Of a stretch of DNA of 64,000 bases, positions 1 through 64,000 are shown one piece after another (position 1 is the stretch's first letter; each line of letters opens with the position of its first letter). The DNA lies in the NCBI GenBank assembly GCA_032622095.1, contig CP136061.1, positions 264,772,077 through 264,836,076 on the forward strand, written 5' to 3'. Under the pieces are notes generated by a model, which saw nothing but the letters and a program-made list of their open reading frames with translations, was not told the DNA's origin and did not search any database. The translations under genes and the position numbers were made by a program. This DNA comes from Siphonodentalium dalli (taxonomy: Eukaryota > Mollusca > Scaphopoda > Gadilida > Siphonodentaliidae).

Positions 1-100
1 TTTGTGATTTGCAACAACACGTAATGAGTTCTGAGCACACAGCTGCAGCTTGGCATGACAAGTGTACCACAATCCTACCTGGTAGGCAGCTTGTTTCATA
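1..100 (-). pseudogene. Inverted fragment of the repeat-associated gene seen at 657-1755
   Basis: Read on the minus strand this stretch matches the plus-strand segment around 1533-1700: both contain a run like GGATTGTGGTACACTTGTCA followed by the 'AAACTGTGTGTTCAGAACTCAT' type of sequence that encodes the ELIKC-like tail of the family. It is cut by the window edge, so only the overlap can be described. It shows that this repeat family is present here in both orientations. Confidence 0.45.
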
Positions 101-738
101 TGTCCCACACCACATATATATGACAGTAACACTTCTTAGTCTGTAGAGTAGAAACGTCATTAGTGACTGGGTGTAATCATTAAAAGTAGATACTATATCG
201 CAGGTACAATCATATCCACAAGAACGCCTCCATAAAATATCTTGCACTGAACATTTTTAGGTGGGTCCGATATATCTCCAATTGCTTCCCGGATACATCC
301 CAGCAAATCAGATTGTGTCCCCTTGAATTTACCTCCCGTTGATAAGGCGGGGGAAATAGCCGACTCTCATGAGAGAAAAACACGTCTGGTTCGGGGAGTT
401 CTAGCCATCTCGTTATTGTTGGTGAGCTCTCTGTTAAACCTATCAACCCTCCATTTCCTTTCAATTTGATGTTCTCCTGTTCCTGCACTTGATCGTTTGG
501 AATAGCGGAGAAGCGATTTCGGGTTTTTTGAACTGCCCAATGTTGTTCGAACACACTATTACAAGAAATAAAATATTGGAAGTATGTGCAAGATATTTGA
601 TGGAGGCGTTCTTGTGCATATAATTGTGCCTGCGATAGGATCTACATGTACTTTTAATGATTACACAGTCACCAATGAAGTTTCTACTCTACAAACTAAG
701 AAGTGTTAATGTCATGTGTGTTGTGTGGGATAGGTATT
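97..738. repeat. Imperfect inverted repeat, arms of about 140-165 bp
   Basis: The segment from about 97 to 262 is repeated in inverse orientation at about 575-738. Shared words include CTTCTTAGT/ACTAAGAAG, AATCATTAAAAGTA/TACTTTTAATGATTA and CAAGAACGCCTCCAT/ATGGAGGCGTTCTTG. Between the arms lies the minus-strand coding fragment 210-554. This looks like a head-to-head rearrangement of two copies of one repeat rather than a MITE, because the arms extend into former coding sequence. Confidence 0.6.
210..554 (-). pseudogene. N-terminal-side fragment of a repeat-associated PIN-like gene family
   Basis: A 114-residue open stretch on the minus strand. It contains ENIKLKGNGGLIGLTES, which resembles the 'EN..LKG.GG.IGLTE.P' motif of a large uncharacterised gene family repeated in invertebrate and fish genomes. 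That family later carries a VWD-x-Y...KRG segment and an EEADTRI...VDTDV segment like those on the plus strand at 657-1284. The open frame runs out on both sides without a recognisable start. I read it as a fragment separated from its partner by the inversion described at 97-738. The function of the family is unknown to me. Confidence 0.4.
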
Positions 739-1755
739 TTGAAGGCAGCACAAAAGGCAGCACTAATGAGAATCGTGGTATAGGTCTTGGACAAAAAGTT
801 GGTGGCCAAACTAAGATTCCAAAAAAAATGGAACGACTTCCTCCGTCATTCTGACAATAAGCTTGAACCTTTTGTATTCCTGACAATTAATGCATCAGAA
901 CATGATGATAAAGTGTTAAACATGACAGAATGTTCGTCAACTCTCAAAATAGCAAATTCTTCCTAGTAAATCTTGAGAAACTGTTGTCAGGAGGAAGCTG
1001 ATATTAGAATTGTGCCGCACATTATCCATGCGCTTTCTTGTGGGCTGACGACCATCCGTGTTCGGATTGTTGACACAGATGTCTTGGTAATGGTCATCGG
1101 TCTGTTTTCAAAGTTTACGGATGCTAACAGTGGTGGTGATACGTGTGTTTCTCTAGGAACAGGCAAAACTAAAACATTGTACCATGACAACAGCACATTT
1201 TCCGCTCTGGGCGATGACAATTGTTATCACTACCCAATTTTCATTCGATATCTGGTTTTGATACCACTTTGTTCTTCCATATAAAGGGCAAAAAAAGTTT
1301 CTGGATAGCATGGAAATATTATCCCGTTATCACAGATACATGTACATTTCTTCTATAGGCGAATCAACCTTTTATTCAACTAGATTCGTCCTCATATATT
1401 TTCAAAGAACTCGAACGTTTCATTACCATTAATTATAATAAAGGTTGTCAAAAGTTGCTGATAACGAGGCATATGAAGAGAATTCTCAAAAACTTGTCGC
1501 TCAAAAGGGGCCCTAATACAGCATATGAAATGAGCCATATACCAGGCAGGATTGTGGTACACTTGTCATGACATAACAATTCCAATACATGGCCCGCATG
1601 ACTGGGAATGGACAGTTGAAGATCATGGATGTAAACCATTGTGGACTACGTTACCAGAAGCTGCAGCTGTGTGTTCAGAACTCATCAAGTGTTGTTGCAA
1701 ATCCCAAACTTGTAACAGGTGCAAATGTGCAATATCTGATTTACCATGCACATAA
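657..1755 (+). pseudogene. Broken copy of a repeat-associated family with VWDxY, EEADTRI-like and Cys-rich tail motifs
   Basis: Three pieces in different frames follow family order. About 715-850 encodes VWDRYFEGSTKGST...NRGIG. About 985-1130 encodes QEEADIRIVPHIIHALSCG, then VRIVDTDVLVMVIG, the acidic pattern of a PIN-like nuclease fold. About 1590-1755 encodes GPHDWEWTVEDHG, WTTLPEAAA, then ELIKCCCKSQTC with a CKC pair, the Cys-rich tail. Stops and frameshifts separate the pieces, so no intact product is possible. Family assignment is from recalled motifs. The copy number of such genes in mollusc genomes suggests spread by transposition, but nothing here shows the mechanism. Confidence 0.5.
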
Positions 1756-1759
1756 TTAT

Positions 1760-2089
1760 GCAGTTGTAATTGTGATATTAAGAATGCCTAAAATATTTGT
1801 TCAATGTATCAACATTGTCACCGGTGATTATAACATGACAATCTATGAGTCGCTATATATCCGCTGGTATGATCAGACTTTGCACATTATAGTTATACAG
1901 GTACAACATAACAAAAGTGAATTTAAGAACAGAGTATAAACAAAGATAGACCATCTTTATGTTATGTGTATTATTGATAGACAAATTAAAGTTGTGATCT
2001 GAACTACATGTCTATATATACCCCCTCTTGTATGCTACATTTGTAAATTATATAAGTCAACACCTTCAAATTATTTATGGTATAATATA
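1760..2089. other. Gene-free AT-rich stretch
   Basis: I see no coding pattern, hairpin or repeat in this interval apart from general AT richness. Confidence 0.5.
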
Positions 2090-3115
2090 TTTTTAGAATT
2101 TTATTCTATTTCACCAAGACATGACATGTATACACCTTTAAATGTGTTGTATTCGACAGTCATTTTCGAAACTTTCAAGGCCGCATGTGGTATACGATGT
2201 TGGGAAATGTTTGAGAAATTGCCCATATATTGGTTGAAAATATTTGAAATGATGGTTATTTTACCATAAAATATAGCTGTTATTAGGCATACAATTGTAA
2301 ATTTAAACAGTATACTGTCAATGAGATTGTTACATAACAATATATGACTAATTGTCATCGACAAACTCACTTTATAAGATTTAACCAAAGATTTATTGAA
2401 TTATTACAACCAATTCACATTTTCGTGAATTTTGGGGTGAGGGGTAACATAAACCAAATTTTCTGAAACGTTGTTACATATTAACCACAGAAAATGTATT
2501 CATTGTTTTCAGTATATATGTCCAAAACATTTAAGACCAAATATTTTGAACTATCGCAAATATCCTATGTGTAAATGACCATTTATTGGACCAAAATATT
2601 TGAAATGAAGAGGATTTTCTTACCAAATTGCATATTTTAGTCGAAAAAGTTGTAAATTTCAACTTTGGTCATTGTGTGTGTAATTGCAATTACAGTATTT
2701 AGAAATGTGATCGAATAGTGTCCTTTATAGATTATCATCCATGTTCTATCGGATGTTTATCACATCAAAAATAAATTCATGATTTTGGGGTGAGGGGTAA
2801 CATAATCCAAAATGTATAAAATATGGTTACGAATTTGTCCTAGATGTTGTATATTTTGTTTGCAGTATTCATTTCTGAAATTTTTAAGATCTTAACCTTT
2901 GATCTACACTGAAACATTTTTGAGAAAGTGTCTGTTTATTATTCCGAAATAATTGAAACGAGAATGATTTTATGACAAAATTTCATGCTTTTGGTCCAAA
3001 AAGTGATAATTTTCAAATTTGGTCAGCCTGGATTGCTAATATCTTCAAAATATGACAATGCCGGATGGAATTACGCCTTTATTATGCATTTGCCTTAAAT
3101 TGTATACCAGTTGGA
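2090..3115. repeat. Three degenerate tandem units of about 350 bp
   Basis: Two units share GGGGTGAGGGGTAACATAA (near 2433 and 2788), then TTTTCAGTAT or TTTGCAGTAT, then a block ending in TTTCAAATTTGGTCA or TTTCAACTTTGGTCA. A third, more diverged unit at about 2100-2330 keeps the 'TTGGTTGAAAATATTTGAAATGA...TTTTACCATAAAAT...TTGTAAATTT' order. The units are too diverged for a young satellite. No coding potential is apparent. Confidence 0.55.
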
Positions 3116-3322
3116 ACGTCATGGTGAAATAATGATTGAATTTGGCCGCCATCTTGGATTTATACTGGAAACAAGGGTTATTATTGATCAGAAACCTGTT
3201 TCTAGTTCACTTTCTGAAAGAGCACACCTAACTTGACATAATATAAAAAAATGGCACTTTTGGCCAGTCCGTTCCAATATGACAAAATTTTGTCGCTAAG
3301 TCACTACACTATGTCAGGTTAA

Positions 3323-3967
3323 AGGGGTACTGTACACAGAGATTGGCATTTTATTTTTTTACTCCCATTGAAATAACTTTCAAGTTAGATTGTGTTCGTG
3401 TTATATGAGTTTCGTATAAACCTAATTTAGCGAAGAAAATATTGATCTTGGAAAGAAAAATATTACGATTTCAAAGTACGCGCCATGTTTTTGACCTTCA
3501 CCGGAGAAGACGCGGGTCTCAGGAAGAACCGGAAGTTTATTGCTCACAGCTTCGATTGATGCATTCAATCTCTTCCGTCGAACAATCTCACTCCCTATAA
3601 AAGTATTTGACGCTTTATGACTCTTGTTTCTTTCTCCTTTTTCCCGAATCGGTTATAACGGGCCTTCCTTTTGCAGGTAACATGTTTTGTTTGCAACTCA
3701 ATAATGTTCGCGAACGGTCGTCAATAAAAGACACGCAGCAGATGCGATTTCAAGAACGGTAACTCGTAATGGCATAATTCGCCATTTTATGACTCCAGCC
3801 ATAAATGAATTTATATTAAATAATTCAATTTTACTTTTACGATAGCCTGTTAACCGGAACGTTTTGAGTAGACATCGTCGACTCAAATTAGTTATTTTAT
3901 AATATAATATTCATATTAGATCGCTATTGTCACCGGGAATTTATTGAAATTGGTGTACAGTACCCCT
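3323..3967. mobile_element. TTAA-flanked MITE, 645 bp
   Basis: The left end reads TTAA then AGGGGTACTGTACAC; the right end is the exact complement, GTGTACAGTACCCCT then TTAA. The 15-bp terminal inverted repeats and the TTAA duplication (3319-3322 and 3968-3971) indicate a non-autonomous DNA transposon, with TTAA specificity as in piggyBac-type elements. The interior has no open reading frame with transposase features. The termini resemble the TTAA-AGGTACTC elements at 4354 and 61950 in starting with AGG and containing GTAC, so the families may share a mobilising enzyme; that link is an inference. Confidence 0.8.
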
Positions 3968-4128
3968 TTAAGTGACCACACACCTAGCAGACAGAAATGC
4001 CAGAGTAATGCATTGGCACGTTGGCCAACAAGGACTTATAGAAAGTCAACCGAGGAGATTAATGCAACGCAAAAACGACTTAACTAACCCTTTCATGCCG
4101 CTGGTGCAACATTAAAGATCATGTGCCA

Positions 4129-4190
4129 GTGCATTCTTTTATATCTGCGAGTCTCCCATTGGGAGCCTCACATATATAAGAGAATGCACT
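4129..4190. repeat. Short hairpin MITE (GCATTCTCTTATATATGCGAG family)
   Basis: AGTGCATTCTTTTATAT pairs with ATATATAAGAGAATGCACT across a short loop. Related hairpins are at 30693-30758, 43083-44163 (interrupted), 59244-59308 and 59338-59385. Confidence 0.7.
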
Positions 4191-4353
4191 CGCTTACACC
4201 AATATCTACAAGAGCGTACCGGTCATACTTCCTTTCTGACTGTCACCGACTGGGTACTAGTCTGTGGTTTCTATATTTAGCGCGGGGTTTTCCAGCGAAA
4301 ACCGATCGCACGAAAGTCAAACGTTAAGAACAATCCCCGCACTAAAAACTTAA

Positions 4354-4769
4354 AGGTACTCAATCCGATTCGATGGTCCCCATATCATCAGATTCCAACA
4401 ACAACAATATTTTTTTAAATGCCGCTTCAGTTATCAGAATCGATTAATTGCCCAAAAGTAATTCTAACCACAGTCAACTATAGTATAAAATTGCCCAAAA
4501 TATGTTATTTATCAACGTTTTGTTCAACGAAATTTTGCCGGTTTGTAAAATATCTGCCACTTCCTCCGCAATTTGGTCCGAGACTGCCATCTCGTCGTCT
4601 TTTACTGGGCCACTAAATATTCCAGGTGGGGAAAGATAATAGATTTCAAAAATCGATATTTGATCACTCTGAACTCTGGTGGGTGGGTTCCTCGACTCGA
4701 ATCAAATATTTTTTACCCCCGAAGCCAAATAAATAGTAATTGAGGGGCGCTTAATCGGATTCAGTACCT
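4354..4769. mobile_element. TTAA-flanked MITE, 416 bp
   Basis: Begins AGGTACTCAATCCGAT after TTAA (4350-4353) and ends ATCGGATTCAGTACCT before TTAA (4770-4773). A full-length relative lies at 61950-62428, and end fragments lie at 7830-7972 (inverted) and 29763-29880. The shared interior contains a 'TCGACTCGAATCAAATATTT' stretch. It encodes no protein I recognise, so it is presumably moved in trans. Confidence 0.8.
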
Positions 4770-5213
4770 TTAAACTTTAAAGACATAACGGAGAATTAGA
4801 GCGTTTTTTCTTGACAATTTCGCAAACTACTCGTCAAAATTGCAGCAAATTAGAACCCGTGTGTTTGACTTGCTACACGTGTTGTCGTGACATTAGAGAC
4901 CTTTCGCATCCTCACGTTTACGATTACGAATACGGATAGCTATTCGTAGTCGTAAGTCTATCCTTATGGCCAAAAAGTCCTTTCGCAAAACGATTACGCG
5001 TAAGAGTTTTGACGAACACGTACGATCTTTATTTCGTACCACTTTTACAACTCAAAGCGTGTGTTTGGTATACAGTCCCTTAATACTTATCGTCTCATAT
5101 GCAACAATGCGATAATCATGACATGTTAATTTTGTCAATAATTCGACCAGTCACAACGTACGACCCGGGATTCTCGTGATATATTGTGGCAATACAGGTA
5201 TAAATGCCAGGTC

Positions 5214-6177
5214 ATACAAGATACAAGATTTTATTGCAATAACACCTCAATGGGCAGTTGCAAGCATATAACATATAATCTAAAACATAGATATACAATA
5301 ATAGCATGAATTAAATAAAACCCGACTAAGTCAAAATTTATATTCAGTATACTCACTCACAAGTTGTTCTTATAACTATTATACACTTGATAAAATCTGC
5401 CGTTTTTCAAAGAAGGACCGGATCATGTCGCATATGATATTTATGGTATCAATGTGCCTATTTTCCATTATATAATTAAATTTATTGTCTTCTGTCATTC
5501 TGTGGAAATCGGTTATATACTCGCCTATTGCTGCGAAACAACTAATGCGAATGTTTTCGTATGACGGACAATTCATAACAAAGTGTGATTCGGTCTCAAC
5601 CGAGTTTGTTCTACAGGCAGGACATATTCTATCCTCTATATCTGACGGGGGCTGTTTGTGTCTTCCCTTCTCAATCTCAAGCTTGTGATTACTTACGCGT
5701 AACCTTGTGAAGAGAGTTCTCGCGTCAGCAGATTTGGTATTGGTAATATACGGTTCCACCTCATATCTGCGTTTGAAAATGCGATACGTTCTTAGTTTAT
5801 TACCACCGACTGATCTCGTATCATCAAAAACGTCCTTCACAAAACAGTTAATGTGATCTATTTTCAGCTTTTTTATCAGTTCTTGTTCTTGAATTCCACT
5901 CGACTGACTGTCTTCGGCAATATCGATTCCAAACTTCTGCAGTAATACATTCCACGATTCCGTGGATAATTTCGAATTAGTTGATTCCGATATTATTACA
6001 AGGTCATCTGCGAATAAAAGATAACTGATCGGCCGATTATTTAGAATAACGGGATTGCAAGTCGAGTCAAATGAATACCTTAGGTCATCAATATACATTT
6101 TAAACAGCGTGGGTGAAATTGAACAGCCTTGTCTTTTGTGTTCTCTTCCTCTATTCGGAACATCTCCCAGCCATACT
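5214..6177 (-). pseudogene. Truncated LINE ORF2 fragment (RT end plus C-terminal CCHC)
   Basis: On the minus strand a GCSISPTLFKMYIDDL segment and a LLFADDLVI motif (the reverse transcriptase catalytic FADD) are followed by a deletion and then the C-terminal region with CPACRTNSVETESHFVMNC, a C-x2-C-x9-H-x4-C motif. The LINE at 25684-29162 ends with the same arrangement, CTLC...YHFILEC, so both belong to one clade. The 3' end near 5214-5235 carries a short TCTTGTA-type tail with an AATAAAA upstream on the minus strand, as expected for a LINE terminus. Endonuclease and the first half of RT are missing, so it is a dead 5'-truncated, internally deleted copy. Confidence 0.75.
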
Positions 6178-6427
6178 TGAGGCCCCCACCCCCACCCCCC
6201 CCCCCCGTGGAATACGGAATACCAATTAACACAGATGGTGGAATACGGAATACCAGTTAACAGCCATATGGAATACATAAAAATATATGAAAATTCCATT
6301 TTTTGGAAGTCGGCGTACCTGTATTTTTGGAATACCGAATACATCCTAACAGAGGGCCGGAATACGGCGTACCGCATAACAGGGCATGGAATACGGCGTA
6401 CGAAAAGAGGGGGTGGGGGCCTCATAC
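6178..6427. mobile_element. Small inverted-repeat insertion with C-rich ends and internal GGAATACGG repeats
   Basis: It starts TGAGGCCCCCACCCCCACC and ends GGGGGTGGGGGCCTCA, giving terminal inverted repeats of about 15 bp. The interior repeats variants of GGAATACGGAATACC and GTTAACA. It interrupts the LINE fragment; the reading frame from the LINE runs into it by chance. The long C run (about 6190-6204) may be length-variable. Confidence 0.5.
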
Positions 6428-6499
6428 TTCACAACCATACAACATTACTGCTCCTGCGATTTTAACGTTTTGCCAGTTACATTACTGGTTGGGGATTAT

Positions 6500-6735
6500 A
6501 ATTGAATAACATGTACTATTGTAATTTAGCGGGAAGCTCGTGATTCACGGCGACGAGTACAGTGATTGACAATCTAAACAACATATTGAATAACATGTAC
6601 TATTGTATTATATTGTGTACTATCTTGCCCATAATAATCACTCAAAACTCCTCATGCATCGCGCACTATATACTGTATTTAGAATAACATGTAAACCATT
6701 TAACATGTTATTCTAAATACAGACTCTACGAGAGA
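6500..6735. repeat. Direct repeat copy A
   Basis: This segment is repeated almost exactly at 7245-7492. Shared words include TTTAGCGGGAAGCTCGTGAT, CGAGTACAGTGATTG and TACAGACTCTACGAGAGAGA. It also contains ATTTAGAATAACATGT and its complement as a short internal palindrome. The GCGGGAAGCTCGTGATTCACG part recurs at 29301, just beyond the LINE 3' end. A 3' subset recurs at 8165-8225 and 8390-8455. I suspect these are non-coding parts of the local LINE family. Confidence 0.65.
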
Positions 6736-7244
6736 GATATATAAGGATTAACTGTCATGTGGACTGTTTTTATGGAGATGTAACGGTGAGGTAAGTGGAC
6801 ATAACTTGTGTAAAACCCGAAGGGTTTTACATACAAGTTATGTCCACTTACCTCACCGTTACATCTCCATAAAAATAGTCCACATGACAGTTAATCCTTA
6901 TATTTATATACATTTAGCGAGAAAGCCACTTTTGTAAATATATTTAAATCGAAAAGTGTATCGTGACAAGATCAGCCCAAAATACCCAATGGCATCCTTG
7001 CCAAAAGTTAATAGGAACAATTTCTCTTCATATTGAAACCCGATGATGTATTAAGTCAATCCTGCGCGGGTCCAAATGCGCCCAAAACATTACGCGTTCG
7101 TCTTTCCAAACCTAATGACGTATCGATGGTGTTATTAGCTTGGTGTTATGAGGCGTTGGGCATTCACCGAGAAATAACTGCAACTAGCCACGTGGGCGCC
7201 GACCAATCAGAATGCTGGATTTAGTGATGACAACAATTAGTGTG
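6736..7244. mobile_element. Repeat element with a palindromic head, copy 1
   Basis: The first about 160 bp form a near-perfect palindrome: TATAAGGATTAACTGTCATG pairs with CATGACAGTTAATCCTTATA around the loop near ACCCGAAGGGTT. A unique about 340-bp body ending GTGTGTAAATATA follows. A second copy at 38163-38688 has the same head and body in the same order, so this is a dispersed element and not a local rearrangement. It separates direct repeats A and B. No protein-coding capacity. Confidence 0.75.
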
Positions 7245-7492
7245 TAAATATAATTGAATAACATGTACTATTGTAATTTAGCGGGAAGCTCGTGATTCAC
7301 GACGACGAGTACAGTGATTGACAATCTAAACAACATATTGAATAACATGTACTATTGTATTATATTGTGTACTATCTTGCCCATAATAATCACTCAAAAC
7401 TCCTCATGCATTGCGCACTATATACTGTATTTAGAATAACATGTAAACCATTTAACATGTTATTCTAAATACAGACTCTACGAGAGAGATAT
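7245..7492. repeat. Direct repeat copy B
   Basis: Near-identical to 6500-6735, with only scattered substitutions (for example CACGACGACGAG against CACGGCGACGAG). The pair flanks the palindromic-head element, which may have inserted after or during a tandem duplication. Confidence 0.65.
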
Positions 7493-8544
7493 ATAAAAAC
7501 CAACTTCTACCGAAAACCGAATATTATTAAAGTGGTCATATGTGGTGAAATTCAGTTCGTTGTTAGCATGGATGACCAGATAGACGTTATGCTGATGGGG
7601 AAGAGGGGTTCCTGAATTTGGACCTCACATCAATCACGACGCCATCGTTCAAGCCCCTTCAAGTCCGCGATTTGATTTCAATGCGATTTCGGCTTCACCT
7701 CTTTGGGTTTAGGAAATCCGACATAAGGTTGATGAGCTCGCTGATGTGCATCACTTCTGATTTGTTACTACCAAATCGAAACAAAGTCGCCACGGTAGAA
7801 GCGATGTGCATCAAGTTGCTTTTTTGTCAGATATTTGACAAACCGGCAAAATTTCGTGGAACAAAATGTTGATAAATAACAGGTTTTGGGCAATTTTATG
7901 ATATAGTTGACTGTGGTTAGCATTAATTTTGAGCAATTAATCGATTCTGATAACAGAAGCGGCATTTAAAAAAAAACTGCTGATCTATATGGTGATGTCG
8001 GTGGGTGTGCCAAATATTCTTTTAGTTACGGTTCGGGAACAGAAATAACTACTTACCAGTTGAATCGGGATCTAGGGTAGGTTCAGATTACTTAGAAAGA
8101 AAGAGTACTTTATGTAACTTCGTACTCGGTTATGAATTCCATGTAATTTTAAAATGCCCTGCATTACAGACTCTACGAGAGAGATATATAAAACCCAACT
8201 TCTACCGAAAACCGAATATTATTAAATTGAATGAACTATTCAATTCGGGAAAGAGGAAGAGAACACAAAATCATTCACTATTCATTAATAGGGTTATGCC
8301 ATTCTTTATGCTCTCCGGAGGCATTCTATAACTGCACACGTTAGGACACCACCATGGGTTGTTGAATTAAATAATTGTTGAATTTCACTATATATTGTGT
8401 ACTATCTTGCCCATAATAATCACTCAATACTCCTCATGCATCGCGCACTATATACTGTATTTTTGGCGACTGGTTTCATAGTGCACTCCTCTTACTGTAA
8501 AGTTTTGTGTCACAGCCAGCGATGGCATCATACGAGCATTATAT
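7493..8544. repeat. Gene-free stretch holding fragments of local repeats
   Basis: It holds an inverted partial copy of the TTAA MITE of 4354-4769 (7830-7972, sharing the complement of CCGCTTCAGTTATCAGAATC), a copy of the CAGACTCTACGAGAGAGATA segment (8167) and a copy of the TTGTGTACTATCTTGCCCAT segment (8396). I see no gene. Confidence 0.55.
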
Positions 8545-8853
8545 ATGCTGAAATCCTCGCCGTTCTCTATAAGTGAACAGTTCCCGGAAAATATCAACGA
8601 GGAGAGGAAACAGTTGATCCCAGTTATGAAAGAATTAAAACATGCTGGTAAAAAAGTGAAGCTGGTGAAGAATAAGCTGTATGTGGAAAACGAGCTGTAC
8701 GTACCCAGCAAGTCTGATTCAGTGTTTCCTTCAGATGAAGGTATGCCACATGATGTCGGTACCCCAAAGCCACGGGACCCACCGAAACCCGAGAAGCGAC
8801 GGGACCCACCGAAACCAGAGAAGCGACGGCGCTTGAATTCCAGCCCGCGCTAG
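8545..8853 (+). pseudogene. C-terminal part of a LINE ORF1-like protein
   Basis: A 102-residue frame reads FPENINEERKQLIPVMKELK then GKKVKLVKNKLYVENELY, which resembles the C-terminal domain of LINE ORF1 proteins ('..R+.L.P.++.A+..GKK..L+.DKL..'). A basic proline-rich tail with two copies of PPKPEKRR follows, then a stop 5 bases before the Polinton target duplication. The upstream coiled-coil and RRM parts are absent, so the copy is 5'-truncated or diverged. ORF2 of the same LINE resumes on the other side of the Polinton at 25684. Confidence 0.6.
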
Positions 8854-8858
8854 GACAT

Positions 8859-8864
8859 TCCAGG
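8859..8864. repeat. Left target site duplication TCCAGG
   Basis: TCCAGG immediately precedes the Polinton terminus AGTAGTAATG and is repeated at 25590-25595 directly after the other terminus. Six-base duplications are diagnostic for Maverick/Polinton insertion. Confidence 0.9.
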
Positions 8865-9173
8865 AGTAGTAATGGGGGCCACTATGGCCCAGTACCCCCC
8901 AGTGGGGGCCACTATGGCCCAGTACCCCCCAGTGGGGGCCACTATGGCCCAGTACCCCCCAGTGGGGGCCACTATGGCCCAGTATCGAATACTGGACCAT
9001 CTATGACCATAGATGGTCCAGTATTCGATACTGGGCCATAGTGGCCCCCACTGGGGGGTACTGGGCCATAGTGGCCCCCACTGGGGGGTACTGGGCCATA
9101 GTCACCCCCTGAGGATAGATGTTCCTGTCATTGATGTGACATTTCTGATCGAAAAAATGAAAATGGACTTAGA
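8865..9173. repeat. Left terminal inverted repeat with 30-bp tandem units and an internal palindrome
   Basis: Inward from the tip there are about four 30-bp units (GGGGGCCACTATGGCCCAGT plus ACCCCCCAGT). A palindromic centre follows near 9003 (ATAGATGGTCCAGTATTCGA and its complement). Then come about three units in the opposite orientation and a unique part ending GAAAATGGACTTAGA. The unique part and tip match the right repeat. The array is symmetrical about its own centre, so each end can fold on itself as well as pair with the other. Confidence 0.85.
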
Positions 9174-9547
9174 CATTTTTTCATTACTATTTTAAAGTTT
9201 GTATAATTCTGACCAGAGATGACACATCGACACGAACAGAATCAATTGGTGGGGATCCTACAGTGAAAATGATTTTGTTGAAATTTATCATTTATTTTTC
9301 AAAAACAAGAACAAGAACAATGAACAATAATATATTATTATACATCAATAATATTAACAAAGAACAATAATTTATGTACAAAACAAGGTCTCAGATTTGA
9401 AGAAACTTAATTGAACATCCTACAACATCCTACGCTGAATCAATAACAAAAGAGTCTATTTTGTGGAGTTGTTGACACATTCGTTGTTATCTGGTCGTCG
9501 TCTTCTTTGCGTTGTATGTATATCAGCCGTCGATGTCCTGGTGAAGT
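9174..9547. other. Gene-free AT-rich subterminal region of the Polinton
   Basis: Lies between the left inverted repeat and the protease stop codon. It has A-rich runs (ACAAGAACAAGAACAATGAA near 9307). No coding frame, and no histone-type stem-loop, which matters because four genes at the other end have one. Confidence 0.5.
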
Positions 9548-10021
9548 TTAATTCAACAGCAAATTTGCTTTTCTGTATAATCGACCATAGTGCTTTCCAA
9601 ACCATCGAACTATTGTTCTGTCATTCTTGAAGAAATCCCGAGAATTGAATAATCTTTTCATCCTCTTTCCTTTCATCATGTGGTGGAGTGCGAATATACA
9701 ATATAATCCACACACATTTGTCGCACGATGTTGATATCGTGTTGTATTCATAGTCCATGCTGATGAGTTCCTTTTTATGAATGGTAACATATATCGTCTC
9801 GGTGGTGGTAGTCCAAATGAGTCGAAGTATACAGCTGATCTTCCCTTGAATAACATCAATGTCCAGTGTTCTCCTGGCTGATCCGATGAGTGCGTGTTCA
9901 CAATATATGCTTGAATATGCTGTGGTTTCTTCTCTGGTAACAGATCTCTAGCACAAACATGTGTGTTAAGTTTACACAACCAGGAATTGTCCAGAATATA
10001 TTGAAGTTCAGCTGTCTGCAT
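9548..10021 (-). CDS. PRO: Adenain-like cysteine protease (Polinton PRO)
   Basis: A 157-residue protein of the adenovirus-protease (C5) type, which matures capsid precursors in adenoviruses and is a core Polinton gene. The expected catalytic pattern is present: His52 in GEHWTLMLF, Asp67 in YFDSFG and Cys104 in NVCGLYCIF, with Gln97 upstream of the cysteine as a candidate oxyanion residue. A basic C-terminus follows. The frame is intact, starts at an ATG and overlaps the upstream gene by 14 bp, suggesting a compact late transcription block. Likely substrates are the neighbouring pVI/pX-like and RGG proteins; I infer this only from adenovirus biology. Confidence 0.9.
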   Translation of the reverse strand: MQTAELQYILDNSWLCKLNTHVCARDLLPEKKPQHIQAYIVNTHSSDQPGEHWTLMLFKGRSAVYFDSFGLPPPRRYMLPFIKRNSSAWTMNTTRYQHRATNVCGLYCIFALHHMMKGKRMKRLFNSRDFFKNDRTIVRWFGKHYGRLYRKANLLLN

Positions 10022-10466
10022 CGTTGTAATTCTCTTTGACTCGCTGTGACCACATCAGAGTCCACTCTGCGTCGATTTTTTTGCGGTTGAGCTCCAAACT
10101 GTTTCTCAGATGATCCCACATGATGAATGCTTCGAACTTCTCCTTGCAGTGTGGGTTTAACCATATCAGCTTCGGGAACCATCTTTCCATAACATTGTAT
10201 ATGTCAAGTTTAATCAGCGCTAAGTCGATAAACTGGTTTGTCCAATCATCAGTTGTAGAGAACAAACACAGAACATGTTCACGTTGACTAGGATGTTCTA
10301 TTTTACATCCTTCACAGTTTGCTGACACCTCCTTGCGAATAAGTTCTTGTAGTTCTTCAATCATAGCGTTGTTGAGTGTGTCCAAGATCAGGTTCCATCT
10401 CGGAGCAAAGTTTTGTGAACGTTGGTATTCTTCATAGTAGTTCCATAGCTGTGATGTGAACTCCAT
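10008..10466 (-). CDS. Conserved Polinton protein with a putative Cys/His zinc site
   Basis: An intact 152-residue frame between the major capsid and protease genes. The middle holds CEGCKIEHPSQREHVLC, a C-x2-C-x8-H-x2-C pattern that could bind zinc. I recall similar 'GC...HPSQ..H' proteins in other Polintons and adintoviruses, but I know of no assigned function. It is rich in Trp and acidic helices and has no signal or membrane segment. Its ATG lies 4 bases below the stop of the major capsid frame and it overlaps the protease by 14 bp, so it is probably co-transcribed with the virion genes. Confidence 0.6.
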   Translation of the reverse strand: MEFTSQLWNYYEEYQRSQNFAPRWNLILDTLNNAMIEELQELIRKEVSANCEGCKIEHPSQREHVLCLFSTTDDWTNQFIDLALIKLDIYNVMERWFPKLIWLNPHCKEKFEAFIMWDHLRNSLELNRKKIDAEWTLMWSQRVKENYNDADS

Positions 10467-10467
10467 C

Positions 10468-11772
10468 CTAATAGTCAGTAAGCACTTCTCTCAAAGCTGT
10501 GATCTCTATTTCACTGTCAAATTCAGCATACACCAAAACGTTGACGGCTGTAGTGAGAGCTGTCAAGAATTGAAGCTCCAAACGCAGGTTCCCTGTCTTT
10601 ATAGGATGTAGATGTCCCTCGTCGCTTCCTTGGTCCGGTGTCAAGTCGAAACCCCACAAACAATAACCATTCATATATTCTTTTAAATTAATGCCAATTG
10701 ATTTGTTAACACCAAACATTCCTAAAGATTGATACAAAGATAAATATGATCTGAGACATTGTTTTGTTGCGAAGTTTGGTTCAAATGGACGGTTATGTAT
10801 TGTATGACCGTCTTGACTAACTTCCAATTTATTCAAACTGAAATGTTTGAAGTGGAATGGATTGGTACCCAAATCTCCATTCATATCTTTATTTTCGACC
10901 AACGCAATAAAAACTCTCTTTGGTAATTGTCCTTGAAATAAGTGGTCTTCAATTTTTGATCTAAGTCCAGTACTAATTGTGAAAGTTTTTATTTCTACTC
11001 GTCTGATAGGTATTTTCATTTTTGACTGGACAATTTCTTGATTTAATTTATTTGAGACCGCTGGAAAGAGACTAACTGTTCTGACATGGAACACTGCTGA
11101 TTCGAAAACAATTTGTCCATCCTCGGCGCCAATGAGGCAAAATTTTGATGGTGATCTGTTTAATCTGATACGAATTTCAATTCAGTTTGGTAAATATTTT
11201 TCTTGAAGAAACAGATCAGTGTGTAAGCGTCCACATAGTTCAACAATTTTACTACCACCGATCAAACTTTCTCTAGAAGATAATCCAGCATTAGTACCAC
11301 CTTTGGTACTCTCTTCAAAATGTTCTGCTCTATCGCCATACCACATTTCTAAATTTGCTAATTGATTATCTTTATATTCTGGAGAGTATCCCAACAGATT
11401 TTCGAAATATGCTCGGTATGGGTAAGTGTCAGAATTCGAAGTTATCAATTTGTTGTTCAAGTAAACATCGATACTGCTGAATATACTATGAAAGAAATTG
11501 TTAACAGGTGCTAATTCCGTACCAGCATCCAAATTAGTTCCATCTTTTTTTGTAATTTTGAATTTCACATAAAGATAAGATTGATTAATATCTGTCCACT
11601 TTTCGGTTTGAGATGGTATGACAAACTCTATCGGAGCAGAATTATTCAGCGGTGCAATCGGATGATTTTCGATCCACTGCGATTCTGACATTGTAGCCAC
11701 CGTTGGTGGAACATGTGTTATATCAAGTTCCGATTTATTGCATTCGCATGATCCATTTACCATTTGTGCCAT
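10468..11772 (-). pseudogene. MCP: Major capsid protein (double jelly-roll), interrupted by one in-frame TGA
   Basis: About 434 codons. The first part (11772-11185) has the conserved Polinton capsid features: SESQWIENHPIAPLNNSAPI near the start, IDVYLNNKLI and YPYRAYFENLLGYS. The second part (11181-10468) has FPAVSNKLNQ, FHFKHFSLNKLEV and GFDLTPDQGSDEGHLHPIKT, typical of the second jelly-roll. Both halves are in the same frame and separated only by a TGA at 11182-11184 (minus strand). Everything else is intact, so the lesion looks like a single recent substitution, though a sequencing error or suppressed stop cannot be excluded. The protein family builds the trimeric capsomers of Polinton-type virions. 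Confidence 0.85.
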
Positions 11773-11774
11773 GA

Positions 11775-12149
11775 TTAATCAAAAATATCAAGAGCTCGAC
11801 TGCTAGGATGTTTTTTCGACTGACTTTTTCGGCGTTTGACAGCTGAATGATTCATTTTTGAATTCGCTACTCTTTTTCTAGGTTTTTGTCTCGAGTTCAA
11901 AATTTGATTTTTAGCTTGTGTGCCAAAAGATTTTAAAGCTTTTTTGCCTTCAGACATCAACGCTTCTTTCGGACTTTTACCTTGATTAATAATTTCATCT
12001 GCAACACCAAAAGTGTGTTTTTTCGCAAGTTGTAAAGCTGTCCGACCAATCGGTTTTAGAAATGGTACAGCAGATCTCATAAGTGATTTGAAAATTGAAC
12101 CAATACCGTTACCCTATTGCCGTGGTACACCTCTATACACGGGGAACAT
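11775..12149 (-). pseudogene. pVI/pX-like minor virion protein, interrupted by an early in-frame TAG
   Basis: A long open part starts at 12080 (MRSAVPFLKPIGRTAL), but the same frame continues upstream through a TAG at 12114-12116 to an ATG at 12149 (MFPVYRGVPRQ). That N-terminus and the Gly-rich stretch after the stop match the small Polinton protein usually encoded next to the major capsid gene. Gly-rich sites of this kind resemble adenain cleavage sites. The rest is amphipathic and then very basic (RQKPRKR, KRRKSQSKK), as expected of a membrane-active or DNA-binding core peptide. It ends 2 bp before the capsid ATG. Translation from the internal ATG at 12080 could still give a shortened product. 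Confidence 0.65.
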
Positions 12150-12154
12150 TGTTT

Positions 12155-13006
12155 TTAGAATTCCTCTCGTTTTCTGAAATGCAACTTCGCCAAAGACTTA
12201 CCACCAATAAACTGAATTGATTTTCCTGTGTCGCCACTTATATTTACACTAATTTTGTCAAAGTAAGACTTTGAAACTGGAACATAATGTAAATTTAAAA
12301 ATTCATGTTTTACATGTAATCCGTCGATATCTCTTTTAATTCTGAAAGAAACAACTCGTAAAATTTGTACTTCAACATTTCCAACAATTGTGAAATCGGC
12401 AATATCAGAATAAACAAACATTAGATTATGACCAACATTCATATCTACACCAAACGGAAATCTATTATTTGAATAAAAATCTTCAGAAGCGTTTTCAGTT
12501 TTGTAACCCAACTTGTGCAAAAGACATTGTGGTAATTCAATTCCTAGTTTTGTGTTACTTAAACTCTTGCGAATAATTTTCACACGTTTTGTAACTTTTG
12601 AGTACTTGATGTTAAATCCGTATTCGTTTTGCATTGCTTCTCCAAGTGTTTCATCAATTACATCTTGCATTGTATCAAGTAAATCTGCCGCAGAGGTATA
12701 CGAACCTTTTCGTATCTGTATTTCAAGTGCATGAACGCCATCAGGTCTCGTAAATATCTTTTCTTCAAAACGATTTTTAAGAACAGACAGTATTATGGCA
12801 TCAGTTGTAATCAAATTGAATTTACACGAATCCCCTGAAACATTGTATGTTTCTGAAGGTGTTATCAGTTCGACTAATGCAACTTCCCATTTTTCTTTAT
12901 CAATTTGAATTGGTTTTGGTAATTGTACAGTAAAACAACATTGAGTATTATTTGGATACATTACCATTGAACTGTCGCTCGGAATTGTAATGTAGAAAGA
13001 ATTCAT
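12155..13006 (-). CDS. mCP: Minor capsid (penton) protein, single jelly-roll
   Basis: An intact 283-residue frame. The start, SFYITIPSDSSMVMYPNNTQ, and the following 'LPKPIQIDKEKWEVALVELI' are hallmarks of the Polinton minor capsid protein, the vertex penton homologue. The middle has the expected KRVKIIRKSLSN strand region, and the end keeps the GGKSLAKLHFRK closing motif. The ATG overlaps the preceding stop as ATGA (13003-13006), and the gene lies between the membrane protein and the pVI/pX-like gene. No breaks are visible, so this virion gene is preserved while the major capsid gene is not. Confidence 0.88.
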   Translation of the reverse strand: MNSFYITIPSDSSMVMYPNNTQCCFTVQLPKPIQIDKEKWEVALVELITPSETYNVSGDSCKFNLITTDAIILSVLKNRFEEKIFTRPDGVHALEIQIRKGSYTSAADLLDTMQDVIDETLGEAMQNEYGFNIKYSKVTKRVKIIRKSLSNTKLGIELPQCLLHKLGYKTENASEDFYSNNRFPFGVDMNVGHNLMFVYSDIADFTIVGNVEVQILRVVSFRIKRDIDGLHVKHEFLNLHYVPVSKSYFDKISVNISGDTGKSIQFIGGKSLAKLHFRKREEF

Positions 13007-13266
13007 ACTTTCAAAATTTCTGCCGACTGATTTTTCAAATATTTCAAACGCGGTGTTGGTAAAATGTATCCCAAAGAACTACTGAGTAAAATTAACCACA
13101 GTTCGTTATTTTCACTTTGTAAACTTAAATGAACAATTGCTGTAGCGATTATACCAACAATTATAATAATTTGTGTAAAATATGTTACTTGATTTTTTGC
13201 AATTTTTTCCCCACAGATTTGAAATTGTGATGGAGCATCCAGAACAACTGAACCATTTTGAGACAT
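13003..13266 (-). CDS. Small membrane protein, two hydrophobic segments
   Basis: An 87-residue protein starting MSQNGSVVLDAPSQ at 13266. I chose this ATG because upstream residues in the frame belong to the integrase C-terminus read in another phase. It has hydrophobic stretches at about residues 31-48 (TQIIIIVGIIATAIVHL) and 55-70 (LWLILLSSSLGYILP), suggesting two membrane spans with a short loop. Small membrane proteins in this position accompany the minor capsid gene in Polintons, but I cannot name a function. The ATGA overlap with the minor capsid gene suggests coupled translation or simply tight packing. Confidence 0.6.
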   Translation of the reverse strand: MSQNGSVVLDAPSQFQICGEKIAKNQVTYFTQIIIIVGIIATAIVHLSLQSENNELWLILLSSSLGYILPTPRLKYLKNQSAEILKV

Positions 13267-13276
13267 GTTAAAAGTT

Positions 13277-14356
13277 TTATACCAAATTTGTGTCAAATTT
13301 TTTAGGATAACCAGCCCAATGAACTTTAATTTCTCTAACTGATTTACCAGCAACTTTTCTTGAACGTTTACCAACAACTGATTCAATTTCGTAAACATTA
13401 TTATCTTTTATATGTTGAATTTCTTTACCATAAAATGATCCTGCGATGTTTTCACCATCTAAATCTACTAATTTGTAAGTTAATGGTGTACTTTTACAAA
13501 CTCTACTAATTTTGAAAATTTCTTTTGTCCAATTTGGAAGATTTCCTTTATCAAAAGTTCTCTTTGTTTTATTTATTCTAACAAAATCTCCAACTTTCAA
13601 GATCTTATCTTTTTTCGTTTTTAACTTTCCATAAAGATTTCTGGAAACTTCAATTTCATTTTCTCGAGTTACTAAAACTGGTGCCATCTTAATACTTCTA
13701 TGAAAACTTTTGTTGTAAGAATTCACAAAATCGTGCAAAACATCATTGTATTTCAAAGTTTGATTATGTGTAAAATATTTCCACATCTTTGTTTTCAATG
13801 TCCGTTGAAAACGTTCAACTATACTTGCTTTTGTCTCTGGATTCTCTGTTGTGAAAAAATGAATTTTCTTAGATTTCAAAAATTGTAAAAATAATTTATT
13901 TTTGAATTCTGAACCTTTGTCAGATTGAAATGAAACAGGTTTTCGTTTTGATGATTTGAGAATTTTCTGAAATGTTTTAACTAAAGTTTTACCAGTTTTG
14001 TCTTTAATTTTTTCAACCCATGCAAATTTTGAGAAAACATCAATAACACAAAGTAAATATCTGTAATTGTCATTGTGCTTTTGCAAAGTTTGCAAATCTG
14101 CCAAATCAGCTTGCCACTGAATATCAATTCCTGCAACAATAGTTTTACGTCTGCGAAATTTCCGAACAATTGGTTTGTGCAAAGTATATGTTTTTTGCCA
14201 TTGTAACCAGTTTTTAACATCTGAAAGTTTAATTTTGTTATTTGTTTCTTTCGCATTTTTAAAAAGTTGATTTGCTCCACTGAAACCACCAACTTCTTTT
14301 GGATTGTAGTAAATTTCAGTTAGAAGTTTGTCAAATTTTATGTAAGTGGGGACCAT
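13277..14356 (-). CDS. INT: Retroviral-type integrase with C-terminal chromodomain-like region
   Basis: A 359-residue integrase that would join element ends to host DNA and produce the 6-bp duplication seen at this locus. An N-terminal helical region (NQLFKNAKE, VKNWLQWQKTY) is followed by the RNase H-fold core: the first Asp in QADLADLQ, YLLCVIDVFSKFAWV, the second Asp in FQSDKGSEFKN, and the Glu in TKASIVERFQRTLK about 35 residues on, giving a complete D,D-35-E set. NSYNKSFHRSI and an SH3-like VGDFVRINKTK segment follow. The C-terminus (YEIESVVG...VHWAGYPKKF) resembles a chromodomain, as in many Polinton integrases. The frame is intact. It overlaps the upstream gene by 19 bp. Confidence 0.92.
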   Translation of the reverse strand: MVPTYIKFDKLLTEIYYNPKEVGGFSGANQLFKNAKETNNKIKLSDVKNWLQWQKTYTLHKPIVRKFRRRKTIVAGIDIQWQADLADLQTLQKHNDNYRYLLCVIDVFSKFAWVEKIKDKTGKTLVKTFQKILKSSKRKPVSFQSDKGSEFKNKLFLQFLKSKKIHFFTTENPETKASIVERFQRTLKTKMWKYFTHNQTLKYNDVLHDFVNSYNKSFHRSIKMAPVLVTRENEIEVSRNLYGKLKTKKDKILKVGDFVRINKTKRTFDKGNLPNWTKEIFKISRVCKSTPLTYKLVDLDGENIAGSFYGKEIQHIKDNNVYEIESVVGKRSRKVAGKSVREIKVHWAGYPKKFDTNLV

Positions 14357-15059
14357 TCTTTCAAAATAGATTTTCTGGTTTTAGGACAACTTTGAGGTGT
14401 GAAAATATCAACTGAACGTTTTCTTGACTTGCCACTGCTAGGAGTTGCATGAGGTGTATGAAACTCATCACCAGTGTGACCTTCTTTTAAATGTCTTTGT
14501 ATCCACAACCATCGATTCCTGTTACCTACATAATCTTGTGGTACATTAAGTTCTCCCAATCCACGTAGGAATGTTTCATAACCAACTGGGTCAAAACCTT
14601 TTCGGTGACGAACAACATCGTTTATCAAATCAATTATATTTGATCCAGTAACTGTTTCTGTTCCATAAATTAATTGTCCACGATCATCCCATCTAAGTTT
14701 AGGATTAGTTGACAACAATGTTAAAATTTGTTGTGCTTTACCACGAAGTTTAGATGGCACACTTTCCAATATATGTTCACTCATGTTCCCAAAGTTTTCA
14801 GATAACTTTTGTTCAGGTAAACTGAATTTTGAATTTAAAGATTTTTGTGAAGTTTTCAATTTGTACAAATTCTCTCCAAATAACTGTGACTTTTCTGATT
14901 CAGAAATATTTTTATCATAAACTGATTTCAATTCTTGTAAGAATCTGAAACATTTGAAATTGCAGGATCAGGAGGTAATTGAGGTTTATTCATTTCTGAC
15001 ATTTTCCATTGTTTGAAATCTTCCAACATTCTGAATGGTACAATAACCATTTTCTTCAT
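14338..15059 (-). pseudogene. Conserved Polinton protein of unknown function, split by one frameshift
   Basis: The main frame (14931-14338) contains LSTNPKLRWDDRGQLIYG, GSNIIDLINDVVRHRKG and NRWLWIQRHL, motifs I associate with an uncharacterised protein present in many Polintons and adintoviruses just upstream of the integrase. It has no proper ATG. A second frame starts MKKMVIVPF at 15059, which is the usual N-terminus of the family, and ends at a stop near 14937. A single-base shift near 14935-14950 therefore explains the two pieces. The C-terminus is basic and Ser/Thr/Pro-rich. The stop of the next upstream gene is only 3 bp away. Confidence 0.6.
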
Positions 15060-15061
15060 AT

Positions 15062-15442
15062 TTATTTGAGATATAGTTTGTACAAAATATTGTTAACAAC
15101 TGCACCTAATGTTTTGCTAATCAATGGAGCAAGAAATAATAATGGTAAAAAGCCACCTTTTTGATTCCAAATTTTCTTCTTTTGTTGCAAAGGTTTGTTC
15201 TTGTCTGCAAGATATCTGATATGTTTACGCTTCGAATGTAACTTGCGGTTCTGAGCTTCATTCAGTTTTACATTACCTTTTAAAAGATTTTGACAACATT
15301 CTGAAATGCAATCCATCACTTGTTTCGGAGCATCGTTGATCATTTTCTTTTTATATGCAGATGGAACTTTACTCATTGCAACAATCAACTCACCATATTT
15401 TTTTATCAGCGGTGCTTTCCTGCTCTTAGTTTTTGAAGGCAT
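15062..15442 (-). CDS. Small basic protein with a hydrophobic C-terminus ('QKGGFLP' type)
   Basis: 126 residues from the ATG at 15442. Lysine-rich throughout (KTKSRKAPLIKK, HSKRKHIRYLADK, QQKKKIWNQ), then KGGFLPLLFLAPLISKTLG, a hydrophobic tail of about 25 residues. I recall the order 'LLxGNVxL...KLxxKxxxIRxLADxx...KKKxxNQKGGFLPLLL' from many animal Polintons and adintoviruses, where such proteins are thought to be pVI/pX-like virion components. That role is unproven. The adjacent gene 15499-16086 carries a similar 'KxKLILQRGGxGFLGG' motif, so the two may be paralogues. Intact. Confidence 0.65.
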   Translation of the reverse strand: MPSKTKSRKAPLIKKYGELIVAMSKVPSAYKKKMINDAPKQVMDCISECCQNLLKGNVKLNEAQNRKLHSKRKHIRYLADKNKPLQQKKKIWNQKGGFLPLLFLAPLISKTLGAVVNNILYKLYLK

Positions 15443-15498
15443 CTTCACAGTCTAAGTAGTTGTCTCAAAATGAGCAGAAAAATTATATGTTTCATCTT

Positions 15499-16086
15499 TT
15501 ATCTTTTCTGATTGAACCATTCTAAAGCTTCGAATGCAGATTTCGATGCATCAGACAACGGCATAAATTTTGAATATTCAAGATCAATAACTGGTTTTTT
15601 TTGTAACGGTTGATGTTGAGGGTTCTGCTGAGAAGGTATAGGTGTAAATTTAGAATGTTGATTTTGTTGAGTTTGCATCGGTGTAAACTTTGAATGATTT
15701 AGAGAAAGTTTTGTTTTACGTTTAGATTCTTTTTGACTACCCCTTTGTTGTGTTTGCATCCGTGTAATCTTTGAACGTTTTGGAGAAACCTTTGATTTAC
15801 TTTTAGATTGTCTACCAGTTTGTTCAAATGAATTTTTCAAAAGTCTTCTAATTAAAACACCTCCAAGGAACCCACTACCACCTCGTTGTAAAATTAATTT
15901 GCGTTTTGTTTCCATATCAGTTGATCGATCAGAGATTTTTTTAAGAACATTTTTATTTCTCTGAAAAAACTTTTTTGTCTGTGATGGTAATTTCCAATCA
16001 TTTTCAAGAAATAATTCAGCTGCAAAAGTGAAGAAATTTATAATTTGTGACAGTTCATCATGACTAAACATCTCGGTGGACGACAT
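15499..16086 (-). CDS. Basic 'QRGG' protein with a repeated SKFTPMQTQQ tail
   Basis: 195 residues from MSSTEMFSHDE at 16086, preferred over an earlier in-frame codon because the upstream bases lie in the ATPase gene. Residues about 60-85 read TKRKLILQRGGSGFLGGVLI, the same arrangement as the KGGFLP protein next door: a basic stretch, then (Q)RGG, then a Gly-rich hydrophobic segment. After that come short imperfect repeats, SKITRMQTQQ, SKFTPMQTQQ, SKFTPIPSQQ and SKFMPLS, in a Lys/Gln-rich context. No catalytic motif. It is likely a virion-associated or DNA-binding protein by composition and position; I cannot be more specific. Confidence 0.55.
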   Translation of the reverse strand: MSSTEMFSHDELSQIINFFTFAAELFLENDWKLPSQTKKFFQRNKNVLKKISDRSTDMETKRKLILQRGGSGFLGGVLIRRLLKNSFEQTGRQSKSKSKVSPKRSKITRMQTQQRGSQKESKRKTKLSLNHSKFTPMQTQQNQHSKFTPIPSQQNPQHQPLQKKPVIDLEYSKFMPLSDASKSAFEALEWFNQKR

Positions 16087-16120
16087 GGTTCTAAAATGAA
16101 AAAAGTAACAACAACTGAAT

Positions 16121-16771
16121 TTATACTTTTGAATAAATGACAGGACCTCGGTCATTAGCTGTCAACCATTTATGGAAAATATCAGTTCTAATTCGCAAAT
16201 AATTTTCTGTTCTAGGATGAAAATCTACTAAAATATATCCATGATTTATTGAAGTTGCATCTTCGTATGCTTGTTTCAAATGATTGGTTTGCATTTGATA
16301 AGCCAAAACTTTTATTTGATTTTTATCTCGAACGCTTTGAAATAAAACCATGTAGTGTGCATTCAAAATTATAGTTCTGCTACTTTTCGATTTTTGGAAC
16401 ATGTTTTGAGTAATGTAAATTATTGAAGCATTTCGATGGTGACCTTTTCTAGTAAACCAAAGCATTATTTTGTCTTCATCTTGTTCCCCCATCATGTCAT
16501 CGAAAACAACAAGATGAGGAAATGATTTATCTGATACAATTTCCTCATCATCGTCTGGAATGCCATCGATAAACTCAACGTTATCAATTTCTTTTATACG
16601 ATTGTATGTGTCTTGCCATTCTTTGTAACACCAAACTATTTTCTTTGGTGGTGTTTGGAATAAATCGTGTTTAAATTCAATAACTTTTTTAACAAATTCT
16701 GTTTTACCTGATCCACTAGGTCCGCTGATAAAGAAATTACACGGATGTTGGAAAAGTAAAGATTCTTCCAT
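16121..16771 (-). CDS. ATPase: FtsK/HerA-type genome-packaging ATPase
   Basis: An intact 216-residue ATPase that in related viruses drives DNA into the capsid. Walker A is GPSGSGKT at residues 17-24; Walker B is LVVFDDMM at about 87-94, followed by WFTRKGHHRNASIIYITQN, the sensor-type stretch typical of Polinton and poxvirus A32-like ATPases. The short length is usual for Polintons. It lies between the unknown gene 16805-17446 and the QRGG protein, with about 35 bp on each side. No breaks. Confidence 0.92.
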   Translation of the reverse strand: MEESLLFQHPCNFFISGPSGSGKTEFVKKVIEFKHDLFQTPPKKIVWCYKEWQDTYNRIKEIDNVEFIDGIPDDDEEIVSDKSFPHLVVFDDMMGEQDEDKIMLWFTRKGHHRNASIIYITQNMFQKSKSSRTIILNAHYMVLFQSVRDKNQIKVLAYQMQTNHLKQAYEDATSINHGYILVDFHPRTENYLRIRTDIFHKWLTANDRGPVIYSKV

Positions 16772-16804
16772 GTTGTCACTTTGATGCCTAATCAGAGAGT
16801 GAAC

Positions 16805-17446
16805 TTAACGACGTGTGAATTTAGTTTTTAAAGAGAAATCTCCAAAGCTGTTAATATTTCCAAACATTTCAATAATCCAAGTATTATAGTCTTCTATTCT
16901 TCTGTTTGTTCTGTAAATAAAAAAATCATTTCCTATAATGTTTTTAATTTTTGCATATGTTGACATTTTTTTTGTTAACAAATACCCATAGATCCTAGGA
17001 ACTGATTTAAAGGTTCCACTAGCAAGAGGATAATTATCTTCATACTTTGTATAATGAATATAGTCATGTTCATCAAAAGTGTCTAAATCTAAATGGTGTT
17101 CATCACCACCAAATATCCAAAAATCAGATATTCTTTCAATGAGAAAAAATGTTTTGAATTTAATAAATGATTTAATATATTTTTGAGAGAAATGAGAAAA
17201 TATACTTGTCTCAAGATAGTCCAATCTCTGTAAACATTCGTCGACATCACAGCATCGTAGTATTGCTTTCTTTTCTCTTTCAAACCAGACTTCTTGTAAT
17301 TCCTTCTTTATCTCTGGAATAAGTGTTGACTGTGCCACCAAATATCCATAAATCTTCTCAGCAATTTCTGGAGGTACTACGCCTGTCAACATCTTGACAT
17401 GAAATGACTCAACATCTCCATCCGTATGGATATGTGTGAATACCAT
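16805..17446 (-). CDS. Unknown Polinton protein downstream of the polymerase
   Basis: An intact frame of about 213 residues if translation begins at the ATG at 17446 (MVFTHIHTDGDVESFHVKML). The frame is open up to 17500, but that part overlaps the polymerase C-terminus in another phase. Features: VVPPEIAEKIYGYLVAQ, a Cys pair in RCCDVDECLQRLDYLE, and a long hydrophilic middle. There is no membrane segment and no nucleotide-binding motif. I do not recognise it. Its position directly after the polymerase and before the ATPase, with a 38-bp overlap, suggests it belongs to the replication/packaging side of the block. Confidence 0.5.
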   Translation of the reverse strand: MVFTHIHTDGDVESFHVKMLTGVVPPEIAEKIYGYLVAQSTLIPEIKKELQEVWFEREKKAILRCCDVDECLQRLDYLETSIFSHFSQKYIKSFIKFKTFFLIERISDFWIFGGDEHHLDLDTFDEHDYIHYTKYEDNYPLASGTFKSVPRIYGYLLTKKMSTYAKIKNIIGNDFFIYRTNRRIEDYNTWIIEMFGNINSFGDFSLKTKFTRR

Positions 17447-20400
17447 TGACGAGTTTTCGTTTTGTGTACACCGATCTGAAAGTTTTGGTTTGACACTCAC
17501 TAATCAGTTGATGGTCCTTTTGTCTTTTAATTCTGGAAGGATACTCAACAACCGTTTTGAAATTTTCACGATCATTAACACATTGTACCATTGTTTCAAA
17601 ATTAACTTTTTGACTTGTGCTGTAATCAAGAGTGATACCTTTTACCTTACATTTGGTGTATCTTCTCCCATCTTTGATGTATTCATATCCGTAGTTCTTT
17701 GGCCCAAGTCCAACAAATTTGACAATCTTTGCATCTGGATGTTCGTCGCTCCATTTCCCCAATCTTCCTTCGATAGTTTTGATGTTCTTCTTTGATGGAT
17801 CACTGACATACATACAGCTGTCTGTATCAAAATACAACACTCTATCTCCAAGTTTTTTAAAAACTTTATACAATTGTAATCTTGCATACGCTGTAACAAA
17901 AGAAGCAACAACAACATTTGCTGAATGATGAGGTTCAATATTATCTAAAATATCAACATAATTTACCAGAATGAATTTGTCACCATCAAGAAGTGTAACA
18001 TTTGGAACAATTATATTGTTACTAGTAAGCAATTCAAAATAACGTGATGGCTTATCCACATACTCTGTTTTTGACATAAGATTTCTTTGTGCATCCTTAC
18101 CCCATATACAATTAATCATAATTTTAGATATTTGGCGTTTTCCTGGATTCTTCTCGATGTTCTCCAATTTTATACCCTCAGCTGCATAATAATCCTGTAC
18201 AAACTTTTGCTTCTGTTCTTCTGTCTCAACACCAAATGGATAACCACTACATTCCTGTTTGATCTTTAGATGTTTGTCGATATAGGATTTGTATATTTCA
18301 TCTGTCCAATCTGTCCAATGCCAAATTTGGTACACATCAAGTATTTTGTAGCCAACATTCATTGCTTTGAATAATTCTGGCGTGGTCCACACTCCGGTTA
18401 TAGCTCGATCTTCTTCTGAATGGTTACATGTCTCGTCCTCATTGACGGCACAAGTGTTGCACAAAGTAAAAACCATTTTCTTGTTACAATGAATCGGTAG
18501 AACTGGAATATGCAATTTCGATGGTGGTAAAATTGTACATTTAACAAGGCCTGCATAGTCTCTAATGTGTTCTTGATCGATCTGCTCTTGGCTCAAAATT
18601 TCTGGATGTCCAACAGGGTAGAATTTATATTTGTTGCAATATCGATACAACGAACACACATCGATGAACTTGATTTCTTTTGTGGAATCTTGATCAATTT
18701 CCTCGTACAATTTGATGGCATTTGTACGTCCACCAAACAATGCTTCTCTTGGCAAAATGGGGTCTCGATGTTTGTAGAAAGATTCCATTTGTTGTTTGAA
18801 TTTCACATCCGATTTCAATCTTTCGTCGATCTGATGCTCCCAAATTGATTCAACTCTGTAACCAAGACTTTCCAGTTCATCTTTCTTCTGTTGAGTTCTT
18901 GTATATAATTCTTCCATGGTGAGCATCGTATAGGGATTCTTGTATTGTCTGTTGTTGTAACATTTTGGACATCCATGAAACAGACATCCATTCATCTCAA
19001 AAACTGTTCTTGTGGCTTCCTCATATCCATCGACGTAGTGTCCACCAATCTTGATTTCTCCTCCATTCAAAGCATGCTTGATTGTTATCATACGTGACAA
19101 TGATAGATGTTGAAGCCAACGTATCGCTTTCATGGAATAGTTTTTAGCACATGGGTATCCACCATCTGGAATGATTCCGATTGTTTTCTCTGGCATTGAA
19201 TTCTTCCTCCATGCCAAATTGCAAACTTGCGCCAATGTTATTGACTAAATGAACGGGTCAATCTGTTCTGTTTCCAATATGTATTTCCTGAAATTTCCAC
19301 ATCCACGGCGAAGAATATCCACGTCTGATTTGCAGTACTTCTCCATCTCTTCTTGGAAGTTGAATATCACGTAATTTTCTATTTTCTCATTGTACCATTC
19401 AAAGAATTTCTCTCGATTTTCCACGCTCATCATGTCTGGTTTGTAGTAATCAGAAGACAAGTAAGGTCCAATGTAATTTTGAAACTTTGGTGAATTCGCC
19501 CAATGTGGAAAGTGTCCTTTCGCCATCTCATTCAGCTGAAAAGTTTGTGGAAACTTTGAAAGCGGCATCATCAGAAAACTCAGAGAATCAATAACTTTCA
19601 CGCTGTTGCATTTTAAACTGAGAATTTTGTTTCCATTCATGATCAGTTCTGGTTTATGAATTCCACTTTGTATGAGTGCTTGAAGTAGAAACTGTGCATC
19701 GTATCCCTGAGCATTGTGTGCTATTGCAACACATCCTTTGTGATCTTGGTGGAATAACCAGTTTGTGAAGTCTGTTAAAACGTTGTCACCCTTGAATACA
19801 AATTCTCTGGAATCCGGTCCGCATGTTTCACATTTTTCTTCGATTGGTTTGCACATGCAATCTCCACAAGCGGTATGTGCAACACAGAAGTTTGGAATAT
19901 GAACACCTGTGTCTTGTCTGCATTCAAAGTCAAAGAATACATATGGAATCTTTGCAGGTTTCTTTTCCGGTGATTCATATTTTGGAATGTAGCACCTGTG
20001 ATCTGCTTCAACGATTTCTTTGCAATGTTTGCATTTCTTCAACCCCGCACATATATGTCTGTTTGATTTATTGATGAGAATTTCTTCATCACAATTGTTG
20101 CATAGTTGAACCAAATCACATATTTTTCTTTTCTGTTTTCCTTCCGTCTTCAAATGGTTGTCGAAACAAGATTTACTTCTGAATGATCGTCGACATGTTC
20201 TACACTTCACCAAATTTGTGAAATTACACTGTGTCAATGACCAGCATGCACAAACAAAACTGCATCGATGATCGCCACGACTTTTGAATCCAATGTCACA
20301 TAATTCACAGTAGTAGTTGGTGCCTAGAAATCCTTTGATTGATGTTATGGTGTCGAAGTGATTGTTGTTGTAGTAGATGTGTACACATTTGCTCTCCGAA

Positions 20401-21481
20401 CACATTTCTGCAGGTTCAAATAGAAATCCAGCGCCAGCAAATTCATTGTGAATTTTCACAACATATTCTGGATACAATATTTCTTGAATCTTGTGGAACT
20501 CATTGATACTGCAAACTGTATCGTGTGGAATGCCAGCACGGTTGGGTAGATTTTTGCTGCATCTGTTTGTGCTGTGTATATTGATTGCCTTATTCTTTTC
20601 CATTTCTTTGATCAGCACGCAGATCCATCACTATCTGCCTTACACATTCCGACGACAATAGATCTTGCCATACACATAACATCATCAGCATTTTCAATCC
20701 GGACAATACTTCTTTTTACTTTTGTCAACTTGTTCTTGTCTGCAAATGGTCCATAATGTAGTGAGTGTCGTGTACCACCTTCCGGAATATCTGTAACGAA
20801 GATTTCGAAATTGAGTGCACCGTCATGAATTGTAAAGTCTGCATTTGATTGAACCACATTTTGAATATTATCCATGAGTGTCCCACCATTCAATTCACTG
20901 GCTTTTGTGAATGGAATGAAAATGCTCATATCAAGTCCTGGATGATTTATCGTAACTCTGATTCTTGTCTTCTCATTTGCTGAACATTTCTGTTTCAATT
21001 CTTCTGTCAACTTCTCAAATATCTCGGTAATGTTCTCGATTGGATCTGTAAATTTCTCGAATTTCATACCAAATTGTCGTGATGCTGATTTAAATTTTCT
21101 GGAAAATTTCTCCGAGTTCAGCTCCAATTTGAAATATTTTGTCGGATTGAACACAACATGCTCTCTAGCCAGACTTCTCTTTCTCTTCCCACCAATTTCT
21201 CTATTCTGTCTTCGACCGCGTCCAATCTGCCCATCACTAGAACTTTCTTCACTTTCTCCCCCATCAGTTTCCATATCGCTCTCTTCACTTTCTGCCTCAT
21301 CAGTTTCCATATCGCTCTCTTCACTTTCTGCCTCATCAGTTTCCATATCGCTCTCTTTACTTTCTGCCCCATCAGTTTCCATATCGCTCTCTTCAATAAC
21401 TGCAAGCCTTGGTCTTTTTCTAACAATATCTTCTTCGCTGGTGGCGTCGTCTGAAACAGGTCTTTTAATTCTCTTAAACAT
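17409..21481 (-). pseudogene. pPolB: Family B DNA polymerase (protein-primed type), broken by one frameshift and one in-frame TAG
   Basis: Three adjoining open pieces together cover a Polinton polymerase of roughly 1,350 residues. 21481-20612: acidic repeat region, then the conserved N-terminal domain (RITRVTINH-type strand, ENADDVMCMARSIVV). 20618-19248: Cys/His-rich zinc-finger-like region, then 3'-5' exonuclease with FFDFECR (Exo I), IAHNAQGYDAQF (Exo II) and YCKSDVDILRRG (Exo III). 19244-17409: palm and thumb with VCSLYRYC (motif A), KIMINCIWGKDAQR (motif B) and LYFDTDSCMYV (motif C). Pieces 1 and 2 differ by one frame near 20615. Pieces 2 and 3 share a frame, separated only by a TAG at 19245-19247. 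All catalytic motifs are visible, so loss of function looks recent. Confidence 0.88.
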
Positions 21482-21781
21482 TTTTGTCTTGAGTTTTGTC
21501 AGCAAAAAATATTGCGACTGGCTTCTTCGGAGTTGAAGTGTAAAGTGTAGAATTACACCTGCTTTTATAGCTTTTATAGCATTCGCGATGAAATTGCTAT
21601 AAAAGCAGGTGTAATTCTACACTTTACACTTCAACTCCGAAGAAGCCAGTCGCAATATTTTTTGCTGACAAAACTCAAGACAAAAATGTTTAAGAGAATT
21701 AAAAGACCTGTTTCAGACGACGCCACCAGCGAAGAAGATATTGTTAGAAAAAGACCAAGGCCTGCAGTTATTGAAGAGAGC
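21386..21781. promoter_or_regulatory. Inverted-repeat bidirectional promoter and shared 5' coding region
   Basis: Arms 21386-21571 and 21596-21781 (186 bp each) are inverse copies with about one mismatch (CTTGC against CCTGC) around a 24-bp loop. Each arm holds the 5' leader and the first 34 codons (ATG at 21481 on minus, 21686 on plus), so polymerase and zinc-knuckle proteins both begin MFKRIKRPVSDD. The loop-proximal part (CTATAAAAGCAGG) contains a TATA-like TATAAAAG in both directions, about 80 bp from each ATG. This looks like a symmetrical divergent promoter that gives the two genes the same control and the same N-terminal tag. Confidence 0.75.
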
Positions 21782-22285
21782 TATATTGAGCTACATAAAG
21801 AAGATTCAAAAAAATCGACACAACCACAGACTAGAAAAATTCAAGATAATCTTGTCGAAATGAGACAGATCTCTACCAATTTGTTTAAACTTTGTAACAA
21901 AATGCAATGGCAAGAGAAACAAGAGAAAAACAAAGCTGATAAAAATTGGAAACCGCCATATGGTTACTGTTACAAATGCGAACAAGAATCCCATTGGTCC
22001 TTCCATTGTAAAACAGATTTCGGCGACAAAAAAAATGTGAAAACTATACAAAAGTCTACAAGTAGTAACAATACAAGAACAAATGCAGATATCAAAACTG
22101 AAGAGATGCCTACAACATCAGATTTTTCCAAACAAGACCGACCTGTTGATCCTACGAATGATTCACAGAACAAAGCTGAAGATAAACATCCATAAATTGA
22201 AAATTCCAAGAAAACTTCCAAGAAAAAGAATCTGAGACCATTCTACATTCCAAAAACAGATAAACGAATCGACACAAACAATTGA
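21686..22285 (+). pseudogene. CCHC zinc-knuckle protein divergent from the polymerase, with an in-frame TAA near its end
   Basis: The open frame from ATG 21686 runs to a TAA at 22193-22195. The same frame then continues for 29 codons (RPFYIPKTDKRID near its end) to a TGA at 22283. The first 34 residues are shared with the polymerase through the inverted repeat. The middle carries a zinc knuckle, CYKCEQESHWSFHC (C-x2-C-x4-H-x4-C), as in nucleic-acid-binding Gag proteins. The rest is hydrophilic and Lys/Thr/Asn-rich. A poly(A) signal AATAAA follows at 22301. The role is probably nucleic-acid binding. The early TAA may be a recent mutation or the true end. Confidence 0.6.
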
Positions 22286-22300
22286 AAATTATGTTGTGTG

Positions 22301-22306
22301 AATAAA
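22301..22306 (+). terminator. Poly(A) signal AATAAA of the zinc-knuckle gene
   Basis: AATAAATTATG lies 16 bp after the second stop of the zinc-knuckle frame. The same segment recurs at 23750. It faces the histone-type stem-loop of the convergent gene, so the two transcript ends are under 100 bp apart. Confidence 0.5.
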
Positions 22307-22373
22307 TTATGAATTGAACAATCGTGTTTTGTTTTTTCAGCTATGAAAGAGTAACCTTTTGGGAAATGTGGGT

Positions 22374-22389
22374 GGCCCTGAAAAGGGCC
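22374..22389 (-). terminator. Histone-type mRNA 3' stem-loop (gene 22409-22759)
   Basis: On the minus strand: AAAAC, then GGCCCTTTTCAGGGCC, then ACCCAC. The stem of 6 bp, the TTTC loop, the A-rich 5' flank and the ACC 3' flank match the metazoan histone 3' stem-loop bound by SLBP. It starts 19 nt after the stop codon. Confidence 0.8.
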
Positions 22390-22408
22390 GTTTTCTCTTT
22401 TCCAGGAT

Positions 22409-22759
22409 TCATATGAACTCTGACAAATCAGGATATATCCCGTTGGGATTAATTGTCACAGACCAAGTAGGATTTGATCTGTGCGCCGCACCAGCCTGGG
22501 CAAAGCTGTCAATCGCTGCATTGCACAGATCTTTCTTCTTGATCTGTGACAAGATCTCCACGAGATCAAGATTGCTTGATTCTTGATCACATACTTTAGG
22601 TAATGGTCGCCGGCGAGCCAAAAAATCTCTTAGCATCTGCTTCTGAACTATCTTTTGTTCAGGAGAATCCTGCCATTTCCTATATCTTTTTATTTCCGTC
22701 TCCTCTGACGAATCTCTCTTCCTCCACAACTTCTTGATAAATTTCTTTAAAGATGGCAT
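22409..22759 (-). CDS. Unknown basic 116-residue protein of divergent module A
   Basis: An intact frame from ATG at 22757-22759. The start is strongly basic (MPSLKKFIKKLWRKRDSS), followed by KRYRKWQDSPEQKIVQKQML and DFLARRRPLPKV, then a less charged end (ILSQIKKKDLCNAAIDSFAQ). I do not recognise a domain; small basic proteins starting this way occur near Polinton ends. Its promoter region is shared with the plus-strand gene 23373-23549, and its 3' end is a histone-type stem-loop in place of an obvious poly(A) signal. Confidence 0.55.
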   Translation of the reverse strand: MPSLKKFIKKLWRKRDSSEETEIKRYRKWQDSPEQKIVQKQMLRDFLARRRPLPKVCDQESSNLDLVEILSQIKKKDLCNAAIDSFAQAGAAHRSNPTWSVTINPNGIYPDLSEFI

Positions 22760-22784
22760 AATGAATGAAGTTCACTGAAAAAGT

Positions 22785-22876
22785 GAAAATATTTGTATAC
22801 ATTTGACACGGGCGACAATGAAATCACATAATACTTTGGCGTTAAAATTGACAAATATTTCCTGACGTTGTGTTTT
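22785..22876 (-). promoter_or_regulatory. Module A promoter repeat, minus-strand side
   Basis: The run from GAAAATATTTGTATACATTT through CGGGCGACAATGAAAT to TTTCCTGACGTTGTGTTTT is repeated at 24386-24477 (same orientation) and in part at 23252-23319 (inverted). It starts about 25 bp upstream of the ATG of 22409-22759. The position and repetition point to a shared promoter; ATTTGTATACAT or AATACTTTGG could be core elements, but I cannot tell which. Confidence 0.55.
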
Positions 22877-23251
22877 TTCAGAACCGGATCACCATGCATA
22901 TTTTTCTTAATCATTATTGCATAGCGATCAAACAAATGTTTTTAATTTCGTTAGATCATTATCTATTATTTGGTACACATGATTGATATATTTATTACCT
23001 CGTTAGGCAAATATGGAATGTTTTTCTAGTTTTTGGTTTTGGAATTGTACATATTTTATACATAAAAACTGAACACAAGAAACATACTGAACATTTTTCT
23101 TGATCATTGCATTTGATAACTTTACTTGGTCATCGTTTATGAACGAAGATGAATTCATATGTTAAAACATCTTAATTAATTGTATATACTATCATGAATT
23201 TAATCTATAACATATCGAAATGGTGAAACTAACAGATACTGCACTGAAAAG
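22877..23251. other. Gene-free spacer of module A
   Basis: AT-rich sequence between the two inverted promoter copies of module A. No open frame or repeat is recognised. Module B has no such spacer, so it was either inserted here or lost there. Confidence 0.5.
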
Positions 23252-23372
23252 AAACACAACGTCAGGAAATATTTGTCAATTTTAACGCCAAAGTATTATG
23301 TGATTTCATTGTCGCCCGCGCAATCGTGATACAAGTTCAAGACGGATCTTCAGACTTATTCTACATTCAAAG
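23252..23372 (+). promoter_or_regulatory. Module A promoter repeat and leader, plus-strand side
   Basis: An inverse copy of the 22785-22876 repeat (AAACACAACGTCAGGAAATA through TTTCATTGTCGCCCG), followed by a leader, CGCAATCGTGATACAAGTTC to CTACATTCAAAG, that ends at the ATG at 23373. The leader recurs almost identically before the ATG at 24555, which marks both as transcript starts of sister genes. Confidence 0.6.
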
Positions 23373-23549
23373 ATGACTGCAATACCCGAACCCTTGATGG
23401 CGATACTGAGAGGAAGTAGGGGGCTAACACCGCAGATAATGTGGGACAGGCACGCAAGAGAATTGACCGCGCGTTCAAAGCTTATCGTGCAAAAAAGAAC
23501 AGCGGGGGGACAAAAGCAAACTTCGCACTCTGAGAAAAATGGGGAGTGA
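23373..23549 (+). CDS. Short 58-residue gene of module A, followed by histone-type stem-loops
   Basis: The ATG at 23373 follows the duplicated leader and begins MTA, as does the sister gene at 24555 (MTAV). The product is short and basic (RHARELTARSKLIVQKRTAG) and ends at TGA 23547. No domain is recognised. It may be the truncated remnant of a longer gene, since the sister is 108 residues to its first stop. The support for a real gene is the conserved leader upstream and a stem-loop exactly 20 nt after the stop. Confidence 0.5.
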   Translation: MTAIPEPLMAILRGSRGLTPQIMWDRHARELTARSKLIVQKRTAGGQKQTSHSEKNGE

Positions 23550-23569
23550 ATTTTGATGGCGTACAAAAC

Positions 23570-23612
23570 GGCCCTTTTCAGTGCCAAAACAAAAACGGTC
23601 CTTTTCAGGACC
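23570..23612 (+). terminator. Tandem histone-type stem-loops (gene 23373-23549)
   Basis: The first, 23570-23585, is GGCCCTTTTCAGTGCC, with one stem mismatch. The second, 23597-23612, is GGTCCTTTTCAGGACC, a perfect 6-bp stem with TTTC loop. Both are preceded by AAAAC or AAAAAC. The perfect second copy may compensate for the mismatched first. Confidence 0.75.
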
Positions 23613-23745
23613 AACCAATTTTTTCAAAAAGAAAAACTTTTAGTATTGCTTAAGAACTAATAATGTTCCTTGTACCCTATGTTTCGTTTTGAAAAAATCA
23701 CGCCACGAATAATTTAAAAACAAAATATACTTGCAAATATTTGTT

Positions 23746-23843
23746 GTTGAATAAATTATGAATTGAACAATCGTGTTTTGTTTTTTTCAGCTATGAAAGA
23801 GTAACCTTTTGGGACATGTGTGTGGCCCTGAAAAGGGCCGTTT
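23746..23843. repeat. 97-bp direct repeat, copy 2
   Basis: Second copy of 22297-22393. It holds the plus-strand AATAAA (23750) and the minus-strand stem-loop of gene 23862-24348. Confidence 0.8.
23824..23839 (-). terminator. Histone-type mRNA 3' stem-loop (gene 23862-24348)
   Basis: On the minus strand AAAAC precedes GGCCCTTTTCAGGGCC and ACAC follows. It is identical to the stem-loop at 22374-22389 and begins 22 nt after the stop codon at 23862-23864. Confidence 0.8.
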
Positions 23844-23861
23844 TAAAATTAACATCTGACT

Positions 23862-24348
23862 TTAACACCGTTTTGTGTTTTTCTTATATCTTAACATATC
23901 TTTCCCATGAGAACCGAGAGCTTTTGCAAATTCATCACTTTTCTCTGTATCTCTAGATTCTTTACAAGGAAGATGAAATCTGACTTTTGTCTCAGTAGAA
24001 GCCTTCATGATACTCTTAGTTTGTTTTTCTTTCATCGCCGATAATTTTCCTTTTTTGATCTGTTTCTGCTCTTTCGATCTCTCAACATCATGAACCCTGA
24101 TTGGGATATCTATCTGTTCTGCAACGAAACGAAGATTCACTTTCACTTCTTGATGCGTTACTTGCGTTTTCACGTCAATATCCCTGCGAAGGCATCTCAG
24201 TTCATCTAAAATCGCTTTTAAAATGAGTGTATCACCACCTATAGTCATTGTCGTATTAGCTTGGACCGATGACTGGCGCAGCATATGTATTCTGTGCAAC
24301 AGGACTACTGTATATCTCACTCTGAAGAAATTCTGTTAACGGATCCAT
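23862..24348 (-). pseudogene. Unknown coiled-coil-like protein of module B, probably one frameshift
   Basis: The main frame (to 24246, MTIGGDTLILKAILDEL) predicts a helical region LKAILDELRCLRRDIDVK with heptad-like leucines, then a Lys-rich part (KEQKQIKKGKLSAMKEKQTK) and a Cys-terminal tail. A second frame begins at an ATG at 24348 (MDPLTEFLQSEIYSSPV) and ends about 24256-24260, suggesting a single-base shift there. The ATG at 24348 sits about 40 bp below the promoter repeat, as its counterpart does in module A. I do not recognise the family. Confidence 0.5.
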
Positions 24349-24385
24349 CTCTTGATAGCAATGCAATGTAAGGTTGATCAAATTC

Positions 24386-24554
24386 GAAAATATTTGTATA
24401 CATTTGACACGGGCGACAATGAAATCACATAATACTTTGGCGTTAAAATTGACAAATATTTCCTGACGTTGTGTTTTATATTTTATTTCATTGTCGCCCG
24501 CGCAATCGTGATATATGTTCAAGACGGATCTTCAGACTTATTCTACATTCAAAG
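24386..24554. promoter_or_regulatory. Bidirectional promoter of module B
   Basis: 24386-24477 repeats the module A promoter sequence, and 24485-24554 repeats the plus-strand leader up to the ATG. The complementary words CGGGCGACAATGAAAT (24410) and ATTTCATTGTCGCCCG (24486) flank the core, so the region is itself an inverted repeat with about 60 bp between them. Minus-strand gene 23862-24348 and plus-strand gene 24555-25019 both start from it. Confidence 0.6.
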
Positions 24555-25019
24555 ATGACTGCTGTAAACATAACAGATCTTGACGAGATAATGGGCGGTG
24601 GGGTATACTGTAAAGCAGTGTACGGTGAAGAAATATCGCTATTTTGGAGGGCACTCAGCCTTGGGATTTACGGGACGACCGATGGATGGATGATACTGAG
24701 AGATGCGGCAGTTGACCTGTACTACACAGAGAGTGACGAACTTGGTGCGTCGGCACAAGATTTACGGCGCACACCACTTTTGGCCGAATCAAGATTGATG
24801 GTTGAATTAGCGGCGACTGTTATACAGCGACCTATTGTCATGTTTGATGCTACCAAAGGCGGCTACAAATCAACACCATGATTCAAGTCATCAATACCTC
24901 TAGTGTGGATCCCCCACGTTTGCCATGAGCATTATTGTGAATGCGAAATATGGATGAGGAGGGGAGCCAAATCAATTGAAGTTTTGGCGAACAAAGAAGT
25001 TCAATGTGGCGGATTCTAA
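24555..25019 (+). pseudogene. OTU-protease-like gene of module B with an in-frame TGA
   Basis: From the ATG at 24555 the frame runs 108 codons to TGA 24879-24881, and then stays open to TAA 25017. The segment GGGVYCKAVYGEEISLFWRA then LSLGIYGT resembles the OTU motif around the catalytic cysteine ('GDGxCLFRALS..LYGT'), but a Ser occupies the Cys position. QRPIVMFDATKGG fits the central strand. After the stop, WIPHVCHEHYCECE supplies a candidate catalytic His. OTU proteases remove ubiquitin; here the Cys change and the stop both argue against activity. The assignment is tentative. The histone-type stem-loop lies 19 nt after the distal stop, which supports the longer frame as ancestral. Confidence 0.45.
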
Positions 25020-25038
25020 ACTATAACAAAAATAAAAC

Positions 25039-25054
25039 GGCCCTTTTCAGGGCC
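25039..25054 (+). terminator. Histone-type mRNA 3' stem-loop (gene 24555-25019)
   Basis: AAAAC, GGCCCTTTTCAGGGCC, ACCAAA: a perfect 6-bp stem with TTTC loop and canonical flanks, 19 nt after the TAA at 25017. Confidence 0.8.
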
Positions 25055-25131
25055 ACCAAATGATCGAAAAGATACTCTTGATAGCTAATTGATATTTTCC
25101 AAAGTGAGATTTTCCTTTTGAAAAAAATAAT

Positions 25132-25589
25132 TCTAAGTCCATTTTCATTTTTTCGATCAGAAATGTCACATCAATGACAGGAACATCTATCCTCAGGGGG
25201 TAACTATGGTCCAGTACCCCCAGTGGGGGCCACTATGGCCCAGTACCCCCCAGTGGGGGCCACTATGGCCCAGTACCCCCCAGTGGGGGCCACTATGGCC
25301 CAGTACCCCCCAGTGGGGGCCACTATGACCCAGTACCCCCCAGTGGGGGCCACTATGGCCCAGTATCGAATACTGGACCATCTATGGTCCTAGATGGTCC
25401 AGTATTCGATACTGGGCCATAGTGGCCCCCACTGGGGGGTACTGGGCCATAGTGGCCCCCACTGGGTGGTACTGGGCCATAGTGGCCCCCACTGGGGGGT
25501 ACTGGGCCATATTGGCCCCCACTGGGGGGTACTGGGCCATAGTGGCCCCCACTGGGGGGTACTGGGCCATAGTGGCCCCCATTACTACT
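25132..25589. repeat. Right terminal inverted repeat of the Polinton
   Basis: Inverse of the left repeat, 458 bp against 309 bp. The difference is in the 30-bp tandem units: about six on each side of the central palindrome near 25384 (GGACCATCTATGGTCCTAGA), against four and three on the left. The unique inner part (complement of GAAAATGGACTTAGA) and the tip ATTACTACT match. The unequal copy number shows that the arrays change independently. Confidence 0.85.
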
Positions 25590-25595
25590 TCCAGG
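25590..25595. repeat. Right target site duplication TCCAGG
   Basis: Directly follows the terminus CATTACTACT and equals 8859-8864. Confidence 0.9.
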
Positions 25596-25683
25596 AGAGC
25601 AATGTCTGGGCTCTTGCGCGAGTGCATCGAAAGGTCAGGGGAATAACTCTATATTTCACCGTGTTCAGAATAGGTGCACGGAT

Positions 25684-28600
25684 GAGCTATCTGTCCTGAC
25701 TTTAAATGTGTGTGGTTTGGCCAAACGATTAGACTGTCCTGAATTTGTTGAATTGGGTATTTTATATGATGTATTATGCTTTATGGAGACATTGACGGAT
25801 GATTGTGATAATTTATCTTTACCTGGCTGGCTACACCTTTTCTTTTAAGAATCGCACGAAAGTACGCCGTAGAAAATCCGGCGGTATAACCATTGCGTAC
25901 AGGAATAATTTGGCGGATAAAATATCAGTAGTGCATTCGAGTTGCAAATTTGTTCATTGGGTAAATATTTCCAAAGATATATTTGATGGGAAGTCTGATG
26001 TTTTAGTTGGTGCTGTCTATATCCCACCAGAAAAGTCCAGATACTCCAGTAAAGAAGCGTTTAATGAACTAGATTGTGAAGTTATTAGTCGTAAATTGGA
26101 TTATGATAATTTAATTCTTACAGGGGATTTTAATGCACGTACATCCAATACTCAAGATTTTTATGATATATCGGAGAATGATTTCCATCAAGTAACTGAT
26201 CTGATTCAACCTGATTTAAGAACCCTAGCTGATAATGGAATGTCAATATATCGATCGAGTAAGGATAAAATAACTAATACATTTTGGAGATTGCTAATTC
26301 GTATATGCAGAAATAATGAGATATATATGTTAAACGGTAGAACCGATAGTGACATGGACATTGGTAAGTTGACATGCAAGGAATCATCTGTAGTTGATTA
26401 CACCATTTGTTCCCCAGAATGTTTGAATTTGGTAAGAGGGTTTGAAATACAAGACCACTCGTTGCTTTATTCTGATGCTCATTGTAGTTTGTCCCTGCGA
26501 CTTTGGAAAGGGAAACTGGCCCCATTGCTTGAAGTAAATGATCCAACATTTAATAACTTAACGAACCAATCTAAACCGAAATCGTGGGTACCTGAGAAAA
26601 CCGCCGAATTTGTAGGAAATATCGAGGAGGTTGACATTAAACAAATAAATGAACAATTGGAAGCTATGCGAAACAACAGTTCCACATGTAACAGTATATC
26701 GGAATTAGTCACACCACTTTCTGGCGTAATGATATATGCAGCGAATAAGACTTTTGGTTCCAAGTATGTGAGGAAAATTCAGCGACCTGAAACAACAACA
26801 CAGCGAACTAGTTGCAGAGCGTGGTTTACAGACGAATGTCGAAACGTAAGGAAAGCTTATAAAAAAGCCAAACGCATATATGCTAAAACACCAAACGAGA
26901 ATACAAAACTAGGCCTACGACAAGCTGAACGTGAATATAAAAGAGTCATAAATAGGGCGAAACGTGAATATGAAAGTAATTTGCAAATTCAGATGGAAAG
27001 TATACGAAACACTGATACAAGGACATTTTGGAAAACTATTAAGGGTAATAGGGGCCATAGTGATACATCTCTTGACATTGATATACTTGTAGAACACTTC
27101 AGAAAGCTTAACTCCCAGTTCAACACTTGTTACCGAAAACAAAGTCGATCTGGATGCCTCAGGTACACGCATGTTAAACATTCCCATAACTAACGAAGAA
27201 ATATTATATTGCATTGGTAAACTTCAAAATAATAAAGCGTCTTGGCAAGATGGAATAATCAATGAATATATGCAGGCATCAGTGCCCAAGTTATTACCAG
27301 TCTATACGCATCTCTTTAATATCATTTTCGACTCAGGATTAATACCTGACTCATGGCGCACGGGCTCAATTATACCGATTTATAAAAATAAAGGGAAGAA
27401 AGACGACCCCTCGAAATATAGGGGTATAATCATATCAAGTTGTCTTGGGAAATTATTCACATCAATATTGAACAGACGGCTAACTAATTTTTCTGATTCT
27501 TGCGGAGTTATACATGAAAATCAAAGTGGCTTTAGGAAAGGTTACTCAACCGTGGATAATGTGTTTGTGATATAGACGCTTATGGATCTTTGTAAATTTA
27601 AGAAAAAGAAATTGTTTTGTGCCTTCATTGATTTTGAAAAGGCCTTTGATACTGTCCGTAGAGATTATTTATGGTATAAATTAGCATTAAATAATATAGG
27701 TGGCAAGATGTACAATATCATTGTTGACATGTACAAGGATATTAAATCTAGGGTAGTATGTAATGGAGAAATATCAGACCCCTTCCCCTCTATGATTGGT
27801 TTGAAACAGGGTGACAATTTATCCCTTTTTCTTTTTTGTCTCTATGTTAACGACCTTACAGATTTTCTCGCCAGCACGGATATAGTGGGAGTGGAGTCGA
27901 TATCGCGCGAATGCGAGGATAGACTAGACAGATATGTGAAATTATTCATAATTTTATATGCAGACGACACGGTGTTATTCTCCGATTCCGCCGATGATCT
28001 GCAGCGTCAGTTGAGTTACTTTGAGGACTATTGTTCGACTTGGGCCCTTAGAGTCAACGTGGCAAAAACTAAAATAATTTGCTTTTCCAAGGGTAGGTTA
28101 CCCAGACATTTACTGTTTAGGCTCAACGGTAAGGAAATCGAAGTGGTGAAAACATTTTCTTACCTGGGTATTTTGTTTAGCCGATCTGGTTCATTCACGA
28201 TAACCAAGAAAGACTTATCAATGAAAGCTAAGAAAGCCATGTATGAAATTATAAAAATCGCGTGTACGCATAAGCTAACAATATCAACACAGTTAAAACT
28301 CTTTGACACCTTAGTCGCACCAATCCTATTTTACGGGTGTGAGGTTTGGGGTGTGGGTGAAAATTCTATCATTGAGGGAATACATCTGAAATTTTGCAAA
28401 ATGGTCTTGGGATTAAAAACATCAACACCTTCTTATATGGTATATGGGGAGCTTGGGAGGTATCCAATGCATATTGATATCAACTTAAAAATAATGAAAT
28501 TCTGGACTAAGCTTGTCACAAATTCAGAAAATCAGTTGAGTGGAAATTTTTATAAACTTGCCTTATCCATGGCCGATGAAACATCATTTGCGTCCCCATG

Positions 28601-29162
28601 GTTTAAATCGATAAAACAAATTCTAAATGAAGCAGGCATGTCTTTTATTTGGAGCATCCAGAATCGCGGAATCGACGAGAAACGATTAATAAAGGATTTG
28701 AAAAATAAAATGAGGGATCAGTTCGTTCAGAACTAGCATTCATCGATGACATCATCTTGTAAATGCCATACTTATAAATCTTTCAAACACGGTTTCTGTG
28801 AAGAATCATATATTTTTCACGGATCAGATACTAATATAGTTACTCTAGCTCGATTTAGAACAGCCAATCATGTTTTACCAATCGAAATTGGGCGCTGGAA
28901 TAAAACACCGTTATCGGAGAGAACGTGCACTTTATGTGAAACAAATATTGTCGGTGACGAGTATCACTTTATACTTGAGTGTCCCTCTCTATCACAAGAA
29001 CGGAAACTATACATAAAACATGCATATTGGAAGTATCCCAATCGTCGCAAACTGTCCATTCTTCTCTCAAACAGAAAGCCAAGTATTATACGCAACCTTT
29101 GCAGATTCATACACATTATACATAAAAGAGCGAGTTGCTCTCCTGATTCATCTGAACCTTAA
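25684..29162 (+). pseudogene. LINE ORF2: APE-type endonuclease, reverse transcriptase and C-terminal CCHC, broken
   Basis: Endonuclease begins at 25684 (LSVLTLNVCGLAKRL, then LCFMETLTDD). After a frameshift near 25840 it continues with GGITIAYRNN, VGAVYIPPEKS, LILTGDFNART and the DHS motif to 27190. A second shift near 27160 leads to the RT: DSWRTGSIIPIYKNKG, HENQSGFRKGYST, CAFIDFEKAFDTVRRD, GLKQGD and ILYADDTVLFS. The end has RFRTANHVLPIEIGRW and CTLCETNIVGDEYHFILEC (C-x2-C-x9-H-x4-C). Two in-frame TAGs lie at 27573 and 28734. The element runs on the plus strand, opposite to the Polinton that separates ORF2 from its ORF1 at 8545-8853. I cannot fix the clade from memory. Confidence 0.8.
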
Positions 29163-29762
29163 AGTTATCACAACCATCGTCATTGCGACCTTGTTTGTTT
29201 GTTTATGTATTGCTATATGTATTACCATGTATGTTCTTAATACCATGTACTATGGTGAAAGAATTAAATGATACTGCTATCCGTTGTGAATAGCGATCTT
29301 ATTTAGCGGGAAGCTCGTGATTCACGACGACGAGTACAGTGATTGCCAATCTAAACAGCATATTGAGGTCGTAGCTCAATACAGCTGTATGGTTTACATG
29401 ATATACATATACAGTCTCGAACGGAGCAAAGTGATATATTGCAGAAAATAAATTTCAGGTGTTATTTGAGCTTTTTAGAAACCATGAAATCGTAAACGTC
29501 ATTACGGATAGTAAAATACGAGAACGATTAGAAAGTACACAAAGGTTGGTGACGTAGTACCCTATCCGTATCCGTAATCGTAAACGCGAGTTTTGCGAAA
29601 GGTCTCTATTGTCGAACATGTGTGTTTATACTTTTGTGTTGATAAAATAATCTGAGAACCAAATCACACCCTTTCGCAATATAGTTCTATGGTTCTAGTC
29701 TGACTTCCCAAACTTAAGGTACGAAATGACACAAATTTTGTTCGATATTATGTGTGTTTAAA
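29163..29762. other. LINE 3' region and outer inverted repeat, no gene
   Basis: Contains the LINE 3' untranslated region, then TTTAGCGGGAAGCTCGTGAT at 29297, shared with repeats A and B at 6526 and 7285, then the right arm of the outer inverted repeat (29560-29606). Confidence 0.55.
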
Positions 29763-29880
29763 AGTACTCAATCCGATTCGATTGTCCCCATATCGTCAGA
29801 TTCCAACAACAACAACACCATTATTTGAAATGCCACTTCAGTAATAACAATCGAATAATTGGCTAAAAATAATGCCGCCG
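29763..29880. repeat. Left-end fragment of the TTAA MITE family
   Basis: AAGTACTCAATCCGATTCGA and ATTCCAACAACAACAACA match the first about 110 bp of 4354-4769. The remainder is missing. Confidence 0.65.
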
Positions 29881-30029
29881 GTTCGTTAATTAGGTGCTGG
29901 TTGTTATTGTTATTTTAACGGATATTCTGAGTTGGTCATTCGCGAAACCAATATATTTTATATTCTATAATTACAATCATGGGTATATAATATATGATCT
30001 TGAGCGCGTTACCATTTCTGACTATGGTT

Positions 30030-30460
30030 TTCTTGTGGTGTATGTGAAGCCCTTTGCATGTGAGCGCTGAAGTCACCCATCAATATAACCGCACCTTGTG
30101 AAGACAACATATCACGTATGTAGTAGCGTCATTATATAATCATTAAATTGTTCATCCCTATGGGTCACATTTTGGAGATAAACCTGTATTATTGATATCA
30201 AGCAGTTTGAGTTCAGGCGGAGCTGAATGCCGACAATGCGATTATCGTCCGGTTCAAATTCAACACAATTTGCTGAAATGTCATTGCGAACGAGAATAGC
30301 AACGCCATCTTTTATATGCTTTCCGCCACTTGGCGTTGTGATTTTTTACACGGTTTGCCCATTTGTTGATTATATGTGCACGTTGTTCTGTTCCAAGCCA
30401 TTAACAGACGAAATGCTCACAACCAAAGAAGTGCTAATGACAACTTAGTACTCAGGCTTT
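30030..30460 (-). pseudogene. LINE endonuclease fragment
   Basis: Minus-strand frames give a GVAILVRNDISANC segment, then FEPDDNRIVGIQLRL, and near 30075 a VILMGDFSAHM-type motif. This is the order of conserved APE-like endonuclease blocks in LINE ORF2 (GGVAI..., then GDFNAH). Frameshifts separate them. No RT part is adjacent, so it is an isolated fragment. Confidence 0.55.
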
Positions 30461-30469
30461 ATACCAACT

Positions 30470-32280
30470 GGAGCATCCTACTTACATCGCCGAAAATCTC
30501 ATAAAAAACTACCATGCAACTGCATAGAAAACGTCGTTCGTACTACGCTCAATTATAAATGAGCAGACGACACTCTTCTATGTGCTTCCATATATGTGTG
30601 GGGCTCCCTGTAGGGTAATGGATGTTTTTTATTTTATGTCCTAAAAATTGTAAGAAACATTTATTTTAAAAAAATGATAAAAAATTGTTAGGCCAATGCA
30701 TTCTCTTATATATGGGAGGCGACCTATGGTCGACTCGCATATATAAGAGAATGCATTGACACAGGGTAAAAAATAAATACTTACATCTCGATTCGGGTCG
30801 CAACTATCGGCTATAAACAAACTAACTAACGAGATTCACTGTATTTAACTAATATATAAGAATGATGGTGTGTTGTTAATTTAGATATAATATTTGGGCA
30901 TGATTATTCTCCATTACTATTTGATCACTCTACCGGAGTGTTCCACGCCACTTTAATTCAAACTGTCTCGGTGTACAATGTCAGAGTTTATAAACAACGT
31001 TTATAAACTGATGCTAAGAAAATGGCTGGACATCGACCATCAGCTGGATATCGCACATATTCTGGGGTTGTGTCCGAAATGAATGTGTAGATACCAGCAC
31101 TCAAAACCGAGCCTCAGAACAATGTAGCCATGTACCAGAAGACAATACATTCCTGACTATTACTGATTGAACCCTTCAATAGAAAAGTTATATGGCCTCC
31201 TTTCTATTGAAAACATATCAATATTGAAGAACGTTAGCATTTATTTAATACATGTTTTAAAGAATACAACCAAGATATTACACAGATATACAGAGATATC
31301 CATGTGAATTTATATGTACATATTTCTGTATTCATATCTATACACGTGTGTGTATATGTATTCACTATAAATATGATATATTTATTTAAATATTACATAC
31401 AATTTATTATGTATGAACATGACATTCTGATGAGAAAAGTATTCATCCCAATTTACATAGTGCATATATATTGTGGCTTTTCGCATTAAACTCATTCATT
31501 TATTCATGATAATAAATTCGTTTGGTGGTTGTTTAACTTATTACCTGAATATTCCCCAACAATGAATAGCAACCCATCAGTACTTGTATTATTTGTTTAC
31601 CAGTTTGTGGTCTGCTTATATTTCCTGAACATCCCTCCAGATAAACATAGACTATTCCAGTATATACTTTTATAACGGATGGGAGAATCCATTTAGTAAA
31701 GGAAGGGTTAGTGTCGTTGCAGTCGGTGTGCCTTCGCGAAATATATTAATTATCATAGTTTTGCACGAATAAGTCATTGTGTAAATGTATTGAACATTCT
31801 GATCAATTTAAAGCCACATGGCGGTTTGCTCTCCAAAATAAACCTAATAGTATTCGTTTTTTTTTATTTTTCCCTGTAACGAAATATGTCGATATATGCT
31901 TCAACTACCTTTATAAGGGCATAGAGAAGTCACAGAAAGACCAGAAAGTCATTCAGACACAAATTTGAACACGATGTGCACGACATGGAACAGAAAAGAG
32001 AGTTCCGTGTAAGTCTATTTCAGAAATGGTGGAAATAATGAGTGTTTAATTGTTTCACTTCGTGTGCGAAAAATTTAAAACAGCTGGAAATGGCTGTGAC
32101 CATGGCAAGTATATATCTATATTTCGTGTATTTGTCAACCTATTTATACCTTCTTTTAGAGTAAAGTATAAGGAAGAGACAATTAACTTGTAATGGTAAC
32201 GGTTGAACCTCTGTTACAGCTGTATAACACGAGCATTCGTATATACTAAATTTTAATCGAGCCATGGGATTCCAATAATT
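30470..32280. other. Gene-free stretch with one hairpin MITE
   Basis: Contains the hairpin MITE 30693-30758 (CCAATGCATTCTCTTATATA pairing with its complement). Otherwise AT-rich with short palindromes such as TTTATAAACAACGTTTATAAA near 30990. No coding pattern is apparent. Confidence 0.5.
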
Positions 32281-32287
32281 TCCAAAC

Positions 32288-32800
32288 ATGGCGCAAAAAT
32301 ACCGGTACCAGGAACCACACTGTATGGTCCAAAATACCGTTACCAGGAACCACACTGCATGGTCCAAAAACCGTTACCAGGAACCACACTGCATGATGGT
32401 CCAAAATACCGTTACCAGGAACCACACTGCATGGTCCAAAATACCGTTACCTGGAACCACACTGCATGCTCCAAAATACCGTTACCCGGAACCACACTGC
32501 ATGGTCCAAAATACCGTTACCAGGAACCACACTGCATGTTCCAAAATACCGTTACCAGGAACTACACTGCATGAAGATCCAAAATACCGTTACCAGGAAC
32601 CACACTGCATGGTCCAAAATACCGTTACCAGTAACAACACTGCACGGTCCAAAAATACCGTTACCAGGAACCACACTGTATGGTCCAAAATACGGTTACC
32701 AGGAACAACACTGCATGGTCAAAAATACCGTTACCAGGAACCACACTGCATGCTCCAACATACCGTTACCGGGAACCACACTGCATGGTCGAAAATGTAC
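32288..32800. repeat. 35-bp minisatellite, about 15 copies
   Basis: The unit is GGTCCAAAATACCGTTACCA followed by GGAACCACACTGCAT, with a few 34- or 36-bp variants. The length is not a multiple of three, so all three frames stay open by chance and give the same peptides in rotation; I do not treat them as a gene. Confidence 0.9.
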
Positions 32801-32890
32801 TATTACCAATGCAAATATTGTGTGTCAAATGATAGCCGGTCGAAATTAAGGGGTTTATGGACAGGACTGAGACTATGGTGCGGAAATATG

Positions 32891-33251
32891 CAGAATGAAG
32901 TCCACAGAGAGTGAATTTAGTGACCGTACACCGGGATAACATAACTAAATTCACTCTCCGTGGCCTCATTCTGCGTATGCCTTCTTCTCTGCAAAGTATA
33001 TTTATTATCAAATCAACAAGAATTTTAGTTACTTCTTCACAAAGATTCTTTTTTCTTTTTTAGTTTAGTTTCTCTATACCCTCCAAATCGGCAGACGATA
33101 CATTGTATAATCCAGGTTCCCAATAGGTCTGGGAACTTAAATCTGAGTCTAGCTCGCCCATAGAAGATGAGGTCATACAGAATGAGGTCCCCAGAGGATG
33201 AATTTGATGACGCTACCCCGCTGTGTGGGGTAACGTTACTAAATTCATTCT
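32891..33251. repeat. Dispersed repeat with two CAGAATGAGGTCC hairpins
   Basis: Hairpin 1 spans 32891-32973 and hairpin 2 spans 33178-33251. Each pairs GCAGAATGAGGTCCCCAGAG-type sequence with its complement through a GTGAATTTAGTGA segment. The same family occurs at 47345-47435, 47566-47659 and, in inverse orientation with shared flanks, at about 61140-61400. Confidence 0.65.
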
Positions 33252-33690
33252 ACAAATGACCGTCACCATAATTTCAGGCCTGTTTTATGGAACATTTAAT
33301 TTGACAGTTGCCAATGGCAAATTCAAAGACGCATTATCCATCGAAACAAAACTTGTGGATTCAGATAATCAATATGTAACGCATCTGCAGATGTCATGAA
33401 CTGAAAGGGCAATTAATTAATCCCGATGGGGCCATACTTGGACCTCGATCCTGTGGATTATAATAAAACATTAAATCAAATCACCCACCAATATAATGTA
33501 TACATAAACTTGTGGACACCCATTTGGGGTGAAGGAGACGTTCACTCGATCTTTTCGACCATTCCGGGGGCCTCGCGCCCAACTACTCTCTACTTGTCGA
33601 CACACCAGCATCCCCATTGGATGGTGTCAAATATATAAATTTAAACTACACCCGTTAAACCTTTCTTTACTATATACTCATCGACGAGTA
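33252..33690. other. Gene-free stretch
   Basis: No coding, hairpin or repeat signal recognised. Confidence 0.45.
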
Positions 33691-33885
33691 GTTAGTTCCA
33701 TTGTGAAATGTTCAGATAATAAGTTCGACGTTAGTTCCATTGTGAAATGTTCAGATAATAAGTTCGACGTTAGTTCCATTGTGAAATGTTCAGATAATAA
33801 GTTCGACGTTAGTTCCATCGTGAAATGTTCAGATAATAAGTTCGACGTTAGTTCCATTGTGAAATGTTCAGATAATAAGTTCAAC
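33691..33885. repeat. 39-bp tandem repeat, five copies
   Basis: The unit is GTTAGTTCCATTGTGAAATG followed by TTCAGATAATAAGTTCGAC. The copies differ by only about one base each, so the array is young. The unit length of 13 codons keeps frames open on both strands. Confidence 0.9.
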
Positions 33886-34439
33886 GAACTACCAATAACT
33901 TATTGTTATTGATTAATATAAATTTTTTTGAACTTGTATTTTCATTTGGTATGTCTGTCGTCTGCTTACAATTCCTGAACACCCCTCCGAATGAATAATA
34001 GACCATTCCAATGTATACTTGTTATAACCGATGGGATAATCCGTTTAGTCTAGAAAGGTTTAAACCTGACAAACTCATGGACATTATATATGCACCCAGT
34101 CCCATTCCTTTGGTTAGAATTTCATGTTACCTCAAGCTTTCCAACAGTTTTGAATGTCCAATTTGGTATCCACTATGGTTGAAATTTTCAAACTGATGGC
34201 AGTTCCAGCCCAAAAACTTGAACGAAACTATGAAAATATACGGCTTTTGATCTAAAAGCGAAATTATTTCGCACAGAATAATGGTTGGAAATTCCAGATG
34301 ATGGTATATCAGGCAATTCAAAGTGTTGAAAATTTGGAATAGTTGAGACACACAACTCCCTGTTGCAAAATCCCTTAACATTGTCCCGTGTCTGCATGCA
34401 TAACGTTATCTAAGATGTATCAAGCTAGAATCAGGTTAG
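33886..34439. other. Gene-free stretch
   Basis: No gene recognised. A TTTGAAAATTTC-like inverted segment near 34120-34200 and 34240-34390 suggests an old inverted repeat, but pairing is weak. Confidence 0.4.
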
Positions 34440-35600
34440 CCGATTTATTATTTACTGCTTGTTGCAATCCATATATTGGCTTGGAACAGATGGCATACTA
34501 GTCACATAACTGAATAAATTAAACTATATCCATAAGATACCACATTATTTGTGATTTGAAATTTACTGAACAACTTAAATTATATGCAGTTGCCTTTTCA
34601 TTATCATAAGCTCAACATACTAATTGGTATCTGGAATGTAATGCTTATTTATATACACATATTTGGTATATTGTTTATTATATGCCACCTGCTGGCTAAA
34701 AGTAAATATATTTGTGTGCTGCTTGTCCTGATCCATAAGCTGACTTGGAACAAGTTGTATACTGGTCTATTTATTGACTGAATAATAATATACTAGTATA
34801 TTTATTGACTGAATAAATAACACTATATACAATGTTATTTCACTTTCCAAAAGATTCCACATAACATCTGGTCTATGAAACAATTGGTACATTATATGGA
34901 ACTTAATAACTATGTACATACATTTGGTACCTTATTTGTTATATGCCACCTGCTGGTTAAAAATAAAATATGTTTGTGTGCTCCTTGTCCTGATCCATAA
35001 ACTGGCTTGGAGCAGGTTGTATACTGGTATATTTATTTATTGACTGAATAATAATATACTAGTATATTTATTGAACTTAATAACTATGTACATATATTTG
35101 GTACCTTACTTATTATATGCCACCTGCTGGCTAAATCAACATGATAATACATTATCTGCACAATCAATTTGTGCATTATATGAAATTTAATAGCTATTTT
35201 TGTGCAAACACCTGGTATGTTATGTTATATGACACCTGCTGACTAAATATAAAATATTATTGTATACTGCTTGTTATAATCAATATATTGACTTGGAACA
35301 AGTGGCATACTAATATAGTCATATAACGGAATAAATTAAACTATATCCAAAAGATACCACATGTTTTGTGACTTGAAATTTACTGAACAAATTAAATTAT
35401 ATGCAGTTGCCTTTTCATTTCAATAGACTCTACATACTAATTAGTATTATATTGTTTTTTATATGTTACCTGCTGGCAAAAAATAAAATATGTCTGTGTG
35501 CTGCTTGTCTTGATCCATAAACTGGCTTGGAACAAGTTGTATACTGGTATATTTATTGACTGAATAATAATATACTAAGATATATATTGACTGAAGAAAT
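34440..35600. repeat. Degenerate tandem and interspersed repeats (CCACCTGCTGGCTAAA family)
   Basis: ATATGCCACCTGCTGGCTAAA recurs near 34682, 34939, 35115, 35225 and 35460. TGATCCATAAACTGGCTTGG recurs near 34731, 34992 and 35511. A block of about 180 bp at 34450 recurs at about 35268. The structure is compatible with repeated unequal duplication of an about 250-bp and an about 830-bp unit. Confidence 0.65.
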
Positions 35601-35619
35601 AAAACTATATACAATATAT

Positions 35620-36400
35620 ATACTAGTTACTTAGAGGGTAGACAGCAATATGTTGAAATCGAACATGAAAAACCAAATATGCTCAATATTAGCTGTGGGG
35701 TGCCTCAAGGATATATTTTTAGGACCGCTACTTGTTCTCATATACGTCAACGATATGCCCAATAGCACGAGTTTGAACATACTTTCATTTGCAGACGACA
35801 CAACCCTCCATATTTCTGGAAATGATCACCGTCAAATTGAAAAACAAGTTAATTCAGAATTTAAAAAAGTTCACAATTGGTGTTGTAGCAATAAATTGGT
35901 TATTAATATAACAAAAAGTAAGTACATGTTACTACATCCAACTAATAATGATTTTAAATGGAATATTCTTAAAATAAAATTGAACGACGAGCCACTAACA
36001 CGAATTGGAAACTTTAGACCGGAACAATGTATGAAATTCCTCGGAATTAATATTGATGAAAATCTCACCTTCAAATATCACATATCAATGATAAAAACAC
36101 GGATATCCAATGCAATGTACTGCATCAATAAAGTAAAACGTATACTTCCCAAAAACTGTTTGAAAATCTTATACTTTTCTCAAATCCACAGTCATCTCAT
36201 ATATGGGTTGCCAATTTGATGTCATGCTGACACTGGAAATACTATTTTTAAACAACAGAAAAATGCCATCCGTATCATGGCAAACAGAACGTATAGAAGC
36301 CACACAGAGCCCATATTTCGCAAAGAAAAGATTCTAAAATTTTATGACATGTATCGGTTACAATCGATATTAACCATTAAGTTGCAAGAATTATGGTGTC
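35620..36400 (+). pseudogene. LINE RT fragment related to the ORF2 at 54976-58119
   Basis: CGVPQGYI, then in the next frame LGPLLVLIYVND and NILSFADDTTLHISGNDHRQ, followed by NKLVINITKSKYMLLHPTNN and MKFLGINIDENLTFKYH. The same blocks occur in the same order in the intact ORF2 at 54976 (LLSFADDTTLYKSGNNGH, KSKYMLLHPKNN, LKFLGITIDENLTFKDH). After a stop near 36220 a third frame gives YRSHTEPIFRKEKILKF. The fragment starts inside RT, so it is 5'-truncated and frameshifted. Confidence 0.8.
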
Positions 36401-36933
36401 TGCAACGATATGCCTCGCAGACGGGACCCAATGTCGCCATCGTACCGCCAAGAACTCCACACATAATTATACCTAGCGGAACTATCGTCGACTACATTCA
36501 CAAAGAAATAAGTGCGAATCAGCCACCAAAGCCATGACATGTAATTAACACTCGAAATGCGGATATCGCCGATACACGTATGTCGCGAATGAAGCGAACC
36601 AGTCCGTCCCGTCCCTGTGGCGTCCGGTATGATTTTAGTGAACAGAATTTGGATTTGCATAATGCACATTTTAAATCTGCAGATTTAAAAGCAAAATACA
36701 CACAACCTATTCACAAGTGAGACACGCCATGGTCGGATACATTTAACACCATCAACACAAGGTACTTGATATGGAAATGAACATGGCCATCAAATAGTTT
36801 CTACAGCTATAAGAATAAATATGTGAATTTATCTATCAAATATAGTGCACATTACACGTATTTGTTGGCCCAAGCTGCGCCTTTGTAAATAACCGGTTGT
36901 GTATATATAAAATTGTTTTGTGAACGTCACCAG
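36401..36933. other. Gene-free stretch
   Basis: Sequence after the LINE fragment. There is a TATA-like GTATATATAAAATTG at 36901, about 30 bp before the putative exon at 36934. No other feature seen. Confidence 0.4.
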
Positions 36934-37000
36934 ATGGACCTACCGTTTGCAGACAAGATGAACGTGCTTGTAAATTCGCTGTTCACTATTCTCCTATTTG
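36934..37000 (+). CDS. Putative first coding exon encoding a signal peptide
   Basis: An ATG at 36934 (second in-frame ATG at 36958) gives KMNVLVNSLFTILLFG, a short basic start plus a hydrophobic stretch typical of a signal peptide. The exon then meets a good donor, G/GTACGT at 37001. A TATA-like element lies about 30 bp upstream of the first ATG. I could not find a convincing partner exon downstream, so this may be the 5' end of a gene whose remainder is diverged or lost, or a coincidence. Confidence 0.3.
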
Positions 37001-38162
37001 GTACGTATTTTATTGTTTATACCATGGATTAGATACACACCCCTGGTTAAGTGGGCCATTCTAATTTGCTATGATGCTGGTTGGTCCTGTTGAATTACTG
37101 AGATGCTGGTAAGGAAAACTGATGTTGTTAAGAAAATGTTCCGTTATGTTTCTCAAGTTTGTCAATTAGAGTTTACATTTAACATCATGCATTCGTTGTA
37201 GTTATTCCATAAATACGTTATGTTCGTTCTAGCTGCAAGCGAGTTAGAACATAATAGCATTACTACTAAACAACAGTTGCGCTCTCTTAACATAAAGAAT
37301 ACGCATGACTGCACATATATTTAAAGTGGGACTGATTTATATGGACTTTATTCTCTAGTGTTGTTGTTTATAATAAACTTGAATATTATGACAGTTTTTG
37401 GCAAACATTAATGGGGATGGGGACTATTTTGGTATGTGGAGCTGCAGCTTCTTTCGTTGAAGGGAGTCTGTTGGCAATCAGCTGGTTCATTTTCGTCCAC
37501 ATTTAATTTAGCAAAACAAGCACTTGAGAGAAACAAAATGAGTATTTAAATAACAAAAACAGATATAATTAATAGGAAACATGACTTCTCTCTGAATTTG
37601 AGAATTCACCCATCATGTGGGTACATGTACAAACCAATACCAATCTTCCAATCACAGCAGGCCAATCATGGATAATCGGTATTTGCTTGTACCCACTCAT
37701 GATAATTCTCATATTTAGTCAAATGCCACAGGTATCCTCGACGTAGCAGAGACCAACCAATATCACAAGCTGTTTCTATTCGAATAAAACTAGGAATATC
37801 GATTAAGATTAAGAATGTTTTCATATTGCACACATTATTTTATTTTGTTTCTTGGACTTTTGAAGTTTGATCTATTTGTTATAAATAGCTGCGCTATTTA
37901 CTAATGTTGAAGGAATAAAACTGCCATCTACTGTTTATAACCTATTCTCAGGTGCCTAATAATCATGATGGCCTAATAAAAGTGATGGTGGGGGGGGGGT
38001 TTAGACATTTATAAAAGTGATGGTGGGGGGGGGGGGGTTTAGACATTTATAATAGTGATGGCAATTTAACTCTGTCTCAATGCTGAATAATAGTGATCTT
38101 TGAGAATATTCTCCAAAATTAACAATCGTGCTAACACTATTATTAGGCACATGAGAGTACAT
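37001..38162. other. Gene-free stretch with G-rich repeat
   Basis: A 35-bp unit with a G run (AAAAGTGATGGTGGGGGGGG then TTTAGACATTTAT) is present about 2.5 times at 37979-38060. The runs of 10-13 G could form G-quadruplexes. No gene recognised. Confidence 0.5.
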
Positions 38163-38688
38163 GTATATAAGGATTAACTGTCATGTGGACTGTTTTTATG
38201 GAGAAGTAACCGTGAGGTAAGTGGATATTAACTTGTGTAAACCCCGAAGGGTTTTACATACAAGTTATGACCACTTACCTCACGGTTACATTTCCATAAA
38301 CATAGTCCACATGACAGTTAATCCTTATATTTATATACATTTAGCGAAAAAGCCACTTTTGTAAATGTATTTAAATCGAAAAGTGTATCGTGACAAAAAC
38401 AGCCCAAAATACCCAATAGCCCCTTGGCAAAAGTTAATAGGAACAATTTCTCTTCATATTGAAACCCGATGATGTATTAAGTCAATCCTGCGCGAGTCCA
38501 AATGCGCCCAAAACATTACGCGTTCGTCTTTCCAAACCCAATGACGTATCGATGGTGTTATGAGCTTGGTGTTATGAGCCGTTGCGCATTCACCGAGAAA
38601 TAACTGCAACTAGCCACGTGAGCGCCGACCAATCAGAATGCTGGATTTAGTGATGACAACACTTAGTATGTAAATATATGTAGGTATC
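38163..38688. mobile_element. Repeat element with a palindromic head, copy 2
   Basis: Second copy of 6736-7244, with the same palindrome (TATAAGGATTAACTGTCATG and complement) and the same body to GTATGTAAATATA. Several base changes in the palindrome are matched on both arms and several are not. Confidence 0.75.
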
Positions 38689-39091
38689 AACAATAGTAGC
38701 AAACCGGATGCATCATAATATCATTCAGTGATCATGTAGCTAATCATGTCTCATTATAGACTTTGTATGCACTAATTATTAATGCACCTACAAATGTATA
38801 TGTAATTAATGTAATAAATGTGTCAATTAAATCACATTTATTCTTTAACTAATTATTTTACTGCACAGCCATTTAGCTATATCGAGACAATTACCAGAGA
38901 ATCAGAATTAAATAAACCGGTAATATGAATATGGTATGGATATAACATTTTTGTCGAATAAAGCTTTTAGAATTCAACACGATTTAAACGCTTCCAGCAA
39001 GAGCACTGATCATTAACTCTGTTTCCTTCAACAGACTGATGAAAGCCAGGTCAAAGGTCAAGATCTGCCGTTATAGCAACTCAAATGAATG

Positions 39092-39185
39092 TGTACTGGA
39101 GCGTTGCGTAGGACCCGTTCCCCAACGAATAGTGAGGCTGTACTGGAGCATTGCGTAGGACCCGTTCCCCAACGAATTGTGAGGA
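39092..39185. repeat. 47-bp direct repeat in the 5' region of the RNF34-like gene
   Basis: TGTACTGGAGCGTTGCGTAG plus GACCCGTTCCCCAACGAAT... occurs at 39092 and 39139 with two differences. Confidence 0.85.
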
Positions 39186-39214
39186 TTATTGAACAGGAAG
39201 AAATCAGACAACAA

Positions 39215-39220
39215 ATGTAA
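39215..39220 (+). promoter_or_regulatory. Minimal start-stop upstream ORF (ATGTAA)
   Basis: ATG immediately followed by TAA ends 2 bases before the main ATG at 39223. Start-stop elements can hold ribosomes and reduce downstream initiation. The same bases exist in the internal duplicate at 40250 but are read there in another frame. Confidence 0.4.
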
Positions 39221-39222
39221 CA

Positions 39223-41298
39223 ATGTCAAAAACGGAGTCCTGTGAATCGTGTTTTGGAAATTTCAGCATCTTTAAATGGAAGAAAAAATGTAGGAATTGT
39301 GAAAGAATATTTTGCTCTTCTTGTGTCTTCAAATATAAACTCTATGGAAATGGAACGTTCTCACAATGTAAAAAGTGCAAGATTCTTATGTCTGGGAATT
39401 TTACTAAGAATGAAATATCCAGTTGGAAGATACGTGACTTGCGATCAGTTCTAATGGTGCAAGATATTCCGACCAATCAGTGCACAGAGAAGGGGGATTT
39501 GATTGTCTTACTTTTTGAGCACTTTAGCCAGCATTTTATGCGCCCAACAAGTCGACAGAATCAGCATGAAGCTGACGTGCAGCAACTGGCAGAACGAATG
39601 CGTCTTGAGAATATGGAAGCTCAGGAATCGTTTGTTTCACAAGGAGACGCAGCTCAATCCAATTCTGGAGAAATTCCGTCCCATTCTGATTTAATTCTGA
39701 GTGAAATATCCCCACAGTCAGCAGAGGCATCAATCCAAGATCCCCGAGCCACTGTTTCTGATAATCCACAATACACTGTTTCTGTTAATCCACCAGTCAA
39801 TGTGAATGATAATCCACAAGAAAATGTTTCTGATAATCCACAAGACACTGTTTCTGTTAATTCACCAGTCAATGTGTCTGATAATCCACAAGAAAATGTT
39901 TCTGATAATCCACAAAAAAATGTTTCTGTTGATCCACAAGGCACTGTGTCTGACAATCCGCAAGTCACTGTGTCTGATAATCCACAAGAAAATGTTTCTG
40001 TTAATCCACAAGACACTGTTTCTGTTAATCCACCAGTCAATGTGTCTGATAATCCACAAGACACTGTGTCTGATAATCCACAAAAAAATGTTTCTGTTAA
40101 TCCACAAGGCACTGTGTCTGACAATCCGCAAGTCACTGTGTCTGATAATCCACAAGACACTGTTTCTGTTAATCCACAAGAAAATGTTTCTGTTAATCCA
40201 CAAGACACTGTGTCTGAAGCTTACTCAACAGGAAGAAATCAGACAACAAATGTAACAATGTCAAAAACAGAGTCCTGTGAATCGTGTTTTGGAAATTTCA
40301 GCATCTTTAAAAGGAAGAAAAAATGTATGAATTGTGGAAGGATATTTTGCTCTTCTTGTGTCTTCAAATATAAACTCTATGGAAATGGAACATTCTCACA
40401 ATGTAAAAAGTGCTACATTCTTATGTCTGGGAATTTTACTCAGAATGATCTATCCAGTTGGAAGATACGTGAATTGCGATCATTTCTAATGGCGCAAGAT
40501 ATTCCGACCAATCAGTGCAAAGAGAAGGAGGATTTGATTGTCTTACTTTTTGAGCACTTTAGCCAGCATTTTATGCGCCCATCAAATCGACAGAACCAGC
40601 ATGAAGCTGAGGTGCAGCAACTGGCAGAACGAATGCGTCTTGAGAATATGGAAGCTCAGGAATCGTTCGTTTCACAAGGAGACGCAGCTCAATCCAATTC
40701 CGGAGAAATTCCGTCCCATTCTGATTTAATTCTGAGTGAAATATCCCCACAGTCAGCAGAGGCATCAATCCAAGATCCCCGAGCCACTGTTTCTGATAAC
40801 CCACAAGACACTGTTTCTGTTAATCCACCAGTCAATGTGTCTGATAATCCACAAGAAAATGTTTCTGTTAATCCACAAGACACTGTGTCTGATAATCCGC
40901 AAGTCACTGTGTCTGATAATCCAGAGCAAAACAATATCCCCTCTGTAAATAGGAAACGCACTACAATAGATTGTGTCACTTGCGAAGAGGACATTGAGGA
41001 ACTAAGTATACGTGATCTGAAGAATATTCTAATCACAAGCTTCATTAGCTTTAAAGGTGTCTGTGAGAAGGAAGAACTAAAACAGAAAGTCCTCCTCTTA
41101 TACAAGGATGTCGAGAACAATAAACAGAGGGAATCGGAGGAGAGTGAAATCTGTAAGATCTGCATGGATGCAGTGATAGACTGTGTGTTACTGGAATGTG
41201 GTCACATGGTTTCTTGTACTCAATGCGGCAAGCGGCTTGCTGAGTGTCCCATCTGCCGTCAGTACGTCGTCAGAGCAGTGCATGTTTTCAGATCGTAA
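39223..41298 (+). CDS. RNF34/RFFL-like E3 ubiquitin ligase with duplicated FYVE-like module and 8-residue repeats
   Basis: An intact, intronless frame of 691 residues. Residues about 1-175 hold a FYVE-like zinc finger (CESCFGNFSIFKWKKKCRNC, CSSCVFKYKL) and a SAP-like helix segment (SSWKIRDLRSVLMVQDIP). About 177-328 are some 19 copies of an 8-residue unit such as TVSDNPQD or NVSVNPQE. The module is repeated from residue 346 (offset 1,035 bp), followed by 6 more units. A second SAP-like segment and a C-terminal C3HC4 RING (CKICMDAVIDCVLLECGHMV, CPICRQYVVRAVHVF; about 644-691) are nearly identical to vertebrate RNF34/RFFL. Those ligases ubiquitinate caspases and trafficking proteins at membranes. 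Vertebrate forms have one FYVE-like domain, no such repeats, and about 370 residues. Absence of introns suggests a retrocopy. Confidence 0.85.
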   Translation: MSKTESCESCFGNFSIFKWKKKCRNCERIFCSSCVFKYKLYGNGTFSQCKKCKILMSGNFTKNEISSWKIRDLRSVLMVQDIPTNQCTEKGDLIVLLFEHFSQHFMRPTSRQNQHEADVQQLAERMRLENMEAQESFVSQGDAAQSNSGEIPSHSDLILSEISPQSAEASIQDPRATVSDNPQYTVSVNPPVNVNDNPQENVSDNPQDTVSVNSPVNVSDNPQENVSDNPQKNVSVDPQGTVSDNPQVTVSDNPQENVSVNPQDTVSVNPPVNVSDNPQDTVSDNPQKNVSVNPQGTVSDNPQVTVSDNPQDTVSVNPQENVSVNPQDTVSEAYSTGRNQTTNVTMSKTESCESCFGNFSIFKRKKKCMNCGRIFCSSCVFKYKLYGNGTFSQCKKCYILMSGNFTQNDLSSWKIRELRSFLMAQDIPTNQCKEKEDLIVLLFEHFSQHFMRPSNRQNQHEAEVQQLAERMRLENMEAQESFVSQGDAAQSNSGEIPSHSDLILSEISPQSAEASIQDPRATVSDNPQDTVSVNPPVNVSDNPQENVSVNPQDTVSDNPQVTVSDNPEQNNIPSVNRKRTTIDCVTCEEDIEELSIRDLKNILITSFISFKGVCEKEELKQKVLLLYKDVENNKQRESEESEICKICMDAVIDCVLLECGHMVSCTQCGKRLAECPICRQYVVRAVHVFRS

Positions 41299-41299
41299 A

Positions 41300-43082
41300 G
41301 ACTGAGAATTTCGAGATATATCCTTGTTTATTTGTTATAATCCTTGTTGTGAAAATGCACCTATTGCGTTATATAAGAGAAACAGTTCTTGAAATTGACC
41401 ATGGCAATAAGCAATGCCGTGGGAAACGCCGTGGGAACATGTGACATCTAACAGCATTAAATTTGATGTGGGGTTATTTTTCTAATTTCGAGGGCTGAGA
41501 GAAATTTGTGTGCTCTGGCAATGAGGCCACACTAAAATATCTTTGTTTCCCCTGACCCCCTTATGTTTCAAGAGTGAGTAGGTACAGTGTAGGTAGGTAA
41601 TTCATTTGTTTTACCTCTACAAGAGGCCACTGGATAGATCTATTCAGAATTGGTTCCCGAAGTGCATGAACCTGAAGAGACCCCAGTAAACATTATTGAG
41701 ACACCTGATGATATTGAGACAAATAAACTGGATTAAATTGTAAACTGGTGTTTTTTCCCCAACAGAGCTAACATGCGGAAATTTCCGATTTTGTATTTTT
41801 AATGTCCAATATGATTGAAAAACTTAAGCAATTCATCTAGATATCATAATAATGATGTACATCTGTTGTTCCAGGTAACATAACATGGGGTTTCCTTACA
41901 TTTGGAGTTTTATTTCATACTACTGGGGTAGCCGGCGTTGCTCGAGTTAAAAATGCATTATTTATTAGTGGTCCTTCAATTAATTTTAAATAATTATTAG
42001 TTATCTGGGCTAAACATCACTTATTGCATGACTCTCCAGATAAAGTTACATTTATCTTTTTCAGTTGATAATAAATGCTCTTTGTTGCTAATTAGTAGTG
42101 CCTGTATAAGTCATTTGAGGTCAACAGCACCTATCATGTGACAGTCCCCGTGTCATTTTACTTTAGTCCACCAATTTTCCCACATAATAGCTGGGCTGAT
42201 AATAAACACTTCTTATGGATCATATAATTTATTAGTACCCCTTTATGTCATCTGAGGTCAAATGCGCCTATCCCATGATAATCCCCTGGTCAGGTGACTC
42301 ATCTGTACCAATATTCCTGCATATCTTCAAAGCTGAGAAGGAACGCTCTTTATTGCTCATATTTGCCCCTTTTTATCGTCTGAGATCAACGGCATTTATC
42401 TCATGACATGCTACGGGTCAATTTACCCCCCTTTTCTTTATAACATAGAACAAAAAGGCAGGGAATATATCGATTTGTTTATATTTGTTTCTCGATAATT
42501 CAAAGTATGGGGTGGTTGTAACTCGAAATTTAGTGACCCAAAAATACATCCGTGATTGTCAGTGGCGCAAAGCAAAATTGCTCACAAACTCCCTAAAATA
42601 ATATAATCTCGAGCTACAACTTTCGTCTACTGATGAATAAACTATTAATCAACATGTATTAACAAAGAAATACTATACTAGTATATTCCCAGCGTTATTT
42701 TTCGACTTTATAACAATCCCTGTCAAAACCTCAAAAAGTTCCCAGGTTTTGTACTGGTGGAATATGATATCTATGGGCGTTAGCCAGAGTAGATATTCAT
42801 GGCATGATCTAATGTATATACAGCTCAGTTGAACGTATGTTGCAATTGGTAAACCGGAAGTCCAAGTCCATTCCCATCATCATTTGATGTGATCGAGCGA
42901 CCACAACAGAGGCAATAATGTGTTCAAAGTATTTTGGTAAAGATTCCGGCCAGAGTAGAGATTCCTGGCATGATCTAGATAATCATCATTATGACTGTAA
43001 ACATATAGTTCTATGGGAGGCGAATACAATATTTTGAGTTGGGAGGTTATTTGAGGGTTTGTATCAACCCATATACCCTGTG
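41300..43082. other. Gene-free stretch with degenerate repeats
   Basis: At 41930-42460 an about 130-bp degenerate unit recurs (GTCATTTGAGGTCAACAGCA, GTCATCTGAGGTCAAATGCG, CGTCTGAGATCAACGGCA, each with a CTCTTTATTG or ACTTCTTATG word). A related set in inverse orientation is near 60700-61090 and 61510-61610 (AAGAGCGTTTATTATCA). No coding pattern. Confidence 0.5.
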
Positions 43083-44163
43083 CCAATGCATTCTCTTATA
43101 TATGCGAGTCGACCATAGGTCGCCTCGCTGCGAGGCGACTTAGGGTGCATTTACATTGCTATAGAAATGTACACAGATCTACACGCAGACAGTGTAAACG
43201 GGTTGATATAGAAATGCACACAGAAAGAAAACGGTATTAGTTCGTGTGAGCAAAAATCGTGACCGCTACACGTCACGGTCTACGCCCATATATTGCGACA
43301 GGCAAATCAGTTTTGATTAATTGTTACTCGGGCTTGGCGAATGTTTTCGTTGTCATTTCAACCCGTGTATTTCGAATATTGAACACGGATAGGGACGTGG
43401 CAACTTGTTCAACGGTTGGATATTTCATACCTGACACAACATTAGTTGTAATTTCCAAACCAACAATAGATTAAAAATGATTTTGTAGTTTGATTTTCAA
43501 ACATTTTATTTGGGGGGGGGGGGGGGGGGGTATTGTTTTCGGACCAATATTTGCATAATTTCCTACTTTTTATCAAAATTTTGGACTGGAATGGCCATCA
43601 GCTGGAAATTTTCCAACCTTATCATAGGGGCGGATGTAATGTTGGAAATGTCCAACACTTGGAAAGATTGTGTCCTGGTCCCTCCCCGTGGCCAGTCATC
43701 ATCATCATATTTATTGTCTAACAGCTATATATAAAAACTGCATGTAATTTAAGAAAACAATATTGTCCTACATTGGTTAACATTGTCATTGGAATTGTCA
43801 TCAGTTGAAAATTTTACTACATTTGGTCAAATAAAGGGTGTTGTAGGGTAACTGCATGATTTTCATTCTTTCTTCGAACCATTATCAAGTGGTATAAGGA
43901 TACACTTTAAATACATGCGGCACATACCAAATCGCTGTTATCTGCTGATAGTTGATACATTTTCATGTCTGGCCTAAACTGACACGACTCGCAGTGAATT
44001 GTCAATTACCAGAGTACAGATCAGCGCGCGTTCACTATTGGTAATCATTGTTGTGATCACAGTAATGCGCGACACGTGACTTCATACAGATCTATATACA
44101 TTTCTATAGCAATGTAAATGCACCCTTATGGTCGACTCGCATATATAAGAGAATGCATTGGCC
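43083..44163. repeat. Hairpin MITE split by a Harbinger-like insertion
   Basis: The left half CCAATGCATTCTCTTATATA TGCGAGTCGAC is at 43083; its complement ending ATATAAGAGAATGCATTGG is at 44128-44163. In other copies the halves are about 10-20 bp apart; here 983 bp separate them. Confidence 0.8.
43143..44125. mobile_element. Harbinger-like non-autonomous DNA transposon, 983 bp, TTA duplication
   Basis: Begins GGGTGCATTTACATTGCTAT (then AGAAATGT) and ends with its complement ATAGCAATGTAAATGCACCC. It is flanked by TTA at 43140-43142 and 44126-44128. The 3-bp TTA duplication fits PIF/Harbinger-type elements (TWA). The interior has a run of 19 G at 43512-43530 and no transposase frame. Confidence 0.75.
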
Positions 44164-44493
44164 TAACAATTTTTCATCATTTGTTATTATTATTTACAAT
44201 TTTAATAATGTTTTTCTTATATTCTTTAACAGACTTATTTTGTAGGTTTAGTGCCAGGGAATCTTACAGTTTTCATGGGCATCAAAATTATTACTATGAA
44301 TACTTGGTGATAGTTTTGAGTTAAAACATGCCCATAAGGTTTTATCCAATTTAATTTTTTTTAGGGCCGATTTTACAGACCGAAAAATTAGGGCCGATGA
44401 GAAGGGTTAAAGATGACCTATCCGATATGACACCATGAACACAACATTTGCCCGTGTTCTATGCAAGAAAATATACTTAGATCTGATACATGA
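44164..44493. other. Gene-free stretch before the satellite
   Basis: No feature recognised. Confidence 0.4.
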
Positions 44494-46421
44494 CACATTC
44501 ATGTGGCCTGTCGTGATCAATGTCCCAGCATGTCGTAAATTGATTATTCAGTGCTGGGACTGTGGCCTGTCATTATCAATGTCCCAGCATGTCGTAAATT
44601 GATTATTCAGTGCTTGGACTGTGACCTGTCATGATCAATGTCCCAGCATGTCGTAAATTGATTATTCAGTGCTTGGACTGTGGCCTGTCATGATCAATGT
44701 CCCAGCATGTCGTAAATTTATTATTCAGTGCTTGGACTGTGGCCTGTCATGATCAATGTCCCAGCATGTCGTAAATTGATTATTCAGTGCTTGGTCTGTG
44801 GCCTGTCATTATCAATGTCCCAGCATGTCGTAAATTGATTATTCAGTGCTTGGCCTGTGGCCTGTTATGATCAATGTCCCAGCATGTCGTAAATTGATTA
44901 TTCAGTGCTGGGCCTGTGGCCTGTCATAATCAATGTCCCAGCATGTCGTAAATTGATTATTCAGTGCTGGGCCTGTGGCCTGTCATGATCAATGTCCCAG
45001 CATGTCGTAAATTGATTATTCAGTGCTGGGCCTGTGGCCTGTCATGATCAATGTCCCAGCATGTCATAAATTGATTATTCAGTGCTTGGACTGTGGCCTG
45101 TCATGATCAATGTCCCAGCATGTCGTAAATTGATTATTCAGTGCTGGGTCTGTGGCCTGTCATAATCAATGTCCCAGCATGTCGTAAATTGATTATTCAG
45201 TGCTTGGACTGTGGCCTGTCATGATCAATGTCCCAGCATGTCGTAAATTGATTATTCAGTGCTGGGCCTGTGGCCTGTCATGATCAATGTCCCAGCATGT
45301 CGTAAATTGATTATTCAGTGCTTGGACTGTGGCCTGTCATGATCAATGTCCCAGCATGTCGTAAATTGATTATTCAGTGCTGGGTCTGTGGCCTGTCATG
45401 ATCAATGTCCCAGCATGTCGTAAATTGATTATTCAGTGCTGGTTCTGTGGCCTGTCATGATCAATGTCCCAGCATGTCGTAAATTAATTATTCAGTGCTT
45501 GGACTGTGGCCTGTCATGTTCAATGTCCCAGCATGTCGTAAATTGATTATTCAGTGCTTGGACTGTGGCCTGTCATGATCAATGTCCCAGCATGTCGTAA
45601 ATTGATTATTCAGTGCTGGGCCTGTGGCCTGTCATGATCAATGTCCCAGCATGTCGTAAATTGATTATTCAGTGCTTGGACTGTGGCCTGTCATGATAAA
45701 TGTCCCAGCATGTCGTAAATTGATTATTCAGTGCTGGGTCTGTGGCCTGTCATGATCAATGTCCCAGCATGTCGTAAATTGATTATTCAGTGCTGGTTCT
45801 GTGGCCTGTCATGATCAATGTCCCAGCATGTCGTAAATTAATTATTCAGTGCTTGGACTGTGGCCTGTCATGTTCAATGTCCCAGCATGTCGTAAATTGA
45901 TTATTCAGTGCTGGGCCTTTGGCCTGTCATGATTAATGTCCCAGCATGTCGTAAATTGATTATTCAGTGCTGGGCCTGTGGCCTGTCATGATCAATGTCC
46001 CAGCATGTCGTAAATTGATTATTCAGTGCTGGGCCTGTGGCCTGTCATGATCAATGTCCCAGCATGTCGTAAATTGATTATTCAGTGCTGGGCCTGTGGC
46101 CTGTCATGATCAATGTCCCAGCATGTCGTAAATTGATTATTCAGTGCTGGGCCTGTGGCCTGTCATGATCAATGTCCCAGCATGTCGTAAATTGATTATT
46201 CAGTGCTGGGCCTGTGGCCTGTTATGATCAATGTCCCAGCATGTCGTAAATTGATTATTCAGTGCTGGGCCTGTGGCCTGTCATGATCAATGTCCCAGCA
46301 TGTCGTAAATTGATTATTCAGTGCTTGGACTGTGGCCTGTCATGATCAATGTCCCAGCATGTCGTAAATTGATTATTCAGTGCTGGGCCTGTGGCCTGTC
46401 ATGATCAATGTCCCAGCATGT
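44494..46421. repeat. 59-bp satellite, about 32 copies with higher-order duplication
   Basis: The monomer runs TGTGGCCTGTCATGATCAAT, GTCCCAGCATGTCGTAAATT, GATTATTCAGTGCTGGGCC. The phase shifts by exactly one base per 60-base line throughout, so there are almost no indels. Variants at the junction (CTTGGACT, CTGGGCCT, CTGGGTCT, CTGGTTCT) and the rare AAATTAATTA form recur 354 bp apart (45481 and 45835), a six-monomer higher-order unit. No coding role is apparent, and it is not a CRISPR array because there are no unique spacers. Confidence 0.95.
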
Positions 46422-46658
46422 TGGAACGGGAGAACTTAATGGTCAAAATAATTTTTGCTGTTACAATTAATTTAATATGCTTTACTATGTTTTTTTTTTA
46501 GTTTCAGCTTAATATCATAGCCATTATTGATTTTCTAACACGATATTGATTTTATATCTCCTAGGCCCCATTGTTTCACACCAGGACTGCTTTTTAAACA
46601 GTATGATACTTTATGTTGCAGTTGGGACACTTTTTGTCATGTACGTGCATTCAATGTA

Positions 46659-46870
46659 CAGTAATGCCCTAATTAATCGACTCCCTAACCACAGCAGAAT
46701 TATGGGTAACTTTTCAGGATTAGTCGGAAATATGGCTTGTTGCCATTCACAGGAAAGCTCTCAGTGAGAGCTTTCCGATGAATGGCAACAAGCCATATTT
46801 CCGACTAAATCCTGAAAAGTTAACCATAATTCTGCTGTGGTTAAGGAGTTGATTATTTAGGGTATTACTG
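46659..46870. mobile_element. Foldback MITE with TA duplication, 212 bp
   Basis: An almost complete hairpin: CAGTAATGCCCTAATTAATC at the left pairs with the right end GGGTATTACTG, and pairing continues through TTGTTGCCATTCA to GGAAAGCTCTC at the centre near 46765. TA flanks both ends (46657-46658, 46871-46872), as in Tc1/mariner-type elements. Arms are about 100 bp with a loop of only a few bases. Confidence 0.85.
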
Positions 46871-46872
46871 TA

Positions 46873-47344
46873 ACATATTTGTAACCAGAAGTGCTACAAG
46901 AAAGATGCTGTTTTGTTTGATATTGAATTTTCAATTCTTTTATTTCATAGTAGTTTCTATTTCATAGTAGTTTCAATAATTTAGAGGGACATCAAATGTT
47001 TTACAATAACAAAACGAGATTTTTTGGTATTTATAGGTCTAATTATACAATGTATGTCATGTTTTGTTTTCAACATTTTTTTCAACAGAAAAAACCAGAA
47101 ATGACGTTAAATTGGATGTTGTATGTTGTTGTTGTAAATGGAGGTCTGGAAACCTGAATTCAAGTCAGAAAATGAGTCAGCATTTTTCCTTCATAATATC
47201 ATTCACCAGCCTTTTGTGGTTATGTCGGTCCTGCATGATTGTCTGAACAATACATGTATATTTAGACAGAGTATTACAAAAATTGGTGATGGTTCAGCCT
47301 AAAGCTGATACATACAAGCCTGCAAATAGTGAGCCTGTCATTTG
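46873..47344. other. Gene-free stretch
   Basis: AT-rich. A short duplication TTTCATAGTAGTTTC occurs at 46947-46975. No gene recognised. Confidence 0.4.
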
Positions 47345-47659
47345 CAGAATGAGGTCCCCAGAGGGTGAATTTCGTAATGCTATCCCATACGGTTGGCTAG
47401 CATCACCAAATTCACCCTCTGGGAACCTCATTCTGCTTTAGCCTCAACTGTGATGGGAGATCTGCAATCAGATTGAATTTTCCCAGTTGAAGATGTTCAC
47501 CCATTAGTCACCTCAATTATGCATTTTATCTTCAATGTTAATTTGAGATTATAGATATTTCCCAGCAGAATAAGGTCACCAGAGGGAGTGAATTTAGTGA
47601 TTCTAGCCTCGCTGTGTGGGATAGCATCACTAAATTCACCATCTGGACACCTCATTCTG
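47345..47659. repeat. Two CAGAATGAGGTCC hairpins in tandem
   Basis: Hairpins 47345-47435 and 47566-47659 belong to the family at 32891-33251. Starts are 221 bp apart here and 287 bp apart there, with related sequence between them (CACCCATT...CCTCAATTATGC), so the pair is probably one larger element. Confidence 0.7.
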
Positions 47660-49250
47660 GAAATGACAGACACACTAAACTCAGGCTTGCGGACAGTGTC
47701 TCTGATCCCTAATTAGAAGAAAAATAAGATGGCTACATATATCTAATGGTACACATTGTATTATTTTGGCATTGAAATCATTTAACTTTAACAGATATGA
47801 ACCGATTTCAATAATTTTTGGTATACATGCTTCTCGCAATACCCTACATGATGCGGCTAGGGATTGGCTCAGACTGTTTTTCGTATTATTACACTTCATT
47901 TTCGACTTATTTTGTCCGACTTAATAACTTTAACAAATATGAACCAATTTGAATAATTTTTTCTGTACAAGCTTCTTGTGACACCATATCGATATTATTA
48001 GTCCGAATTTTTCTTTAAAGTTAAATATCTTTTTTGTTGGGTTTACGGATAATGCGGGTTGAATTTGCCACGGTGGGGGTATGCTAGCACTCGAGTGCAC
48101 ACCTCTTGTTTTGGCATTGCAATCATTGTGCCAAGCACAGGTCTAGCACAGTGTTCTAATTAGGCATTGTTTTTACCCCATCCACCCTGCAGTTTTTGAC
48201 ATTCCCAATAACAGAAACCGATGCAATTTACTGGAAAAGATTGATCCTGTCAAACTGTCAAGGTTATATAAGGGTGAGTTCCCATCTACAGTCGCATCAA
48301 CTTTTAAGGTCAAACTGCTCTACAACCATGGTTGAATTCAATTGCTTCTCTTTCATCTGCTGGTTAAAATTTCTTTTGTCGATGGTTGTTGGTCCACTAT
48401 AAAATGCTTAATAATATATAGCCAATGACATCTCAAAGTGTTGAATATCAGGTCAAAGTACAATATGGAATCAAAGTATAATATTAAAGCAATACGATTA
48501 AGAATTCAACCTTAAGACGTACATGTGTACCATTAAACATAGACCTAAGTAATAACGCCTCTCTGCTATTTGAATTACACTGAAAATTTATTGGAATACA
48601 TGGTACAGAAACGACCAGTCTCCTGTGGTTATCACCAGGCTTGGTTTATGTGCCAATATAATAGGCGATAAATACCTTCAAAGTAAAATTAACACATACA
48701 TTATAAGTTGTGGTATCTGGATGCATGCACGACTGCAGATTGGAATATACCCTTAGTTTAGCTTTGTGATCAAGCTAAATCCACTTCATATTGAAATTAT
48801 TTAACATTTCTGTTCAGGGTCAGCATAATCAAACAGTGAAATGGAACAGAACAGATAAAATGAAGCATAATGTACATGTAGATCTAATACAATAACTTTA
48901 AGGGTCAGACGCACGTTTTGCCAAAATTTCTTGGTATTTAAAAATGTATTTTCTCTAAATCTATCAGAATCTATCAGGAATATCTTTGTGAAATTTTGTA
49001 CAAGAGATTATTGTGGTACCATATATAAGAACCATTGGACATTTGGTTATTATAATCTCATTTACTTTACTTTTATGACATGAAAAATCTTTAAAATTTC
49101 ACTGTGTTCAGGTACCGAGAACTACTGTAAAACAGATTTTTTTCGAAAGTGCATTTCATATATACATGATATCATATCTGAAGATCATGAGAGGAGACTT
49201 AATTGTTCTTGATTCATGAAACTAAATGATTATTTTCATTCAGAAAGACC
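47660..49250. other. Gene-free stretch
   Basis: Short degenerate duplications near 47770-47960 (ATATGAACCGATTTCAATAA and ATATGAACCAATTTGAATAA). No gene or clear mobile element. Confidence 0.45.
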
Positions 49251-50344
49251 ATGCTTTTGACAATGGCGGCCCACAGACACTTTGTAGAAAACAGTGTTTA
49301 CATAATATATATATATATGACAAGGTCAGACAATGTTCGGTTTCCCATTCCCGAAATTTGTTGCATTTCTGACTCACCGAACCGATTATGGCCGCGTAAA
49401 CGGCATTGTCGCTTGTTTTTCTTCTTTCAAAAGTGAATAAAAACCTCCTTACACTGTCAAATGCAGTGGAATGTCTAACAACAACTTTTGTATACTTTGA
49501 AGTGAGAAAATTGCTTCAAACCAGACCGTGAACATGCACTCCACGGTTGGTGGTTAACGGAATACGATAGGGGAACACTCCGACGTTTGTACTCAGATTT
49601 CACCAATTGTCGTACCTTGCTTGCCTGTACCAAGAAAATGACCAATTTGATTCTATTTGTCGTTATATATATTTATTACCCCATTTGTTATTCCTTTTCA
49701 TAAAAATAAAATAAAACAAGCCGAAGATGACATGTTTAAAATGTCTTAAGCATGAAATTGGTGATAAGTTGTTATCAGAGTACGTTATACTTGTGATAGT
49801 TACGTTACGCATACGGTGTTCCCATATCGTATTAGGAAATGTGACTCTTTCTCATTGGTCGATATTTAATATACATAATGTTTTTTTTCTGACCGTGGTT
49901 TCGTAAACAAAGCCACGTGAATATCGACCAATCAGAAAGAGGGCATATTTTGCCATGATTAATGGCGAATCAGGCCATGTTTATGGTTCGATTAGAAAGA
50001 TTTCTTCCACTTGAAAGTACAAAACAGGTTTATATCGGCATTCTACAGCACATTACATGGTAAGGAGGGTTTATATCACTTATGGAAATAGCAATATACG
50101 CGACAATACCGTTTATCCGACCAAAATCGGTGCAGTGTGTCAGAAAATCAACGTTGACGTCGTTCGGCGCTATTCCGTACCGAATTAGTGACTCCCCCTG
50201 TGGTAGTATATAAGGTATATATTTCAATATGTTTTTGCTACAAGTTCCCCGTGTGGCGGCCGTGTAAGTTTGTTTTCGACGTGGCAGGTTAATCGGACAG
50301 AATATAGACCTTAGATATACGCTACAGCCGTTCAATATTGACAA
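49251..50344. repeat. Diverged inverted repeat with a conserved 'FLTHxTDxGRxNGIV' coding-like stretch
   Basis: Plus strand near 49355-49415 and minus strand near 50165-50090 translate to FLTHRTDYGRVNGIVA and FLTHCTDFGRINGIVA. The flanks around 49855-49945 also pair (GACTCTTTCTCATTGGTCGA with TCGACCAATCAGAAAGAG). The protein-level match between arms exceeds the DNA match, which may mean a former coding sequence in a long inverted element. I do not recognise the peptide. Confidence 0.45.
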
Positions 50345-50464
50345 TTGAATTTAGATATCAACACTCTACACTATAGTGAGTCTTCAAGTTAGTAATTTGA
50401 CCCCAGGCAGAAACTTTATTACTCGAAAGTTGAGTCTCCTATCGTCGTGTTATCAGCAATAGTG

Positions 50465-51418
50465 ATGCCACCAAAACGCGATCTGACAAGTTCAACGTCC
50501 AGTAACGACGATAGTTTGAACAAGGGTACGCTACCAAACGTGACTAACACCAAATTCAAATCTAATGTTCCACCCAAAAAACAAAAAACTGCAGATTCAG
50601 GTCAGACATCGATGAAAAACTTTGCTTCTGATAAACAGGTGAAATCATCCACACACATTGATCCAGCAGAAAAGCAAATTGCTGAACTCCTCAAAGAGAT
50701 GAACATGAAATTGGACAATGTTGTTACTAAACAAGATTTGGAAGCTGCTATTTTCCCACTGGTAACAACTGAAACTGTTAATTCACTTATTGACAATGTT
50801 AAAACAGAATTTGAAACTAAAATAAATACACTGGAATCCAAACATGAAAGTGAAATATTTGATATGAACAAAAAGTATGATGAGATGAAGAAAGAAATTG
50901 AAACAATCAGACAAAAAGACAGTGAAAGAGATGAAAACACAACAAGACTAGAAAAGGAAGTAGTAGCACTAAAAACAGAAGTGAATAACTTGGAACAGCA
51001 TACTAGACAAGAGAGTGTGAGGATATATGGAATCGGGGGAGACTGTTCTCAGGAGAAAATTGAAGACTGTATTGATAAAGTGGTTGATGTGTGCAATAAA
51101 AAACTGAACCTCAAAATTGTAACAAAAGATGTGAGCATTGCACACAGACTGGGAGCACCTACAAAAGATCAAAACAGACCAATGATTGTGAAGTTTGTAA
51201 ATAGAATGGATAAACTGGATGTTATGAAGGTTAGAAGAATGCTTAAGGGAAGTGGCATAGTTATAAAGGAGGACTTAACACTCAAAAACAACATCCTTCT
51301 AAAGAAAGCACAAGATAATGGACAAGTGGAAGATGCCTGGTCAACTGGAGGAAAAGTTCTGGTTAAATATGCTGCAAATGGCAGAATTAAGCACATAAAG
51401 GCAGCAACAGATATATGA
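50465..51418 (+). CDS. L1-ORF1p-like coiled-coil/RRM protein
   Basis: An intact frame of 317 residues from the ATG at 50465 (MPPKRDLTSSTSSNDD). N-terminus basic and Ser/Thr-rich. Residues about 75-185 form a coiled coil (EKQIAELLKEMNMKLDNVVT, then MKKEIETIRQKDSERDENTT). The RRM-like and C-terminal domains contain SVRIYGIGG, SIAHRLGAPTKDQNRPMIVK and VRRMLKGSGIVIKEDL. Such proteins bind LINE RNA and support retrotransposition. A CAATAAAG poly(A)-like signal follows about 20 bp after the stop. The nearest ORF2 begins 3.5 kb downstream at 54976, so whether both belong to one LINE is uncertain. Confidence 0.75.
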   Translation: MPPKRDLTSSTSSNDDSLNKGTLPNVTNTKFKSNVPPKKQKTADSGQTSMKNFASDKQVKSSTHIDPAEKQIAELLKEMNMKLDNVVTKQDLEAAIFPLVTTETVNSLIDNVKTEFETKINTLESKHESEIFDMNKKYDEMKKEIETIRQKDSERDENTTRLEKEVVALKTEVNNLEQHTRQESVRIYGIGGDCSQEKIEDCIDKVVDVCNKKLNLKIVTKDVSIAHRLGAPTKDQNRPMIVKFVNRMDKLDVMKVRRMLKGSGIVIKEDLTLKNNILLKKAQDNGQVEDAWSTGGKVLVKYAANGRIKHIKAATDI

Positions 51419-54400
51419 ATATCATTATTCACCACAATAAAGATGTTTTGTATGTGGAACTTGTTGGAAATATATATCTACAACTATATACTACTCACTA
51501 ATGACTTAAACTGCATATGATTAAAATTACCCATACTTTATATATCTATATTAAATGCAGAGGCAACCTGGCAATATTATCACTGCAATACACAACATCC
51601 ACTTCCATTCATGATTACAGTGAAGTGAACATTGACTAAAGATCACCATGTTCGAAAATGAATCAATTTATTGAGCTATTAATTTCTGCTAAACTTGCAA
51701 CTCATTTCTCATCGTTTCATATGAGCAAAATGCATAATTAGCTCTGACATTTTGCACAAAACAGAGCAGTCTATATATCTCAGTATCCTTTTTTTAATTC
51801 CTGCAACCTGAGCAGTAAAGATGAATACTAGACTTGTTTATTTTATGTTGCCCCACCAATCCACTCAAATATATCTTCTTTTTTATAACATATGCATATG
51901 TAATGTTTATCCATGAGTATGTATTTTGGGTGTGTATATGTATGCATGTGGGCATATGTGTATATATATATGTATATATATATGTGTGTATGTATAATGC
52001 ATATATATGTGTGTATATGTGTATATGTATGTACCACTTAATATTTCATAATATGTACTAAATATAAAATAAATACTAAATACTAAAATATTATGAATGA
52101 CATAAGTGTATAATGCTAGAAGGTTATTAACTAGTGATGACAACCCACCTCACATACCCACAGTCCCCCATCAACTGAAAATTGTTGTAAAATGTTGTTT
52201 TGAATTACATGTAGTCAAAAAACGGCCCATGTTCAGACTAACTAAGATTTAATTTCATCAGTGTACAAGAATGCACTTCTAGACCAAAATATTCAAAGCA
52301 ACCTTATAAATAAATTATGTTATAATTACTATATAAAAACGGTTTTAAATAAATCATGTTATAATTAATATATAAAAATGGTTTCAAATAAATCATGTTA
52401 TAATTATCATACAAATTTGGCTTTAAATAAATAATGTTATAATTACTATATAAAATGTTATAAATCAATTAGTGATGATTATCTATTGGAATACTAACGT
52501 ATTATGAACAAAGTGTGTGTGTATGGGGGTCGTATAATACTAGTCAGTTAGAATTAACTAGTGGTGATAACCCACCCACCCACCACACCAGACCACACCA
52601 CAAAACCACCCATCCACAGAAGTATATTTTTGAAGTGATGTGTTGAACTATAAGTTGTTAAACTTTAGATCCAGGATAAATCCTAGAATATTAGGCATGG
52701 TGTAGAGTTGTATATTTACATTGTTGTATTGTGGTAACCATCCATATTATAAAAATACGAAATGTCAGTGTATTATTCATGAATATCATGCTAATAGGTC
52801 ATAAATTGACTAGTCACTACAATCCACACTTCCCACAATCAACTATCCACAAAATTTTACTTCCATATGATGTGCCACATGTGCAGACTAAATATCATAT
52901 ACTATACTAGACTAAATTGAATATATAATAAATATACAATTAAAATAATGTATGTAAACAAATTACTCAATATCAATCAGAATATACTTCTTATCAAACT
53001 TATTTGTTTTGTTTATATATACTCCCTATTAAAAAAAAAAAAACGAACAAGGAAGGAACAAAACAAAAATACTAAACAAAACAAAATAAAAAGCCCTCAC
53101 TGAACACTAAATCACCCTTGACACCAAATGTGTCACATCATGAATTATGATGCCCATAAATAATTACTAAACTAAAAATCATATTTTACAAATGAAACTA
53201 GAGACTAGCAGTAATATAATACCACTTGACCTACTCCCCATAAACCATACTGTACCCCTTCAAACCCCACCCAGAATGGCCAGCATTTGTTTTCACTATG
53301 TAAATCTCAGGAAACCGGGCTGTGTTCTTGGTTACCTATAGCTCCATATGCTCACCAGAAATGTGCCTGTTGTATTTTATCCGTGTGCAAATATACGCAT
53401 AGGATATCGTACCCAATGGATGAAGCTCATGGTATCCAAATGGAATCTGCAATCCGATGTCCAATTTACGAAAATCGAAAAACAATAACCCACTGACCAC
53501 AACATGAGGAAATTGGAATAACATGTATCCCCTTGGCGAGATAAGCGTGAGGCTGGGCCATATTGTGACAAGGGGTGGTGGGTCTTGTCACACCCCTTCT
53601 ATCATTGTATACTCGTGATTTGTAACCATATTGATATGATTATATCATACAGCAATTGATTCTTCTTATATTAATGCATGCAATATTGTCATACTCGACA
53701 TATAATCACCACTTAATGAAATAATGTTATAGCTCAACTAATTTTCCTCTCTACATAATGGACTAACCACATCTGTGAAGTACGAGCAAATACATCTACC
53801 CGTGAGCTCGACCCCGATCAAATCACACAGTAGTGGGTCAAATTTTAAGGTCGGTACTCGTTTGCAAACGACGATATCTCACACATTGCTATTCGTTATA
53901 TGTGTAGCCATAACATAAGACAGGCTTCTGATCACGAATTGACATAAGTCTTGTATTTTACAGACATTGATATCTGATCGAATCCCATGCATGCTGCACC
54001 TCGTGTTAATAATTTGAAGTGCTATATACATTGCATACATGCTATCGTCGATCACAAATTGAAACCCGCGTATATTCCTAAAAACAATATGTGGTCTTTC
54101 GTTCAAAACCATGCAGTTGTGTGTTGTTATGGTCTCCTATATAGGGCGAGCGACAGGTAAATCTACATGACTATTAACCATGTATTTTGTAAAATGAACG
54201 CTCTTTATAATATCTCTGGCTAGATTATGTTAGTGGTTGGTGTGTATAGCGTGTGGACTGTGTGAATTCTGTTGTTATGACAGGAGGTCGCCAGAGTGAC
54301 TCACTGCTATTAATGTGTTCTGTATTTACGTACGATATATGCATTTTCTCACTTGTTTTGAAATTCCAATTGTATTAATGGTCATTATAAATTGTCATTG

Positions 54401-54975
54401 TATATTTGAGACCCCTCGATTGTTCAGCCTTGAGCAGTGGAGACGGTGTTCGCTGCGTATATGAATGCATGACTACTATCTAATAATATGTTTAACACGG
54501 CGTCGATATAGACAAAATAGTAACGTTTTTTATTGATACGAACTAAACTTAATATTGAATTAACGCAAACAATTTCAGAGGTAGATAACTCTATTAGAAA
54601 TACGAACGTTTCACGCTTGTCATGAGAGATTACATACTTACATTGAGTTAGTTCCCCTCGATCACAATGCACATGATCGCATCGAAATTAAATCCAACAA
54701 TGATAAGGTATGGGCTGGTCGAAGGGTCTCAAACTTTATGTTACATACACTATTCAACTTGCGTAATATGTTATTTGTTCAAATAGTTTGTCACACACTT
54801 TCTAAATTATTGTGGCTTACACAATTATACAGTCTGATATACTCCAGTCGCGAAGAAATACCAAACAATTATTTATTCATGAGAAAAGGAACTTATAGTA
54901 TCACTGATGAATACAGCAATGAAATGACTGGTTTGTGCACGGCAATTTACTTAATTGTTGAATTATCTTTGACAA
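51419..54975. other. Long gene-free stretch between ORF1-like and ORF2 frames
   Basis: AT-rich. It contains a TATG/TGTA microsatellite at about 51920-52035 and a four-copy 39-bp repeat at 52308-52460 (AAATAAATTATGTTATAATT plus ACTATATAAAAACGGTTTT). An A run is at 53031-53043. No convincing coding frame was found. Confidence 0.5.
52308..52460. repeat. 39-bp AT-rich tandem repeat, four copies
   Basis: Units begin AAATAAATTATGTTATAATT, AAATAAATCATGTTATAATT (twice) and AAATAAATAATGTTATAATT; the fourth is cut short. Confidence 0.85.
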
Positions 54976-57900
54976 ATGTCGATTGCGGGTAATCTAAGTC
55001 TGGGCGAGATTCAGGGCTCAACACATTATGACCTAGCTTATAAGCTCGATGAATTAGGCCAGGATGATATAGAAGATACTAACATGGATTTGCTTAATAT
55101 GAATAGAAACTGTAACTATTACTCTCCTGAACAACTTCAGAACAAATTTGGGGGTAGACAGTATGATAAATCATTTTTTGGGTTGAATTGTCGTAGTTTG
55201 AATGCAAACTGGGATAAATTAAATAGCCTACTACTAAGTATTCAAAGTAGCCAAAATCTCTTTGATATTATTGCTCTCACAGAAATATTTAAGGTACACG
55301 AAACTGAATTTGAGCTAACTGGGTACCATAACCTCGAATTTAAAACTCGTCCAGAAAGGGATGATGGAAGAGGAGGAGTTGGCCTATTCATCCGCGACAG
55401 TCTACAGTATATACTGAGGAAAGATTTGTCTATATTTAAACCACACATCATAGAAACTATATTTGTTGAGATAAATCCAGGATGCACAAATTCATACCTA
55501 GTTGGATGTATATATAGGCCCAACACTGCACCACGCGCTGACCTTGATACCTTTACGAAAGATATTGAAGGTATTATGGGCGAAATAAATAAATCAAATC
55601 TTAAGGCATTTTTAATTGGCGACTTTAATATTGATTTACTCAAATTTGAAACCCACGAGAAAACGGACAATTTCTTAAGTAATATATTTTCCTTTGGTTT
55701 CATACCTAGTATAACTAGGCCGACACGACTTACCGAACATTCGGCAACCCTCATAGACCATATATATACAAACAGTGCAACTGCGGGCAGCAAATCTGGT
55801 ATAATACTCACTGATGTATCGGACCATCTCGCTGTCTTCTTTCTCGAACCATCACGAGGCACAGAACCTTCACGTACGCCGGATGGTGACAACATAAAAC
55901 CATATCGAGTCTTTAATGACAAAAATACTAGAACTTTCAAAAATATATTAAAAAATTGTAACTTTCAGCCAGTCTTAAAATGTAAATCAGTGAACGAGTC
56001 ATATGATATATTCTTGGAACTATATATGGATGCCTTTGAAAAAGCATTCCCGTTGACAAATAGGAAAGTCCCCAAAAAGTACATCAAACGAGAACCGTGG
56101 ATTACAAATGGAATTCTTAAATCCTCTCTGGAAAAAAATAAACTCTATATAAAAAAATTGAAGACACCAACAGAAGTAAACAAAAACAGATATAAGTCGT
56201 ACTGCCAGACGTACAGAAGCACAATAAGACTAAGCAAGAAAACGTACTATTGTGATATATTGGAACAAAACAAGAGAGATATAAAGGCTACCTGGAGGAT
56301 ATTGAATGGAGCGATCAATAAAAATTCTAATGCAAACTCAATTCCTTCTATATTTGTAGATAACCAGATAAAAATCACTCATAAAACCGATATAGCAGAA
56401 AAGTTTAATGATTATTTTTCAAGTATTGGTCAACAAACAAGTGAAAGAGTCATACACGAACATAGTGCAAATTACTCAGATTATCTTCTTTACAGTGAAA
56501 CAGATGTATTAAAATTAGCCCCCACTAATGAACAAGAAATCATACTGACTTGCTTAAATTTTAAAAGCAAAAATAGCAAAGACGTGCATGGTTTAACGAG
56601 TAAGATAATGAAGGCAACGGTAGAAGAGATAGCAATCGCCCTAAAACATATATTCAACTTATCACTCAAATATGGCATATTTCCCCAAAAAATGAAATTG
56701 TCCCGAGTTGTCCCGATCTACAAAAGCGGTAATAAGGATGAATTCAGTAATTATAGACCCATTAGTATATTGCCTTGTTTCTCGAAAATATTGGAAAAAA
56801 TAATGTCTAAAAGATTGGTAGATTTCTTAAATGATAACGATACCCTGTATGAACATCAGTATGGTTTCAGAAAAAGTCACTCAACAATACATCCCGTTAT
56901 GCACTTACTTGAAGATGTAGTCGAACAAAATGATGAACCCACTCGAGACTCCACCTTAGCCATTTTCATTGACCTTTCAAAAGCTTTTGATACAATTAGT
57001 CATGATATCCTACTAAGTAAAATGGATCACTATGGAATACGTGGCATTGCGAATGATTGGTTCAGAGACTATCTGTCCGAAAGACGACAGTTTACTGACT
57101 TCAATGGTAGTATTTCTAGTCTTAAGGGTATACTCAACGGAGTGCCCCAGGGCTCCATACTCGGTCCGACAATTTTCCTCATTTACGTGAATGATAAGTC
57201 TGCTGCAACTTCATTGAAATTGTTATCATTCGCCGATGATACTACCCTATACAAATCCGGCAATAACGGCCATCTTATTGAAAACATCGTGAACAATGAG
57301 CTAAAAGATGTCTACAAATGGTGTTGTTGTAACTGCCTATCCATAAATAAAACTAAAAGTAAATATATGCTTCTTCATCCAAAAAACAATGACGACAAAT
57401 GGAATTTTCTAAAGATATACATAAACGACGTAGAACTCAAGCGTGTTGGAAACAAAAGTGATGAAACATCCCTAAAATTTCTCGGAATTACAATCGATGA
57501 AAACCTCACGTTTAAAGACCATACCTCGGCGGTATGTTCTAAAATGGCAAGAGCCCTATATGGTATGAACAAGGTGAGGAAATTTTTCCCAGGAGATGCC
57601 CTTCGAACGCTATATTATGCCTTAATTCAAAGCCGTCTTGTCTATGGAATTCAAATTTGGGGGCACTCAGTATCATCCAATAAGGCCTTCCTACTCCAAA
57701 AGAGAGCTATCAGAACAATAAGCTATGCCAAATACAACAGCCACACTGAACCCTTATTCAAAAAAAGAAATATTTTGAAATTCAGAGATTTGCATGCCTG
57801 TCATGTTAGTCTGTTTATGTATGATTGGACACATTTTAACCTACCGGCATCATTTCTAACAGCATTTGACAACAAGATATCAATCACCAGACAATCTGGA

Positions 57901-58119
57901 TGCATTAGGGAAATTAAATCACGAACTAAATTCTCAGAGGTTTTACCTAAACATTCATTCCCAAGATTATGGAATGAAACTGACAAAAAACTAAAATCAA
58001 TTGAAAGCCGACAAAACTTTAAATATCAAATGAAGGTCAATGTTATCAATGCCTATGATGCAAACTTTAAATGTAAAAACAAAACTTGCAGAGAATGTTT
58101 TCCTCCCAAAAGCTCATAA
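54976..58119 (+). CDS. Full-length LINE ORF2 (APE endonuclease plus reverse transcriptase), CR1/L2-like
   Basis: An intact frame of 1,047 residues. Endonuclease about 66-300: FFGLNCRSLNANWDKLN, ALTEIF, GGVGLFIRDSLQ, CIYRPNT, LIGDFNIDLLK, LIDHIYTNS and the SDHLAVFF end motif. RT about 530-830: SRVVPIYKSGNKDEFSNYRP, YGFRKSHSTIHP, IFIDLSKAFDTISHD (catalytic Asp), GVPQGSILGP and LLSFADDTTL at about 750-757 (catalytic DD). The C-terminal region ends in a short Cys cluster, CKNKTCRECFPP. The overall pattern is like CR1/L2-group LINEs. The 3' end follows at about 58579 with an ACATCTAA-type tail. The intact frame suggests recent activity; a truncated relative is at 35620-36400. Confidence 0.9.
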   Translation: MSIAGNLSLGEIQGSTHYDLAYKLDELGQDDIEDTNMDLLNMNRNCNYYSPEQLQNKFGGRQYDKSFFGLNCRSLNANWDKLNSLLLSIQSSQNLFDIIALTEIFKVHETEFELTGYHNLEFKTRPERDDGRGGVGLFIRDSLQYILRKDLSIFKPHIIETIFVEINPGCTNSYLVGCIYRPNTAPRADLDTFTKDIEGIMGEINKSNLKAFLIGDFNIDLLKFETHEKTDNFLSNIFSFGFIPSITRPTRLTEHSATLIDHIYTNSATAGSKSGIILTDVSDHLAVFFLEPSRGTEPSRTPDGDNIKPYRVFNDKNTRTFKNILKNCNFQPVLKCKSVNESYDIFLELYMDAFEKAFPLTNRKVPKKYIKREPWITNGILKSSLEKNKLYIKKLKTPTEVNKNRYKSYCQTYRSTIRLSKKTYYCDILEQNKRDIKATWRILNGAINKNSNANSIPSIFVDNQIKITHKTDIAEKFNDYFSSIGQQTSERVIHEHSANYSDYLLYSETDVLKLAPTNEQEIILTCLNFKSKNSKDVHGLTSKIMKATVEEIAIALKHIFNLSLKYGIFPQKMKLSRVVPIYKSGNKDEFSNYRPISILPCFSKILEKIMSKRLVDFLNDNDTLYEHQYGFRKSHSTIHPVMHLLEDVVEQNDEPTRDSTLAIFIDLSKAFDTISHDILLSKMDHYGIRGIANDWFRDYLSERRQFTDFNGSISSLKGILNGVPQGSILGPTIFLIYVNDKSAATSLKLLSFADDTTLYKSGNNGHLIENIVNNELKDVYKWCCCNCLSINKTKSKYMLLHPKNNDDKWNFLKIYINDVELKRVGNKSDETSLKFLGITIDENLTFKDHTSAVCSKMARALYGMNKVRKFFPGDALRTLYYALIQSRLVYGIQIWGHSVSSNKAFLLQKRAIRTISYAKYNSHTEPLFKKRNILKFRDLHACHVSLFMYDWTHFNLPASFLTAFDNKISITRQSGCIREIKSRTKFSEVLPKHSFPRLWNETDKKLKSIESRQNFKYQMKVNVINAYDANFKCKNKTCRECFPPKSS

Positions 58120-58579
58120 TTAAACTACATATACTTAACTCCCGAGTAACAAGCCAGCCCCCTCCCCGGTCGTGAGTGCTGATTACCCTGAAAACTCGCC
58201 CTTATTGGACCCTGCTAACACGATTTAAATATCACATACGCATTATCATTGTTACTTAAGCAGGGTCCAACTTACTATATGAAAGTGTTCTTTAAATTGC
58301 CGTGCACACGCATACATAGCCATAACTATACGGTACAATGTACTTAATACAATATTTTGATATTATAAATTACAGTATTTTCTTATTAGCACATCAACTT
58401 GAGATTATGCCATTGATATATTAGTTATTATATTTGACAACGGGGGTGACAGGAAGACAGCCAATCCTGGTTATGCCACTCCCACACAATAATTACACTT
58501 GATTTTTGATATATTATTGTTGATTTGTTGTAAACTAATTATTGTGTGAATAAAACATCTAACATCTAAACATCTAACT
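58120..58579 (+). other. LINE 3' untranslated region and octamer-like tail
   Basis: Ends with GTGTGAATAAAACATCTAAC then ATCTAAACATCTAAC, a short microsatellite tail typical of CR1/L2-type LINEs, which lack poly(A). Confidence 0.7.
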
Positions 58580-60271
58580 ACCGTAAACAATTTTTTATTA
58601 TTGAGAATTTTCATGCCATGCTTGTTGGTCATTGAAAAATTGGGCTCAGTTGAGTTCTGGGTCATGGGTTCATAACCAAGTTAAATCTGACCACCATATC
58701 TCTTAACACTGTGGCCTAATTTCTGTTGATTGCTCCCTGCTTGAGTGGACAGCACCACATTTGAACATTTGTTTTCATTGGGCTGGCATATTTGTGACTG
58801 CTTTATTCTTCATTATAATACATGGGGTATGATGCTATAATATGCAATTAAAAAGCTAACTCAACATTATGATACAAATGAAGCCTCCTCTCATGGAGTC
58901 AAGACAATAAACTATTTGATGGTTGACATGTTGTTTGAATTTATAAATTTTTCTGGCAGTTCTCGGTACCAAAAGGGACAGAAACGAAACAAATATTTTC
59001 AACCTCTCAAATGTATTAAAATCCATTATTGTTATTGTCTCTTTATAATTGCTCTGATTCTATATATAATGAAAATTATCATATGTAAAATTCAAGATTG
59101 TTCACCAGATAGATCCAGAGAAATTCTTTGTTGAAAATCACTTGCCATTTCTGGCTGGATTTACTGTGATTTATGCAAAACGTGCGTCTCCCCCTTAACC
59201 CTTCCATGACTGGAGCTTCATGAAATTTTGCGAAAACCCTGTGCCAATGCATTCTCTTACATATGCGAGTCGCCCATAGTGAGCCTCGCATATATGAGAA
59301 TACGTTGGCCTAAAAATATTTACTTTGACCTTGTATGCAAGTGCATTCTCTTATATATGTGAGGCTCGCTATGGGAGACTTGCACAGAACCTTTAATGCT
59401 GACAACACATTATGTTGAAGATGACACAAATTTTGGATTTAAATGATTATAATTTTGATTGCATAAAATTACTAAAATGACTTAGTCTATATTGTCTGGT
59501 TTCCTAAACATTTGGTGTAATATTATTGGTTGGCACTTAAAAGTACATAGCACAGTGTGTTACGTTCTGCGCATACTCGCAATTAACCGGAAACGTCGCT
59601 AGCGTTACCTAGCAATGGCGTCATTTTAAAACAATTAGTGCTTCGTACCTACAAATTTGAATCGACGCAAACAATTGTAATTATATATAATTATTGCTGA
59701 TTAGGGGCCAAAACTATTTAAAATGAACATTAAACAATAAAATTACTACCCTCCCCCCCCCCCAAACAAAAGACATGACTGCTTTTGCAGAATGCTGCTT
59801 CCAGTAGATCGAAGGATACGCACTACGTTCAACGGTTCATGGCTGAACTGTGAACCTAGGACGCTGTTTTGACTGAGAATGTTCGATGAATTTTGGGATT
59901 TGATTGTCGATTCTGGACGCTGTCGTTTCGCAATGGATAAGTCACATTTGAAATTCAGATTTATGTTTTAGAGGAATGTCCATCTACCACGAGCCGAACA
60001 TTGTCTGCAGTTTATCCACACATTCTTTTTGGAAAAATATTCTAAAACTACGCTGCAAATTGGGAAGTAAATCACCCATTTTCGTTGTTTTTTTGCCGAT
60101 GGCGTTTCAACTCTACTAGCAAGGGGCTATTGCTGATATATATTCGAATTTGATTATTATTTAATAAATAATTGTTTATTAATTTCACTTGCTCAGTTGT
60201 TGCTTGTATTTATTCTCCTCCAAAATCAGTATGGGACTGGGAGTGGGAGGCCCTTTTCACATTTATTATTT
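58580..60271. other. Gene-free stretch with two hairpin MITEs
   Basis: Hairpins 59244-59308 (CCAATGCATTCTCTTACATA and complement, diverged) and 59338-59385 (half copy in the opposite order) belong to the family at 4129. There is a C run at 59750-59764. No gene recognised. Confidence 0.5.
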
Positions 60272-60430
60272 ATTTACGCTTAACTTAAGCGCAAATATGT
60301 GCAAATATTTGCGCTAAGTTAAGCGCAAATAACCTCTATCTTTAAGTGCAAATATTTACGCTTGAGTATAAATCATTTACGATTAACTTAAGCGCAAAAC
60401 ATTTGCGCTTAAGCACATGCGCTTAAGCAC
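60272..60430. repeat. Array of TTAAGCGCAAATATTTGCGC palindromic words
   Basis: Variants of CTTAAGCGCAAAT and ATTTGCGCTTAA occur about ten times in 160 bp in both orientations, so the region can fold in many alternative ways. Confidence 0.75.
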
Positions 60431-61805
60431 AAATAAAAATTAATATGCATTGATCCCCCCTGAATTAATTTTAAATGGCACACTGGCAGGCCTAAACACA
60501 TCACTAAACTTAAAGTTTATAAGCCCAACATATGAGAGAAGCAATCCCCCAAAAACCCAAAGATCCCTTTTATGACCATGAAAATGGTAGGCCTATATAT
60601 TCATAAAATATACTAAATCTCAGGGACGGAGACACAAATTCTTGGGGACAGGGATGCTGATAATATGAAAATAAATTTTTTCCCCCTATCTCAAGTCTAT
60701 GGTGTACATGTACTTATAGGTGCCGTTGATCTAAGACGACTTAAAGGGGCACTAATAAACAATTATAATTAAATAATTAATCATATACCAAAAATAGTTG
60801 GACTCTGGTTGCTGGAAATTCATATACAGGGGGAAATTAACACAGGATGTCCTGTTGGATAAGTGTCGTTGATCCTAAAGGTGGGGGGGGGCATACAAAT
60901 ATATTATCATATCTGATCATATATGAATATATAGAGTGTTCCTTATCAGCTTAGAAAAGCGTTCCTTATCAGCTTAGTCTAAGCCCCTAGAAGAGCGTTC
61001 CTTATCAGCTTAGACGATATTAAGAGAAACTGACACACATCGGTCAACTAAGGAAATATCATGGGATAGGTGCCTTTATTCTCAGAATTAGGGGGGGGGC
61101 TAATAAATTATATTAACATACAAGCCTGAGTTTAATGTTCCTGTCACCAAATTCATGGCCTCATCTGCTATGGGAGACATAGACTCAAATTGAAGTTCCC
61201 AAGTGATGAATATTGTGATGTACACCCATTGGGAACCTCAAGTATGCAATGTGTTGTCTGCCAATTTGGGGGAAATAGTCTTCCAAAATAGAGAAACTAA
61301 ACTAAAAAAGAAATAGAATCTATGTGAAGAAGTTTCTATAGAAATTTGATAATAAAGAAACTTGCCAGAGAAGATGAGGCCTAAGCATAATGAGGTCCCC
61401 AGAGGGTGAATTTAGTGGTGCTGGACTGATATGCGGGATAACAATCAACGAAGAGCGCTTGTTATCAGATCAGAAGATATATGGGAAAATTTGCACACAG
61501 GTAATTTGAGGGAGTGCCATAGGTAGGTGTCATTGACACAAGATGACTTAAAGGGACACTAATAATTACAAATAAAGAGCGTTTATTATCAACTTAAAGT
61601 GAGAAACTATGGCAATGTGCCAAATTCCATATTTTCTGGATTTTAAAAGCTAGAGAAAAATTAAATAAATTGAAATCAATATGCTCTACTTTTTTTCATA
61701 TTAACTTTTAGTATACTACATGTATGTAGATTAAACAAATTGTAAAATAATTACAAAAAATTGTTGAAGAAAATTAATTTATGGCCCTATGAATCCTTTA
61801 GTCAA
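60431..61805. repeat. Gene-free stretch with inverted copies of dispersed repeats
   Basis: At 60700-61090 and 61510-61610 lie inverse relatives of the 41930-42460 repeat, including three copies of GAGTGTTCCTTATCAGCTTA-like sequence at 60938-61015. At about 61140-61400 lies an inverse copy of the 32891-33251 repeat with a half hairpin (AATGAGGTCCCCAGAGGGTG). Confidence 0.5.
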
Positions 61806-61930
61806 TATTCCTTATTGCGCTTAAGCGCAATTAGCTCCTATTGCACTTAAGCGCAATAAGGATCGAATATTCTTATTCCGCAATAAGGAAATTCCTATCT
61901 TGCACTTAAGCGCAATAAGGAATATTTCTT
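61806..61930. repeat. Array of CTTATTGCGCTTAAGCGCAATAAG palindromic words
   Basis: TTGCGCTTAAGCGCAA-type palindromes recur here and again at 62430-62472, on both sides of the TTAA MITE that apparently inserted into a TTAA within such a word. Confidence 0.75.
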
Positions 61931-61949
61931 ATTTTCTTATTGAACTTAA

Positions 61950-62428
61950 AGGTACTCAATCCGATCAGAGGGTCCCCATCTCAACATATTCCAACAACAA
62001 CAATCCGATCAGAGGGTCCTATATTACTATTTCTTTGGCTTTGGGGGTGAAAAATATTTGATTCGAGTCGAGGAACCCATCAAACAAAGCTCAGAGTTAT
62101 TAGATATTGATTTTTGAAATTTGTTATTTTCTCGAGATGAGTACTAATAATTGCATTCAATTTCGTAATCTGCTCGAGATGTGTACACAAAACACTATTC
62201 AAACAGACAAGGATGGATAACTCTAAAATCAAGTGGTAATAATAACGCATTTTTGACTGTGTTCTGGGCCAGAAAGTATTCCCGATAATGAAAAATAATA
62301 GATTTCTAAAATCGATATCTAACAAATCTGAGCTTTGATGAGTGACTTCCTCGACTCGAATCAAATATTTTTGACCCCCGAAGCCATTGAAATAGTAATT
62401 GAGAGGAGTTTTATCGGATTGAGTGCCT
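61950..62428. mobile_element. TTAA-flanked MITE, 479 bp (relative of 4354-4769)
   Basis: Begins AGGTACTCAATCCGATC after TTAA (61946-61949) and ends ATCGGATTGAGTGCCT before TTAA (62429-62432). The interior shares CGACTCGAATCAAATATTTT with 4354-4769 and contains a further inverted duplication of TTTGATTCGAGTCGAGGAA near 62055 and 62350. Confidence 0.8.
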
Positions 62429-62432
62429 TTAA

Positions 62433-63332
62433 GCGCAATAAGGAATATTTCTTATTTTCCCTTATTGCGCTTAGGTAGCAATACACGATTTCTGGCCATT
62501 TTCACCATTTTGACGGGGGTACTGTATTACAACCTTCTGCTGCACCATGGTCATTGATAAACAGAACATGAGCGTTTGGTTACAAGATACAGAAATGGTC
62601 AGAGGATAATTCGTCTGTCTTTTGGAAAAAATTGCATCATAACAAGTAGAATTAGTACCACACAGAGCTGGCCGACATCAGATTCCAAAAACATACTTCG
62701 TATTCAAATATCATCCCATTTTGTATACTATGGTACCTTTATAAAATAATTAAGCCATCAAACCATTACTCCCAGGTATAACAGAGGCTAAACTGACAGT
62801 TATAGCCCTTATATGCTTAAAATCATATTTTTCAGCCCTCCTACAACCCATGAAATCGTGTATTGCTACCTTAAAGGAAAAGTAGAGTTACCCCCCTTGA
62901 GCGATAACTCATTTTCCGAGTTCCTTGGGTAGTGGCGATTAATTTGATATATGACATGTATAGGATATATTGTTGAAATAAATTTTATTCACAAAGCAAC
63001 ATGCCTTGGGTAATAGTCATTTCAGCCATTTCCAGTCTGCAGTTCACGGTGACCTGGATATCTCAGATTTACCACTTATAGGTCAGACCATGGAGTCAAA
63101 TTATTCTAGACATGTAATGCATCTATTTCTAGTAAAATTCCATCACTCAGTGTTACAAGTTAGTTATTCATATTGCAGATTCCATATTTATTTTCAATTC
63201 TGGAACACCACCCACCCCCTCCTTCCAAGGGAAGTAATCAACAGGTGCCTGGAAATGTCAAAAGTTAGTTCCCTTTGTTGCACCCATGGCAACATATTGT
63301 AATGACATCATTCTTTATTATTGTTTTGCTCT
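62433..63332. other. Gene-free stretch
   Basis: Apart from the palindromic words up to 62472 I see nothing but a GCAATACACGATTTC and GAAATCGTGTATTGC pair (62488 and 62845) that could be ends of a small inverted-repeat element of about 390 bp. Confidence 0.45.
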
Positions 63333-64000
63333 ATGGTGTTCCAATTCTTTACATACAAACTCGAACAATTATTTGTTTATCTCCAACACAATGAAAAAGA
63401 AAATAAAAGAAATCAAGGTTTCAAAGATGGCACGGTGCCAATTAGATGGTGTAATACACCATCTGATAAGCAACATGAAGAGAGGGCTGATTCTAATTCT
63501 CAGGATAAAAATCGAAGTGGAGAAAAATTTACGGTTCTTCGACACAAGCGCACTGATGAATATTTAGAAGCATGCAACATGGCGAGTGATGGGATTCTAC
63601 CCGGGAAACTTCGGCCCATTAATTTGCCACCTGATGAGACCCAATGTGAAATTGACAGCACGTATGAAAATCATATTGTGAATCTGAACAAAATTAATTC
63701 AGCTTATGCTTCATTCTTTGATATTCACAATAACGGGAAATGTCAACGGCCAATTCCAGAAATGGCAATCTGCCAGAAACTAGGCATTTGTGTTTATGCC
63801 AGAATAAAGTGCGTGTCCTGCCAGATGGAAGGAGTCCGGAGTGTTTTGTCTGATACATCAGCTAAATCTTCAAGGGGGTTGCCTGCAGGTGGACTGAATG
63901 ATCGGTTATGCTTATCCATGCTCAAGAGCAAAGTCGGACCATCGGACATATGTCTTATTTTGAGTTGTCTGAACATTCAACCTCCATCCCGTTCACTGCT
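63333..64000 (+). CDS. Partial Mutator-like-transposase-type protein, open at the window edge
   Basis: The frame is open from a TGA near 63304 to the end of the window; the first ATG is at 63333. Central motifs: LPPDETQCEIDSTYENHIVN, LNKINSAYASFF, then a C-x2-C pair (RIKCVSCQM), SSRGLPAGGLNDRLCLSMLK and ILSCLNIQPPSRSL. The order (ENKIV...C..C...GR..A..N..L..GL...G......L..L.IPPPSR) matches what I recall of Mutator-like transposase domain proteins repeated in molluscs and other invertebrates. The N-terminal 35 residues are uncertain and the true start may lie in an upstream exon. The catalytic region would lie beyond position 64000. Confidence 0.5.
   Translation, partial: MVFQFFTYKLEQLFVYLQHNEKENKRNQGFKDGTVPIRWCNTPSDKQHEERADSNSQDKNRSGEKFTVLRHKRTDEYLEACNMASDGILPGKLRPINLPPDETQCEIDSTYENHIVNLNKINSAYASFFDIHNNGKCQRPIPEMAICQKLGICVYARIKCVSCQMEGVRSVLSDTSAKSSRGLPAGGLNDRLCLSMLKSKVGPSDICLILSCLNIQPPSRSL

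Follow-up and report, generated by a model that had tools for sequence, protein, structure and literature searches.

Histone-type 3′ stem-loops after four genes of a Polinton suggest borrowing of the host's replication-coupled, poly(A)-less message making

Histone-type 3′ ends are, to our knowledge, essentially reserved for replication-dependent histone genes. No report of such ends in Polintons/Mavericks or adintoviruses was found in the literature, as judged from titles and the openings of abstracts. Metazoan histone mRNAs are introduced in one account as a unique class without poly(A) (PMC12775136). In the Polinton analysed here, the stop codons of four genes precede the same RNA hairpin signal as is found in host histone messages, which suggests, on sequence grounds, that the element has borrowed its host's DNA-replication-coupled, poly(A)-less message making.

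The element lies within the window (the whole stretch of 64 000 nucleotides that was analysed) and is bounded by a left terminal inverted repeat of 30-bp units at 8865..9181 (+) and a right one at 25125..25589 (−), which match each other in inverted, overlapping pieces at 77–100 % identity. Terminal inverted repeats, PolB, an rve integrase and an A32-type ATPase are shared with Polintons/Mavericks and adintoviruses; an adenovirus-like protease may be shared as well, its match lying below the cut-off. The core genes, 16 ORFs at 9548..21481 (−), include the integrase (Pfam rve, 2.1e-12), the ATPase (Pox_A32, 6.7e-9, above its cut-off), PolB split over two ORFs (DNA_pol_B_2, 1.2e-22 and 4.9e-13), a putative adenovirus-type protease (Peptidase_C5, 5.6e-4, 20.1 bits, under the curated cut-off of 21.3) and unassigned ORFs. 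Major and minor double jelly-roll capsid genes were sought among the ORFs at 10468–11019, 11182–11772 and 12155–13006, which had zero Pfam matches. A further ORF at 21686..22195 (+) has a zinc-knuckle match under the Pfam cut-off, an AATAAA 105 nt past its stop and no stem-loop. Histone stem-loops were absent from the 3′ ends of all 17 ORFs, out to 300 nt from the stop.

Among 702 PolB relatives, the best 120 include Mercenaria proteins (52–56 % over 57–72 % of the query), oyster proteins and a coral adintovirus (41 % identical). The bacterial genome collection yielded one relative (L090). Among viral contigs, a single-protein PolB query found no relatives and an alignment query found 36 weak loci. 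The pattern GGYYCTTHTCAGRRCC was absent from the relatives' loci L054–L090. General viral use of the signal was also considered and rejected: a scan of viral contigs with a histone stem-loop pattern returned one match, on a contig whose listed ORFs appeared phage-like by eye, with no Rfam score at gathering thresholds.

Four small genes, A to D, occupy the right end of the Polinton. The initial annotation had placed five histone-type stem-loops behind them, and all five were found at the positions and on the strands claimed. In an Rfam cmscan of the window, four of the five were reported as Histone3 (RF00032) at 37.1–40.8 bits, over the gathering score of 34 bits. Gene A (22409..22759, −) is an orphan ORF of 116 aa followed by a match at 22350..22394 (−, 40.8 bits) with its stem at 22374–22389, 19 nt past the stop. 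Gene B (23373..23549, +), the most divergent of the four, encodes 58 aa in the window and up to 97 aa in other copies, and ends in a tandem pair of stem-loops. The first of these (23570..23585, +), 20 nt past the stop, has one broken pair in the window (AGTGCC) and no Rfam report; most other copies have it unbroken. The second, intact one (23592..23638, +, stem 23597–23612) lies 47 nt past the stop and scores 37.1 bits. Gene C (23862..24284, −; 140 aa in the window, up to 180 aa in copies) is followed at 22 nt by the stem 23824–23839, within a match at 23800..23844 (−, 37.8 bits). For gene D (24555..25019, +), the match at 25034..25079 (+, 37.8 bits) has its stem at 25039–25054, 19 nt past a stop at 25017–25019; an earlier in-frame stop at 24879–24881 interrupts the window copy, and the frame is open for 154–180 aa in eight other copies. 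The distances of 19, 20, 22 and 19 nt on the coding strand reported for the four genes were thus reproduced, with this qualification for gene D.

Chance hairpins could be ruled out by the Histone3 scores and by the 24-mer AAAACGGCCCTTTTCAGGGCCACC, which at up to three mismatches occurs five times in the window and in none of 100 shuffles. All five stem-loops lie towards the right terminal repeat, and the left end of the window copy has none. Such clustering near one terminal repeat of a DNA element could point to a hairpin that acts as DNA, with a role, say, in how the element is replicated, packaged or recombined. This is very improbable given that the other end lacks a hairpin, that all hairpins are oriented with their gene, that the RNA-family match includes the loop and the AAAAC flank, and that the gene B match runs on into the histone downstream element.

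The stem-loops were compared with those of host H2A, H2B and H4 genes, whose identity is backed by core-histone matches. Genes A, C and D have exactly the host 16-mer stem-loop, which in the histone genes lies 29–35 nt past the stop, and the second stem of gene B differs from it by one paired change, C-G to U-A. Beyond the gene B stem-loop, 33 of 42 nt equal host H2B in an ungapped alignment, with none of 2000 dinucleotide shuffles as good. In the window, the corresponding comparisons with the best host gene gave marginal results for A and D (62/2000 and 66/2000 shuffles as good) and nothing above chance for C (382/2000); in copy L013 homology was clear for D (0/2000) and C (8/2000) and at chance level for A (428/2000). 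The host genome also contains a match to the SLBP RNA-binding domain. The annotation of the stem-loops of A to D as histone-type 3′ processing signals is supported by this comparison, by the homology of the gene B downstream element to host H2B, and by the retention and low variability described below.

Gene A has no Pfam family, and neither A nor D has protein relatives at E 0.001. A by-eye reading of gene D as OTU-like was dropped, since Pfam and PDB sequence searches were empty and the predicted model had a mean pLDDT of 38. Values of dN/dS of 0.30 (gene A, over eight copies), 0.52 (gene C) and 0.41 (gene D) indicate that these three genes look constrained.

Upstream, the genes are preceded by repeated promoter modules. 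The module of gene A (22785..22876, −; direct repeat D4, inverted repeat I18) shares 92 identical nt with the gene C module (24386..24477, −; D4, I19), which lies in the short gap that separates C from D, two divergent genes. The module of gene B (23249..23372, +) carries I18, I19 and D5, and shares the direct repeat D5, at 95 %, with the stretch ahead of gene D (24479..24554, +). No similarity was found between the modules and the sequence ahead of three host histone genes. The 3′ regions are also related, with A and C matching over 115 nt at 94 % and D and C over 57 nt at 84 % in the window, and B and D over 56–57 nt at 80–82 % in several other copies. With their related 3′ regions and duplicated promoter modules, the four different genes do not represent four independent origins of the stem-loop.

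An exact 21-mer was searched genome-wide, giving 2236 occurrences and none for the reversed control. Among the 35 clusters formed by the first 100 of these places, 12 carried the full set of five stem-loops with their order and spacing preserved. All 75 scored Histone3 pattern matches in the genome passed the cut-off, 12 of them at 11 Polinton-copy loci and at least 63 in two host regions; one of 14 control genomes gave a match, below the Histone3 cut-off. An excess of 2236 exact 21-mers over at least 63 scored matches in the two host regions would suit SLBP or U7 decoys that interfere with how the host processes its histone mRNAs, perhaps to slow chromatin assembly on element DNA, rather than regulating A to D. 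A decoy would have no need of a position 19–22 nt past stop codons, and we regard this explanation as improbable.

In aligning the copies, matches under 200 bases were omitted, namely those of gene A in L011 and L012, which are truncated, of B and C in L015, and of D in L018. Retention of the stem-loops was followed in 11-row alignments, where 50 of 55 stems kept all six pairs. Three of the five broken stems were in gene B, each beside an intact partner, and the remaining two, C in L016 and D in L020, belong to genes that have just one stem-loop. Stop-to-stem distances were 19 nt for A (18 in one copy), 20 for B, 22 for C and 19 for D (20 in one), with stop placement uncertain, owing to competing or disrupted frames, for B in L013, L014 and L017–L019 and for A and C in L020. 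The signal is thus kept in place at 11 other loci. Pairwise difference in the stem-loop and 5′ flank was 0.015. It was higher at fourfold sites of the same genes, at 0.063 (permutation p 0.002), and over the 57 nt downstream, at 0.038 (p 0.03). Variable columns alone, at 8/105 versus 26/200 downstream, did not differ significantly (p 0.18).

These data bear on whether the stem-loops are passive leftovers, in which a histone fragment captured by an ancestor was spread by internal duplication and genome amplification while the mRNAs are polyadenylated downstream. The relatedness of the 3′ regions among A, C and D, and in several copies between B and D, would be expected from such a history; the difference of 0.063 at fourfold sites marks the copies as young, so much identity is simply inherited, and the plain variable-column count fails to set the stem-loop apart. 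An AATAAA is also present just ahead of the gene D stem-loop and another 200 nt past the gene B stop, and poly(A) ends are therefore possible. However, neither AATAAA nor ATTAAA occurs within 300 nt of the stop in the window copies of genes A and C. The stem-loops sit 18–22 nt past the stops of four genes in most copies and vary less than fourfold sites, A, C and D have one and the same 16-mer despite differing flanks, and gene B stems are broken only beside an intact partner. Overall, passive inheritance appears unlikely, though less so than the DNA-level or decoy explanations.

We consider it likely, from the sequence features above, that a captured histone 3′ end leads host SLBP and U7 snRNP to make non-polyadenylated S-phase mRNAs from genes A to D. 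In this model, the right-end genes would have acquired their 3′ processing signal from a host histone gene. Host SLBP would bind the stem-loop of the mRNAs and U7 snRNP would pair with the putative downstream element. Cutting by the histone cleavage complex a few nt beyond the stem would leave messages with the stem-loop, and no poly(A), at their 3′ end. Such mRNAs would build up in S phase and decay once replication stops; tied to S phase in this way, the element would restrict to replicating cells the products of A to D, which are expressed from divergent promoters and probably act early or as regulators. PolB, the integrase, the ATPase and the other core genes would not use this signal. A fuller version seems evenly poised between right and wrong: a complete replication-coupled module, in which A to D are driven from divergent promoters bearing an E2F-like site and histone-like mRNA ends restrict early proteins to the time of host DNA copying, in an element that, with up to about 2200 signals in one genome, would also have become the most numerous holder of the host histone 3′ end code. 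If the proposed processing occurs, a whole mRNA-ending pathway would have been transferred to a mobile DNA element, showing how such an element can couple gene expression to host S phase, and poly(A)-selected RNA-seq could miss the transcripts of such genes.

Near copies bear the stem-loop at the orthologous genes, but two more distant Polinton families in the genome lacked it in the one copy sampled per family, read on one flank. These sampled copies differ from the present element in having no histone-type 3′ ends on the flank read, and the broader reading that such ends are general to Polintons is unsupported.

The closest described system remains the Histone3 signal (RF00032) of the SLBP and U7 snRNP pathway. 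Genes A to D share with it the 6-bp stem, the UUUC loop, the AAAAC 5′ flank and the placement of the stem-loop close after the stop, and gene B additionally shares the purine-rich downstream element. They differ from it in that the signal is carried by four orphan mobile-element genes rather than histones, and in that gene B bears stem-loops in tandem.

The right end of the Polinton carries two divergent gene pairs, A (22409–22759, minus strand) with B (23373–23549, plus) and C (23862–24284, minus) with D (24555–25019, plus), and histone-type stem-loops follow all four genes. Scores against Rfam Histone3 (RF00032; gathering score 34 bits) were 40.8, 37.1, 37.8 and 37.8 bits for A to D respectively. 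Gene B has a tandem stem-loop pair, the first of which has a broken base pair in the window copy; of the five histone-type elements proposed in the initial annotation, four exceeded the gathering score and this one was defective. The stems start 19 (A), 20 (B; second stem 47), 22 (C) and 19 nt (D) past the stop codons, bearing out the spacing of 19, 20, 22 and 19 nt claimed earlier. Of the 17 other Polinton ORFs checked, none had a comparable hairpin at a distance of up to 300 nt from the stop.

The window (G000:C1:264772077–264836076 of a 2.23 Gb host genome) holds this element between terminal inverted repeats at 8865–9181 and 25125–25589, with terminal repeats at 8873–9109 and 25224–25581 made of 30-bp units, themselves in inverted orientation. 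Between the repeats, Pfam matches identified an integrase, an A32-type ATPase and a PolB split over two ORFs; an adenovirus-type protease matched slightly under the cut-off. Among the best 120 of 702 PolB matches, the closest relative was a metagenome protein (58 %), and Mercenaria, oyster and coral adintovirus proteins were included. A relative at 49 % (P0012) is filed under the symbiont genome Candidatus Thiodiazotropha taylori and is probably contamination from the clam, presumably the host of that symbiont. A 194-nt inverted duplication (21378–21571 and 21596–21789, 98 % complementary) causes the ORFs at 20612–21481 and 21686–22195 to start nearly alike. ORFs that flank the Polinton at 25799–28736 look, by eye, like the endonuclease and reverse transcriptase of a LINE.

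At least 75 Histone3 candidates were scored in the genome, 75 of 75 over the cut-off. Two regions, C5 111.4–111.7 Mb and C8 156.3–156.9 Mb, held 63 of them; the remaining 12 were at 11 other places, each with genes of the window Polinton. Three 10-kb stretches from the C5 and C8 regions served as the host histone comparison. Their ORFs included H2A and H2B, with core-histone or H2A matches above the Pfam cut-off, and H4, recognized by sequence with a core-histone match under it. The host stem-loops were identical to those of A, C and D over 16 letters. Past the gene B stem-loop, 33 of the next 42 nt were identical to host H2B in an ungapped comparison, and none of 2000 dinucleotide shuffles did as well. 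For the other genes in the window, 62 (A), 66 (D) and 382 (C) of 2000 shuffles were as good as the match to the best host gene; in copy L013 the counts were 0 (B), 0 (D), 8 (C) and 428 (A). On these shuffle results, a candidate histone-type downstream element is clear in gene B, likely in D, uncertain in C and weak in A. The stem-loops of A–D partly derive from each other by duplication and are not four independent gains. Overall, these 3′ ends read as a host histone 3′ end that, we infer, was captured and then duplicated within the Polinton.

Conservation was assessed within one host genome, from a detailed reading of the copies at 11 loci (L010–L020) and from alignments with 11 rows per gene (the window plus these copies, matches under 200 bases dropped). 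All pairs were kept in 50 of 55 aligned stem-loops, some through G-U wobble; the five broken ones were the first of B in the window and L020, the second of B in L014, C in L016 and D in L020. Mean pairwise difference was 0.015 for the stem-loop and 5′ flank. It was 0.038 for the next 57 nt downstream (permutation p 0.03) and 0.063 for fourfold sites (p 0.002), the columns being non-independent. Variable-column counts gave p 0.045 against the 15 nt upstream and no significant difference between stem-loop and downstream (8/105 vs 26/200, p 0.18). Stop-to-stem distances were clean for A, C and D save for disrupted frames (A in L019, A and C in L020); for gene B, a competing frame in L013, L014 and L017–L019 affects this distance.

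Genes A and D had no Pfam family and no relative in a large protein database, gene B had no family in Pfam and all Pfam matches of gene C were under the cut-offs. Estimates of dN/dS were 0.30 for A (8 open copies), 0.52 for C (7) and 0.41 for D (8). The coding part of gene B was 61–76 % identical to the window in nine of ten rows and 94 % in the tenth, far below its 3′ end (97–98 %); the stretch beyond was also well kept (91–99 %). Such variability beside a stable downstream flank is a possible sign of rapid evolution.

Genome-wide, the 21-mer AAAACGGYCCTTTTCAGGRCC occurred 2236 times, a count that takes in some host histone genes because H2A has the identical 21-mer; read backwards, it occurred nowhere in the genome. 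The first 100 places, all on C1 below 64.3 Mb, formed 35 clusters judged by spacing: 12 had all five stem-loops with order and spacing preserved, 8 had between two and four, and 15 were single. By proportion, this suggests about 450 genomic clusters with two or more stem-loops. Four of the single clusters belong to a second repeat, with tandem units of approximately 5.6 kb at C1 64.26–64.28 Mb (stem-loops at L093:2033–2048 and L094:4446–4461). There, a 119-codon open frame (stop to stop) without a Pfam match ends 25 nt before an identical stem-loop, and the stretch downstream is H4-like. The unit also contains, by eye and without Pfam confirmation, a Penelope-like reverse transcriptase piece.

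The genome also contains two further Polinton families, diverged from this one, whose PolB ORFs run to about 950 and 1310 aa and have many open copies; their PolB is 37–41 % and 28–33 % identical to that of the window. In one copy of each, the 8 kb upstream of PolB contained nothing that matched Histone3 with an E value of 1 or less, and two further PolB copies of the 37–41 % family at C1 20.41 and 39.10 Mb had no AAAACGGYCCTTTTCAGGRCC within a megabase among the matches listed. The sharing of the stem-loop by related Polintons, raised in the initial annotation, was seen at the 11 loci with window Polinton genes and not on these flanks.

In the A–D promoters, TTTGGCGT, one letter off an E2F consensus, was present at three physical sites, one each for A and B and a third in the stretch separating C from D. 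TATACAAA lay 40 nt upstream of the ATG in A and 52 nt in C. The promoter modules are duplicated, so this promoter reading is a weak lead; when the promoters were compared with the sequence upstream of three host histone genes, no similarity was found. The host genome has two SLBP RNA-binding domain matches, 3.8 kb apart on one strand, the weaker containing a stop; the arrangement is what two exons belonging to a single gene would show. Through the SLBP and U7 snRNP pathway, A–D mRNAs would lack poly(A) and be bound to S phase. No precedent for histone stem-loops in Polintons, adintoviruses, viruses or transposons was found in open-licence titles and abstract openings, partly among the best matches. 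Cleavage without polyadenylation is described as needing both the stem-loop and a histone downstream element, acting via SLBP and U7 snRNP (PMC9756948), and in the bivalve Lucina pectinata stem-loops are described for all histone mRNAs and purine-rich elements for some (PMC6210712).
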